From Candidatus Poriferisocius aerobius (lineage in GTDB: Bacteria > Actinomycetota > Acidimicrobiia > Acidimicrobiales > Bin134), in assembly GCA_028278955.1 (NCBI GenBank), contig JAPYOC010000078.1:1-38786 (forward strand): a stretch of 38,786 nt of DNA, given 5' to 3'. Positions 1 to 38,786 of the stretch are shown piece by piece. The notes beneath the pieces were generated by a model that saw only the letters and a list, made by a program, of their open reading frames with translations, was not told where the DNA came from and did no database searches. A program made the position numbers and the translations under genes. Positions within the stretch are counted from its first letter, which is position 1. Every line of letters begins with the position of its first letter.

Positions 1-904
1 AGCCGAGGCGGTCGAGCATCTCGGGGCGGCGCTGCCAGTTCTTCTCCACCCCCACCCGCAGCTCGAGGAACGCTCCCTTGGGGAGCTGTGACCGGGTCGC
101 CGTGCCCACCCGTTTGAGCACGGTGCCCTTCTTGCCGATCACCATCGGCTTCTGCGATTCCCGCTCCACCAGGATCTCCACCTTGATGCGGGGCCACTCC
201 CACTCGGTCACCGCCACGGTGATGGAGTGGGGCAGCTCCTGGCGGGTGGCGGCCAGAAGCTGCTCGCGCACCAGCTCGGCCACCCAGCGGGCCTCGGGCA
301 TGTCGCGCACCACCTCGGCCGGGTACAGCGGCGGGCCGGGGGGCATCAGCTCGCACAGCCGGTCGGCCAGGGCGTCCACCCCCTTGCCGGTGCGGGCCGA
401 GGTGGGGAAGTACTCGGCGAACCCGAGCTCGCCGGCCGCCCCAAGCTGGGCCGCCACCTTGGAGCGGGGGGCGGCGTCGATCTTGGTCACCACCACGATG
501 GAGTCGGGGCCGAGCCGCTCGGCGATGAACCGGTCGCCCCGGCCCAGCGGGCGGGTGGCGTCGATGCACAGGCACACCGCGTCCACGTCGGCGGCCGCGG
601 CGGCCGCGGCGGCGTTCAGCCGCTCGCCCAGCGCAGTGCGGGGCTTGTGGATGCCGGGGGTGTCCACGAACACCACCTGCACGCCGTGGCGGTGCAGCAC
701 CCCCCGGATGGCGTGGCGGGTGGTCTGGGCCTTGTCGGACACGATGGCCACCTTGGTGCCCAAGATGGCGTTCACCAGGGTGGACTTGCCCGAGTTGGGC
801 CGCCCCAGCAGCGCCACGAATCCCGACCGGAAGCCGTCCCAGAGGTTCTGTCCGCCGGGTTCGCCGCCCGGCTCTCCCGCCGGCATGTTTCCCTGGTCGG
901 CCAT
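1..904 (-). CDS. era: GTPase Era, nearly complete (C-terminus cut by window edge)
   Basis: Era is a ribosome-associated GTPase that binds 16S rRNA through a C-terminal KH domain and helps mature the 30S subunit. Reading leftward from ATG at 904, the protein has a 25-residue flexible N-terminus and then the P-loop GRPNSGKST. The switch region follows (SDKAQTTRHAIRG) and then the G3 motif DTPGIHKPR. The last visible residues, VEKNWQRRPEMLDRLG, match the KH-domain end of the family, so only a few residues are missing beyond position 1. It is divergent from smpB with 62 bp between the starts. In many bacteria era directly follows ybeY and corC; here those genes end at 8847 on the same strand, about 8 kb away. 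The family call is secure. Confidence 0.95.
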   Translation of the reverse strand, partial: MADQGNMPAGEPGGEPGGQNLWDGFRSGFVALLGRPNSGKSTLVNAILGTKVAIVSDKAQTTRHAIRGVLHRHGVQVVFVDTPGIHKPRTALGERLNAAAAAAAADVDAVCLCIDATRPLGRGDRFIAERLGPDSIVVVTKIDAAPRSKVAAQLGAAGELGFAEYFPTSARTGKGVDALADRLCELMPPGPPLYPAEVVRDMPEARWVAELVREQLLAATRQELPHSITVAVTEWEWPRIKVEILVERESQKPMVIGKKGTVLKRVGTATRSQLPKGAFLELRVGVEKNWQRRPEMLDRLG

Positions 905-966
905 TGCGCCCACACTACCGGCGAAATGCCGGCGCCCATCCCCCGCAGGCGGGGTACGTTGGGCAA

Positions 967-1467
967 ATGGCCGGGATGAAGCCGGGGTCGAGCCGCGAGC
1001 TGGGGCGCACCAAGACGGTGGCCGCCAATCGCCGCGCCCGGCGAGACTTCGAGATCATCGACGAGTTCGAGGCCGGCCTGGTGCTGGAGGGCTCGGAGGT
1101 GAAGTCGCTGCGGGAGTCCAAGGTGGCGCTCGCCGAGTCGTACGCCCGCATGGCCGACGGCGAGCTGTGGCTCCAGTCTCTGCACATAGCCCCCTACTCC
1201 CACACCGGCGGCGCCGCCGGCCACGACCCCGACCGGCCCAAGAAACTGCTGTTGCACCGCGGCGAGCTGAACCGCATCAAGGCCCGCCTCGAGCAAGACC
1301 GCCTGACCGTGGTGCCCTTGTCGCTGTACTTCAAACAGGGCCGGGCCAAGGTGCTGATCGGCCTGGCCCGAGGCCGCCGCAAAGCCGACAAGCGCCAGGC
1401 CATCGCCGAAGAAGACGCCCGCCGCGAAGCCCGCCAAGAGATGGGCCGATCCGCCGACCACAGATGA
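967..1467 (+). CDS. smpB: SsrA-binding protein SmpB
   Basis: SmpB binds tmRNA and brings it to stalled ribosomes for trans-translation. The 166-residue product has the family core: an OB-fold with FEIIDEFEAGLVLEGSEVKSLR near residues 30-50, then LALAESYAR-type and LHIAPYSH segments. The basic tail (LARGRRKADKRQ) inserts into the ribosomal mRNA channel. I chose the ATG at 967 because the reading frame upstream of it overlaps era and has no SmpB similarity; ATG at 976 is an alternative. The partner RNA gene ssrA lies 1 kb downstream on the same strand. The last 50 bases of the gene and the DNA just after it reappear, diverged, at 2232-2333, so the 3' end belongs to a direct repeat. Confidence 0.95.
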   Translation: MAGMKPGSSRELGRTKTVAANRRARRDFEIIDEFEAGLVLEGSEVKSLRESKVALAESYARMADGELWLQSLHIAPYSHTGGAAGHDPDRPKKLLLHRGELNRIKARLEQDRLTVVPLSLYFKQGRAKVLIGLARGRRKADKRQAIAEEDARREARQEMGRSADHR

Positions 1468-1519
1468 CGGGGCTGCCAGCGTCAAGCGGCACCCCTGCGA
1501 TGCCTGATCGTTCGAGCCG
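1417..1519 (+). repeat. Imperfect direct repeat, copy 1 (smpB 3' end)
   Basis: This 103-base segment covers the last codons and stop of smpB plus about 50 bases beyond. It aligns with 2232-2333 at an offset of 814-815 bases. By eye, the first 52 bases differ at about 5 positions; the second half is weaker but still alignable, ending in a shared TTCGA core. The two copies enclose the toxin-antitoxin-like pair exactly. Confidence 0.75.
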
Positions 1520-1566
1520 GCGCGAAACCCAGAGTGAATAAGCGCGTGGGATCGATGCCCGCCCTG

Positions 1567-1884
1567 CTATCTGGGTGCTTCGCCTACGTAGTGGACCAGC
1601 GTGCCGGATTCGGATTCGCTCCACAGGATGATCCATTCCACGCCCGACCCGTAGACGGGTGTCCCCCATATAGGCGGAGTTTGGTAGCGGAGCCGCCAAA
1701 CCGATGCGTCACCCGGGTCGATTTCGAGCACATCGAGCATGTCATTCACCTGGTCATAAAGTCGGCGGCGAGCGGAGTCGGCCTCGAGAGCGGAGAGCTG
1801 CCTGTCGGCGTCAGGAAAAAACAGCAGTTCAGCCACCCGTGAGACAGTAGCCCTCAAGACTGCCGCATCGGGGCGATCGGGCAC
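1567..1884 (-). CDS. Putative RelE/ParE-superfamily toxin-like protein
   Basis: A 105-residue protein starting at GTG 1884. An N-terminal helical half (ALEADSARRRLYDQVNDMLD) is followed by a beta-rich half with DPGDASVWRLRYQTP, VEWIILWSE and GTLVHYVG. The order of helix-helix, dP..a..rlR, then strands ending in W and a vhyVg-type strand resembles RelE/ParE-fold toxins, which act as ribosome-dependent mRNA nucleases or gyrase poisons. No catalytic residue set can be assigned by eye, so the mechanism is open. The gene is divergent from the antitoxin-like gene at 2007, with a repeat-rich 122-bp spacer between them, and the pair sits inside a direct repeat between smpB and ssrA. Alternative: a conserved non-toxin protein of the same fold. 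Confidence 0.6.
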   Translation of the reverse strand: MPDRPDAAVLRATVSRVAELLFFPDADRQLSALEADSARRRLYDQVNDMLDVLEIDPGDASVWRLRYQTPPIWGTPVYGSGVEWIILWSESESGTLVHYVGEAPR

Positions 1885-1887
1885 CGT

Positions 1888-1972
1888 GTTTACTGCCCCA
1901 ATGTGGATGCGCTATCTTGTGAGCAGTCAACATCTCGCGAGCAGTAAACGCAGGCTCGCCGCAGGTTGACTG
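1888..1972. promoter_or_regulatory. Four-copy CAGTMAAC operator-like array in divergent TA promoter
   Basis: The spacer between the divergent genes holds the octamer CAGTAAAC or CAGTCAAC four times. It is inverted at 1888-1895 (GTTTACTG), direct at 1924-1931 (CAGTCAAC), direct at 1942-1949 (CAGTAAAC) and inverted at 1965-1972 (GTTGACTG). Copies 1 and 3 are perfect inverted partners, as are copies 2 and 4. The pattern suits autoregulation by the antitoxin or TA complex; binding itself is inference. Confidence 0.5.
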
Positions 1973-2006
1973 GCCCGGGGCCAACAACATCAGGAAGAGA
2001 ACCCAA

Positions 2007-2255
2007 ATGCCACAGCTCGTTGAACTCGATGCTCGCCGCAGGGTAGCCCTTGGGCGTCTGGGCAACCCCGAGCACACCCGCTATCTGGTAACGGAACATC
2101 CCGATGGGTCCCTAGTGCTGACACCCGCGGTGGTCATGACCGCCCATGAGGCGGCGCTACTGCGCACCCCCGATCTCGTGGCCCAGATCGAAGGGGAAAT
2201 CGCCAACCCGTCAAAGGCCGCACCATCATCAGCCCGCCGCGAGGCCCGCCAATAG
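2007..2255 (+). CDS. Putative antitoxin (AbrB/SpoVT-like, small DNA-binding type)
   Basis: An 82-residue protein with ATG at 2007. The first 40 residues read as a short beta-rich swapped-hairpin-like domain: LVELDARRRVALGRLG, then HTRYLVTEHPDGSLVLTPA. That layout resembles AbrB-type antitoxins, in which a bait strand with ld.rrRv.LG is followed by a second strand set. A helical C-terminus (MTAHEAALLRTPDLVAQIEGEI) would neutralise a partner. The natural partner is the divergent RelE/ParE-like gene at 1567-1884. The C-terminal residues ARREARQ are encoded by the second copy of the direct repeat and match the ARREARQ near the SmpB C-terminus, so the gene end was apparently built from duplicated smpB sequence. 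Confidence 0.6.
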   Translation: MPQLVELDARRRVALGRLGNPEHTRYLVTEHPDGSLVLTPAVVMTAHEAALLRTPDLVAQIEGEIANPSKAAPSSARREARQ

Positions 2256-2333
2256 ATGAGCCGACCCGCCGACAACAGATGACACCGCGGTCTGCATCAA
2301 GCAGTATCCCCACGATGCCAAGCGTTTCGACCG
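2232..2333 (+). repeat. Imperfect direct repeat, copy 2 (antitoxin 3' end)
   Basis: Diverged copy of 1417-1519. It supplies the last codons and stop of the antitoxin-like gene and about 75 bases of the leader region before ssrA. The remaining DNA to 2431 is T-rich then G-rich; a TATCAT box at 2397-2402 is a weak candidate -10 element for ssrA. Confidence 0.75.
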
Positions 2334-2431
2334 TTCTTTTTGAACAAGGCAATTCTAAAGCGTCCGAATTCGGGGGGTGATGTCGGGCTGGGGGGGTATC
2401 ATGGCACCGCACCTTGACAACCAGTGCACAC

Positions 2432-2816
2432 GGGGCTGATCGGTTTCGACGTTGGGACCGGGGGCTGCGCTGTGCGACCCGAGTTGCTCAGACTCGCAAA
2501 ACGGGGCAACCAACTAAACGGCGAAGACCGTCAACTTCTCGCAGCCTGATCAATCTGGCTAAGAGAAGCACCGCGACCGGCAACGGCACGCGGGGCCAGT
2601 CCACCGCAGCCCGGCAACAGAAGCGGCGGAGACAGTAGGGACAGACCACTGGCGGCGGGAAAGACCGCTGACCCCGGGGAACAGACCCGGTGGCGGGCCC
2701 CGAGCGGGGGCCGCCCGACCCGGCGGCGCGGCTGCCATCGACGCCGCACACCGGGAATGGTCGTATCACAGTCAGAGCCCGCCCAGCGGACGGGGGTTCG
2801 ATTCCCCCCAGCTCCA
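2432..2816 (+). ncRNA. ssrA: Transfer-messenger RNA (tmRNA)
   Basis: tmRNA rescues stalled ribosomes by acting first as alanyl-tRNA and then as an mRNA for a degradation tag. The 5' end GGGGCUG (2432-2438) pairs with CAGCUCC (2809-2815) as a seven-pair acceptor stem with one G-U. It is followed by the conserved GGUUUCGAC block. The T arm is a GGGGG/CCCCC stem (2792-2796 with 2804-2808) around the loop UUCGAUU. The discriminator is A2816; CCA is not encoded. The tag frame lies at 2496-2549. The 385-base length fits one-piece bacterial tmRNA. Its protein partner smpB is upstream on the same strand. The ends are inferred from base pairing. Confidence 0.95.
2496..2549 (+). other. tmRNA proteolysis-tag reading frame
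   Basis: The frame from the resume codon GCA at 2496 reads AKRGNQLNGEDRQLLAA and stops at TGA 2547-2549. It ends in the LAA tail recognised by ClpXP-type proteases, and its Ala start fits family practice. The tag is 17 residues long. The exact resume codon is inferred from the frame. Confidence 0.8.
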
Positions 2817-2888
2817 CTTGCCTAGTGGTGGGCCTCGCAGAAATAATCGCGCGTGTCATGCTCGCCAACGCCAACGAGATCTGCTTGT

Positions 2889-3521
2889 CTAGCCAAAGAC
2901 TTCCCGCAGCCATACCAAAAACGCCTGCGCGGTTGGAGCGCCATCGTCAAAAAGGCCCATCCTGACAGAAAGACCCATCGGCAAACCGCTGTTTTTGCCA
3001 GCCAGCCACGCGTGAACTTCGGCCTTCGACCGCTTCGGTTGCCGAGGAACCAGTTGTTCGAAGGCGTCATAAATGTAAGTTCGGGCCAGCGGCCAGATGG
3101 GGTCGTCAGGCGGAACGAGCCCGCTGAGGAAGTCTTCAAGTTCGCCGTCACTTGAATTGTCGGGCATAAGCCAGACACCGACTTTCGGAAGTCCACTGCG
3201 GGCCAACTCCGGCTTCACTACAGTGCCATCGGCTGTGGGATGCGGTGGAAGTCGGATTCCCACGGAAATGAACTGGTTTCTGATTTCTTGCCAGCGTGCT
3301 TCCAACTTGTCGTTGGCGTCCACGACGACGCCAAGAGATATTCGGCCCGAAACGAGCGCTTCGTTCCGAATGCTCTGAATGACTTCTTGGATACCGCCCT
3401 TCGCATTCACACTAAAGTCAACTGCATTTCCGGCACGCTGATAGAGGTGGCAGATGACATGTTCGTCGTCAGCGTCTTCGACAAGCAGCAGCTTTGCATC
3501 GTCTGGTTTGGGTAAGGGCAC
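2889..3521 (-). CDS. DUF3226-type Toprim-like protein, putative defence effector
   Basis: A 210-residue protein starting at GTG 3521, with the AAGGA ribosome site overlapping the stop of the ATPase gene (7-bp gap), so the two are surely cotranscribed. The N-terminus has LLLVEDADDEH (Glu15), a strand and acidic cluster typical of Toprim-like folds. A second acidic motif, VVVDANDK, contains Asp68 and Asp71. A third segment, GVWLMPDNSSDGELEDFL (residues 115-132), is the hallmark of DUF3226 proteins. By analogy with OLD and PARIS Toprim partners it may be a metal-dependent nuclease released or activated by the ATPase; that activity is inference. The base composition is visibly more AT-rich than the flanking core genes, suggesting transfer. 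Confidence 0.7.
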   Translation of the reverse strand: MPLPKPDDAKLLLVEDADDEHVICHLYQRAGNAVDFSVNAKGGIQEVIQSIRNEALVSGRISLGVVVDANDKLEARWQEIRNQFISVGIRLPPHPTADGTVVKPELARSGLPKVGVWLMPDNSSDGELEDFLSGLVPPDDPIWPLARTYIYDAFEQLVPRQPKRSKAEVHAWLAGKNSGLPMGLSVRMGLFDDGAPTAQAFLVWLREVFG

Positions 3522-3528
3522 TCAATCC

Positions 3529-4668
3529 TTACCTAACTTCGATGCCCTGGGTGGCAGCTATGTTGAGATCAGCCTCGGAATATTCAACGGAGCGAAGTGA
3601 GCCGTTTTCGCCATCAGGCTCCAGACGCACCACAACACCTTCTGAACCCTCGTCCTCACATGCGGCCTGAGCGAAGCCAGCGACGCAGTCCCAGCTGTGC
3701 GTCGTAGCTAGGATTTGGACATCGTGCTCTCGTGCTACGCGCAGCACCATAGCCCAGTAGTCGTGCAAAAGCTTGTAATGAATGCCGTTCTCAGCCTCGT
3801 CAATGAGGAGAAACCCTCCCTTTGCATTGACCAAACCCAGCGCTATTCCCAGCATGCGAACAGCACCGTCTCCTAAACTGTGAAGCGGAACGCGAGCACC
3901 CCGTGCCGGCTTGACCATCATCCGTCTGCCCACAGCATACCTCGACCGCTCTATCGTTGCGACGCCATCGATTTCTATTCGGCACGCGAGCTGTAGTGCA
4001 TCTACTACAAGTTCTTCGCTCGGTGTGAGAGCAACTTCATCCCAGTGTTCGGCAAGTTGACGATTCCCTGCAACATCAGGCCTCAACAAGACACAAGGCA
4101 CATTGTCTGGCCAACCCTCTTCACCGATTCCACGAACTCTTTTCCAATTGCGCTTAGGAAGAGGGTTAGGTCTTGCGAAGTCTTCTAACAGGACTGGTTG
4201 GTACTCAGTAGAGTTTCGGAATGAAATTCGTAAAATCGGACCCCCCAGCGCTGACCGTTGCCGCTCGAGCTGCTCTAGCCACTCGGGAGGAAGATCTACT
4301 GCCGTCACCGCCTCGACCGTCAACGGCGAATGATCTCCTACTGCCCCGATCGAGAACTGGTCGTGCTGGGCAGGCTTGCGACCATAGAACAATGCATCGA
4401 ATGCGAGGCGTTCCATACGATTGTCATCGTCGTCCTGTGAGGTTTCAATCTCGTGATGGCCTATCAGAACATTACGAAATGAGACGGAGTCACAGTGGCG
4501 GGCCAACAACTGGATCGCATCGAGCACTGTCGTCTTGCCAACGCCGTTCCGACCTGTGAGCAACGTCACGCGGCCTAGCCGTTCGATGTCCAAATGATTG
4601 ACACCGCGGAAGCCGCGAATCGCTAGCGACGGCATATGCAGGCCGTTTGTCCTCATGTGCTCAGACAT
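3529..4668 (-). CDS. OLD/RecF-like AAA ATPase (AAA_15/AAA_21 type), putative defence sensor
   Basis: A 379-residue ABC-class ATPase of the OLD/SMC-related kind. The N-terminal strand SLAIRGFRGVNHLDIERLG leads into Walker A GRNGVGKTT (residues 39-47). An insert of about 200 residues follows, and then Walker B FLLIDEAENGIH (about 287-298) and the switch-His region ILATTHSWDC. There is no fused Toprim domain; instead a separate Toprim-like DUF3226 gene starts 7 bp after the stop, giving a split OLD-like layout. Known two-gene relatives include PARIS (AriA ATPase with a DUF4435 partner), where the ATPase senses a phage trigger. The gene sits just downstream of ssrA and beside a nuclease-like gene and a decayed Fic gene. 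The start could also be an internal ATG 4 or 11 codons downstream. Confidence 0.8.
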   Translation of the reverse strand: MSEHMRTNGLHMPSLAIRGFRGVNHLDIERLGRVTLLTGRNGVGKTTVLDAIQLLARHCDSVSFRNVLIGHHEIETSQDDDDNRMERLAFDALFYGRKPAQHDQFSIGAVGDHSPLTVEAVTAVDLPPEWLEQLERQRSALGGPILRISFRNSTEYQPVLLEDFARPNPLPKRNWKRVRGIGEEGWPDNVPCVLLRPDVAGNRQLAEHWDEVALTPSEELVVDALQLACRIEIDGVATIERSRYAVGRRMMVKPARGARVPLHSLGDGAVRMLGIALGLVNAKGGFLLIDEAENGIHYKLLHDYWAMVLRVAREHDVQILATTHSWDCVAGFAQAACEDEGSEGVVVRLEPDGENGSLRSVEYSEADLNIAATQGIEVR

Positions 4669-4972
4669 CTTCTACTGCCAAGTTCCTTCTCAATCCTTGC
4701 CGAACAGATCGCACAACCATGCCTCGGACATGCGCTCAGGCAAATCACCGAAATGCAGCAGCCGACGAGGCACATCAACAATGGTACACGAAAGCAGCGG
4801 TATTTTGGCTGCCTTAGTCAAGCGTCCGCGACCCCACCAAGCTCCAGGTGGCCTGGACATAGCTTCTGCTTCCAAGCACGCCTCTCCAAAGGGGGGCCTC
4901 AACTGAAGGGCTGCACCCGCGGATGAGCGATGCACAGTTGCAAGCGTTGTCGGGACAGGGCAAGCTGCGGGC
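4669..4972. other. Intergenic region between ATPase and SRPBCC genes
   Basis: This 304-base spacer separates the divergent ATPase (-) and SRPBCC (+) genes and must contain both promoters. A minus-strand open frame at 4690-4983 would give 97 residues ending in LPERMSEAWLCDLFGKD. It overlaps the start of the SRPBCC gene and has no recognisable family. It could be a gene remnant but I do not call it a gene. No clear repeat or RNA was seen. Confidence 0.4.
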
Positions 4973-5746
4973 ATGGCAGACACGGGATGTGCGATTGACT
5001 TGTCGGTCGAGGTGGTCGGCGACGTCGAGACGGTGTGGCGGGCAGTAGCGACGGGGCCGGGGATCTCGTCGTGGTATGTGCCTCACACCGTCGAGGAACG
5101 CGCCGGGGGAACAGCGACGGCATCTTTCGGACCCGAGCCCGAGATGCAGATCACAGGCCGGGTCGCCGTATGGGCACCGCCGCATCGCATTGTGTTCGAC
5201 GGCGGCGACGGCGGCGACGGCCTCTCCTTCGAGTGGACTGTCGAGCCGCACGACGACAACACCTGCACGGTGCGCTTGCACAACGCCGGCTTCGCCGACG
5301 GCGACCCGCAATACGATGCCATGACCGACGGCTGGAAGCTGTTCATGGCCAACCTGCAACTCCACCTCGAGCACTTCGCCGGCCAGACCGCGACCAGCGC
5401 GCTGCCAATGGCGATGTGGCCGACCACCCCACAGCAAGGGTGGCAGATCCTCGCCGACGGACTCGGCATCCACAAGATGCCCGCAACCGGCGACCGGCTC
5501 GACGTGGCAGCCGACGAAGAAACAAAACTAGGCGGCACGGTCGTCGACACCGGCCCCCGCCGTATCAGCCTGCTGGCGGACACCCCCGCACCCGGCACCG
5601 CCTTTTTGACCTCCGAAGACAGCGGCGGGGCGACCATGGTCTCAGTCTGGCTGTACCTCTACGGACCAGAAAGCGTCGCCGCAACCGAACACCAAGACAC
5701 CCGCTGGCGCGCCTGGCTTGCCAACCGCGCCCCCCAAACCAACTGA
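4973..5746 (+). CDS. SRPBCC / AHSA1-like domain protein
   Basis: A 257-residue protein with an N-terminal START-like (SRPBCC, AHSA1) domain. IDLSVEVVGDVETVWRAVAT is the first strand and helix, SWYVPHTVEERAGGTATASF the typical second strand block, then GRVAVWAPPHRIVFDGGD and LSFEWTVEPHDDNTCTVRL. A helix near residues 125-140 (MTDGWKLFMANLQLHLEHF) closes the hydrophobic cavity. The last 100 residues look like a partial second copy or an added domain. Family members bind hydrophobic ligands or act as co-chaperone-like factors; no substrate can be named. The start at ATG 4973 is the first plausible one. The next gene on the strand begins 76 bp later with its own ribosome site. Confidence 0.8.
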   Translation: MADTGCAIDLSVEVVGDVETVWRAVATGPGISSWYVPHTVEERAGGTATASFGPEPEMQITGRVAVWAPPHRIVFDGGDGGDGLSFEWTVEPHDDNTCTVRLHNAGFADGDPQYDAMTDGWKLFMANLQLHLEHFAGQTATSALPMAMWPTTPQQGWQILADGLGIHKMPATGDRLDVAADEETKLGGTVVDTGPRRISLLADTPAPGTAFLTSEDSGGATMVSVWLYLYGPESVAATEHQDTRWRAWLANRAPQTN

Positions 5747-5822
5747 CACACCGCCAAATCCTCTACGATTAGAGGTAAGCACAGCGCCTGGGGCGCTGCG
5801 TGGACCGGCGACAAGGAGTGTC

Positions 5823-7193
5823 ATGGCTGAAACAGAGTTTGAACGAGCGCGGCTGATCCCGGTAGCGGGGATCAAGAAGGGAACCAAAGAAGTTGAGGAT
5901 AGGGCAACATCTGCACTGTTGTCGGTGATGAGCGTGGTTACCTCTTTCTGCCGGGCGCTGCTTGTCCCATTGGGTTGCACATCGACCAAAAAAGCGCGTA
6001 TTTCGGCGTTCGTCAAACCCAGCTTCAAAACCGATGACGGCCGCCTAGTCATCCCCGACGGACTCATTCACGTCCAGGTCGGCCAGAGGACAGCGTTCAA
6101 GGCACTCGTCGAGGTCAAGACCGGGCTGAACAAGCTCAGTGCCGACCAACTGAACGCATACCTGGAAGTAGCCAAAAGTGAAAGCATCGACAGCATCATC
6201 ACGATTTCCAACGAGATCGCGCCGTCGCCGGGAGTCCACCCCACCGACGGGCTGAAGGTCCGGTCTAATTCGAAGACGCAAGTCCATCACCTTTCATGGT
6301 CGCTGATCTTAACCGAGGCGGTCAAAGAGCACTCCCACCGCGGGGTTGCTGATCCCGAGCAGGCATGGATTCTCGAAGAACTCATCCGGTATCTGAACCA
6401 CGAGAAATCTGGAGTAGTGAATTTCTCAGACATGGGAGACAACTGGTCGACAGTTCTCAAAGAAGCGACCGACCGGAGCCTGTCGCGTCGAAGCCCCGAG
6501 GCTGCCGAAATCTGCCAGCGGTGGGACCAGCTTTTGAGGTTCGCTACCTTGAAGCTTGGCTCTGAGACCGGTGCCGACGTGACAGAGGTCATACCCCGTG
6601 CCCACCGCCAGAACCCGCAGGCGCGCAACAAAGAATTTGTTGCTTCGATGTGCGAAGATGGTGTGCTGTCCGGGGCCTTGCGCATCCCCGACGGAGCTGC
6701 TGACTTGTCGGTCTCCGTTGACCTAAGGACCCGCAAGGTCACCGTCAGCACCCAGCTCACAGCACCTGACGACCGGACACCCAGAGCTGCGGTCGTGTGG
6801 TTGGTGAAACAGATGAAAAATGCCCCCGATTCCGTGCTGGTAGACGTTTACCAGAAATCCCGCCGCACCCCGGTCACCGCGTCTCTGCAACAGCTGCGCG
6901 ACGACCCGAAAGCTGGGCTGCCCGAATCCAAACAGCCGCCCAACAAATTCCTGATTCGACAGCAGACCAGCATGGGAACAGGTCGCCGCTCTACTCGCAA
7001 GAAGGGGTTCATCGACTCGGTAATCGACTCAGTCATCGAGTTCTACGGCAACGTTTTCCAAGACCTCCAGACATTCGTGCCGAGCGCCCCTGCATTGGAA
7101 CGTCATACGAAGAAAGACGAAAAGAGGAACTCGTCAACCGGCCAGAACAAGTCAAGAAGCGGACAAGCGGATTGCCTCTTCGAGAACGCATAA
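5823..7193 (+). CDS. PD-(D/E)XK nuclease-like protein
   Basis: A 456-residue protein. The ATG at 5823 has an AAGGAG ribosome site 5-6 bases upstream, so the longer upstream frame is rejected. The N-terminal 140 residues carry a PD-(D/E)XK signature: VIPDGLIHV (Asp79), then ALVEVKTG (Glu97, Lys99), then ADQLNAYLEVA with the Gln and Tyr of motif IV, then SIITISNEI. The family is recurrent in actinobacteria as a hypothetical or stress-response protein with the downstream HLSWSLILTEAV and PEQAWILEELIRYLNHEKSG blocks. The C-terminus has a basic, low-complexity tail. Its place beside the ATPase/DUF3226 pair and a Fic remnant suggests a defence or stress role; nuclease activity is inferred from motif residues only. 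Confidence 0.65.
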   Translation: MAETEFERARLIPVAGIKKGTKEVEDRATSALLSVMSVVTSFCRALLVPLGCTSTKKARISAFVKPSFKTDDGRLVIPDGLIHVQVGQRTAFKALVEVKTGLNKLSADQLNAYLEVAKSESIDSIITISNEIAPSPGVHPTDGLKVRSNSKTQVHHLSWSLILTEAVKEHSHRGVADPEQAWILEELIRYLNHEKSGVVNFSDMGDNWSTVLKEATDRSLSRRSPEAAEICQRWDQLLRFATLKLGSETGADVTEVIPRAHRQNPQARNKEFVASMCEDGVLSGALRIPDGAADLSVSVDLRTRKVTVSTQLTAPDDRTPRAAVVWLVKQMKNAPDSVLVDVYQKSRRTPVTASLQQLRDDPKAGLPESKQPPNKFLIRQQTSMGTGRRSTRKKGFIDSVIDSVIEFYGNVFQDLQTFVPSAPALERHTKKDEKRNSSTGQNKSRSGQADCLFENA

Positions 7194-7225
7194 AGCGTTG
7201 CATCTGCTAGATGATGCTTAGAACC

Positions 7226-7991
7226 TCATAAGGCTCGCCTGTGACTGCCGCGGTGTCCCGGTTTCAGCACGCACCTTTCTCTCAATCTCGGCATCCAATG
7301 TCCGCATACTTCGCTTGGTGAAGGCAAGGGAGTCAATGGTGTGAGACCTGTAGCTTCCTGTAGGAGGAAAGAGTCTTGCGGTGGACCAGAGGCATCAATG
7401 CAATCGAGTAATGCCGATGCCTGGAAAACTCTGTTTCGCGACTTCTTGCCTCGCTGTTCAAGAATGCCTGCTTGCACTAGACGATCCACGGCGCGGCGAG
7501 CGGTCCGCTCGTTCACATTGATATCCGCAACCGTCCGCATTCGTGTTGTTTAGGCGATCTTGCCATTAGCTGAGCGTTCATATCGCACAACAAGTTCACG
7601 GTAAGAGGCACCCCGTCCGCACCTAATCTGACCGCTTCAGACGTGATCTGAACATTGGCTGCGGCTGTGAGGTCATCATCGAGCGTAGGACTTCGCAGCC
7701 CTGGCAAGCACTCTGCTTGCGCCACTCTCCACAACGGGGCATGCATCCTTCCATCGTGCTCGAAGCCATCCCTTCAGCGTGATACACAACCCAATCTGTG
7801 GCGGCGGAGTCTGCACACTCGAACTGGTACCGCATCAACTCAATGGACGCCCGAGATGCCGCGTTTTCTGTTTCCGTTGGGAACGATGGCCTCCAACCAG
7901 CAACAGGAGCAGGCAGGTACGCTGCGTATGCCCCCTGATGTTGAAACGCTATGCTAGTGCCATCCCATGTTCGGGTGACCATCTCGCCCAT
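7226..7991 (-). pseudogene. Fic-family gene remnant (frameshifted, catalytic core deleted)
   Basis: Three pieces in different frames line up with one Fic protein. Piece A (from about 7991 or 7982) has the Fic N-terminus TWDGTSIAFQHQGAYAAYLP, then AEGMASSTMEG. At about 7748 the frame shifts and piece B continues with HAPLWRVAQAECLPG and RSPTLDDDLTAAANV, then ends QHECGRLR. Piece C (7540-7226) resumes at TVADINVNERTARRAVDRL, the C-terminal winged helix. The HPFxxGNGR core that transfers AMP should lie between B and C but is gone. Intact Fic proteins AMPylate targets and are often toxins. The remnant ends in a Cys/His cluster (C-x10-C-x5-H-x3-H). Confidence 0.75.
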
Positions 7992-8199
7992 GCCAGAACC
8001 TCGCCAAAGCCCATCGCGCTGGAGCGGCAACAGGCTCGTCCAGCTGGAGCTGCGCCCCTGCCTCGCAGACCCTCTGGGCCGGCGCCAGACCATCTCGCTC
8101 AGGTTGCCCGTATCGGGAAGAAAAGGCGAACCCATCAGCCAGCCAGAAAGGGTCAAACGACTTTGGGGGTGGCGCTGGTGGTGAGACTTCAGGGCTCAT
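7954..8199 (-). CDS. Small ORF coupled to alkA, unknown
   Basis: An 81-residue frame whose ATG overlaps the alkA stop as ATGA, a layout typical of translational coupling. The product (starting MSPEVSPPAPPP, with KSFDPFWLADGFAFSS) resembles nothing I recognise. Its end overlaps the Fic remnant start by about 38 bases. It may be a genuine small gene, or the surviving head of a gene truncated when the Fic region arrived. Confidence 0.35.
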   Translation of the reverse strand: MSPEVSPPAPPPKSFDPFWLADGFAFSSRYGQPERDGLAPAQRVCEAGAQLQLDEPVAAPARWALARFWHGRDGHPNMGWH

Positions 8200-8807
8200 T
8201 GGTCGGAAACCTCCCAGCAGTACCAGGCGGCGATGCTGCGGTAGGGGCGGAATTGGTCGCCGAGGGGGTCTAGCTCCTCGGCGGTGGGGGGCTCGGTCCA
8301 GCCGTGGGCCAGGCCGTAGCCCTTGCGGACCCCGAGGTCGCCCACCGGCCAGACGTCGAGGCGGCGCAGCGAGAAGATCAAAAACATCTGGGCGGTCCAC
8401 GTGCCGATGCCCCACACCCCGCTGAGCTGGTCTATCACCTCCTCGTCGGACAGCCGGCCGAGCCCGGCCAAATCCAGCGCGCCCTGCTCGCAGCGGGCGG
8501 CCAAGTCGAGCATCGCCCTCGTCTTGGCCCCCGACAGCCCGGCCGACCGCAGCGGCGCCTCCCCCAGGGCCAGCACCGCCTCCGGCGTCCACCGCGCGGT
8601 CTGATCCCGCACCCGGCCCCAGATGGCGCCGGCCGCCTTGCCGGCCAGCTGCTGGTAGGCGATCTCCCGGCTCAGCACCTCGAAGCGCTCCCTGACGGCA
8701 GGCTTCGGGCCAAGCCGGGGCGGGCCGAACCGGCCCACCAGCCCGGCCATCACCTCGGAGGTTTCGCAAAGGGCCCGACTGGCCTCGGTCAAGCTCGCTC
8801 TGGCCAC
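8196..8807 (-). CDS. DNA-3-methyladenine glycosylase II-like (HhH-GPD)
   Basis: A 203-residue AlkA/MAG-type base-excision enzyme that removes alkylated purines. REIAYQQLAGKAAGAIW is the first core block. The helix-hairpin-helix is LSGVWGIGTWTAQMFLIFSL, and the catalytic Asp lies in VWPVGDLGVRKG. It ends WYCWEVSDQ, in keeping with the family's C-terminal YRSIAAWY block. The length is close to short actinobacterial family members and lacks the AlkA N-terminal domain. The start is GTG 8807. It is on the same strand as the corC-like gene, 39 bp downstream of it, so it may extend that operon. Confidence 0.88.
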   Translation of the reverse strand: MARASLTEASRALCETSEVMAGLVGRFGPPRLGPKPAVRERFEVLSREIAYQQLAGKAAGAIWGRVRDQTARWTPEAVLALGEAPLRSAGLSGAKTRAMLDLAARCEQGALDLAGLGRLSDEEVIDQLSGVWGIGTWTAQMFLIFSLRRLDVWPVGDLGVRKGYGLAHGWTEPPTAEELDPLGDQFRPYRSIAAWYCWEVSDQ

Positions 8808-8846
8808 GCCAATGCTCCGAGAACGAACGGGGACCCGAGAACCGTG

Positions 8847-9692
8847 CTATCCGCCAGACGCCGCCGCAGCGACCGGCCTCACCATCACTCGGGCGATGCG
8901 CCGGCCGGTGATCCGCTCCACCAACAGCTCCCAGCCGTCCATCACCAGCGTCTCCCCCTCCTCGGGCACATGGCCCAGGGTGTTGAAGATCAGACCGCCC
9001 ACGGTGTCCCAGTCGCCGTTGGGCAGCGGCGCCCCCAGCACCTCGCTCAGCTCGTCGATGGTCACCCGTCCGTTCACCCGCACCGCTCCGGGCGCCACCC
9101 GCTCGATCATGGGCTCCTCCACGTCGAACTCGTCGACGATCTCGCCTACCAGCTCCTCGATGAGATCCTCGAGGGTGACCACCCCGGCGGTGCCCCCGTA
9201 CTCGTCCACCACGATGGCGATGTGGAACTGCTCGGCCTGCATCTCCCGCAGCAGGAGGGAGATGCGTTTGGTCTCGGGCACGAAGTGGGGGGTCCGGGCC
9301 ACCGCCGCCGCCGCAGACCCGGCGCCCCGCTCCCGCTCGGCCCGCATCAGGTCTTTGGCGTGGACCACGCCCACCACGTCGTCGATCCCCTCGGCGTACA
9401 CCGGCACCCGGCTGTAGCCGTGCTCGATGACGATGGCGATGGCCTCGGCCACCGTGTGCTGGTCGCCTATCGCCACCATGTCGGTGCGGGGCACCATCAC
9501 CTCTCGGGCCACCGTGTCGCCGAACTCGATGATCTGACCGATCAGCTCCCGCTCCTCGGGCTCGATGACGTCGGACGCCTCGGCCGCCTCGGCCATGGCC
9601 AGCAGCTCCTCCTCTGACACCTGCGGCGACTCCTGGCGCCAGCGGGCCGGCACCAGGCGCCCCGCCCACCCGAACCGGCCGGGGGTGCTCAT
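8847..9692 (-). CDS. CorC/HlyC-type CBS-domain protein
   Basis: A 281-residue protein with two CBS domains and a C-terminal CorC_HlyC transporter-associated domain. The CBS pair starts at VAREVMVPRTDMVAI (about residues 60-75) and continues through GYSRVPVYAEGIDDVVGVVHAKDL. The second CBS has HIAIVVDEYGGTAGVVTLEDLIEELVGEI, and the C-terminal domain has VNGRVTIDELSEVLG and DTVGGLIF. No membrane DUF21 domain is present, so this is the soluble CorC-like form, thought to act in Mg/Co efflux or membrane homeostasis. The start ATG overlaps the ybeY stop by four bases. In many genomes era follows directly; here it does not. Confidence 0.9.
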   Translation of the reverse strand: MSTPGRFGWAGRLVPARWRQESPQVSEEELLAMAEAAEASDVIEPEERELIGQIIEFGDTVAREVMVPRTDMVAIGDQHTVAEAIAIVIEHGYSRVPVYAEGIDDVVGVVHAKDLMRAERERGAGSAAAAVARTPHFVPETKRISLLLREMQAEQFHIAIVVDEYGGTAGVVTLEDLIEELVGEIVDEFDVEEPMIERVAPGAVRVNGRVTIDELSEVLGAPLPNGDWDTVGGLIFNTLGHVPEEGETLVMDGWELLVERITGRRIARVMVRPVAAAASGG

Positions 9693-10201
9693 GGCCGCCC
9701 GGCCTGCTGGGGGGCCGCGGCGGCGAGCAGCGCCGCCTCCCGCTGCTGCATCTCGCGGGCATCGGCGTCTTCGACATGGTCGTAGCCCAGAAGGTGCAGG
9801 GCGCCGTGTACCACCAGCAAGGCCAGCTCGCCGGCGACGGGGTTGTCACCGGCCGCGGCATTGGCTGCCGCCACCGAGGGGCAGATCACCACATCGCCCA
9901 CCAGCCGGGGCTCGCCATCGGCCCGGAGCGCGCTCCCGTCGTCAGCACCGAAGGCCAACACGTCGGTGGGCCGGTCGATTCCCCTGTGGGCGGCATTGAG
10001 CGCCGCCATCTCGTCGGCGGCCACGAACGACAAGCCCGCCTCCCAGGGGGTCGCCACCTGCTCCTCGACCATCACCCGGCGAAGCAACGCGGCCCAGCGG
10101 TCTCGGTCCACACCCAGATCCTGTTGGCGGTCGGACACCACGACCGCGGCCTGATCGGCGTCGAAGCCGCTGGGTTTGGGAACCCCGTCGCCGTCGGCCA
10201 T
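9689..10201 (-). CDS. ybeY: Endoribonuclease YbeY
   Basis: A 170-residue zinc-dependent RNase that matures the 16S rRNA 3' end and takes part in ribosome quality control. The metal-binding motif HGALHLLGYDH (three His) is intact. The upstream core includes ALNAAHRGIDRPTDVLAFGADD and GDVVICP. I place the start at ATG 10201, overlapping the phoH stop as TGATG; GTG 10204 (GTGA overlap) is equally compatible. It is coupled to phoH before it and to the corC-like gene after it, the classic ribosome-maturation cluster order. Confidence 0.93.
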   Translation of the reverse strand: MADGDGVPKPSGFDADQAAVVVSDRQQDLGVDRDRWAALLRRVMVEEQVATPWEAGLSFVAADEMAALNAAHRGIDRPTDVLAFGADDGSALRADGEPRLVGDVVICPSVAAANAAAGDNPVAGELALLVVHGALHLLGYDHVEDADAREMQQREAALLAAAAPQQAGRP

Positions 10202-10944
10202 CACCGCCGGACCCGCTCGTAGGCGTCCACGATGTCGGCCACGATGCGGTGGCGGACCACATCACGAGAGCTCAAACGCACGAACGACAAGCCGTCGATG
10301 TCCCCCAAGACCTTCTCCAATGACATCAGACCGCTGCGGCCCCGGTCTACGTCCACCTGGGTCACATCGCCGGTGACCACCGCCTTGGAGCCGAATCCGA
10401 TGCGGGTCAAGAACATCTTCATCTGCTCGGGGGTGGTGTTCTGGGCCTCGTCCAAGATGATGAAGCTGTCATTGAGGGTGCGGCCCCGCATGTAGTCACG
10501 AACCGCCATGGCCACCGCTAGCCAGCTCTTACCGGTGCCGGCCGGACCGATGCCGAACGTGATGATGTTGGCCCGCATAGCGTCGACATAGCGGCGCTGG
10601 CCGGCCGATTGGGGGCGGATAGCCCGGCCCCGGCCCGACCGCAGCACATCGGTGTCCATGACCCCAGAGGGGCTCTCGTCGGCCTCCACCATCTGGATGG
10701 CCCGGCCCAGGGTGCGGGAGTCGAGCGGGTGGCCCCCCTGCACCAGAAGGACCATCTCGTCGAACAGGCCGGCCACCCGCTCGGCGCCCTGGCCCGACAC
10801 GGTGATCCGGTTGCCCCGCACAAAGATGTCGGCATCGGGAAACGACCGCTCGATCTGGCGGAGGTGCTGGTCGCGCTCGCCCAGCAGGGCTGCCATGAGC
10901 CCATTTGGCGCAATGTCTATGGTGACCGGCGCTGCGGTGGTCAT
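10201..10944 (-). CDS. PhoH-like ATPase with internal in-frame deletion
   Basis: PhoH-like proteins are P-loop ATPases related to superfamily 1 helicases and are encoded with ybeY. This one has a KH-like N-terminus ([16 protein letters not shown]), Walker A GPAGTGKS (133-140), Walker [16 protein letters not shown] (161-175) and the C-terminal [21 protein letters not shown] block. It is 247 residues, whereas family members are commonly 310-350. The shortfall is in one place: LAVAMAV (142-148) runs straight into [11 protein letters not shown], skipping the conserved block of about 65 residues that normally holds LTRPAVEAGE and LGFLPGD. The frame is intact across the join (near 10500). It is either a real lineage deletion or an assembly error. 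The ATG abuts the HTH gene stop. Confidence 0.85.
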
Positions 10945-11217
10945 TCAGGAGTCGAAGCCTGCGTCGCTGTCATCATCCTGTCGGTCAGCGGCGCGGGAAG
11001 GCACAGGGTCGGGATAGAGGTGGCCAAGCGTGCCCGGCTCTATCTTGCTGCGCTCGATGAACACATCCACGTCAGACTGCTTCACCCGTATCACACGGCC
11101 CATCCGATACGCAGGCAGGCCCCCCTCGTTGATGAACCGGTACAGCGTCCTGGTGGTGACGCCAAGCCTCTTGGCTGCGGTCTCAGTATTCAGCCATTCA
11201 ATTTGGGATTCGCTCAT
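10945..11217 (-). CDS. Excisionase/MerR-like helix-turn-helix protein
   Basis: A 90-residue DNA-binding protein. EWLNTETAAKRLGVTTRTLYRFINEGGLPAYRMGRVIRV is a winged helix of the excisionase/BldC type (HTH_17), followed by SDVDVFIERS and an acidic tail (DRQDDDSDAGFDS). Its stop codon directly abuts the phoH ATG, so it is the first gene of the phoH-ybeY-corC run and may regulate it; that role is inference. Stand-alone proteins of this type are common actinobacterial regulators and not evidence of a phage by themselves. Confidence 0.8.
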   Translation of the reverse strand: MSESQIEWLNTETAAKRLGVTTRTLYRFINEGGLPAYRMGRVIRVKQSDVDVFIERSKIEPGTLGHLYPDPVPSRAADRQDDDSDAGFDS

Positions 11218-11302
11218 CTCACGACACCTTATCTTGTTTCCGACTGGTCAACCGCAATACTGGTGGAGGAGAGCGCAGCAGTGGTCCCGTCGCGCCCATC
11301 TT

Positions 11303-12082
11303 CTACGCCGGCGGCTCTGGGGCGGTTCGATGGTTGGCGTGGCGCAGCATCTGCAACGCGCTGGCGATGAGCAAGACGGCGAACAGGGTGGCCGACAACC
11401 GGGGGCTGAGCTCGCTGGCCCCGACGGCGCCGATGAAGGCCGAGACCACCCCGGACACACCGACGGTCAGCGCGGCCCTGGGGTCGATGTTGCCCGAGCG
11501 GCGGTTGCGGACGGTTCCGATAAGGGACGTGGGGAGGATCACCAGCAACGAGGTGCCCTTGGCGGTGGGATCGAGGAAGCCGAACAGCAGGATCATTGCG
11601 GGAATCATGACCACCCCCCCGCCCACGCCCATGATGCCCGACAACAAGCCGGTCGCTAGGCCGCAGCCGAAGTAGGCGAAGGCCAACGGCACCGTGACGC
11701 TGCCGTGGCCGTCGGTGCTCGGCGCGGTGACCAAGAACTCGACTGCGGTGACCAGCAGCAACACGGCGAAACCGATTCGCAGCAGGCGGATGGGCAAGTG
11801 GGCGAGCAGCCAGGTCCCGGTCGTCACCCCCACGGACGACCCGGCGAAGATCAGCAGTCCGGGCATCCAGGCCACCGAGCCGTCGAGGAGGAAGCCGACC
11901 AGCGCCGCGGCGGAGATGGGCACCATGGCGCCCAGCGAGGTGCCGTGGGCCCGGCGCTGCTCCATGCCCAAAAGCAGCACCAAACACGGCACCATGAGAA
12001 TCCCGCCGCCCACCCCGAACAAACCGGACAAAAAGCCGGTCGCAACGCCGACCCCGGCGGGCCCCCACTTCGAGTTCTTCAC
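11303..12082 (-). CDS. TSUP family (TauE/SafE-type) membrane transporter
   Basis: A 259-residue integral membrane protein with about eight hydrophobic segments. It carries the twin family motifs in its two halves: GLFGVGGGILMVP near residues 20-32 and GIMGVGGGVVMIP near 150-162. TSUP proteins move sulfonates, sulfite or other organic anions across the inner membrane. No substrate can be assigned. It is followed by 85 bp with no evident gene before the HTH gene, and it lies 40 bp downstream of the acyl-CoA ligase on the same strand. Confidence 0.9.
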   Translation of the reverse strand: MKNSKWGPAGVGVATGFLSGLFGVGGGILMVPCLVLLLGMEQRRAHGTSLGAMVPISAAALVGFLLDGSVAWMPGLLIFAGSSVGVTTGTWLLAHLPIRLLRIGFAVLLLVTAVEFLVTAPSTDGHGSVTVPLAFAYFGCGLATGLLSGIMGVGGGVVMIPAMILLFGFLDPTAKGTSLLVILPTSLIGTVRNRRSGNIDPRAALTVGVSGVVSAFIGAVGASELSPRLSATLFAVLLIASALQMLRHANHRTAPEPPA

Positions 12083-12122
12083 GGCGCGGCGAAAATGGCC
12101 GAGCAGAGGGCCGCGACCCGGC

Positions 12123-13700
12123 TCACCCGGTGGCGGCCTGATCGCGCAGCACGTACTTCAGCACCTTGCCCGAGGCGTTGAGCGGCAGGGCGTCGGCGAA
12201 CCGCACCCGGCGGGGCACCTTGTAGTTGGCCATCTGGCCGCGGCACCAGGCGATGATCTCCGCCTCGCCGGGCTCGGCGCCGGGGACGGGCACCACCGTG
12301 GCCACCGCCACCTCGCCGAGCCGGTCGTCGGGCATCCCGACCACCGCAACCTGCCCGATATGGGGATGAGCAAGCATGATGCTCTCGATCTCGGCCGGGT
12401 AGGCATTGAACCCGCCCACGATGAACATGTCCTTCTTGCGGTCGGTGATGTCGATGTTGCCCCGCTCGTCCATCACCCCGATGTCGCCGGTGTGCAGCCA
12501 GCCGTCGGCGTCGATGGCCTCGGCGGTCTGGATGGGGTCGTCAAGGTAGCCCAACATGATGTTGTAGCCCCGCACCACGATCTCGCCGGGCTCGCCGCAA
12601 GGCACCTCGCGGCGGTCGTCGTCCACCACCTGAACCTCGACGTCGGCAATGGCCCGACCCGAGGTGTTGGCGATGGTCTCGGGGTCGTCGTCGTGACGGC
12701 ACATGGTGGCGATGCCCGATGCCTCGGTGAGCCCGTAACCGGTGACGATGGTCTCGAAACCGAGTCGGGCCCGCATCTGGAGGATCATCTCCACTGGAAT
12801 GGCTGCGGCCCCGGTCACCGCCAGGCGCAGGGTGGACAGGTCGAAGCGGTCGAGGTCGGGGTGGTTCAAGATGGTCTGGTACACAGCCGGCGGCCCCGGA
12901 AGCATGGAGATGCGCTCTTCGGGCACCCGGGCCATCACCGCGGGCACGTCGAACACCGGGTGGGGGATGTTGGCGGCCCCGGTCATCAGGCAGGCCAGGA
13001 TGCCGGAGTTGAGGCCGAAGGCGTGGAAGTAGGGGTTGACGATGAGGTAGCGGTCGCCAGCCCGCAGGCCGATCACCTCGCACCACGAGAAGAAACCCCG
13101 GCAGATGGCCGAATGGACGAGCATGGCCCCCTTGGGCTGGCCGGTGGTGCCCGAGGTGAACATGATGTGGCACAGATCGCCGCCTTTGACGGCGGCGGCT
13201 CGGGCATCGCCGTCGGCCTCGGCCACCTGCCCGGCCCGCTCGAGGAAATCGGCAAAGCCAGTGGCGCCGTCGGGAACGGACCCCCGCAGCACCACAATCT
13301 CATCGAGACCGGAACCGCCGCTGGCTTCGCCGAGCAGGGCGACGTAATCGGTGTCCAAGAAGTCGGTGACGGTGAACAGGATGCGGGCCTTCGACTTCTG
13401 GAGGATGTAGTCGGCCTCGCGCCCCTTGAACCGGGTGTTCACCGGCACCAGGACGCCGCCGGCCAGATGCACCCCCAGCCCGGCCACCACCCACTCCCAA
13501 ATGTTGGGGGCCCACACCGCCACCCGGTCGCCCGGCTCGACACCCGAGGCCATCAGCGCCCGAGCCGAGGCCCGAACGCGGTCGCGCAGCTCCGGGAACC
13601 TCCAGCGCACGTCACCGTCCACCAGCGCCTCTGAGCCGGGAAACCGGCGAGCCGCATCATCGAGCAGTTCGCAGATGGTGGCCCACGGCGCCTCGGACAT
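12123..13700 (-). CDS. Acyl-CoA ligase, FadD3-like AMP-forming
   Basis: A 525-residue ANL-superfamily enzyme that activates a carboxylic acid as acyl-AMP and then acyl-CoA. The phosphate-binding motif is IMFTSGTTGQPKGAML (about 177-192). The A5 motif is GYGLTEASG and the A7 motif WLHTGDIGVMDERG. The hinge and A8 are ITDRKKDMFIVGGFNAYPAEIE, and the A10 lysine is in LPLNASGKVLKY. The overall pattern resembles FadD3/FadD17-type ligases for steroid side-chain or ring products, but substrate choice cannot be read from motifs. It is placed downstream of the first Liv-type binding protein, with a strong hairpin between them. Confidence 0.88.
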   Translation of the reverse strand: MSEAPWATICELLDDAARRFPGSEALVDGDVRWRFPELRDRVRASARALMASGVEPGDRVAVWAPNIWEWVVAGLGVHLAGGVLVPVNTRFKGREADYILQKSKARILFTVTDFLDTDYVALLGEASGGSGLDEIVVLRGSVPDGATGFADFLERAGQVAEADGDARAAAVKGGDLCHIMFTSGTTGQPKGAMLVHSAICRGFFSWCEVIGLRAGDRYLIVNPYFHAFGLNSGILACLMTGAANIPHPVFDVPAVMARVPEERISMLPGPPAVYQTILNHPDLDRFDLSTLRLAVTGAAAIPVEMILQMRARLGFETIVTGYGLTEASGIATMCRHDDDPETIANTSGRAIADVEVQVVDDDRREVPCGEPGEIVVRGYNIMLGYLDDPIQTAEAIDADGWLHTGDIGVMDERGNIDITDRKKDMFIVGGFNAYPAEIESIMLAHPHIGQVAVVGMPDDRLGEVAVATVVPVPGAEPGEAEIIAWCRGQMANYKVPRRVRFADALPLNASGKVLKYVLRDQAATG

Positions 13701-13755
13701 AGCTTGGACCCTAATTCACTGCCCGCGGTGCGGCGGAGTTCGCCGGCCAGCCACC

Positions 13756-13797
13756 CCGGGCCCGACCCGCCGCCAACGGGCGGACGATCGGGCCCGG
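13756..13797 (-). terminator. Strong GC hairpin, candidate terminator
   Basis: CCGGGCCCGA (13756-13765) and TCGGGCCCGG (13788-13797) form a perfect ten-base inverted repeat, with an inner CCGCC/GGCGG pair. It lies 26-67 bases downstream of the binding-protein stop, before the ligase gene. There is no T tract, as is common in high-GC actinobacteria, so it may terminate or only attenuate. Confidence 0.5.
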
Positions 13798-13822
13798 CGC
13801 AGCCGTTTTCGATTGAGCGGCT

Positions 13823-15322
13823 CTACCGGTCGGAGTCGCCATAGCACACGAAGTCGTATGCCACCTCGTAGTCGGCGTCCACCACCTGCACCATGCCAGT
13901 ACAGTCGGGGGCGATCACATGGTCGGCGGGGAACTTCACCGCACCGAGGCCGCCGGACTGCTGGGAGGACTCGAAGCCATCGATGTTCGCCGCTTGATAG
14001 AAGCTGGCGGTGTCCAGATCCTCGCCGGCGGCGGCGATCATCTGGATCATGAGGTCGGCCGACCAATACCCCACCAGGCTGCCGAACCCGGGGAAGGCCC
14101 CGACTGCCTCGTAGTCGGCCAAGAGCTGCGAGATGGCCGGCTTGGAGTCGTCGAGCGGGGGCACCTGGGTCACGGCGTAGCCGCCTTCCAGGGCCTGGCC
14201 CAAGTCGGGGCTGGATCCGGGCAGGCCCGGGACATAAGTCAAGAAGTCGGCCACCGGGCCCCCGTAGCCGGAGGCGGCGATGGCAGCCTTGAGGGTGATG
14301 GCACCGGCGAAATCGGTGGAGAGGATCACCAGATCGGGCTCGTTGTCCAGCACCGTGTTCACGAACCGGGTGGGATCGGTGATACCGCCCCCGGTCGAGG
14401 TGGGCACGAACTCGCTGAACGCCAGCTTCCCGGCCCACAGCGTTTTGTACAGCGTGGCGCCGGCGCGACCGGCGTCGTCGTCGCTGTTGAAGATGCCCAC
14501 GGTGATGTCCTCGGTGCCGAAGAAGTCGAACCAGATGTCTCGGACCGACACCAGTGGATCGGCACCCTCCACCCCGAAGGCGTAGCCGCTCAGGCAGCCG
14601 TTGAAACCGAAGCCCCAGTCGTTGGGGGCGCAGAATCCGGGCATGAACCCCCAGCCGGTGAACGGCACCTGGTTCTCGGCCAGATAGTCGGTGGTCTGGG
14701 GCAAAGAGACCGCGGAGGTGACCATGATGCCGAACACCTCGTCGTTCTCCACCATGCTCCGGGCCCCCTCGAAGTTGGCTCCGGGATCGCTGCCGTCATC
14801 CACAAACTGGACCAGCTCCACCGTGCGCCCGCCAGGCAGCTCGCCGTCGCGGTTGGCCCGGTCCAGTCGGGCGTTGATGCCGTCGGTGAATCCGCCGTAC
14901 AGCGCATCCTGGGTCATCGCCCCGAGGCGGATGGTGTCGTCGCTCACCCCGCGGGTGGAGGGCTCGAAATCGATCTCGTAGGTGAAGGCGCCCCACGTGC
15001 GGGAGGCCGCCATCTCCTCGTCCTCCTCGTCGCCGTCCATGGGCTCGTCACCGTCATCGGTGTGCTCGTCGTCGTCATGGTCATGCTCGTCGTCGTCATG
15101 GTCGTGGTCGTCATGCTCGTCGTCGTCATGGTCGTGGTCGTCATGGTCGTCGTCCTTGGACTCAGACTCGGCGTCGTCCATTGGCTCCTCGGCGGGCGCC
15201 TCGGCCGGGGCGGGAGCGGAATCTTGGCCCAGAGCGTCATCGTCATCGTTGCCGCAGGCCGCGGCCACCAACATCAGCGCGGCCAAGAGCGCGAGAAGCT
15301 TGCAGAACAGTGGTCGTTTCAT
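13823..15322 (-). CDS. Branched-chain-amino-acid-type ABC substrate-binding lipoprotein, His/Asp-rich
   Basis: A 499-residue periplasmic-binding-fold protein of the HAAT (LivJ/LivK) family. The ATG at 15322 has GGAGGGG five bases upstream. A lipoprotein signal ends LVAAACG with Cys23 as the lipid site. Residues 57-90 are a His/Asp-rich spacer with nine His. The binding domain follows: TIRLGAMTQDALYGG, an F-D-D-G-S-like segment, and VVDADYEV near the end. It is the partner of the fused permease-ATPase gene 66 bp upstream. The ligand could be an amino acid, amide, urea or another small polar compound. The His-rich stretch hints at metal binding but may only be a flexible acidic tether. Confidence 0.87.
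   Translation of the reverse strand: MKRPLFCKLLALLAALMLVAAACGNDDDDALGQDSAPAPAEAPAEEPMDDAESESKDDDHDDHDHDDDEHDDHDHDDDEHDHDDDEHTDDGDEPMDGDEEDEEMAASRTWGAFTYEIDFEPSTRGVSDDTIRLGAMTQDALYGGFTDGINARLDRANRDGELPGGRTVELVQFVDDGSDPGANFEGARSMVENDEVFGIMVTSAVSLPQTTDYLAENQVPFTGWGFMPGFCAPNDWGFGFNGCLSGYAFGVEGADPLVSVRDIWFDFFGTEDITVGIFNSDDDAGRAGATLYKTLWAGKLAFSEFVPTSTGGGITDPTRFVNTVLDNEPDLVILSTDFAGAITLKAAIAASGYGGPVADFLTYVPGLPGSSPDLGQALEGGYAVTQVPPLDDSKPAISQLLADYEAVGAFPGFGSLVGYWSADLMIQMIAAAGEDLDTASFYQAANIDGFESSQQSGGLGAVKFPADHVIAPDCTGMVQVVDADYEVAYDFVCYGDSDR
15065..15145 (-). repeat. 30-bp tandem repeat coding for HDDHDHDDDE
   Basis: Two full 30-base units (15116-15145 and 15086-15115) code for the decapeptide HDDHDHDDDE, followed by a seven-residue partial unit HDHDDDE to 15065. 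The repeat lies inside the binding-protein gene, just after its lipoprotein anchor. Slippage at this low-complexity tract could change its length between strains. Confidence 0.8.
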
Positions 15323-15388
15323 TTCCCCTCCGATAGTTGGAACGGCGACATAGTAGGCCAAGGGTTCTCGGCTGTCACCCCGAGCCCG

Positions 15389-18300
15389 TCAGCCTGAATT
15401 GGCCGCTGCCTCGCCCAGATAGGCGGCGTCGAGCTGGTCGTGGTCCACCTCGGAGCGGGGTCCTTGCCAGGTGATGTGCCCCAGGCTGATGAAGGCCACC
15501 GAGTCGGCGATTTCCAGCACGTCGCGGGCCTTCTCCTCCACCAAGAGCAGGGCCACGCCCCGCTCCTTGAACTCGACGAACAGCTCCAAAATCTGATCCA
15601 CGATGAGCGGCGCCAGCCCCAGAGACGGCTCATCGGCGATCAGCACCTCGGGGGGGTGGGCCAAAAGCGGCGCCAGGGTGAGTATCTGCTGCTCGCCCCC
15701 GGAGAGGTTTCCGGCCAGCTGGTTCTGGCGCTCTCCCAGGATGGGGAACCGATCACAGCACCGGTCGCGGTCCTCGGGTTGGGGCAGCCAAAGCTGCATA
15801 TTCTCCCGAACGGTCAGCCCGCTGAAAACGCCTCGGGCTTCGGGGGCCAGCACCACGCCTCGTCGTGATCGGTGGTGGCTGCGCAGCGCCGTGATGTCCT
15901 CCCCGTCGAGCCGGACACGACCACAGGTGGCGGGCAGGAGGCCCGATGCCGCTGCGCAGGTGGTGGACTTGCCGGCGCCGTTGGGCCCTAGCAGCGCGGT
16001 GATCTCGCCCCGGGGCACCGACAGGTCGATTCCGTGAAGGGCTTCCACCAATCCGTAGCCGGCCCGCACCCCTGCAAGCTCGAGGGCCGGCGGGTGATCG
16101 CCGACGTACTGGTCGCCCCGCTCCCCGGCGACAGCAGGCGCGGCCGGAGCGGCCGGAGGGGCCGCAGCCGGGGCTGGTTCGGCCGTCGGACTCGAACCGG
16201 CAGCCCCGGCCTCTCCCCGCCACGCGGCCAGCCGCCGGCGCCAGGCATCGCGGCGAGCCCGGTTCTGAGCGGCGGTGAGCGCCAGGATTCCGTCGGGCTC
16301 GCGCGCCAGCTGCATGGCACCGAGGCCGAACATGAAGGCGGTGATGTTGCGGGCCTCGTCGTATTGGTCGAACCCGTCCCAGTCGATGGGGTACCAGGAG
16401 TACACCCGGGCCAGGCAGACGAAGGCCAAAGCGGCCAGCACGCCGAGTATGGGCAACGAGAACGGCAGCCCCGCCCGGCGATCACGGATGGCGGTGGCCA
16501 GCGCCGCCGCCCCGAGCACCGAGGCCACGAGCACCACATGCCACGACTCCATCCAATCCCAGTGCCAGCCGGTTCCGAACGTGTGGCCGCTGGCCGCCAC
16601 CATGACGCCGGCCAGCACGGCGGCGCCAGGCCGGCGGATGCCGACCAAGACAACCACCGCCAGCCAGAACAGCCCGGCTTGGGTGGTGGCGGTGAACGGG
16701 GTCACGTTGCCGATGAAGACGGCGAAAAACACCCCGCCGAACCCGGCCAGCAGCGCGGAGAGGGCGAACACGGCCAGCTTGGCGCGCACGATCGAATGGC
16801 CGGAGGTGGCCGCAGCGGGCTCGGAGTTGCGCACTGCGATGATGATCCGACCGGTGGCCGAGCGCTGGAGGTTGCGAACCAGCCAGGCCGCGGCCAACAC
16901 CAGAATCACCAGCAGCGCCGCAAGGGACTTCTCGTCATCGAAGTCGAATGGCCCCAGCCGGGGGCGGGGTATGTCCCATCCCCTGGCGCCCTGGCCGTTC
17001 TTGAACCAGCTCCACTCGAACAGCACCCGCTCGCTCATGAAGGCCAGCGCCAGCGTGGCCAGCGCCAGCGGCAAACCGCCCAGCCGGAGAGCGGGCAGGG
17101 CCACGACCGCGCCGAGTGCTCCGGCGACGACCACGCCCACGATCAGGGCGGGAACGAACGGCAGCCCGGTTTTGTCCAGGACCAGGCCGGCGGTCATAGC
17201 GGCCATGGTCACGAAGGCGGCTTGGGCCAGGCTGACCATGCCGCCGAGGCCGGTGAGCAGCACCCACGACATGAACACCAGGCCGAAGGCCAAGCCGGTG
17301 ACCCAGAGCCCCAGCCAGAACTGATCGGCGAAGACGAACACCTGCAGCACGATGAACACGGCCCCGAGCGCCCAGGGCAGGCGCACCCGCCACGGGGGGA
17401 GATCGCTGGTGTAGTCGGCGGCCGGGGGGGCGTCGGCCACCACACCGCTGCGGCGGGTGCGCGGCCGGGCCATGAACAGCAGCCCCACCAGCAGCACCAC
17501 GAACGGCACCGAGTTCTCAAAGCCCCGGATGTCCTGGGCGAAGGTGGCGTACTCGCCCACCCACTCCCTCACCACGCCCAAGGCCACGCCGCCGGCGAAC
17601 GCCAGCGGTATGGAGCGGAGTCCGCCCGCCACCGCGGCGGCGGTGGCGATGAACATGAACACGTTGTACTGGCCGGGGTCGAGCGAGTTGAACACCGGGG
17701 CGCCGATCACTCCGGCCAGCCCGGCCAGCATGGTGCCGATCATCCACGCCGCCGACGAGGTGAACGACTCGCTGACCCCCCGCAGTCCGGCCAGATCGGG
17801 GCGGTCCACTGCGGCCCTCATCTGAAGGCCGAGGCGGGTGTGGCGCATCATCGCCCACAGCGCCACCGCGACAACCGCGGCCACCGCCAGCACCGCCCAC
17901 TGGTTGCTGCTGATGCGCAGATCGAAGCTGCCGAGGTCGTAGGTCCAGGTCTCGCTGGGCACCTTCCAGACCCCGGGGGTGAGGAACACGTAATCGCTGG
18001 ACGTGAGGCCCCAGTCCCACGTCTCAGTGCCCAAATCGACGATGAAGTCGGTGAGCGCGGGCAGCGCCACCAGGATCCCGATGGTGGCCATGACTTTGGC
18101 CGCGTCGTTGGCCCGGGCCAGGGGCCGGAAGACGGCCACGTTCAAGAGCTGGCCCAGCAGCGGGCAGAACACCAGCACCACGAGGAAGAACGACAGCAGC
18201 CGCATACCTAGGCTCCCGACGCCCAGGGCGTTGATGAGCTGGAAGTAGAGCATGGCCGAGGTGTAGGCGATGCCCCCGTAGGCGAGGTTGAAGATGCCGG

Positions 18301-18394
18301 TGGAGGTGTAGCTCAGCGTGAGCCCCGCGGCGATCAGCGAGTAGATGGCGCCGGCGATGGCCCCGCTTACCAGCAGCTGGACGAACTCACCCAC
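15389..18394 (-). CDS. LivH-LivM-LivF triple-fusion ABC transporter protein
   Basis: One 1001-residue polypeptide (GTG start 18394) with three Liv modules. Residues 1-310 are a LivH permease (GAIYSLIAAGLTLSYTSTGIFNLAYG). Residues about 330-690 are a LivM permease (LLTGLGGMVSLAQAAFVTMAA). A Pro/Ala-rich linker (about 725-760) leads to a LivF-type ATPase with Walker A LLGPNGAGKSTT, signature LSGGEQQILTLAPLL and Walker B VLIADEPSLGLAPLIV. Usual systems use separate genes and two different ATPases (LivG, LivF); no LivG is encoded here. Its binding protein follows 66 bp downstream. The single ATPase type might homodimerise, or the LivG at 21762 may serve both; both are inferences. Confidence 0.87.
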   Translation of the reverse strand: MGEFVQLLVSGAIAGAIYSLIAAGLTLSYTSTGIFNLAYGGIAYTSAMLYFQLINALGVGSLGMRLLSFFLVVLVFCPLLGQLLNVAVFRPLARANDAAKVMATIGILVALPALTDFIVDLGTETWDWGLTSSDYVFLTPGVWKVPSETWTYDLGSFDLRISSNQWAVLAVAAVVAVALWAMMRHTRLGLQMRAAVDRPDLAGLRGVSESFTSSAAWMIGTMLAGLAGVIGAPVFNSLDPGQYNVFMFIATAAAVAGGLRSIPLAFAGGVALGVVREWVGEYATFAQDIRGFENSVPFVVLLVGLLFMARPRTRRSGVVADAPPAADYTSDLPPWRVRLPWALGAVFIVLQVFVFADQFWLGLWVTGLAFGLVFMSWVLLTGLGGMVSLAQAAFVTMAAMTAGLVLDKTGLPFVPALIVGVVVAGALGAVVALPALRLGGLPLALATLALAFMSERVLFEWSWFKNGQGARGWDIPRPRLGPFDFDDEKSLAALLVILVLAAAWLVRNLQRSATGRIIIAVRNSEPAAATSGHSIVRAKLAVFALSALLAGFGGVFFAVFIGNVTPFTATTQAGLFWLAVVVLVGIRRPGAAVLAGVMVAASGHTFGTGWHWDWMESWHVVLVASVLGAAALATAIRDRRAGLPFSLPILGVLAALAFVCLARVYSWYPIDWDGFDQYDEARNITAFMFGLGAMQLAREPDGILALTAAQNRARRDAWRRRLAAWRGEAGAAGSSPTAEPAPAAAPPAAPAAPAVAGERGDQYVGDHPPALELAGVRAGYGLVEALHGIDLSVPRGEITALLGPNGAGKSTTCAAASGLLPATCGRVRLDGEDITALRSHHRSRRGVVLAPEARGVFSGLTVRENMQLWLPQPEDRDRCCDRFPILGERQNQLAGNLSGGEQQILTLAPLLAHPPEVLIADEPSLGLAPLIVDQILELFVEFKERGVALLLVEEKARDVLEIADSVAFISLGHITWQGPRSEVDHDQLDAAYLGEAAANSG

Positions 18395-18523
18395 CCGATT
18401 GTCTCCCCTTCGGCCATTCGACCTGCGTCACTCTAGTGGCTGCCCAGAGTGGCCGACGCGGAGGTCGCAAACCAGAGGAGCTTTCCGCGGACCCCGGCAA
18501 CCCCAACCCGTGAACAATCAGGG

Positions 18524-19264
18524 CTAGAGGTCCTGGTAGTCGATGCGGTCGCGGCGGGCCGGTTGGCGGCCGGTGCGGAAGGGGCACAGGAGGGCGTCTA
18601 CCAGCAAGAGGCGGTGCCAGCCCTTCACCTGGTCGTCCACTGCGGCCCGCCAGCGGGCCAGGCCCCGATCGGCTCGCCGGGCTTTCTCGAAGTCGGCCCA
18701 CGCCTCCCAGGTGGGAACGGCCCAGAGCAGGAAGGCCTCGTCGTCGGCCGCCATGGCCGTCTCCCAGGCGCCGGCCAGCTCCCAGCCGAAGGGCTCGTAG
18801 GCGGCGACGGCCCGGGTGCGCACCCGCTCCAGGAAATCGGCTGACGCCCCCCGCTTGAGGCTCACCTGCTCGTGGGCATAGCACTCGCCGCTCACCCCGT
18901 CGGCGCACAGCTCCTCGATGGTCCTGGTCCACGGTGCGGGCACCAGCAGCCGGTCGGCGCCCCCGCGGCGGTAGCCGGCCGCCTGAGCCCACCATTTGGC
19001 CAGCTTGGGGTCTTGGGCGCCGGCGCCTTGGCACTCGAGGCGGAACGAGGCGGCCATCCCGTCCCAGCCGTCCTCCTCCCACAGGTTCAGCACCTGGGGC
19101 CAGCTCCCGGTGCTGCCGACAACAGCCCACACCCCGTAGCAGAGCTGGTGGCGCTCGTCTTGGGCGATGGGCGACCAATTGGCCGTCATATGGTGCATGT
19201 AGTCGGCCCGATTGTGGCCGATGATGTCGACGAACTCGTGGATGTAGAGCTTGTGGTTGGCCAT
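18524..19264 (-). CDS. Conserved hypothetical protein (possible NIPSNAP-like)
   Basis: A 246-residue soluble protein; the ATG at 19264 (MANHKLYIHEFVD) is chosen because the residues upstream are not family-like. Striking blocks are IGHNRADYMHHMTANWSP, LCYGVWAVVGSTGSWPQVLNLWEEDGWDG and FLLWAVPTWEAWADFE. The repeated Trp-containing strand-helix pattern suggests a tandem dimeric alpha/beta-barrel fold, as in NIPSNAP or ABM proteins, but I cannot assign it firmly. It is divergent from the flavin monooxygenase at 19393 with 128 bp between them, and related proteins tend to sit near catabolic genes. No catalytic residue is evident. Confidence 0.6.
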   Translation of the reverse strand: MANHKLYIHEFVDIIGHNRADYMHHMTANWSPIAQDERHQLCYGVWAVVGSTGSWPQVLNLWEEDGWDGMAASFRLECQGAGAQDPKLAKWWAQAAGYRRGGADRLLVPAPWTRTIEELCADGVSGECYAHEQVSLKRGASADFLERVRTRAVAAYEPFGWELAGAWETAMAADDEAFLLWAVPTWEAWADFEKARRADRGLARWRAAVDDQVKGWHRLLLVDALLCPFRTGRQPARRDRIDYQDL

Positions 19265-19392
19265 GGGGGTAGCTTGGCATCTGACGGGCCGGGTGGTGCC
19301 GGACTTGGGCATGCGGCCTCAGGCTGAGCCTATCCGACCTCGGGCGAGTAGCCTGCCGTGTGCAGCCGCCCAGGAAACCGAGGGAGCAGACA

Positions 19393-20586
19393 GTGGAGTT
19401 CGCCATCTTCTTGCAGGGATCGCCTCGCCGGGGAGGGGCCCGCAGCCCCTACTGGGAGCATCAGGCCTTTGAGAACGAGCTGGAGATGGTGCGGCTCGCC
19501 GACCAGCACAACTGGAAGTACGTCTGGGTGAGCGAGCACCACTTCTTGGAGGACTACTCCCACACCTCGGCCAGCGAGGTGTTCATGGCCTACTCCTTCG
19601 CCCAGACCTCCCAGATCCACATGGGATCGGGCATCTTCAACCTGAACCCCATCGTGAACCACCCCATCAAGCTGGCCGAGCGGGTGGCCATGCTCGACCA
19701 CATGAGCAAGGGCCGGTTCGAGTTCGGCACCGGCCGGGGCGCAGGCAGCCACGAGATCGGCGGCTTCGGCATCGACCCGTCGCAGACCAAGGCCAACTGG
19801 GACGAGGTGATCTGGGAGTTCAAGAATATCTGGGGCAGTACCGCCTACTCCCACCCCGACGGCACCGCCTTTCAGACCCCCGAGACCGGCACCTGGGGCG
19901 CGTTCAACGTGCTGCCCAAGCCCTACTGCCACTCACATCCGCCCATGTGGGTGGCGGCGGGCAACACCCCCACCTACGAGAAGGCCGCCCGCCACGGGCT
20001 CGGCGTGCTGGGGTTCAACGTGGCCACCATCTACGAGATGGCCCCCCATGTGGAGGCCTACAAGAACGCGATCAAACACGCCGAGCCCGCCGGGGAGTAT
20101 GTGAACGACAACGTGATGATCGCCAACGGCCTGGTGTGCTTGGAAGACGGCCAGGAAGCCCGCCGGGTTGTGGTGGAGCAGATGCAGCTCAGCTACCTCC
20201 AGTCGCTGGTGTTCAAATACCACGACACCTTCCCCAAGCCCGAGGGGCTGCCGTCGTATCCCACGATGATCCCCGAGCCCACCATCGAAGACGTGGAAGA
20301 GCGCATCGCGGCAGGCTTCCTGCTGTGCGGCGACCCCGACGAGGTGCTGCAGCAGGTGAGAAGGTATGAGGAGATCGGCTGCGACCAGGTGTCTTTCGGC
20401 CTGCCCATCCAGCTCAGCCACGAGCACGCGCTGGAGACCATCCGGCTGTTCGGCGCCCATGTGATCCCCAAGCTGGACAAAGACCCGCTGCACCGCAGCA
20501 CCCGCCAGCGGATCGAGTACGGCGGCCCGCTGGAGATGACCCCCGACCCGCTCTACGAGGTTCCCCGAATCGAGGAGCGCCGGTAG
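19393..20586 (+). CDS. LLM class flavin-dependent oxidoreductase (luciferase-like)
   Basis: A 397-residue FMN- or F420-dependent monooxygenase of the luciferase-like family. I take GTG 19393 as start; a GGGAG ribosome site lies about 8 bases upstream and the mature-like N-terminus EFAIFLQGS follows. Family blocks are WVSEHHFLEDYSHTSAS (about 47-63), IKLAERVAMLDHMSKGRFEFGTGRG, PPMWVAAGNTPTYEKAARHG and GFLLCGDPDEVLQQV. Enzymes of this type oxidise alkanes, nitrilotriacetate, sulfonates or terpenoids. With the nearby transporters and CoA ligase this fits a catabolic region. The substrate is not predictable. Confidence 0.9.
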   Translation: MEFAIFLQGSPRRGGARSPYWEHQAFENELEMVRLADQHNWKYVWVSEHHFLEDYSHTSASEVFMAYSFAQTSQIHMGSGIFNLNPIVNHPIKLAERVAMLDHMSKGRFEFGTGRGAGSHEIGGFGIDPSQTKANWDEVIWEFKNIWGSTAYSHPDGTAFQTPETGTWGAFNVLPKPYCHSHPPMWVAAGNTPTYEKAARHGLGVLGFNVATIYEMAPHVEAYKNAIKHAEPAGEYVNDNVMIANGLVCLEDGQEARRVVVEQMQLSYLQSLVFKYHDTFPKPEGLPSYPTMIPEPTIEDVEERIAAGFLLCGDPDEVLQQVRRYEEIGCDQVSFGLPIQLSHEHALETIRLFGAHVIPKLDKDPLHRSTRQRIEYGGPLEMTPDPLYEVPRIEERR

Positions 20587-20658
20587 GCACCCCACCAGCA
20601 GCCGGGCCGGCGACCCACCGGGGCCGTCGTTGAAGCCCGGGCCCGCCGGGCCCCGCGG

Positions 20659-21039
20659 CTAGCTCTCGACCACCCGGTCGGTCTGCTCTCGGTATTCGTA
20701 GACCAGGCGGACCAGCCAGTAGCGCATGAAGCGCCTGAAAGAGCTGATGGTGATCATCACCAGACCGATGAGCGTGAGGCTGAGTCCGAAGACGGCCGAC
20801 ACGATCAGATCGAGGTGGTTGGACTGATGGAGGTTTCCGCCCTCCGTGTCGTAGGGCTGGCCGGTGAGGATGTAGGAGGCCACGGTGAAGGCCAGCCCGG
20901 CAATGGTGAGCACCAGCCCGATGCGGAGCACCCAGCGATCCGGATTGGCCCGGCCACCCGAAGCCCGGAGCTTGGCCACCTCTTGGTGGAACTCCTCTAG
21001 GCGGCTGCTGTCGCCGGCGGTGCCGGTTGTGTCACTCAT
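20659..21039 (-). CDS. Small two-helix membrane protein in liv operon
   Basis: A 126-residue protein with ATG at 21039 and a clear AGGAG ribosome site 6 bases upstream. An acidic and basic cytosolic head (EEFHQEVAKLRASGGRANPDRW) precedes two membrane segments: VLRIGLVLTIAGLAFTVASYIL and IVSAVFGLSLTLIGLVMITIS. A basic and aromatic tail follows (FRRFMRYWLVRLVYEYREQ). It starts 9 bp after the LivF stop on the same strand, so it is the last gene of the second transporter operon. No known family is recognised; a transporter-associated accessory subunit is plausible but unproven. Confidence 0.75.
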   Translation of the reverse strand: MSDTTGTAGDSSRLEEFHQEVAKLRASGGRANPDRWVLRIGLVLTIAGLAFTVASYILTGQPYDTEGGNLHQSNHLDLIVSAVFGLSLTLIGLVMITISSFRRFMRYWLVRLVYEYREQTDRVVES

Positions 21040-21048
21040 GGTGTCTCC

Positions 21049-21761
<713 letters not shown>

Positions 21762-21765
<4 letters not shown>

Positions 21766-22526
21766 TGGCCCACTCCCGCATAGGCACCCCGGAATTCGTC
21801 GCCCCCCAGGTAGGCGGCCCGAACCGCGGCGTCGGCCTGCACCTCAAGGGCGGTACCCGACGCGATGACCTGGCCGAAATCCAGCACGTGGATGCGGGCG
21901 CACACCCCCATCACAAAGCTCATGTCGTGCTCCACCAGCAACACGGCGAGATCGTTGCCCTTGTCGTCCACGAGCTCCAGCAGCATCCGGCCAATGGACG
22001 AGGTCTCCTCTTCGTTGAGACCAGACGACGGCTCGTCCAAGAGCAGCACCCGAGGCCGACAGGCCAAGGCCCGGGCCAGCTCCACTAGGCGTGCGCTCCC
22101 GGTGGGAAGGGTGCCCACGGTCACATCGGCCACATCGCCGAGGCCTACCTTGTCGAGCATCTCGTGGGCCACGTCGTTGACCCGCCGGTGCTTCCACTTG
22201 GCCCGCCGGTTCTTCTCCACCGCCACCCGCACGTTGTCGAACGCGCTCAGGGTGTTGAACGCCTCCAGTTTCTGGAAGGTGCGGGCGATGCCCATCTGCG
22301 ACCGTTTGGCCATGGCGGCCCGGGTGATGTCGGCCCCGTCGAAGCGCACCGTGCCGCTGGTGGGCGCCAGCAAGCCGGTCACCACGTTGAACAAGGTGGT
22401 CTTGCCCGCGCCGTTGGGCCCGATGAGACCGGTCACCTCACCGGGAGCGATGTCTACCGAGGCGCCGTCGAGCGCCACCACACCGCCGAAGCGCATGACC
22501 ACGTGCTCAGCTTCGAGCAGAGCCAT
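21762..22526 (-). CDS. livG: Branched-chain amino-acid-type ABC ATPase LivG
   Basis: A 254-residue nucleotide-binding subunit with Walker A GLIGPNGAGKTTLFNVVTG and Walker B RVLLLDEPSSGLNEEET. LivG-type features include the FQKLEAFNTLSAFDNVRVAV helix after the Q-loop and the switch HDMSFVMGVCARIHVLDFG. The signature motif is LPTGSARLVELARAL rather than the canonical LSGGQ-like form, which is common for LivG proteins. The start overlaps the end of the fused permease by 20 bases, so translation is likely coupled. Confidence 0.9.
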
Positions 22527-24705
22527 AACCCTCCTTCGGCACGACGTCGTCCAATATCCCCAGCCGGCGGTCGATGGCGATCACCTCTTCGGGAGTGAAC
22601 GGCCGCTCGATGCCCAACTCGCCGATCTCCGGCTCTCGCTTCTGGGCATTCTCGGCCGCGATCTCGGCCCGGGCGTCGCTGCGCCACGGCAGAAGGGGCG
22701 AGAAGCCCCGACCCATCTCGAAGATGGCCCCCCGAGGGTTGAACACCATGCCCAACACCATCAGCCCCGGCCCGTAGGTGGTCATGATCTCGAGCAGCGT
22801 AACCAGGAAATCCACGTTTCCGGTGTCTTCCAGGCGGTGGCCCAAGCCGGTGAACAGCGGGATGAAGATCAAAAAGATTCCCGCCACCGGGATCGAGACC
22901 CCCGCGGCTGCCACCAGCAGGACGATGTTGAAGCCGATGAGCAGGTCGAACCCCTGCACGCTGTCCACGTTGCCCGACACCGTGGCCCAGAACACTCCGG
23001 CGATTCCGGCCATTGCGGCCGACAGGGCATACACCACCACCTTGGTCCACACCACCGGGATGCCCAGAGTGGCCGAAGCGGCCTGCGAGTCGTTGACGGC
23101 CATCCATCGCCGCCCGTACCGGGATCTTCGCAACAGCACCAGCGCGTACACGAAGACGGCGAAAACACTCACGATCAGAAGGAAGAACCCTCGCCGGTCG
23201 TCGAAGGTCACGCCGAACAGCTCTATGTGCGGGAACTGGCGACCGACCCCGATGGTGGGCAATATCCACGAGTGGGGGAAGAAGATCAGCGACATCGCCT
23301 GGGCGAAAGCCATGGTCATGAGGGCCAGATACAACCCCCGCAGCCGGGCGGCCGGCAGGGCCACGAGGGCGCCGAGCGGCGCGCACAGCAGGCCGACAAG
23401 CAGTATCCAATAGCCGTCGCCGGTATCGCCGGCCAGCTTGAGGTACACGAACGCCCCAAATCCGGCAAACGCCAAGGGAGCGAAGTTGATCTGCCCCGCC
23501 CAGCCGATCAGCGGCACCAAGGACAAGCCGATCAGGGCGAAGGCCATAGCCTCGTTGGCGGAGTTCAGCTCTCGGCTGCCCCACGCTCCCGGATCCCAGA
23601 TGCCGAAGTCCAGCCAACCGCCGGAGAGCGCCACCGCCGCCAAGATGATGACTCCGCAGCCGATGAGCCCCTCCCACCATTTGGTGAAGCGCTCGTGGCG
23701 GCGGAGGTTGTGGGCCAGGCGCCCCACTTCCAGGCGGGCCTGAGGCAGAGCGATCACCACGAACAGCAAGATGAGCGGAGCGATCGACAAGTGGGCGAAG
23801 CGGTAGTCGGGCCCGAAGTCCAGCCACGCCCCGGTGTGGGCCCGCAAGAGCCCGATCAGCATGGCCCCCACCACGGCCATGGGCAGGTTCCGCAAGGCGC
23901 CAAACGCAGCGGCGGCGAACGCGATGATCACCACGTTGTTGAGGGTGGCGGGGTCGAGGCCGAGCTCAGGGGCGATGAGAATGCCGCCTAGCGCCCCCAG
24001 CATGGAGCCCAGCGCCCAGGAGGTGGACGACACTGCGTTCGGTCGGGCCCCGTTCAGCGCGGCCAGCTCCCGGTTGTCCACCACCGCCCGCATGGCCGTG
24101 CCGATCCGGGTGCGGCGCAGCAGGTAGCGCATGGCCACGGCAATGGCGACGGCCACCAGGAACACGATGAGCCGGTGCCAAGGAAGCTGCGATGGGCCGA
24201 GGTCGATGCCGTTCTCGATGCCGAACAGGTACGGCACCCGGCGCGGAGTGTCGGCTTCCCAGATGTCGCCCACCACCGACAGCAACAGCACCATGATGGC
24301 GACGGTGACCATGAGCTGCACCACCAGAGACGCGGTGCGCAGCCGCCTCATGATCACGACGTCGAGGAGCACGCCGAGCGCAGGGGCGAACAGGCCCACC
24401 ACCACGAACAGGGCCAGGATGGAATGCCATCCCCGGTTCACATGGAGTTCCCAGTAGAGGAAGGCGGCGAACACCCCGATGGCGCCCTGAGCGAAGTTGA
24501 ACACCCCGGTGGTGGTGTACACCACCACCAGCCCGGTGGCATACATCGCCCACAGAGCCCCCAGGAAAAGCCCGATGTAGGTAGTGACCAAGAAGGTCTG
24601 GCCGGTAACCGGGGCGCCCTTCCAGTTGAAAACGGCGATGACCACCGCGGCCATTGCCGCCAGCAATGCCGCAAGGGCAACCGGCGGCCTCAGCCCCAAG
24701 ATCAC
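22507..24705 (-). CDS. Fused LivH-LivM branched-chain amino-acid-type permease
   Basis: A 732-residue membrane protein in which the two HAAT permeases are joined. The first half (about 1-310) has LWAMYATGLVVVYTTTGVFNFAQGA of LivH; the second (about 340-690) has LIGWAGQINFAPLAFAGFGAF of LivM. A cytosolic tail (about 690-732) with EKREPEIGELGIERPFTPEEV-like charge precedes the LivG gene. Separate LivH and LivM proteins form a heterodimeric channel; fusion fixes their 1:1 ratio. Unlike the first transporter, the ATPases are separate genes here. Confidence 0.9.
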   Translation of the reverse strand: MILGLRPPVALAALLAAMAAVVIAVFNWKGAPVTGQTFLVTTYIGLFLGALWAMYATGLVVVYTTTGVFNFAQGAIGVFAAFLYWELHVNRGWHSILALFVVVGLFAPALGVLLDVVIMRRLRTASLVVQLMVTVAIMVLLLSVVGDIWEADTPRRVPYLFGIENGIDLGPSQLPWHRLIVFLVAVAIAVAMRYLLRRTRIGTAMRAVVDNRELAALNGARPNAVSSTSWALGSMLGALGGILIAPELGLDPATLNNVVIIAFAAAAFGALRNLPMAVVGAMLIGLLRAHTGAWLDFGPDYRFAHLSIAPLILLFVVIALPQARLEVGRLAHNLRRHERFTKWWEGLIGCGVIILAAVALSGGWLDFGIWDPGAWGSRELNSANEAMAFALIGLSLVPLIGWAGQINFAPLAFAGFGAFVYLKLAGDTGDGYWILLVGLLCAPLGALVALPAARLRGLYLALMTMAFAQAMSLIFFPHSWILPTIGVGRQFPHIELFGVTFDDRRGFFLLIVSVFAVFVYALVLLRRSRYGRRWMAVNDSQAASATLGIPVVWTKVVVYALSAAMAGIAGVFWATVSGNVDSVQGFDLLIGFNIVLLVAAAGVSIPVAGIFLIFIPLFTGLGHRLEDTGNVDFLVTLLEIMTTYGPGLMVLGMVFNPRGAIFEMGRGFSPLLPWRSDARAEIAAENAQKREPEIGELGIERPFTPEEVIAIDRRLGILDDVVPKEGYGSARS

Positions 24706-24748
24706 GAGACCTCAGCCTCTCTGCAGTCGATCCGGCCCGGGCTATCGG

Positions 24749-26287
24749 CTAGCCCCCGAAATCTGCGGCCCAGTCGCGGGTATGCTCAACCACGCTCTCG
24801 GGGCTGCACGCCAACTCGCCGGGCTCCTCGGGATACACCCGGACGAATGCTCCGTTTTGCACCTGCGACAGCACGAAGCAGGGAATGATGTTCTGGGTGG
24901 TGGCGTAATCGGCAGGACCCCACCAGCCGTTCACATCGAAGGAGGTGAGGCTGCGGGCCTTGTCGAGCACTGCTTGGCGGGTAAGGCCGTTGGGGCCGGA
25001 TTCAGCCACGATCTCATCGACGATCTGCTCTAGCAGCACGCCTCCGGCCCATGCGCCAGCCGCCCACGCGGGCGGGAAGTCGGTGTCGATGGCTTCAATG
25101 AAGTCGGCCAATTCCTGGTTGTACTCAGTCTCGTGGAACGGCAGGTACCAACCCCACGAGTAGGTGCCCTCGACCACGTCGCCAGCCTCCAAGAAGTCGG
25201 GGGTGTAGCACGACAGCGAGCACATCCAGATGATGCTGTCGGCGTCGAGGCCTTGAGCCTCAGCTTCGCTTCGCCACTTGAGCATGGACTCGCCGTCGGA
25301 GCCGGTGTAGGCGAAGTTGGAGTTGTTGTCCCTCATGATCTGGATGAATGCCCCGTACTCCGACTGGGTGGTGAAGCCGCTGATGCCGGGCACGCTGTGG
25401 AAATCCACACCGATGGACGCCATAGCCCGAGCTTGGGGCATGGTCGAGGTGATGGTGGACGGCAAGTCGGACGGCACCAGGAACAGCCCGCTGAGGTCGG
25501 GGGTGACGTTGTCCATGACCCACTGCACGGGGCCGATCTGGCTCTGCACCGTGCGCGGCCCGCTGCCCGAATAGGGGCAAGCGCTGTTGGGCCGGGCGGT
25601 GGCGAACGTCACCACCGAGCATTGGTGGGGCGGCTCGGTGGCGATGTAGGCGAAGTCGGGCACCCCGACTTCATTGCCTCCGGCATCGGGACAGGACTGC
25701 AAATCCGTGGTTTCGAGGCCGAAGAGAACCGTGGTGCCCACCATCGCGAAGGCGCTTTCGCACGCCAACAAGAATCCATTGGTGGTCTCGGTGGGATTGA
25801 TCGCCGAATCGTGCTCGACGACTTCAACCTGCCGGCAGGCCAACCCCCCCTCGGCGTTCACATGGTCGGCCCATGCATTGACCCCGTCCATCGAGCCTTG
25901 GAACAAGCCGGGTGACAGCGGTGAGCCGACATCAGCCATGACCAGCACAGTGATGGTGTCTTCGGTGATCCCGATATCGGAAGCCTCCAAGTCCACTGCC
26001 TCACACGGATCGACTTCTGGCTCTTGCGTCGCAACCGGCCCGGCGTTGGAGTCGTCGCCCAAGCCATCATCCATGGAGTCCTCGCCCATATCGTCGTCTA
26101 TGGAGTCGTCGCCCATATCGTCGTCTATGGAGTCGTCGCCCAAGCCGTCATCCATGGAATCGGATGCCTCCGTCGGGGCGGCAGCGAGAGTGGCCGCGTC
26201 CGAATCGTCGTCGTCATTGCCGCCGCACGCCGCGGCGACCAGTGCGAGAACAGCCAATAAGCAGATGAGCCAACGGAAGTGCTTCAC
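24749..26287 (-). CDS. Branched-chain-amino-acid-type ABC substrate-binding lipoprotein with acidic repeats
   Basis: A 512-residue HAAT-type binding lipoprotein. GTG 26287 is the start that directly precedes a proper signal peptide (KHFRWLICLLAVLALVAAAC, lipid Cys21) and has a G-rich ribosome site. Residues 44-79 are four acidic nonapeptide repeats. The binding fold follows: TITVLVMADVGSPLSPG, GGLACRQVEVVEHDSA and DFIEAIDTDFPPAWAAGAWAG. Several Cys (for example in MCSLSCYTPDF and SACPYSG) could form disulfides outside the cell. It lies 43 bp upstream of the fused permease and heads the second transporter operon. Confidence 0.87.
   Translation of the reverse strand: MKHFRWLICLLAVLALVAAACGGNDDDDSDAATLAAAPTEASDSMDDGLGDDSIDDDMGDDSIDDDMGEDSMDDGLGDDSNAGPVATQEPEVDPCEAVDLEASDIGITEDTITVLVMADVGSPLSPGLFQGSMDGVNAWADHVNAEGGLACRQVEVVEHDSAINPTETTNGFLLACESAFAMVGTTVLFGLETTDLQSCPDAGGNEVGVPDFAYIATEPPHQCSVVTFATARPNSACPYSGSGPRTVQSQIGPVQWVMDNVTPDLSGLFLVPSDLPSTITSTMPQARAMASIGVDFHSVPGISGFTTQSEYGAFIQIMRDNNSNFAYTGSDGESMLKWRSEAEAQGLDADSIIWMCSLSCYTPDFLEAGDVVEGTYSWGWYLPFHETEYNQELADFIEAIDTDFPPAWAAGAWAGGVLLEQIVDEIVAESGPNGLTRQAVLDKARSLTSFDVNGWWGPADYATTQNIIPCFVLSQVQNGAFVRVYPEEPGELACSPESVVEHTRDWAADFGG
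26049..26156 (-). repeat. 27-bp tandem repeat, four units, in binding-protein gene
   Basis: Four 27-base units code for SMDDGLGDD, SIDDDMGDD, SIDDDMGED and SMDDGLGDD. The outer two units resemble each other, as do the inner two. The repeat tract follows the lipid anchor and probably forms an acidic tether between membrane and binding domain. Confidence 0.85.
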
Positions 26288-26409
26288 GATTCCCCCTTTA
26301 CGTAACCGGCTCGCTCCCATGGTGCGGCCAGCGTTATAACGGGCGCCATTATTGCCCATCCGGTGGCCTGTCTGCCATATTTGCGGCCGTCGCCAATGCA
26401 GAACCGAGG

Positions 26410-26483
26410 TGGGCGCGGAGGGACTCGAACCCCCGGCCTCTTCCTTGTAAGGGAAGCGCTCTTGCCGTCTGAGCTACGCGCCC
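26410..26483 (-). tRNA. tRNA-Val (anticodon UAC)
   Basis: Read leftward from 26483: acceptor GGGCGCG pairs with CGCGCCC (26411-26417), the D stem is GCTC/GAGC, and the anticodon stem CTTCC/GGAAG holds the loop CTTACAA, giving anticodon TAC. The T arm has GGTTCGAGTCC. The discriminator is A and CCA is not encoded. Confidence 0.93.
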
Positions 26484-26497
26484 GGCGAGGGCCCAGC

Positions 26498-27328
26498 CTA
26501 CCGGCGCCCTCGAGCTGCTCCCGCACCGACAGCGGCAGGATCGTCGGCCCCGAAGGTGCACCGCTGGGCCAGAGCCTCGGCCAAGAGCGACGGGGTGGCC
26601 GCGGCCATCGGATTGCGGCGCTCGGACAAGTCGTCGGGCACCAGAGACCGGCCCCACGCCTCACCCAGGGCCGCCCCGGCGCCGACGCACACCAGCGCCG
26701 CGCCCAGGTAGTCCCAGGTGGCGTGGCCACCGGGGGTGCAGTCGATGTAGGCGTCAGTGATCCCCTCGGCCACCGCGCACAAGTCCAGGGCGATCGACCC
26801 CATAACCCGGTACTGCTTCCAGCCCAGATGCCGGGGCGGCAAATCGGTCAGCCCCACTGTCGCCCCGGCCAGGCGCTGCTCTGATGACGGCCCTGATCCG
26901 CGACCCCGTCCGTCCCCGGTGGCCGGGGCCAAGCGGCGGCCATCGACGGTTGCCCCCCGCCCCCGGACAGCCCGGTAGGCCTTCCCGCTCGCCAGGTTGA
27001 GCACCAGCGAGGCCGCCATCCCCTTGGAGTCCAACGCGCAAAAGCTGGTGGAGTACCACGGCAGGCCTCGGGCCGCGTTGGACGAGCCGTCCACCGGATC
27101 AAGCACTACCTGGAGCTCCCGATCGGGGTCGTGCGAGCCCGACTCCTCGCTGTACACCCCGAAGCCGGCCTCCGACAGCACCTCTCGGGCCGCCTCGTCG
27201 GCGGCCACGTCAAAGCTGTACTGGCCTTCCCGGTCGCCGGTCAGGCGCCATCCGTCGATGCGGTCCACCACCTCGGCCACCCGGGCCGCGGCCCGGTCGA
27301 AAACCGCCAGTATCTCGTCGCTGTCCAC
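26498..27328 (-). CDS. Inositol monophosphatase family protein
   Basis: A 276-residue Mg-dependent, Li-sensitive-type phosphatase. The metal site is visible as YSEESG (Glu-Glu), then VVLDPVDGSSNAARGLPW (DPxDGSxN), and a C-terminal WDYLGAALVCVGAGA in place of WDxAAG. Such enzymes hydrolyse inositol-1-phosphate, fructose-1,6-bisphosphate, histidinol phosphate or PAP. The Gly/Arg-rich insert near 145-155 and the Ala/Gly tail are lineage-specific. The start is GTG 27328. It is divergent from the unknown gene at 27389 and ends 14 bp before the tRNA-Val gene. Confidence 0.88.
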   Translation of the reverse strand: MDSDEILAVFDRAAARVAEVVDRIDGWRLTGDREGQYSFDVAADEAAREVLSEAGFGVYSEESGSHDPDRELQVVLDPVDGSSNAARGLPWYSTSFCALDSKGMAASLVLNLASGKAYRAVRGRGATVDGRRLAPATGDGRGRGSGPSSEQRLAGATVGLTDLPPRHLGWKQYRVMGSIALDLCAVAEGITDAYIDCTPGGHATWDYLGAALVCVGAGAALGEAWGRSLVPDDLSERRNPMAAATPSLLAEALAQRCTFGADDPAAVGAGAARGRR

Positions 27329-27388
27329 TGAGTGAAACTACCGCTCACAGATAGCCACAAAGAGTCATGTCGTGGCAGTCTGGAACCC

Positions 27389-27958
27389 TTGGCCGTCATC
27401 GATATCGCCACCTTCATCGCCGACCTCAAAGACCACGCCGCCGACCACGGCTTCCACATCCACGATGACCGCCATTTCGTGGAGACCTACTCCATGCGCC
27501 AGGCGTGGGAGGTGGACCTGCACCCCGCCGTCGCCTGCGGCGGTCCGCTCGACGTGCACATCATCCTCGAAGTCGACCCCCGGGCGATGCTGGGCTTCGA
27601 AGACCATGTGATGGAGTTGCCCGAGGGGGTGGAGCCCACCGAGAACTTCAGGCTGCCCCTGGTGGTGTCGTGGAGCCTGCCGCCGCTGCCCGACGGCCCC
27701 GACCTGCTGCTGTTGGCCACCGACCTGGCCGGCATCGGAGGCATGGACCTGCCCTTGGACGTGTCGGCCATTGACGCCTACGCCGCGGTCACCGACGCCC
27801 CGGAGCGGACCATCTCCATCACGGCCCGAGTGGAGGTGCCGATCGCCGGCATGTTCACCGGCCGGGAATGCCTCGGCAGCCTGATGCCCAAGGTGGCCGA
27901 GATCAGCGAGTTCCTGCTGGACCGGGTGCCGGCCTGGCTGGGAGACGACCTGGTCTGA
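27389..27958 (+). CDS. Conserved hypothetical protein
   Basis: A soluble protein of about 189 residues if translation starts at TTG 27389 (LAVIDIATFIADLKDH), or 208 from GTG 27332, which would leave only 3 bases to the divergent phosphatase start. Blocks include FHIHDDRHFVETYSMRQAWEVDLHP, GPLDVHIILEVDPRAMLGFEDH and FRLPLVVSWSLPPLPDGPDL. The alternating strands and acidic helices suggest a single alpha/beta domain. I do not recognise the family. The codon pattern is consistent with the surrounding genes, so it is very likely a real gene. Confidence 0.65.
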   Translation: MAVIDIATFIADLKDHAADHGFHIHDDRHFVETYSMRQAWEVDLHPAVACGGPLDVHIILEVDPRAMLGFEDHVMELPEGVEPTENFRLPLVVSWSLPPLPDGPDLLLLATDLAGIGGMDLPLDVSAIDAYAAVTDAPERTISITARVEVPIAGMFTGRECLGSLMPKVAEISEFLLDRVPAWLGDDLV

Positions 27959-28028
27959 GCGCTCACCGGCCAGGCGACGAGCCAGCCCGCTGCCCCATGG
28001 CGGCAGCCGCTTGGTAGAGTGGGGGGCG

Positions 28029-28838
28029 GTGATCCGCCAGCTCAAAATCCTCATTGCGCCGGAAATCGCCAGCACGGCGCGCAGCTGGCAAAGCTGGCGC
28101 ACCTTTCCCGGCCAGGTACTCCTCGTGACGTTGGCCGCCCTGATCTATTTCGGTGTGCGGATGATCACCAAAGGCGCCGAGGCTGCCGCCTTCAAGAACG
28201 CCTACGACCTCCTCAGCGTCGAGTCCGCCCTGGGCCTGGACATCGAGGCGTGGGCGCAGTCGGCGGTGCTCGACTACCACTGGGCGGTCACCTTCTTCAA
28301 CTGGGTGTACATCTGGCTGCACTGGCCGGTGATCATCGTGTCGCTGCTGGCGCTGTACCACTACAACAGGCGTCGCTACACCCTCCTGCGCAATGCCATG
28401 ATCGTGTCCGGGGCGCTGGGCCTGGTGTTCTTCGCCTTCTTCCCGGTGGCCCCGCCCCGGTTCTTCGGTGGGTTCACCGACACCGTCGCCGAGCTGTCCA
28501 CCTCCTACAAGTACCTCCAGCCCCCGTCGATCGTGAACAAGTACGCCGCCCTGCCCAGCTTCCACGTGGGGTGGAACGTGCTGGCCTGCGTGGTGGTCTT
28601 CCGCAGCACCCGGTCGATTCCGGTGAGGGTCTTCGCCGTGGCCTCGCCGCTTTTGATGTCGGCGGCGGTGGTGCTCACCGGCAACCACTGGGTGATCGAC
28701 GGCCTGGTGGGCACGGCGCTGGCGATGATCGGCCTCTATGCCGCCCAACGCCTGGGCTGGCTGACCCGCCGGTGGCAGGAGCCGGCCGGCGAAAAGGTGG
28801 GCCCGGCGGGGATCGAACCCGCGACCGAGCGATTATGA
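28029..28838 (+). CDS. PAP2-family (PAP2_3/AUR1-like) membrane phosphatase
   Basis: A protein of about 269 residues with five or six membrane helices. It has the acid-phosphatase/vanadium-peroxidase motifs in PAP2_3 form: a PVAPPRFF segment, YAALPSFHVGWN (PSxH) and LTGNHWVIDGLVG (HxxxD). Relatives hydrolyse or transfer phosphate on lipid or inositol phospholipid substrates at the membrane. GTG 28029 with a G-rich ribosome site is preferred over TTG 28011. The reading frame ends inside the oppositely oriented tRNA-Ile2 gene, and its last dozen residues (GPAGIEPATERL) are simply the antisense of that tRNA. Confidence 0.88.
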   Translation: MIRQLKILIAPEIASTARSWQSWRTFPGQVLLVTLAALIYFGVRMITKGAEAAAFKNAYDLLSVESALGLDIEAWAQSAVLDYHWAVTFFNWVYIWLHWPVIIVSLLALYHYNRRRYTLLRNAMIVSGALGLVFFAFFPVAPPRFFGGFTDTVAELSTSYKYLQPPSIVNKYAALPSFHVGWNVLACVVVFRSTRSIPVRVFAVASPLLMSAAVVLTGNHWVIDGLVGTALAMIGLYAAQRLGWLTRRWQEPAGEKVGPAGIEPATERL

Positions 28839-28870
28839 GTCGCCTGCTCTGACCACTGAGCTACGGGCCC
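28798..28870 (-). tRNA. tRNA-Ile2 (anticodon CAU, lysidine-modified)
   Basis: Acceptor GGGCCCG pairs with CGGGCCC (28799-28805). The anticodon arm GGCGA-CTCATAA-TCGCT has CAT. The body closely matches bacterial ileX-type tRNA (AGAGCAGGCGACTCATAAT), not initiator or elongator Met, so it should read AUA after TilS lysidine modification. The discriminator is A and CCA is not encoded. Confidence 0.85.
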
Positions 28871-28916
28871 GCCCACAGCCTAGATCGACACGCCCGCCGG
28901 CCTGGGGCCAGTTTGG

Positions 28917-28989
28917 CTCCGGGGGTGAGACTCGAACTCACAACCTAGCGGTTAACAGCCGCTTGCTCTGCCGGTTGAGCTACCCCGGA
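28917..28989 (-). tRNA. tRNA-Asn (anticodon GUU)
   Basis: Acceptor TCCGGGG pairs with CCCCGGA (28918-28924). The anticodon arm AGCGG-CTGTTAA-CCGCT gives GTT, and the T arm is GTGAG-TTCGAGT-CTCAC. The discriminator is G. The next three bases (28916-28914) read CCA, so CCA may be encoded here, unlike in the other two tRNA genes. The 101 bases after it hold no gene. Confidence 0.93.
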
Positions 28990-29090
28990 TCGACCTGAGA
29001 TTTTACCCCCCGACGGGCTGGCCCACCCATCCAATACGGGCATCGCCCAAGGCGGGCCCCACCCGATATGAACATCGCGGGGACGACGAG

Positions 29091-31409
29091 CTAGTCGGAG
29101 GCCGAGGCGATCAGGCCGAGCACCGTATCGGGGTCGAGCGGCTGGCGGTTGGGGTAGGCCCCGAAGGGGGCCAGCGCGTCGGCCACCGCGTTGAACACCG
29201 CCGGGGGCGCGCCGATGGCCCCGCCCTCCCCGGTTCCCTTGTGCCCGCCGGGGGTGTCGGAGGGCACCACCACATGGCCGGTCTCCAACTCGGGAACCTC
29301 GGCTGCGGTGGGCACCAGATAGTCGAGGAAGGTGGAGGCCAGCGGATTGCCGCTCTCGTCGTAGACGCAGTGCTCGTACAGCACCCCGCCGATGCCCTGC
29401 GCCACTCCCCCCGCAATCTGGCCGTCGACCACCATGGGATTGATCAGCACCCCGCAGTCCTCGCTCACCACATAGCGCAGCAGCGAAACCTTGCCCGTGC
29501 CAGGATCCAGCTCGCAGACGCACATGTGGCAGGCGTTGGAGTGGGTACTGGGAGGCGCCTTGTAGCGGGCGGTGTGCTCGAGGCCGGCGTCCATGCCCGC
29601 GGGCAGCGCATCGGAGTTCTGGTAGGCGGTGGCCGCCACCTGCGCCATCGTCATCGAGGCCGCCGGTGTGCCCCTCACCGAGATCACCCCGTCGGCCACC
29701 TCCAAGTCGTCGGCCGAGGCCTCCATCAGGTGGGCGGCGATGGCCACCACCTTGTCCCGCACGCCCGAGGCCGCGGCCCGGGCCGCACCGCCGGCGATCA
29801 CCGCCGAGCGGCTGCCGCCGGTGCCGAACCCGTAGCCCGAGCCGTGGCCCTGGTGCAAGGTGACGTCTTCGGGACGCACCCCGAGCTCGTCGGCCACCAG
29901 CTGCGCCATGGTGGTCTCCAGGCTCTGGCCGTGCGAGCCGGTGCCCATGAACACGTTGACGCTGCCGTCCACCTCCACTCGCAGCATGGCCGACTCGGTG
30001 CCCAGCGGGCCCATGCCCATCGACGTGGGCTCGATGTACAGGGCCATGCCCAGGCCCAGATAGCGGCCCTGCTCGCGGGCCTCGGCCTGCTCGGCCCGGA
30101 ACTCGTCGTAGCCGATCATCTCGGCGGCCTGCTCCAGGGTCTGCTCCGGGGAGATGGTGGTCTCGAAGGACAGCCCGGTGGGCGCCTCATAGGGCAGATC
30201 CCCGGGCCTCAGCACGTTGCGGCGGCGCAGCTCGAGGGGGTCCATGCCGACCTCCCGGGCCACCCGGTCGATCATCTGCTCCCGGGCCACGCTCTCCATC
30301 TGCCACGGGCCCCGGTAGGCCCCCCGGCCGCAGGTGTTGGTGTACACCGTGCGGGCCCGCCAGCTCACCGGCCCCATGCGGTAGGGGCCGGGGAACAGCA
30401 TCGCGGCCATGGCCCCCGGGGTGGCCGGGCCGCCCAGCGGATAGGCGCCGTCGTCTTCGAGCTGGTCCAGGTCGGCGGCCAAGAAGCAGCCGTCGCCGTC
30501 CACCGCCATGGACACGGCCATCTGCTCGATGCGGGCGTGGTTGGAGGCCATCAGGTTCTCACGGCGGTCCTCGATCCACTTCAGCGGGCTGGCGAGCAGC
30601 TTTGCCGCCACCAGCACGGCCATGTCCTCTCGGCCCAAGAACATCTTCTGGCCGAAGCCGCCGCCCACGTCGCCGAAGTGCACCACCATCTTGTGCTCGC
30701 CGATGCCCAGCACCCGGGCCCCCACCAGCTGCATTTCATGGGGGCTCTGGCTCGAGGCCCACACTTCCATCACCCCGGCGTGGGGCTGCCAGGAGGCCAC
30801 GATGCCCCGGGTCTCCATGGGCACGTTGGTCTGTCGGTGCTGGTGCCAAGTCTCGGTGATGATGTGGGCGGCGTTCTCGAAAGCCTCCTGCTGGGTCGGG
30901 TTGGGCACGGCCACGTCGTGGGCCAGGTTGCCGCCCAGCTCCGGGTGGACGTGGTGCTCGGAGTCGGCCGCGGTCTCGTAGTCCACCACCGGGTCGAGCG
31001 GCTCGAACTCCGCCTCCACCAGGTCGAGGGCGTCCTCGGCGATGTAGCGGCTCTCAGCCACCACCATCACATAGGGATCGCCCACGAAGCGCACATCGCC
31101 GTCGGCCAGCATGTTGGCCGGGGGGGCGGGCGAGGTGGGCGGGTACAGCGATGCCCGCAGCGAGTCGTTGTGGGGATTCAGGTCGGCGCCGGTGAACACG
31201 GCGCGGACCCCTTCCAGCGCCTCGGCCGCCGTGGTGTCGAGCTGGGTGATGGCCGCCCGGGCCAGGTCGCTGCGCCCGAAGGCTGCGTGGAGCATGCCGG
31301 GCAGCGCAATGTCGTCCACATACCGGCCGTGCCCGGTAACCAGGCGGGGATCCTCCAGCCGCTTGACCGACTGGCCGACGTAGCGGCCCGCAGCGGCGGT
31401 GCCGGCCAT
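29091..31409 (-). CDS. Molybdenum hydroxylase large subunit (xanthine dehydrogenase family)
   Basis: A 772-residue molybdopterin-binding subunit. The start at ATG 31409 overlaps the stop of the 2Fe-2S gene (TGATG) and is followed by VGQSVKRLEDPRLVTGHGRYVDDI. Cofactor motifs are QTNVPMETRG, GGGFGQKMFLGRED and CGRGAYRGPWQME (AYRGPW at about 364-369). The catalytic Glu is in GTGEGGAIGAPPA, near residue 728. True CO dehydrogenase form I has AYxCSFR, so this is not a CO dehydrogenase on motif grounds. It more likely hydroxylates an aldehyde, aromatic or N-heterocycle. It is the third gene of a FAD, 2Fe-2S, Mo operon. Confidence 0.9.
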   Translation of the reverse strand: MAGTAAAGRYVGQSVKRLEDPRLVTGHGRYVDDIALPGMLHAAFGRSDLARAAITQLDTTAAEALEGVRAVFTGADLNPHNDSLRASLYPPTSPAPPANMLADGDVRFVGDPYVMVVAESRYIAEDALDLVEAEFEPLDPVVDYETAADSEHHVHPELGGNLAHDVAVPNPTQQEAFENAAHIITETWHQHRQTNVPMETRGIVASWQPHAGVMEVWASSQSPHEMQLVGARVLGIGEHKMVVHFGDVGGGFGQKMFLGREDMAVLVAAKLLASPLKWIEDRRENLMASNHARIEQMAVSMAVDGDGCFLAADLDQLEDDGAYPLGGPATPGAMAAMLFPGPYRMGPVSWRARTVYTNTCGRGAYRGPWQMESVAREQMIDRVAREVGMDPLELRRRNVLRPGDLPYEAPTGLSFETTISPEQTLEQAAEMIGYDEFRAEQAEAREQGRYLGLGMALYIEPTSMGMGPLGTESAMLRVEVDGSVNVFMGTGSHGQSLETTMAQLVADELGVRPEDVTLHQGHGSGYGFGTGGSRSAVIAGGAARAAASGVRDKVVAIAAHLMEASADDLEVADGVISVRGTPAASMTMAQVAATAYQNSDALPAGMDAGLEHTARYKAPPSTHSNACHMCVCELDPGTGKVSLLRYVVSEDCGVLINPMVVDGQIAGGVAQGIGGVLYEHCVYDESGNPLASTFLDYLVPTAAEVPELETGHVVVPSDTPGGHKGTGEGGAIGAPPAVFNAVADALAPFGAYPNRQPLDPDTVLGLIASASD

Positions 31410-31894
31410 CACTCCCCTGCTCTCATAGCGGCGGCGGCTTGGCGGGTGGCGGCCACGATGCCCTGATAGCCGGTGCAGCGGCATAGGTTGCCGGCGATGC
31501 CGTGGCGGATCTCGTCGTCGGTGGGATCGGGGTTGGCCTCCAAGAAGGCGGCCACCGACAGGATGAAACCGGGGGTGCAGAACCCGCACTGGAGGCCGTG
31601 GCAGTCGCGGAACGCCTCCTGCACCGGGTGGAGCGTCTCGGGGTCAGGGGCGAGCCCCTCCACGGTGGTGATGTCGGCGCCGTCGGCCTGCACCGCGAAC
31701 AAAAGACAGGAGCGCACGGCCTCGCCGTCCATCAGCACGGTGCACGAGCCGCACACCCCGTGCTCGCAGCCCACGTGCACGCCGGTGCACAGGGCCTGCT
31801 CCCGCAGGAAGTCGGCCAGAGTCAGGCGGGGCTCGCCCCGGCCTCGGCGGGTGCGCCCGTTGACCGTCATCGACAGGGATTTTTGATCAGCCAT
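31409..31894 (-). CDS. Molybdenum hydroxylase 2Fe-2S small subunit
   Basis: A 161-residue electron-transfer subunit with ATG at 31894. The plant-type cluster is CEHGVCGSCTVLMDGEAVRSC and the second cluster is GLQCGFCTPGFI with AGNLCRCTGYQGI. All eight Cys ligands are present. It passes electrons from the molybdenum site to FAD. The start overlaps the end of the FAD subunit by 8 bases and its stop overlaps the large-subunit start, so the three genes are translationally coupled. Confidence 0.93.
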   Translation of the reverse strand: MADQKSLSMTVNGRTRRGRGEPRLTLADFLREQALCTGVHVGCEHGVCGSCTVLMDGEAVRSCLLFAVQADGADITTVEGLAPDPETLHPVQEAFRDCHGLQCGFCTPGFILSVAAFLEANPDPTDDEIRHGIAGNLCRCTGYQGIVAATRQAAAAMRAGE

Positions 31895-32771
31895 CGCCGG
31901 CCTCCTTTCGCAGCTGCGCCAGCGCATCGGCCAGCACCCGGCCCACCAGAGTGGAACCGGCCCGGCGGCGGTATTCGGCGCTGGCGTGGACATCGCCGAC
32001 CGGGTCCATGTCGTCGGCGGCCAGCCTCCCGATCTCAGCGGCGTCGGCGTCGGCCGCGGCCAGCCCCATCAGCGCCGCCTCCACCGACGCAGCCCGCCGC
32101 GGGGTGGGGCCCACGCCCAGCATTCCCACCGCGGCCCGGTTGATGCGGCCCTGACCGTCGGTGCCGATGCCCACCGCGGCGCCGGCCAATGCGAAGTCGC
32201 CGCTGCGCCGGGCGATCTCGTCAAAGGCGAACCCGGCCGGCCGTTCCCACGAAGGGAACCGCAGCGCCACCAGCAGCTCATTGGGGGCCACCGCGGTCAT
32301 GAACGTGGACTCGAAGAACTCCGCCGCCGACGCTTCCCGGGTGCCTGATGCCGAGGCGATCTCGGCCACCCCGTCGAGAGCCAGCATCACCGCGGGGTAC
32401 TCCGACGCTGGGTCGGCGTGGGCCACCGAACCGCCGATGGTGCCCCGGTTGCGGATCTGGAAGTGGCCGATGTGGGGGCTGGCCAAGTGCAGAAGCGGCA
32501 CCCGCTCGGCCACTGCGGCGTCGGTTTCGACGACCGCTTGACGGGTCATGGCGCCGATGCGGACCCCGCCGTTGCCGACCGCCACGCCGAACAGCTCATC
32601 CACCCGGTTCAAGTCCACGATGTGCTCGAAGCGGGTTAGGCGCATAGCCAGCATGGGCACCAGGCTCTGCCCCCCGGCCAGCGGTTTCGCGTCGTCGCCG
32701 TGTTCGTCGAGCAAGGCCACCGACTCGGCCACCGACTCGGGAGCGTGATAGTCGAAGGGAGCAGGCTTCAC
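31887..32771 (-). CDS. Molybdenum hydroxylase FAD-binding medium subunit
   Basis: A 294-residue FAD subunit; GTG 32771 begins KPAPFDYHAPESVAESVALL, the family N-terminus, so the upstream extension is rejected. FAD motifs are KPLAGGQSLVPMLAMRL (about 31-47) and NRGTIGGSVAHADPASEYP. The C-terminal block matches the CoxM/XDH FAD-subunit end (GDVHASAEYRRRAGSTLVGRVL). It heads the operon, and its promoter lies in the 109-bp gap shared with the divergent methyltransferase. Confidence 0.92.
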   Translation of the reverse strand: MKPAPFDYHAPESVAESVALLDEHGDDAKPLAGGQSLVPMLAMRLTRFEHIVDLNRVDELFGVAVGNGGVRIGAMTRQAVVETDAAVAERVPLLHLASPHIGHFQIRNRGTIGGSVAHADPASEYPAVMLALDGVAEIASASGTREASAAEFFESTFMTAVAPNELLVALRFPSWERPAGFAFDEIARRSGDFALAGAAVGIGTDGQGRINRAAVGMLGVGPTPRRAASVEAALMGLAAADADAAEIGRLAADDMDPVGDVHASAEYRRRAGSTLVGRVLADALAQLRKEAGDG

Positions 32772-32880
32772 CGCCGGGAACTGTAGCCGCCGTGCCGCCG
32801 GCGTCGCTCCAATCGTCGGCTCAAGAGCCCGCAAGACCATGTCGCTGCGGCCCAGCGGGCCGTTCTGGCAGACTGGGGCG

Positions 32881-33723
32881 ATGGCCGACGTCGCCCAGGA
32901 GCTGTGCCTCTATTGGAACGACCGGGGTCCGATGTGGGTCGAGCACCGGGAGAGGCTCGACACCATGCTCGCATCCCTGGGAGAGGCGGCGATAGCTCGG
33001 CTGCACCCCAGCACCGGCGAACACGTGCTGGACATCGGGTGCGGCACCGGCACCACTACTTTGGAGCTGGCCCGCCTGGTGGGCCACGGCGGGCACGCCA
33101 CCGGGGTGGACGTTTCAGCGCCCATGCTGGACGAGGCCCGCCGCCGAGCCGAAGAGGCCAGCTTGGCCAACACCTCCTTCGTGGTGGCCGACGCCGGGGC
33201 CCACCAATTCGAGCCCCGCCACTTCGACGCCGCCTTTTCCCGCATGGGGATCATGTTCTTCGCCGAACCGGTGGCCGGTTTCAACAACCTCCGACGGGCG
33301 CTGCGACCCGGCGGACGGCTGAGCTTCGTCTGCTGGCGGTCGCCGGCCGAGAACTCCTGGGTCACCGAGCCCGGCCAGGCCGTCGCCGAGGTGCTGGGCC
33401 CGCCCGACCCGACAGATCCCGGCGCGCCGGGGCCGTTCTCGCTGGCCGCGGCCGATCGCATCAGCTCGATCCTCACTGAGGCCGGACTGCTGGACATCGA
33501 TATCACCCCCCACGACCTGCCGGTGAAGATCGGCGGCGGTACTACCGATGAGCTGATCCGCTACTACATGGACCTGCTGCCCGGAGCGGTCGTCCCCGAC
33601 AACGCCGACGTGCACGTGATCGACCGGGTCAAAGCCGCCCTGGGCGCCATGGTCGATCGCCGCCGCACCCCCGACGGCATCACCCTGGGCGCCGCCGCCT
33701 GGCTGGTCAGCGCCCGGGCCTAG
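32881..33723 (+). CDS. Class I SAM-dependent methyltransferase
   Basis: A 280-residue Rossmann methyltransferase starting at ATG 32881. The SAM motif is VLDIGCGTGTTTLELARLVG, followed by TGVDVSAPMLDEARRRAEE (motif II Asp), FVVADAGAH and RRALRPGGRLSFVCWRS. It is of the UbiE/COQ5-like methyltransferase-11 type with an added C-terminal region whose substrate role is unknown. It is divergent from the molybdenum hydroxylase operon and convergent with the MFS gene. Confidence 0.88.
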   Translation: MADVAQELCLYWNDRGPMWVEHRERLDTMLASLGEAAIARLHPSTGEHVLDIGCGTGTTTLELARLVGHGGHATGVDVSAPMLDEARRRAEEASLANTSFVVADAGAHQFEPRHFDAAFSRMGIMFFAEPVAGFNNLRRALRPGGRLSFVCWRSPAENSWVTEPGQAVAEVLGPPDPTDPGAPGPFSLAAADRISSILTEAGLLDIDITPHDLPVKIGGGTTDELIRYYMDLLPGAVVPDNADVHVIDRVKAALGAMVDRRRTPDGITLGAAAWLVSARA

Positions 33724-33818
33724 TGGTATGTCGAGCGCGGCGCGCGGTCGTGTTGGCGTAAGACCGTTCTATCCGGGGTTGATGCACTGAGGGGTGCCAG
33801 GCCCGGGGGTTGGCAGAG

Positions 33819-35075
33819 CTATCGGACAGCACCCCCCGGCCCAGCGACTTTGGCGCTGGCGCTGCGACCGGCGAACACCGACCAGACCACCACCCCGACG
33901 GTGGCCGCGGCCATGTAGCCGTGCATCTCCCGCAGCCCGATCTGGTCGGCGAGAGCGCCGAGCGGGAACGCCACCAGGCTCTGGGCGCTGAACGCGACCA
34001 TCACCAGGCTCTGCACCCGACCGTGGTAGGCGGGCTGGGCCAGAAGCAGCGACACCGACATGTTGGCGGTTTGGAACGTGGTGGCCGCCCCTCCCAGCAC
34101 GAACAGCACCGGAAGCGCCGCCAGGTGGCTGGGGGTGACGGCCAGCGCTCCCACGCCGACGGCTACCACCGCCAAGCTGGCCACCCGCAGCCGCCACAGC
34201 CGGGCGTTGTCGCGAATCCGGGCCACCTGCAGGGCGGTGAAGGTGCCGCCGAGGGCGTTGGCCCCCTGGAGCACACCTAGCCACAGCGCCCCCACCCCGA
34301 ACACGCTCTCGGTGAACTTGGGCAGAAAGGCCAGGTAGGGCATGGCCACCAACAGCATGAGCGCGGTGGAGATCACCACCACCCGCAGGTAGGGCAGCCG
34401 GGCGACGTAGGCCACCCCCTCGGCGATCTCCCCGAGGGGGCTGCGGGCCTCGCGTCGCTCAGGGCGCGAAACCGGCAGCATCAGCACGGGGATCGTCCCC
34501 ACGGCGGTGAGGCCCGCGCTCAGCAGGTACACCCCGGCCAGCCCGAAACCGGGGGTGTCGGCCAGCACCCCGGCCAGCGCCGGCCCCACCGTCTGGGAGC
34601 TGGCCACGGTCAGCTGGGTGAGCGAGATGGCGTTGGAGAGAAGCCCGCGCTCCACCACTTCGCCGGTCATGGCGATGCGGGCCGGTCCCATGAACGCGAA
34701 CGACGAACCCTGGATGAGCGATGCCAGCAGGAGCATCCAGAACCGCTCCAAGCCCAGCACCACCATGACCCCCAGCCAGAGCGCGCTGAGGCTGAGCGAG
34801 ATGTGGGCGCCCATGATGAGCGCCCGCCGGGGGAAGCGGTCGGCGGCCACCCCTCCGAAGGGGGTGACGGTGACCATGCCGACGCCGAAGGCCAACAGCA
34901 CCAGGGCGAAGCTGGAGTTGCTGTCGGTGAGCTGGATGGCCAGCCAGCCCCGGGCCAGGATCTGCATGCCGACGGCCAAGAACGCCACCAGCCCCGACCA
35001 CCACAAGAGGGCGTAGTCCCGGTTGGCCAGCGACGCGAATATCCTCGGGGAAGGGGTTGGGGCGAAGTCGGTCAC
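33819..35075 (-). CDS. MFS exporter (EntS-like)
   Basis: A 418-residue major facilitator with about 12 membrane helices. The first loop GVAADRFPRRALIMGA is the conserved GxxaDRxxRR motif. The N-terminal FASLANRDYALLWWSGLVAFLA fits the MFS_3 (enterobactin-exporter-like) group. The likely role is efflux of a small organic compound; no substrate can be named. The start is GTG 35075. The 95 bases between it and the methyltransferase stop hold only weak hairpins. Confidence 0.88.
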   Translation of the reverse strand: MTDFAPTPSPRIFASLANRDYALLWWSGLVAFLAVGMQILARGWLAIQLTDSNSSFALVLLAFGVGMVTVTPFGGVAADRFPRRALIMGAHISLSLSALWLGVMVVLGLERFWMLLLASLIQGSSFAFMGPARIAMTGEVVERGLLSNAISLTQLTVASSQTVGPALAGVLADTPGFGLAGVYLLSAGLTAVGTIPVLMLPVSRPERREARSPLGEIAEGVAYVARLPYLRVVVISTALMLLVAMPYLAFLPKFTESVFGVGALWLGVLQGANALGGTFTALQVARIRDNARLWRLRVASLAVVAVGVGALAVTPSHLAALPVLFVLGGAATTFQTANMSVSLLLAQPAYHGRVQSLVMVAFSAQSLVAFPLGALADQIGLREMHGYMAAATVGVVVWSVFAGRSASAKVAGPGGAVR

Positions 35076-35296
35076 GCGGGAGCCATCTCAGCTATCGGCG
35101 CCATCTTGTGCCAACTCATTCGAACAGCAAGAACTTGGCCAAGTACTTTTCCAGACTTTGAAGCGACCTTGCCGCCGAGTGTTCACCGGGGGTTCGCACT
35201 CCATTCGCCGTGGGAAAACGCGCAAATGAAAAAGTGTGCCAAGACAGGCCCGGACGACCGGACCGGGCGGAGACGGACGAAAAAAGGAGTCGGCCA

Positions 35297-37288
35297 GTGA
35301 GAATCCGACGGTTCGTGGAGGCATTGATCACGCTGGGGCTGGCTGCCGCCCTGCTGGGCGCAGCGACGGCCTACGCCCAAGACGACGGCGGCGCAGCCGC
35401 TGACGGCGCCGAGCTGCAACTGGTGATCTTGCACCACAACGACGGCGAGTCGCAGCTGGTGCAGGCCTCGTCGGATTTGCCCGAGTACGGGGGTGCGGCC
35501 CGCTTCGCCGCCCTGGTCCACAAGCTCCGCTCCGAGGCCGCAGACGATGGCGCCGCAGTGGTCACCATCTCCTCGGGCGACAACTTCTTGAGCGGCCCCG
35601 AGCTTTCGGTGAGCCTCGGCGACGGCAGCCCGTTCTACGACGCGTTGGCCCTCAACCTGATCGGCTACGACGCCTTGACGATCGGCAACCACGAGTTCGA
35701 TCTGGGGCCCGATCTTCTGGCCCGGTTCATCGCCGAGACCACAACCGCACCGTTCATCAGCGCCAATCTCGACTTCTCGGGCGAGCCCGCGCTGGCCGCG
35801 CTGCAAGAGCAGGGCCGGATCGCCGCCTCGGTGGTGGTGGAGAAGCAGGGCCGGCGCATCGGCATCATCGGCGCCACCACCCCAGAGCTGTCGTTCATCT
35901 CCAGCCCCCGCAATGTGGCGGTGCTGTCCAACGTCGCCGAGCTGGTGCAGGCCGAGATCGACCGCCTCACCGCCGACGGTGTGGACATCATCATCTTGTC
36001 CACCCACTTGCAGGCCCTCAGCGCCGAGATTGCGCTGGCCGCCGAGCTGACCGGGGTGGACGCCATCGTGGCCGGCGGCAGCGGCGCCCTGCTGGCCGAC
36101 GACAGCACCCTGCTGCTGCCCGGCGACGGCGACCCGGACGGGTCCTATCCCCTCTCGGCCACCCTGGCCGACGGGGCCAGCGTGGCGGTTGTGACCACGC
36201 CCGGCGACTACACCTATGTGGGGCGGCTTGTTTTGTCTATCGACGCCGACGGCAACGTGACCGGCATCAACGACACCAGCGGGCTCCGGCGGGTGGCCGG
36301 CGGCGACGAGCCCGACGCGGTGGCCCCGCACCCAGACGTGGCGGCCCAGGTGACCGAGCCGGTGGCCGCAGCCCTCGCCGAGCTGGCCGCCAACCCGGTG
36401 GGCGCCACCGAGGTTCCCCTCGACGGCCGCCGCTCGCCGGGAATACGCACCTCCGAGACCAACCTGGGCAACCTGGTATCCGACGCCCTGTTATGGAACG
36501 GGAGGCGCCTGGCCGCGGACTTCGGTGTTCCCCAGCCCGTGGTGGCCATCCAAAACGGCGGCGGCATACGCAACGACTCGGTGATCTCCCAGGGCCCGGT
36601 CAGCCGGCTCGAGACCTTCAACATCTTGCCGTTCGGCAACATCGCCGCCGTGATCGAGGACGTGTCGCCGTCGCAGATGAAGGTGCTGTTCGAGAACGCG
36701 GTGTCGAGGGTGGATGACTCCAGCGGCCGCTTCGCCCAGATCGCCGGCATGAGCTTGGTCTACGACCCCGCCGGCACGCCCCAGGAGATCGGCGTCGACG
36801 ACATGGTCGCGGTGGCCGGCGCCCGGGTGCGGTCCATCGTGCTGGACGACGGCACCGAGCTGGTCAGCGAGGGCGCCGTGGTGAAGGCTGCCCCCTCGAT
36901 CACCCTCATCACGCTCGACTTCCTGGCCAACGGGGGCGACCAATACCTCTTCGGAGACGGCGCCCGCACCCTGTTGGGCCTGACCGACCAGCAGTCGCTG
37001 GCCGCCTACATCAGCCAGGGCTTGGCGGGAACCATCACCGCAGAGCGCTACCCCGAGGGCGGCACCGGCCGCATCACCACGGCCGCATCCGACGACAGCA
37101 CAGACGGCAGCGGCACAGACGACATGGCCGACGATATAGACAGCACAGACGACATGGGCAGCAAAGAACTCCCCACCACCGGCGCTGAGAGCCGCCTGCT
37201 CTTCATCATCGCCGCCACCCTCGTCCTCGCCGGCCTCCTGCTGGCCGCCCTGTCCCGACTCACAAGCCGTCGCCGCTGGGTGGCATAG
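35297..37288 (+). CDS. Secreted 5'-nucleotidase-like protein with LPTTG wall anchor
   Basis: A 663-residue exported protein. GTG 35297 has AAGGAG about 8 bases upstream and starts a signal peptide ending near TAYAQDD. The metallophosphatase domain has VILHHNDGESQL, TISSGDNFLSG and TIGNHEFDLGPD. The usual NDxHG and GHSH motifs are replaced by NDGES and AGGSG, so the metal site differs from UshA. The 5'-nucleotidase C domain has TNLGNLVSDALLW, AIQNGGGIRND and GGDQYLFG. After a Ser/Asp linker the protein ends with LPTTGAE, a membrane helix and SRRRWVA, a sortase sorting signal. It probably recovers phosphate or nucleosides at the cell surface. Confidence 0.88.
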   Translation: MRIRRFVEALITLGLAAALLGAATAYAQDDGGAAADGAELQLVILHHNDGESQLVQASSDLPEYGGAARFAALVHKLRSEAADDGAAVVTISSGDNFLSGPELSVSLGDGSPFYDALALNLIGYDALTIGNHEFDLGPDLLARFIAETTTAPFISANLDFSGEPALAALQEQGRIAASVVVEKQGRRIGIIGATTPELSFISSPRNVAVLSNVAELVQAEIDRLTADGVDIIILSTHLQALSAEIALAAELTGVDAIVAGGSGALLADDSTLLLPGDGDPDGSYPLSATLADGASVAVVTTPGDYTYVGRLVLSIDADGNVTGINDTSGLRRVAGGDEPDAVAPHPDVAAQVTEPVAAALAELAANPVGATEVPLDGRRSPGIRTSETNLGNLVSDALLWNGRRLAADFGVPQPVVAIQNGGGIRNDSVISQGPVSRLETFNILPFGNIAAVIEDVSPSQMKVLFENAVSRVDDSSGRFAQIAGMSLVYDPAGTPQEIGVDDMVAVAGARVRSIVLDDGTELVSEGAVVKAAPSITLITLDFLANGGDQYLFGDGARTLLGLTDQQSLAAYISQGLAGTITAERYPEGGTGRITTAASDDSTDGSGTDDMADDIDSTDDMGSKELPTTGAESRLLFIIAATLVLAGLLLAALSRLTSRRRWVA

Positions 37289-37300
37289 CACCCGGCAGTC

Positions 37301-37316
37301 GCACACACATTTGTGC
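37301..37316 (+). promoter_or_regulatory. Candidate VapB operator (GCACA-n6-TGTGC)
   Basis: A perfect five-base inverted repeat, GCACA (37301-37305) and TGTGC (37312-37316), lies 14 bases before the vapB-like start. TA antitoxins usually bind such sites to repress their own operon. Function is inferred from position. Confidence 0.35.
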
Positions 37317-37329
37317 TACAGTTTTGCCT

Positions 37330-37563
37330 GTGAGCACCACAACCACAGTGCGACTCAGCGATCAGGAGCGGGAATTGCTCGCTGATCTAGCCGACGAGTA
37401 CGGAGGCCAATCAGGCGCCATCCGACAGGGCATCCACCTCCTCGCCCAACAAAAGCGCCAGCGCGAAGCCATCCGCGAGTTCCTAGACGAATGGGCCGAA
37501 GAGGCAGGAACCCCAGCCCCCGAAGACATCGCCTCAATGCGCCGCCGCTACTTCCCTCGGTGA
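37330..37563 (+). CDS. VapB-like ribbon-helix-helix antitoxin
   Basis: A 77-residue protein from GTG 37330. TTTVRLSDQERELLADLADEYGGQSGAIRQGIHLL is a ribbon-helix-helix DNA-binding domain, and the charged tail (QREAIREFLDEWAEE) would bind and block the partner toxin. Its stop overlaps the PIN-toxin start as GTGA, a standard TA coupling. An inverted repeat just upstream may be its operator. Confidence 0.8.
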   Translation: MSTTTTVRLSDQERELLADLADEYGGQSGAIRQGIHLLAQQKRQREAIREFLDEWAEEAGTPAPEDIASMRRRYFPR

Positions 37564-37940
37564 TCCTCGACACGGGGCTTCTGATTGCAATCGACAGAGG
37601 CGAATACACCGCTCAATCATTCTTGGCCGCCACCTTGCAGGAGGGCGCTCTGCTTCACACGACCGCTCCGGTTGTCGCCCAGATATGGCGCGACGGAAGC
37701 CGGCAAGCCAGGCTCGCCAAATTCCTCGGAGCAGTGGAGGTACACGATTTCACCCGTGCTGATGCCCCGATTGTGGGAGGCCTACTCCGAAGGTCTCAGA
37801 CCGCCGACGTCGTCGACGCCCACATCGTGGCCCTTTCGCTCCGCCTCCACGACAGCATTCTCACCGCTGATGCCCCTGACTTCTCCGCTCTCACCTCCCA
37901 CCTCGGCCCCCGGGCCCCACACGTACATCATTGGCCGTAG
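37560..37940 (+). CDS. VapC-like PIN-domain ribonuclease toxin
   Basis: A 126-residue PIN-domain protein starting at GTG 37560. The first catalytic Asp is in VILDTGLLIAIDRGE, the central block is APVVAQIWRDGSRQARLAKFL and the later acidic residues are in TADVVDAHIVALSLRLHDSILTADAPD. The strand order and length match VapC toxins, which cleave tRNA or rRNA. Translation is coupled to the antitoxin by the GTGA overlap. After it, positions 37941-38071 contain no gene. Confidence 0.85.
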   Translation: MILDTGLLIAIDRGEYTAQSFLAATLQEGALLHTTAPVVAQIWRDGSRQARLAKFLGAVEVHDFTRADAPIVGGLLRRSQTADVVDAHIVALSLRLHDSILTADAPDFSALTSHLGPRAPHVHHWP

Positions 37941-38071
37941 CGGGCAGGCCGCCGCCAAGGGGGCGAGCCGAGCCGACCGAGGCAGCGAGGCGAAGCCCTC
38001 TCACCCGCTGGCGGCTCACGGCCCCTCAGCCGACACCCCGATAGCCGGCACCGGCTCAGGCTGAAGGCTGC

Positions 38072-38786
38072 TTAGCCGGACTCCTCAAGGCGGCCAGACG
38101 CCGGGGCTTGCGGCTCGCTCGGTTGGGGCAGGGCTGAGGGCGCGGGCACCTCTGACCTCGACATCAGGTAGTCTTGAAGCCGCCAGGCCACGATCTCTGT
38201 AGCCATTTCCACGAAGACATCCCGTCTCTCTTGGGGCACCGAAAACGCGGGTGCCATCATTCCGCCGTGGTTGCCGGGCTCGTGGCTGAACAGGGATTTT
38301 CCCGGCTTGTCGGAAAGATGTTGCAGCGGCCACTTTAACCAATAAGAACGCCACTTCTCCGCCGATACCTCGTCTAAATCGGCAATCTCCTGTACCTGAA
38401 TGTCGGCACGGAGCCGACGATCTGCGCGAATGTCCAAAAGCGACCTCCTCGCCACTTCCTCCACCGATACCGGCCCGCACACCACGCCCAGCTCAAGCAT
38501 CGCATGCAACGCCACCAGCTTGTACGACTTGGTGATGTGCTCTGTTTCAATCCCCCTCAATACATCGCCGCACTCCTCCACAGTGTGTTGCTGAGCGCTT
38601 GAGAGCAGACCCAGACTGTCTATGTAACGGTGCCAGCCTCGAGCTCGCTTGATCGGCCCGCTGCCGGGCTTGATCCCCATCGAGCGGGAAGCCTGTAGCG
38701 CACTGGGCCTCTCACCGTGCTCTTCGGCGTAGTTCCCGCAGTACTCGGCCAGCGCGGCTGCGTCTCGGGTGGCTCGACCCCTACCG
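38072..38786 (-). CDS. Partial large protein, possible SF2 helicase C-terminus
   Basis: A frame open to the right edge of the window, so only the C-terminal 237 residues are visible; an internal ATG at 38680 is probably not the start. EHITKSYKLVALHAMLELG followed by SVEEVARRS and WRSYWLKWPLQHL resembles the tail found after the motor of some superfamily-2 helicases (a T-K-S-Y-K-M-type motif). The very end (ALPQPSEPQAPAS) is disordered. No ATPase motif lies in this window. The gene would be a neighbour of the VapBC pair and could be a further defence gene. Confidence 0.45.
   Translation of the reverse strand, partial: GRGRATRDAAALAEYCGNYAEEHGERPSALQASRSMGIKPGSGPIKRARGWHRYIDSLGLLSSAQQHTVEECGDVLRGIETEHITKSYKLVALHAMLELGVVCGPVSVEEVARRSLLDIRADRRLRADIQVQEIADLDEVSAEKWRSYWLKWPLQHLSDKPGKSLFSHEPGNHGGMMAPAFSVPQERRDVFVEMATEIVAWRLQDYLMSRSEVPAPSALPQPSEPQAPASGRLEESG

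What the first reader, a model, noticed from the sequence alone, without database searches (positions are those of the whole stretch)
1417..2333. Toxin-antitoxin pair inserted between smpB and ssrA, flanked by a duplication of the smpB 3' end
About 100 bases covering the smpB tail recur after the antitoxin gene (offset 814-815). The antitoxin C-terminus ARREARQ matches that of SmpB because it is encoded by the repeat. A module that inserted at the smpB end and carried or created a copy of the target would leave this footprint.
Basis: partly seen in the sequence, partly recalled or inferred. Interest (0 to 1): 0.6.

Follow-up and report, generated by a model that had tools for sequence, protein, structure and literature searches.

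The report
Toxin-antitoxin insertion duplicating smpB's end
A small toxin-antitoxin gene pair has landed between two genes of the ribosome-rescue system and left a copy of the first gene's end on each side of itself; a related pair in another bacterium did the same at a different gene, a footprint that may show how such pairs jump without a transposase of their own.

Summary
Window 1417-1504 (end of smpB plus 37 nt) recurs at 2232-2319 (71/88 identical, offset 815), far above chance. Between the copies lie two divergent genes: a RelE/ParE-fold toxin (1567-1836, -) and its antitoxin (2007-2255, +). The pair is conserved across Acidimicrobiia and other Actinomycetota: 17 of 18 toxin loci and 20 of 27 antitoxin loci hold the partner. 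No Pfam or NCBIfam model fits the window's two proteins. Antitoxin homology to relatives stops at ...SARR, inside the octamer GCCCGCCG that opens the second copy, so its last residues (EARQ) are smpB sequence. The nearest congener and 11 others have a 61-106 nt smpB-ssrA gap with one smpB end and no pair. An independent second case decides 'carried' versus 'created': in another family (G055/L148) a related pair sits at the end of a LeuA-like gene, bordered by 18- and 32-nt copies of that gene's end, with an empty site in congener G137. The duplicated sequence is the target's own. Best mechanism: microhomology-mediated template-switch insertion. Rivals: a decayed integrative element (a related pair does sit in a pSAM2-like remnant at a tRNA-Phe gene), or IS3 involvement (an IS3 terminal-repeat remnant lies at 1514-1541).

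The parts
967..1467 (+). smpB; its last 51 nt (1417-1467) are the coding part of repeat copy R1
   Evidence: Pfam SmpB E 2.1e-52
1417..1504 (+). repeat copy R1: smpB 3' end (ARREARQEMGRSADHR*) plus 37 nt downstream; weak extension to about 1519
1514..1541 (+). solitary terminal-inverted-repeat remnant of an IS3-type element (28 nt, 3 mismatches to the consensus; IS interior would lie to the left, outer end at 1541)
   Evidence: transposase of the full element has rve and HTH_21 domains
1567..1836 (-). toxin, 89 aa, predicted RelE/ParE fold
   Evidence: start set by homology to G015
2007..2255 (+). antitoxin, 82 aa; residues from about 79 to the stop are encoded by repeat R2
   Evidence: homology to G015/G007 ends at SARR
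2232..2239 (+). octamer GCCCGCCG shared by the antitoxin 3' end and the smpB tail: right junction of the insert
   Evidence: G007 has GCCCGTCG here, G015 GCTCGTCG
2232..2319 (+). repeat copy R2: duplicated smpB 3' end, non-functional as smpB (TAG after ARREARQ)
2365..2431 (+). native ssrA leader/promoter region, shared with empty-site relative G001 (GGGGGGTGATGTCGGGCTGGGGGGGTATCAT...)
2432..2817 (+). ssrA (tmRNA), intact, tag GEDRQLLAA
   Evidence: ARAGORN; Rfam RF00023, 56.5 bits

Best explanation
A divergent type II toxin-antitoxin pair (RelE/ParE-fold toxin; MazE/AbrB-like antitoxin, inferred) entered the smpB-ssrA interval of this lineage at the 3' end of smpB. Insertion duplicated about 90-100 bp of the target: the left copy (R1) still ends smpB, the right copy (R2) was fused to the antitoxin gene within a 5-8 nt microhomology and replaced its variable last codons. 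Most likely DNA synthesis left smpB just past its end, copied the pair from another molecule, and returned by pairing GCCCGCCG with its match about 90-100 nt upstream, so that stretch was copied twice (microhomology-mediated template switching). Shown: the repeat, the pair, the junction, single-copy sites in relatives, and a second case with target-specific duplication. Inferred: toxicity, replicative mechanism, donor.
For: Repeat far above chance. Single-copy interval without the pair in G001 and short gaps in 11 more congeners. The homologous pair in G015, and an antitoxin alone in G007, sit beside a GNAT gene; no smpB-type repeat flanks the G015 pair. Antitoxin homology ends inside the octamer that starts R2. 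The antitoxin tail is variable in the family and predicted disordered (pLDDT 44-62 at the end), so swapping it is plausible. Independent second case: L148/L174 (G055), a pair between a CoA-transferase III gene and a LeuA-like gene, bordered by GGGTTATTCGTCGGCTAT on both sides and a 32-nt tandem copy of the LeuA-like gene's end; congener G137 (L175) has the same neighbours, one copy, no pair. There the toxin stop codon lies in the repeat, with about 6 nt (GGCTAT) shared by toxin end and target. All three copies carry G055's own variants, so the duplicate was made from the host target. The pair is conserved as a unit.
Against: The event is old (R1/R2 19% diverged; third codon positions of smpB differ 17% between window and G001), so the left junction is blurred and an IS3 end lies in it. 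Only 2 of about 30 family loci show a duplicated gene end next to the pair. One microhomology per case could be chance in GC-rich DNA. No donor with flanking context is known. In Dactylosporangium a pair of this family sits in a tRNA-Phe element remnant, which shows that integrase-borne transfer also occurs.
Confidence: 0.55

Rival explanations
1. Decayed integrative element: a tyrosine-recombinase element used the 3' end of smpB as attB; R1 and R2 are attL/attR core copies, and the element has shrunk to the toxin-antitoxin pair.
For: Gene 3' ends are classic att sites and the upstream copy keeps smpB intact. A pair of this family in Dactylosporangium roseum (L161) lies between an intact tRNA-Phe gene and a partial copy (113-115 nt repeat), with a fragment carrying RepSA and Phage_integrase domains. 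The smpB-ssrA interval holds different cargo in other congeners.
Against: No integrase is left between the repeats. The antitoxin's own end is fused to the repeat within 5-8 nt, which needs an extra deletion. The smpB, LeuA-like and tRNA-Phe targets share no sequence, so each needs its own integrase. Other inserts in this interval show no convincing smpB-end copy (one 28-nt, 82% match in G021, E 0.018).
Confidence: 0.25
2. IS-assisted capture: an IS3-family element next to the pair moved it, or the pair came in with an IS whose body was later deleted, leaving the 28-nt end at 1514-1541.
For: A solitary IS3 terminal-repeat remnant sits between R1 and the toxin (3 mismatches in 28, shuffled windows at best 9). 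Full-length relatives of about 1323 bp with a transposase occur in G021 and G019.
Against: IS3-type transposition gives short target duplications of 3-5 nt (general knowledge), not 88. No second end flanks the antitoxin side (only one match in the window). The G055 case was not seen to carry this terminal repeat (one search lists no match in L106). The IS could have inserted later.
Confidence: 0.12
3. A tandem duplication of the smpB end arose first by slippage, and the pair later inserted at its junction, or the repeats are unrelated to the pair.
For: Short tandem duplications do occur at such gene ends: G400 has CTCGTCGGCAAT twice at the LeuA-like gene's end without a pair, and G055 has a 32-nt tandem copy.
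Against: Requires a second event to hit the repeat junction exactly, twice independently (smpB and the LeuA-like gene). No congener has a tandem smpB end without the pair.
Confidence: 0.06

Closest known systems
RelE/ParE superfamily toxins (YoeB, ParE, RelE)
   Same: Predicted beta-alpha-alpha-beta4 fold; the top 31 Foldseek matches in the PDB are all of this superfamily, probability 0.69-1.00, TM up to 0.76; two distant family members hit Pfam ParE_toxin, best E 1.8e-4.
   Different: The window protein has no Pfam, NCBIfam or PADLOC hit; fold matches are weak by E-value (best 5e-3); the partner is not a known RelB, YefM or ParD.
MazE/PemI/AbrB-type antitoxins
   Same: Small, N-terminal LVELDxRRRVxLG motif resembling swapped-hairpin antitoxins; sub-threshold NCBIfam MazE/PemI match (E 0.07-0.09).
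   Different: No meaningful Pfam hit in any of 19 members; the predicted monomer finds no PDB fold match.
ccd in the folA-apaH gap and mazEF in relA-mazG of E. coli (reviewed in PMC7167474)
   Same: A toxin-antitoxin pair present or absent in a conserved intergenic gap that takes different inserts in different strains.
   Different: That review states that how these systems integrate is not known and holds no mention of direct repeats; here the target is visibly duplicated.
AICE / pSAM2-type elements at tRNA genes
   Same: Duplicate a gene's 3' end on integration; one remnant carries a pair of this family (L161).
   Different: No integrase, no tRNA and no larger element in the window.

Membership tests
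Type II toxin-antitoxin system | two small adjacent genes that stay together across lineages | tested here: met
   Partner adjacent in 17 of 18 toxin loci and 20 of 27 antitoxin loci; antitoxin without toxin in G007 (toxin deleted)
Type II toxin-antitoxin system | toxin arrests growth and antitoxin protein neutralises it | not testable with these tools
   needs co-expression
RelE/ParE superfamily | RelE/ParE fold | tested here: met
   AlphaFold2 pLDDT 91.6, pTM 0.82; Foldseek probability 1.00 to YoeB, RelE, ParE; E-values only 5e-3 or worse
RelE/ParE superfamily | recognised by a family model | tested here: inconclusive
   Window protein: none; two distant members hit ParE_toxin
MazE/AbrB antitoxin | profile or fold match | tested here: inconclusive
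   Sub-threshold NCBIfam match only; fold search empty
Integrative element inserted at smpB | integrase gene between the repeats | tested here: not met
   Only the toxin and antitoxin genes fit between 1505 and 2231
Integrative element inserted at smpB | direct repeat of the target gene's 3' end on both sides | tested here: met
IS3-family composite or IS-borne insertion | two terminal inverted repeats flanking the insert | tested here: not met
   One end only, 1514-1541

The most novel reading that the evidence does not exclude
Small toxin-antitoxin pairs of this family spread without any recombinase, by microhomology-mediated template-switch insertion into gene 3' ends. This duplicates the target's end and lets the target supply the last codons or stop codon of the toxin or antitoxin; the addiction effect then keeps the rare insertions.
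Probability: 0.3. Interest if true: 0.7.

Novelty: new variant of a known kind. Interest (0 to 1): 0.45.

Why it matters
A 2020 review says the mechanisms by which toxin-antitoxin systems move and integrate 'remain unelucidated to this day' (PMC7167474). Here two independent insertions of one family, each compared with a pair-free site in a relative, show the same kind of scar: the target gene's end duplicated on both sides, with a short shared sequence at one junction. That makes the question testable by a systematic search for such scars. The family itself lacks library models. The case also shows an antitoxin whose C-terminus was taken from an unrelated gene.

Tried and rejected
ssrA 3' end as attachment site: the last 24 nt of ssrA occur only once in the window. 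Duplicated smpB ends around the other inserts of the interval (G003, G004, G007, G012, G014, G021): none convincing. Left/right flank comparison around about 30 family loci: no repeat above shuffles except the window, L106/L148 (one locus), L161 and L166. Pfam, NCBIfam and PADLOC for the window's two proteins: nothing above cut-offs. PDB profile searches: only weak or composition-driven hits. Antitoxin fold search: nothing. Assembly artefact: rejected, because the copies differ at 17 of 88 positions, lie inside a 38.8-kb contig, and the pair is conserved elsewhere. The age of the insertion relative to the split from G001 could not be settled: G001 shares R1-like bases before the ATG and R2-like bases after it, so its empty site may be ancestral or a loss by recombination between the copies.

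Full report
What is there. smpB (967-1467, +) is followed by a toxin-like gene on the minus strand (1567-1836), an antitoxin-like gene (2007-2255, +) and ssrA (2432-2817). The end of smpB with 37 nt beyond its stop, 1417-1504, recurs at 2232-2319 with 71 of 88 positions identical; with one gap the similarity can be followed to about 1519/2333. The alignment score of 92 compares with at most 34 in 2000 shuffles of the same two stretches; the non-coding part alone is reached in 8 of 5000 shuffles. The repeat is therefore real, and it is not just a protein motif.

Insertion. The window lies in a metagenome-assembled genome (225 contigs, 93% complete) whose named relatives are Acidimicrobiia. In the nearest congener, G001, smpB and ssrA are 102 nt apart, with a single smpB end and no extra genes; 11 further congeners have gaps of 61-106 nt. 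The ssrA leader from about 2365 on is shared with G001. Six other congeners carry something else in the interval: antisense genes resembling a hydroxyisobutyrate dehydrogenase and a dioxygenase (G003, G007, G021; G012 in a shortened form; named from their sequence by eye, not by a profile search), another gene in G004, and in G014 about 490 nt with a PIN-like remnant (E 0.01). The spot is permissive, but only the window's genome has this pair there.

The pair. Homologues of both proteins occur together in G015 beside a GNAT gene; G007 has the antitoxin alone at the same place, the toxin being deleted. Across the order, 17 of 18 toxin loci have the antitoxin next to them. In a second collection, 20 of 27 antitoxin loci have the toxin, in divergent or tandem order, and none of the 27 lies by smpB or ssrA. 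The toxin is predicted with high confidence as a RelE/ParE fold (pLDDT 91.6; Foldseek probability 1.00 to YoeB, ParE and RelE), and two distant members hit Pfam ParE_toxin. The antitoxin looks MazE/AbrB-like, but only below thresholds. Toxicity is not shown.

The junctions. Similarity between the window's antitoxin and those of G015 and G007 ends at ...PSSARR, inside GCCCGCCG (2232-2239), the first eight bases of R2. Relatives continue with PTSV(E/Q)A; the window continues with EARQ and a stop that is a GAG-to-TAG change in the smpB tail. The family's C-terminal tails are variable, and this tail is predicted disordered. On the left, between R1 and the toxin stop, lies a 28-nt remnant of an IS3-type terminal repeat (1514-1541), unique in the window; the full-length elements in G021 and G019 are about 1323 bp with rve/HTH_21 transposases. 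Whether that IS took part or came later cannot be told.

A second, younger case. In G055 (L148/L106/L174, contig JAPPMP010000021.1) a related pair lies between a CoA-transferase III gene and a LeuA-like synthase gene. Exactly at the toxin end and 9 nt past the antitoxin there is the 18-mer GGGTTATTCGTCGGCTAT, which is the 3' end of the LeuA-like gene; on the right, 32 nt of that gene end stand twice in tandem. Congener G137 has the same two neighbours with one copy and no pair. The copies carry G055's own base changes, so they were made from the local target. The toxin's stop codon lies inside the left copy, where toxin end and target share about 6 nt. Here and at smpB the duplicated sequence differs because the target differs, which argues that the footprint is created at the target and not carried by the pair. 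Other family loci show no such scar, as expected if most insertions are old, but also compatible with other routes.

Mechanism. Duplication of roughly 18-90 bp of target, an insert with no recombinase, and a short shared sequence at one junction is what template switching with microhomology would leave. The main rival is a decayed integrative element: in Dactylosporangium roseum (L161) a pair of this family sits between a tRNA-Phe gene and its partial copy, with a fragment of RepSA and integrase domains. That route needs a separate integrase for each target and an extra deletion to bring the antitoxin end onto the repeat. My estimate: insertion with target duplication about 0.85-0.9; template switching as its cause about 0.5; att remnant 0.25; IS-assisted 0.12.

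Age. R1 and R2 differ at 19% of positions; third codon positions of smpB differ at 17% between the window and G001. The event is thus roughly as old as the split from G001, whose empty site may be ancestral or a secondary loss by recombination between the copies.

Limits. MAG data; two scars only; the G055 case was found while following the first, not in a blind survey; the family's biochemical activity is untested. The statements that IS3 elements make 3-5 nt target duplications and that integrases favour gene 3' ends rest on general knowledge, not on tests here.

Noticed in passing
window 2889-3521 (-) and 3529-4668 (-): Directly after ssrA lies a two-gene cassette matching PADLOC PDC-M38B (DUF3226) and PDC-M38A (AAA ATPase, related to AbiLi/AriA), a candidate anti-phage system. 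No duplicate of the ssrA end was found.
   Followed up: partly
L161 1713-3207 (Dactylosporangium roseum NZ_CP073721.1): A member of the same toxin-antitoxin family in a pSAM2-like element remnant between tRNA-Phe and a partial tRNA-Phe copy.
   Followed up: partly
L166 1134-1184/3083-3135 and 2303-2370/3192-3259: Two direct-repeat pairs around a VapBC-like pair (CopG-like and PIN-like ORFs, named by eye) and a pair of the present family in a Micromonosporaceae MAG.
   Followed up: no
L178 (G400), 3' end of the LeuA-like gene: A 12-nt tandem duplication (CTCGTCGGCAAT twice) at the gene end where G055 carries the pair, without any insertion.
   Followed up: no
L074 (G014), between smpB and ssrA: About 490 nt with a PIN-like toxin remnant (Pfam PIN E 0.01, below cut-off) and a second ORF fragment similar to one beside the lone antitoxin of G007.
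   Followed up: partly
G018, many contig ends; G021:C75:100821-102143; G019:C22:25501-26823: An IS3-type element of about 1323 bp with terminal repeat GAGCCTGCGCGAAACCCAGGGTGAATCA is multi-copy in the genus and also leaves solitary ends.
   Followed up: partly

Follow-up and report, generated by a model that had tools for sequence, protein, structure and literature searches.

The genome of Candidatus Poriferisocius aerobius encodes, within the 38,786-nucleotide stretch of contig JAPYOC010000078.1 analyzed here (hereafter the window), a protein of 1001 amino acids in which LivH-, LivM- and LivF-like domains are fused into a single chain (HMF; positions 15,389–18,394, minus strand; identified from Pfam, NCBIfam and relatives). 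This protein is very probably the core of a HAAT-type (Liv-type) importer whose second ATPase is a LivG encoded in trans, and the genome most likely holds that seemingly missing ATPase elsewhere, among genes that in relatives resemble a steroid-ring breakdown operon. The HAAT features identified are two BPD_transp_2 domains, a LivF-like ATPase, a Peripla_BP_6 substrate-binding protein and, in trans, a LivG-like ATPase with a BCA_ABC_TP_C tail.

The HMF frame runs on the minus strand from a GTG at 18,394 to a stop ending at 15,389; on the plus strand, no open frame was found from 15,389, the stretch being broken by stops. Pfam recognizes two BPD_transp_2 (PF02653) stretches (E-value = 6.6e-52) and one ABC_tran domain (residues 786–924) in the protein, bearing out the earlier note's claim that two permeases and one ATPase are combined in one chain. 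The LivH-like permease domain comprises residues 1–320 (17,435–18,394, minus strand; PF02653 stretch at 17,489–18,373) and the LivM-like permease domain approximately residues 331–640 (16,475–17,404, minus strand; PF02653 at residues 364–623, and hydropathy). Hydropathy indicates a further hydrophobic stretch near residues 640–670, followed by a variable linker, and the ATPase domain occupies residues 765–1001 (15,392–16,102, minus strand), with the motifs GPNGAGKST, LSGGEQQ and DEPSL and a glutamate at the switch-histidine position (VEEK). Among NCBIfam models, the ATPase scores best against UrtE (161.8 bits) and LivF (142.9 bits) and reaches 94 bits against LivG, with all scores below the curated equivalog cut-offs; because the two best scores fall under these cut-offs, we refer to the domain as LivF-like. 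A comparison of the full protein with the PDB gave 398 matches, of which the 60 best are confined to the ATPase domain. A structure prediction from an alignment of 15 sequences (the window's HMF and 14 close relatives) was discarded (mean pLDDT of 33, pTM of 0.23).

The fusion is not an assembly artifact, as full-length matches are present in 18 of the 22 genomes of the genus, the window's own included, within a sample of 41 genomes (the own genome and 40 relatives). The other 17 copies are 80–91 per cent identical to that of the window, and two of the 18 (in G001 and G020) contain an in-frame stop; the search of the 22 genomes did not find HMF in G004, G009, G016 and G019. HMF also occurs in 16 named loci of metagenome-assembled genomes (MAGs), mostly from Acidimicrobiia/Acidimicrobiales and one of them from Candidatus Poriferisocius anaerobius, and in the flanks of these loci, some of which are short, no LivG was matched except that of the second Liv-type operon described below. 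Both HMF and the detached LivG are under purifying selection, with median dN/dS of 0.089 for HMF (15 copies; G001, G010 and G020 left out) and of 0.071 for LivG (G009, G017, G019, G020 and partial copies left out).

The HMF operon itself contains no LivG, as had been claimed before. A LivG that starts 3.4 kb away belongs to operon B (26,359–21,049, minus strand), which consists of a substrate-binding protein (24,749–26,359) and a LivH-LivM fusion of 732 amino acids (22,507–24,705), both assigned by Pfam, followed by LivG (21,762–22,526) and LivF (21,049–21,765; Pfam and NCBIfam). Extended to the whole genome, which is 93 per cent complete, the description of the system as one without LivG fails. 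A search for the LivG tail (PF12399) retrieved, with a score over the cut-off, a LivG of 272 amino acids on contig C12 (minus strand, start most likely at 6,930, stop ending at 6,112), a contig that carries no BPD_transp_2 domain; the relative of this protein in G007 also has the PF12399 (BCA_ABC_TP_C) tail. Of the ten own-genome permease systems that match our Liv panel, nine are accompanied by a LivG, either adjacent or fused, HMF being the exception, and the C12 protein is the one LivG of the genome without a permease. No second LivG-less system was found among the own-genome systems that match the panel. Six further own contigs with BPD_transp_2 domains (C7, C74, C91, C104, C131 and C192) did not match this panel, and on C91 there is a non-Liv BPD_transp_2 pair with no ATPase matched within 19.9 kb, so HMF is not the genome's sole case of permease domains lacking an ATPase from their own locus.

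To what HMF is linked outside the genus was read from a sample of 397 genomes of the order, in which HMF was called where the LivH part of the fusion scored at least 195 bits (best five candidates per genome). Fifteen genomes of the genus and 15 others reach this score, the latter with 17 loci (three in G161); the next scores are at most 163 bits and come from frames of 624–824 amino acids. HMF is presumed in G095 and G390, because the contig ends there before the frame reaches the ATPase domain. The LivG query (best six candidates per genome) matched at E-value ≤ 1e-68 in 30 genomes, of which 16 are outside the genus, and 15 of these 16 are the very 15 with HMF. The sixteenth, G046 (E-value = 6.6e-69, 50 per cent identity), has its LivG beside a LivF of its own and outside the HMF-associated clade, and was tallied as having neither. 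The order-wide table (28/2/1/366; P-value = 1.7e-39) ignores kinship and is driven by the linkage in the outgroups.

At 15 of the 17 non-genus loci (two of the 17 being cut before the ATPase domain), LivG lies within the HMF operon, where it directly adjoins HMF, is one binding-protein gene off, or is 1.6 kb off (G161, contig C237). In G360, LivG with a binding protein, and HMF, each begin at a contig end, and in G329 LivG and HMF share a contig and a strand at a distance of 24 kb. LivG directly adjoins HMF also in Nonomuraea gerenzanensis and Embleya sp. NBC_00888 of the class Actinomycetes (56 and 55 per cent identity), the only records of the plasmid collection that matched at E-value ≤ 1e-60. 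Most of the loci examined also have, next to HMF, a relative of the window's binding protein. A module of LivG, HMF and binding protein thus exists in two classes of Actinomycetota and usually forms one operon outside the genus. The earlier note's ground for refutation, that relatives always have a LivG beside the fusion, nearly holds outside the genus, including both Actinomycetes records, and does not hold inside it.

Sequence comparisons place the C12 protein with these operon-borne LivGs. It is 61 per cent identical to the LivG of G033, located there directly upstream of HMF, and 54.5 per cent identical to the LivG within the HMF operon of G023, G033 and G023 being from two other families of the order; for the LivG of operon B, the identities to the same two proteins are 47 and 44 per cent. 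In a phylogeny of 58 LivG sequences, the 17 genus sequences and 16 HMF-associated LivGs form one group (support of 100/99), in which G033 is the sister of the genus (99/97). Outside this group are the sequences of operon B and G046 and 23 others, which include eight further LivGs of the own genome. The HMF phylogeny (34 sequences) likewise joins G033 to the genus (100/99), and both trees contain the groups G095/G232, G098/G347 and G250/G390/G023/G360/G151; support is poor for the deeper branches of either tree, and G349 is placed differently between them. Not included were the partial sequences of G010 and G001 and the third G161 copy (L169, 46 per cent identical) in the LivG phylogeny, and G001 (short), G020 and L169 in that of HMF. 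Five sequences that gave no comparison in a 16-row pairwise LivG table because they were read out of frame (C218, C173, C95, G007hmg and G035hmg) are all included in the 58-row tree.

Within the genus, LivG is detached from HMF and frequently co-occurs with it. The detached LivG was retrieved at the search cut-off in 18 of the 22 genomes (17 full-length, partial in G010), and G001 holds a partial LivG at a contig start (94 per cent identity over residues 6–89), which brings the HMF-bearing genomes with LivG to 17 of 18. The eighteenth, G005, is not counted against LivG, because its contig ends inside the neighboring acyl-CoA dehydrogenase gene, before the place of LivG; the idea of a LivG loss in G001 and G005 was set aside on these grounds. 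Also rejected for the genus was the explanation that LivG is missing beside HMF through contig loss, because the separation is present in two single-contig chromosomes: HMF and LivG are 503 kb apart in G007 (3,213,187 to 3,716,021) and 1.28 Mb apart in G014 (908,875 to 2,184,402). In G019 (95 per cent complete) and G009 (68 per cent), LivG is present and HMF and the fadD3 ortholog are both absent, which leaves the two genomes without that end of the window locus, either through loss or because of a gap in the MAG; G004 (2.2 Mb) and G016 (1.8 Mb) have neither HMF nor LivG. The co-occurrence of HMF and LivG within the genus, tallied at the cut-off and with G001 not yet scored as having both (16/2/2/2), is not significant (P-value = 0.135).

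Two alternatives are improbable to about the same degree. The first, suggested in the earlier note, is that HMF borrows the LivG of operon B. This LivG lies within the examined flank in nine of the 16 named relatives' loci, and orphan ATPases that serve several importers are described for sugar systems (PMC7658222). However, operon B already has its own LivH-LivM fusion and LivF, its LivG falls outside the HMF-associated clade while a detached LivG of that clade exists, and in one locus (L042) no operon B is seen over the 10 kb upstream of HMF. What stands of the suggestion is that the second ATPase is most likely encoded outside the HMF operon; by clade and tree, the source is probably the C12 LivG and not operon B. 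The second alternative is that the detached LivG works with some other permease and that HMF is a relict, as might be suspected from the genomes with LivG and no HMF (G019 and G009), from the two copies of HMF with in-frame stops and from the ATPase-less non-Liv permease pair on C91. Against it stand the purifying selection on both genes, the agreement of the supported groups between the HMF and LivG trees, and the result that HMF is the only LivG-less system found among the own-genome systems that match the Liv panel.

The motifs of the ATPases bear on the remaining alternative. The HMF ATPase has a Walker A motif, the signature LSGGE (MSGGE in one sequence) and a Walker B motif, and carries glutamate at the position of the switch histidine in all 19 sequences read (among them five of the genus; G095 and G390 are cut at this position). 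The LivGs of the HMF-associated clade show the reverse arrangement: the switch histidine is kept in 33 of 33 sequences and the signature is degenerate, reading LPIAR in the 17 genus sequences, LPxG in 14 others, and LSIG or LAIG in two, so that the genus signature lacks a glycine kept by the other 16. One ABC site combines the switch histidine of one subunit with the signature of the other, and by this rule a consensus site forms, once, in a LivF/LivG pair and in no other combination. As a control, we read 16 other LivF sequences, all with glutamine at the switch position; since these also lack the histidine, complementary motifs are a general trait of LivF/LivG pairs. As far as sequence motifs go, the pattern counts against a LivF homodimer and does not single out the C12 LivG. 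That HMF works as such a homodimer without any LivG, as the earlier note also proposed from the lack of a LivG in the operon, is the least probable reading, because such a complex would have four permease domains and no histidine at the switch position of either site, because an operon LivG is retained with most HMF relatives outside the genus, and because the genome does encode a LivG of the fitting clade.

In the importer that we favor, with LivG supplied in trans, one HMF chain would provide both permease domains and the LivF ATPase, and one C12 LivG would fill the second ATPase place. Because a single HMF chain already has both permease domains, one LivG would complete a two-plus-two ABC importer, to which the binding protein encoded behind HMF would deliver the substrate. 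We infer the physical pairing of HMF with LivG and their 1:1 stoichiometry from this arrangement.

The system resembles the LivKHMGF/HAAT importers of branched-chain amino acids in having a Peripla_BP_6 protein, two BPD_transp_2 domains and LivF-like and LivG-like ATPases, and differs from them in that LivH, LivM and LivF are one chain and LivG lies 0.5 and 1.3 Mb off in two single-contig genomes. ATPase genes away from permease genes are described for the MsmX/MsmK orphan ATPases of sugar importers (PMC7658222); in that account, MsmX/MsmK serve several importers, MsmX as a dimer, whereas here one LivG-less permease is accompanied by one detached LivG that is apparently dedicated to it. MceG (Mkl), the ATPase of the Mce4 steroid importers, is likewise reported as unlinked to the mce4 cluster (PMC6678751) and shares the steroid context, but it belongs to another transporter type, and Mkl is reported to serve Mce1 as well (PMC6678751). 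Unlinked ATPases are therefore already on record for sugar importers (PMC7658222) and Mce4 (PMC6678751), and what appears new here is a HAAT importer with a one-chain HMF and an apparently dedicated LivG in trans; a phrase search of the literature found no paper on an orphan LivG or on a LivHMF fusion. The absence of LivG from a Liv-type operon does not by itself imply a homodimeric or broken system, and the missing ATPase can be traced by clade. With its trans-encoded ATPase and inferred fixed 1:1 chain ratio, this importer would offer a simple case for how LivG and LivF find their permeases.

Gene context gives some indication of the substrate. The next gene after HMF encodes the binding protein (13,823–15,361, minus strand; Peripla_BP_6, E-value = 9.7e-30), which has a His/Asp-rich stretch and gave no match at E-value ≤ 0.001 in a phmmer search of the PDB. 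Downstream of it lies a gene for a FadD3-family acyl-CoA ligase (12,123–13,700, minus strand; 702.5 bits against NF005801, cut-off of 657), the best solved relatives of which are feruloyl-CoA synthetase and FadD13. On the other side of HMF, a luciferase-like monooxygenase (LLM1; 19,360–20,586, plus strand; Pfam) has a relative of 62 per cent identity in G329, between LivG and HMF. Around the detached LivG, all 17 full-length loci of the genus have an acyl-CoA dehydrogenase or LLM monooxygenase gene and an SRPBCC gene as flanks. The six relative loci with longer flanks (L150–L154 and L172) have ipdC- and ipdB-like genes near LivG, and five of them also ipdA; the IpdA- and IpdB-like proteins of G007 match chains A and B of the solved IpdAB (6co6; E-values of 7.5e-99 and 1.8e-86). 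The acyl-CoA dehydrogenases of the LivG loci score 154–155 bits against IpdE2, below its cut-off of 450, and ipdABC were not seen on the own contig C12.

Catabolism of HIP is described as being started by FadD3, with IpdABC acting downstream (PMC5380842). With a fadD3-family gene near HMF and an ipdABC-like operon around the relatives' LivG, the substrate could be a steroid C/D-ring-type (HIP-like) acid or a similar cyclic carboxylic acid. We put this forward tentatively, having lowered our estimate because neither ipdA nor ipdB turned up near HMF in genomes outside the genus. The HMF system is in this sense a candidate for the uptake of steroid breakdown acids in Acidimicrobiia, a subject on which a literature search limited to titles found no paper. 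CamABCD of Rhodococcus jostii RHA1, which is reported to take up cholate metabolites (PMC8399759, PMC6498646, PMC6678751), would be a counterpart in described function, as an ABC system of Actinomycetota that imports acids from steroid breakdown. More speculative still is a functional split, in which LivG would be made together with the C/D-ring operon, so that the HMF importer would be active only when the consuming enzymes are expressed and LivG would act as a commitment subunit.

Across 25 outgroup stretches, we found no match to ipdA or ipdB, IpdC in G329 only, and no FadD match above 36 per cent identity. The G329 stretch holds LivG, LLM1 (62 per cent identity), LLM2 (47 per cent), an IpdC-like protein (56 per cent), two acyl-CoA dehydrogenases (55 and 43 per cent), a binding protein and HMF, and genes of both genus loci are therefore in one neighborhood there. 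About 4.5 kb from the LivG of Nonomuraea lies a pair of acyl-CoA dehydrogenases (52 and 42 per cent identity).

The arrangement of the LivH-LivM-LivF fusion, in which LivF is fused and LivG stands apart, is found mirrored in the same genome (G000): on contig C56 (locus L077; 7595–11214), LivH, LivM and LivG are joined in one chain, and a separate LivF adjoins it. Further LivH-LivM-LivG fusions with an adjoining separate LivF occur at L075, L076 and L080 (genomes G007, G035 and G028), and across the four genomes the fusion is ~960–1100 amino acids (aa) long.

Two LivH-LivM-LivF copies from the genus, in G001 (L034; C42:3832–6837) and G020 (L039; C120:5516–8518), are interrupted within their LivH part by an in-frame stop codon (TAG and TGA, respectively), which may be due to sequencing error or decay. 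Three modules with this fusion, each accompanied by LivG and a binding protein, are present in the 6.4-Mb genome G161 (C173 [L169], C237 [L137] and C239 [L138]).

The detached LivG on contig C12 of G000 and its 16 full-length genus orthologs share the signature motif LPIAR, which lacks the signature glycine kept in the other 16 LivG sequences of the clade. Past an acyl-CoA dehydrogenase pair on C12 (L078), where relatives have ipdC/B/A, lies a 760-aa frame (9155–11437); its presence there may reflect either a rearrangement or a chimeric contig.

Contig C91 (L182) of G000 encodes a pair of BPD_transp_2 permeases (8163–10180) that did not match the Liv permease queries, and no ATPase or binding protein was matched within the surrounding 19.9 kb.

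Locus L028 of a relative differs from the window in having Amidohydro_2 and MDMPI_N genes (7786–9959) between the 262-aa gene and the LivH-LivM-LivF fusion; a short repeated peptide stands at the start of the MDMPI frame. Both binding proteins in the window have long acidic stretches close to the N terminus, His/Asp-rich in the one following the fusion (13823–15361; weak ZrgA match, E-value = 1.5e-4) and consisting of a repeated acidic pattern in that of the second Liv operon (24749–26359).
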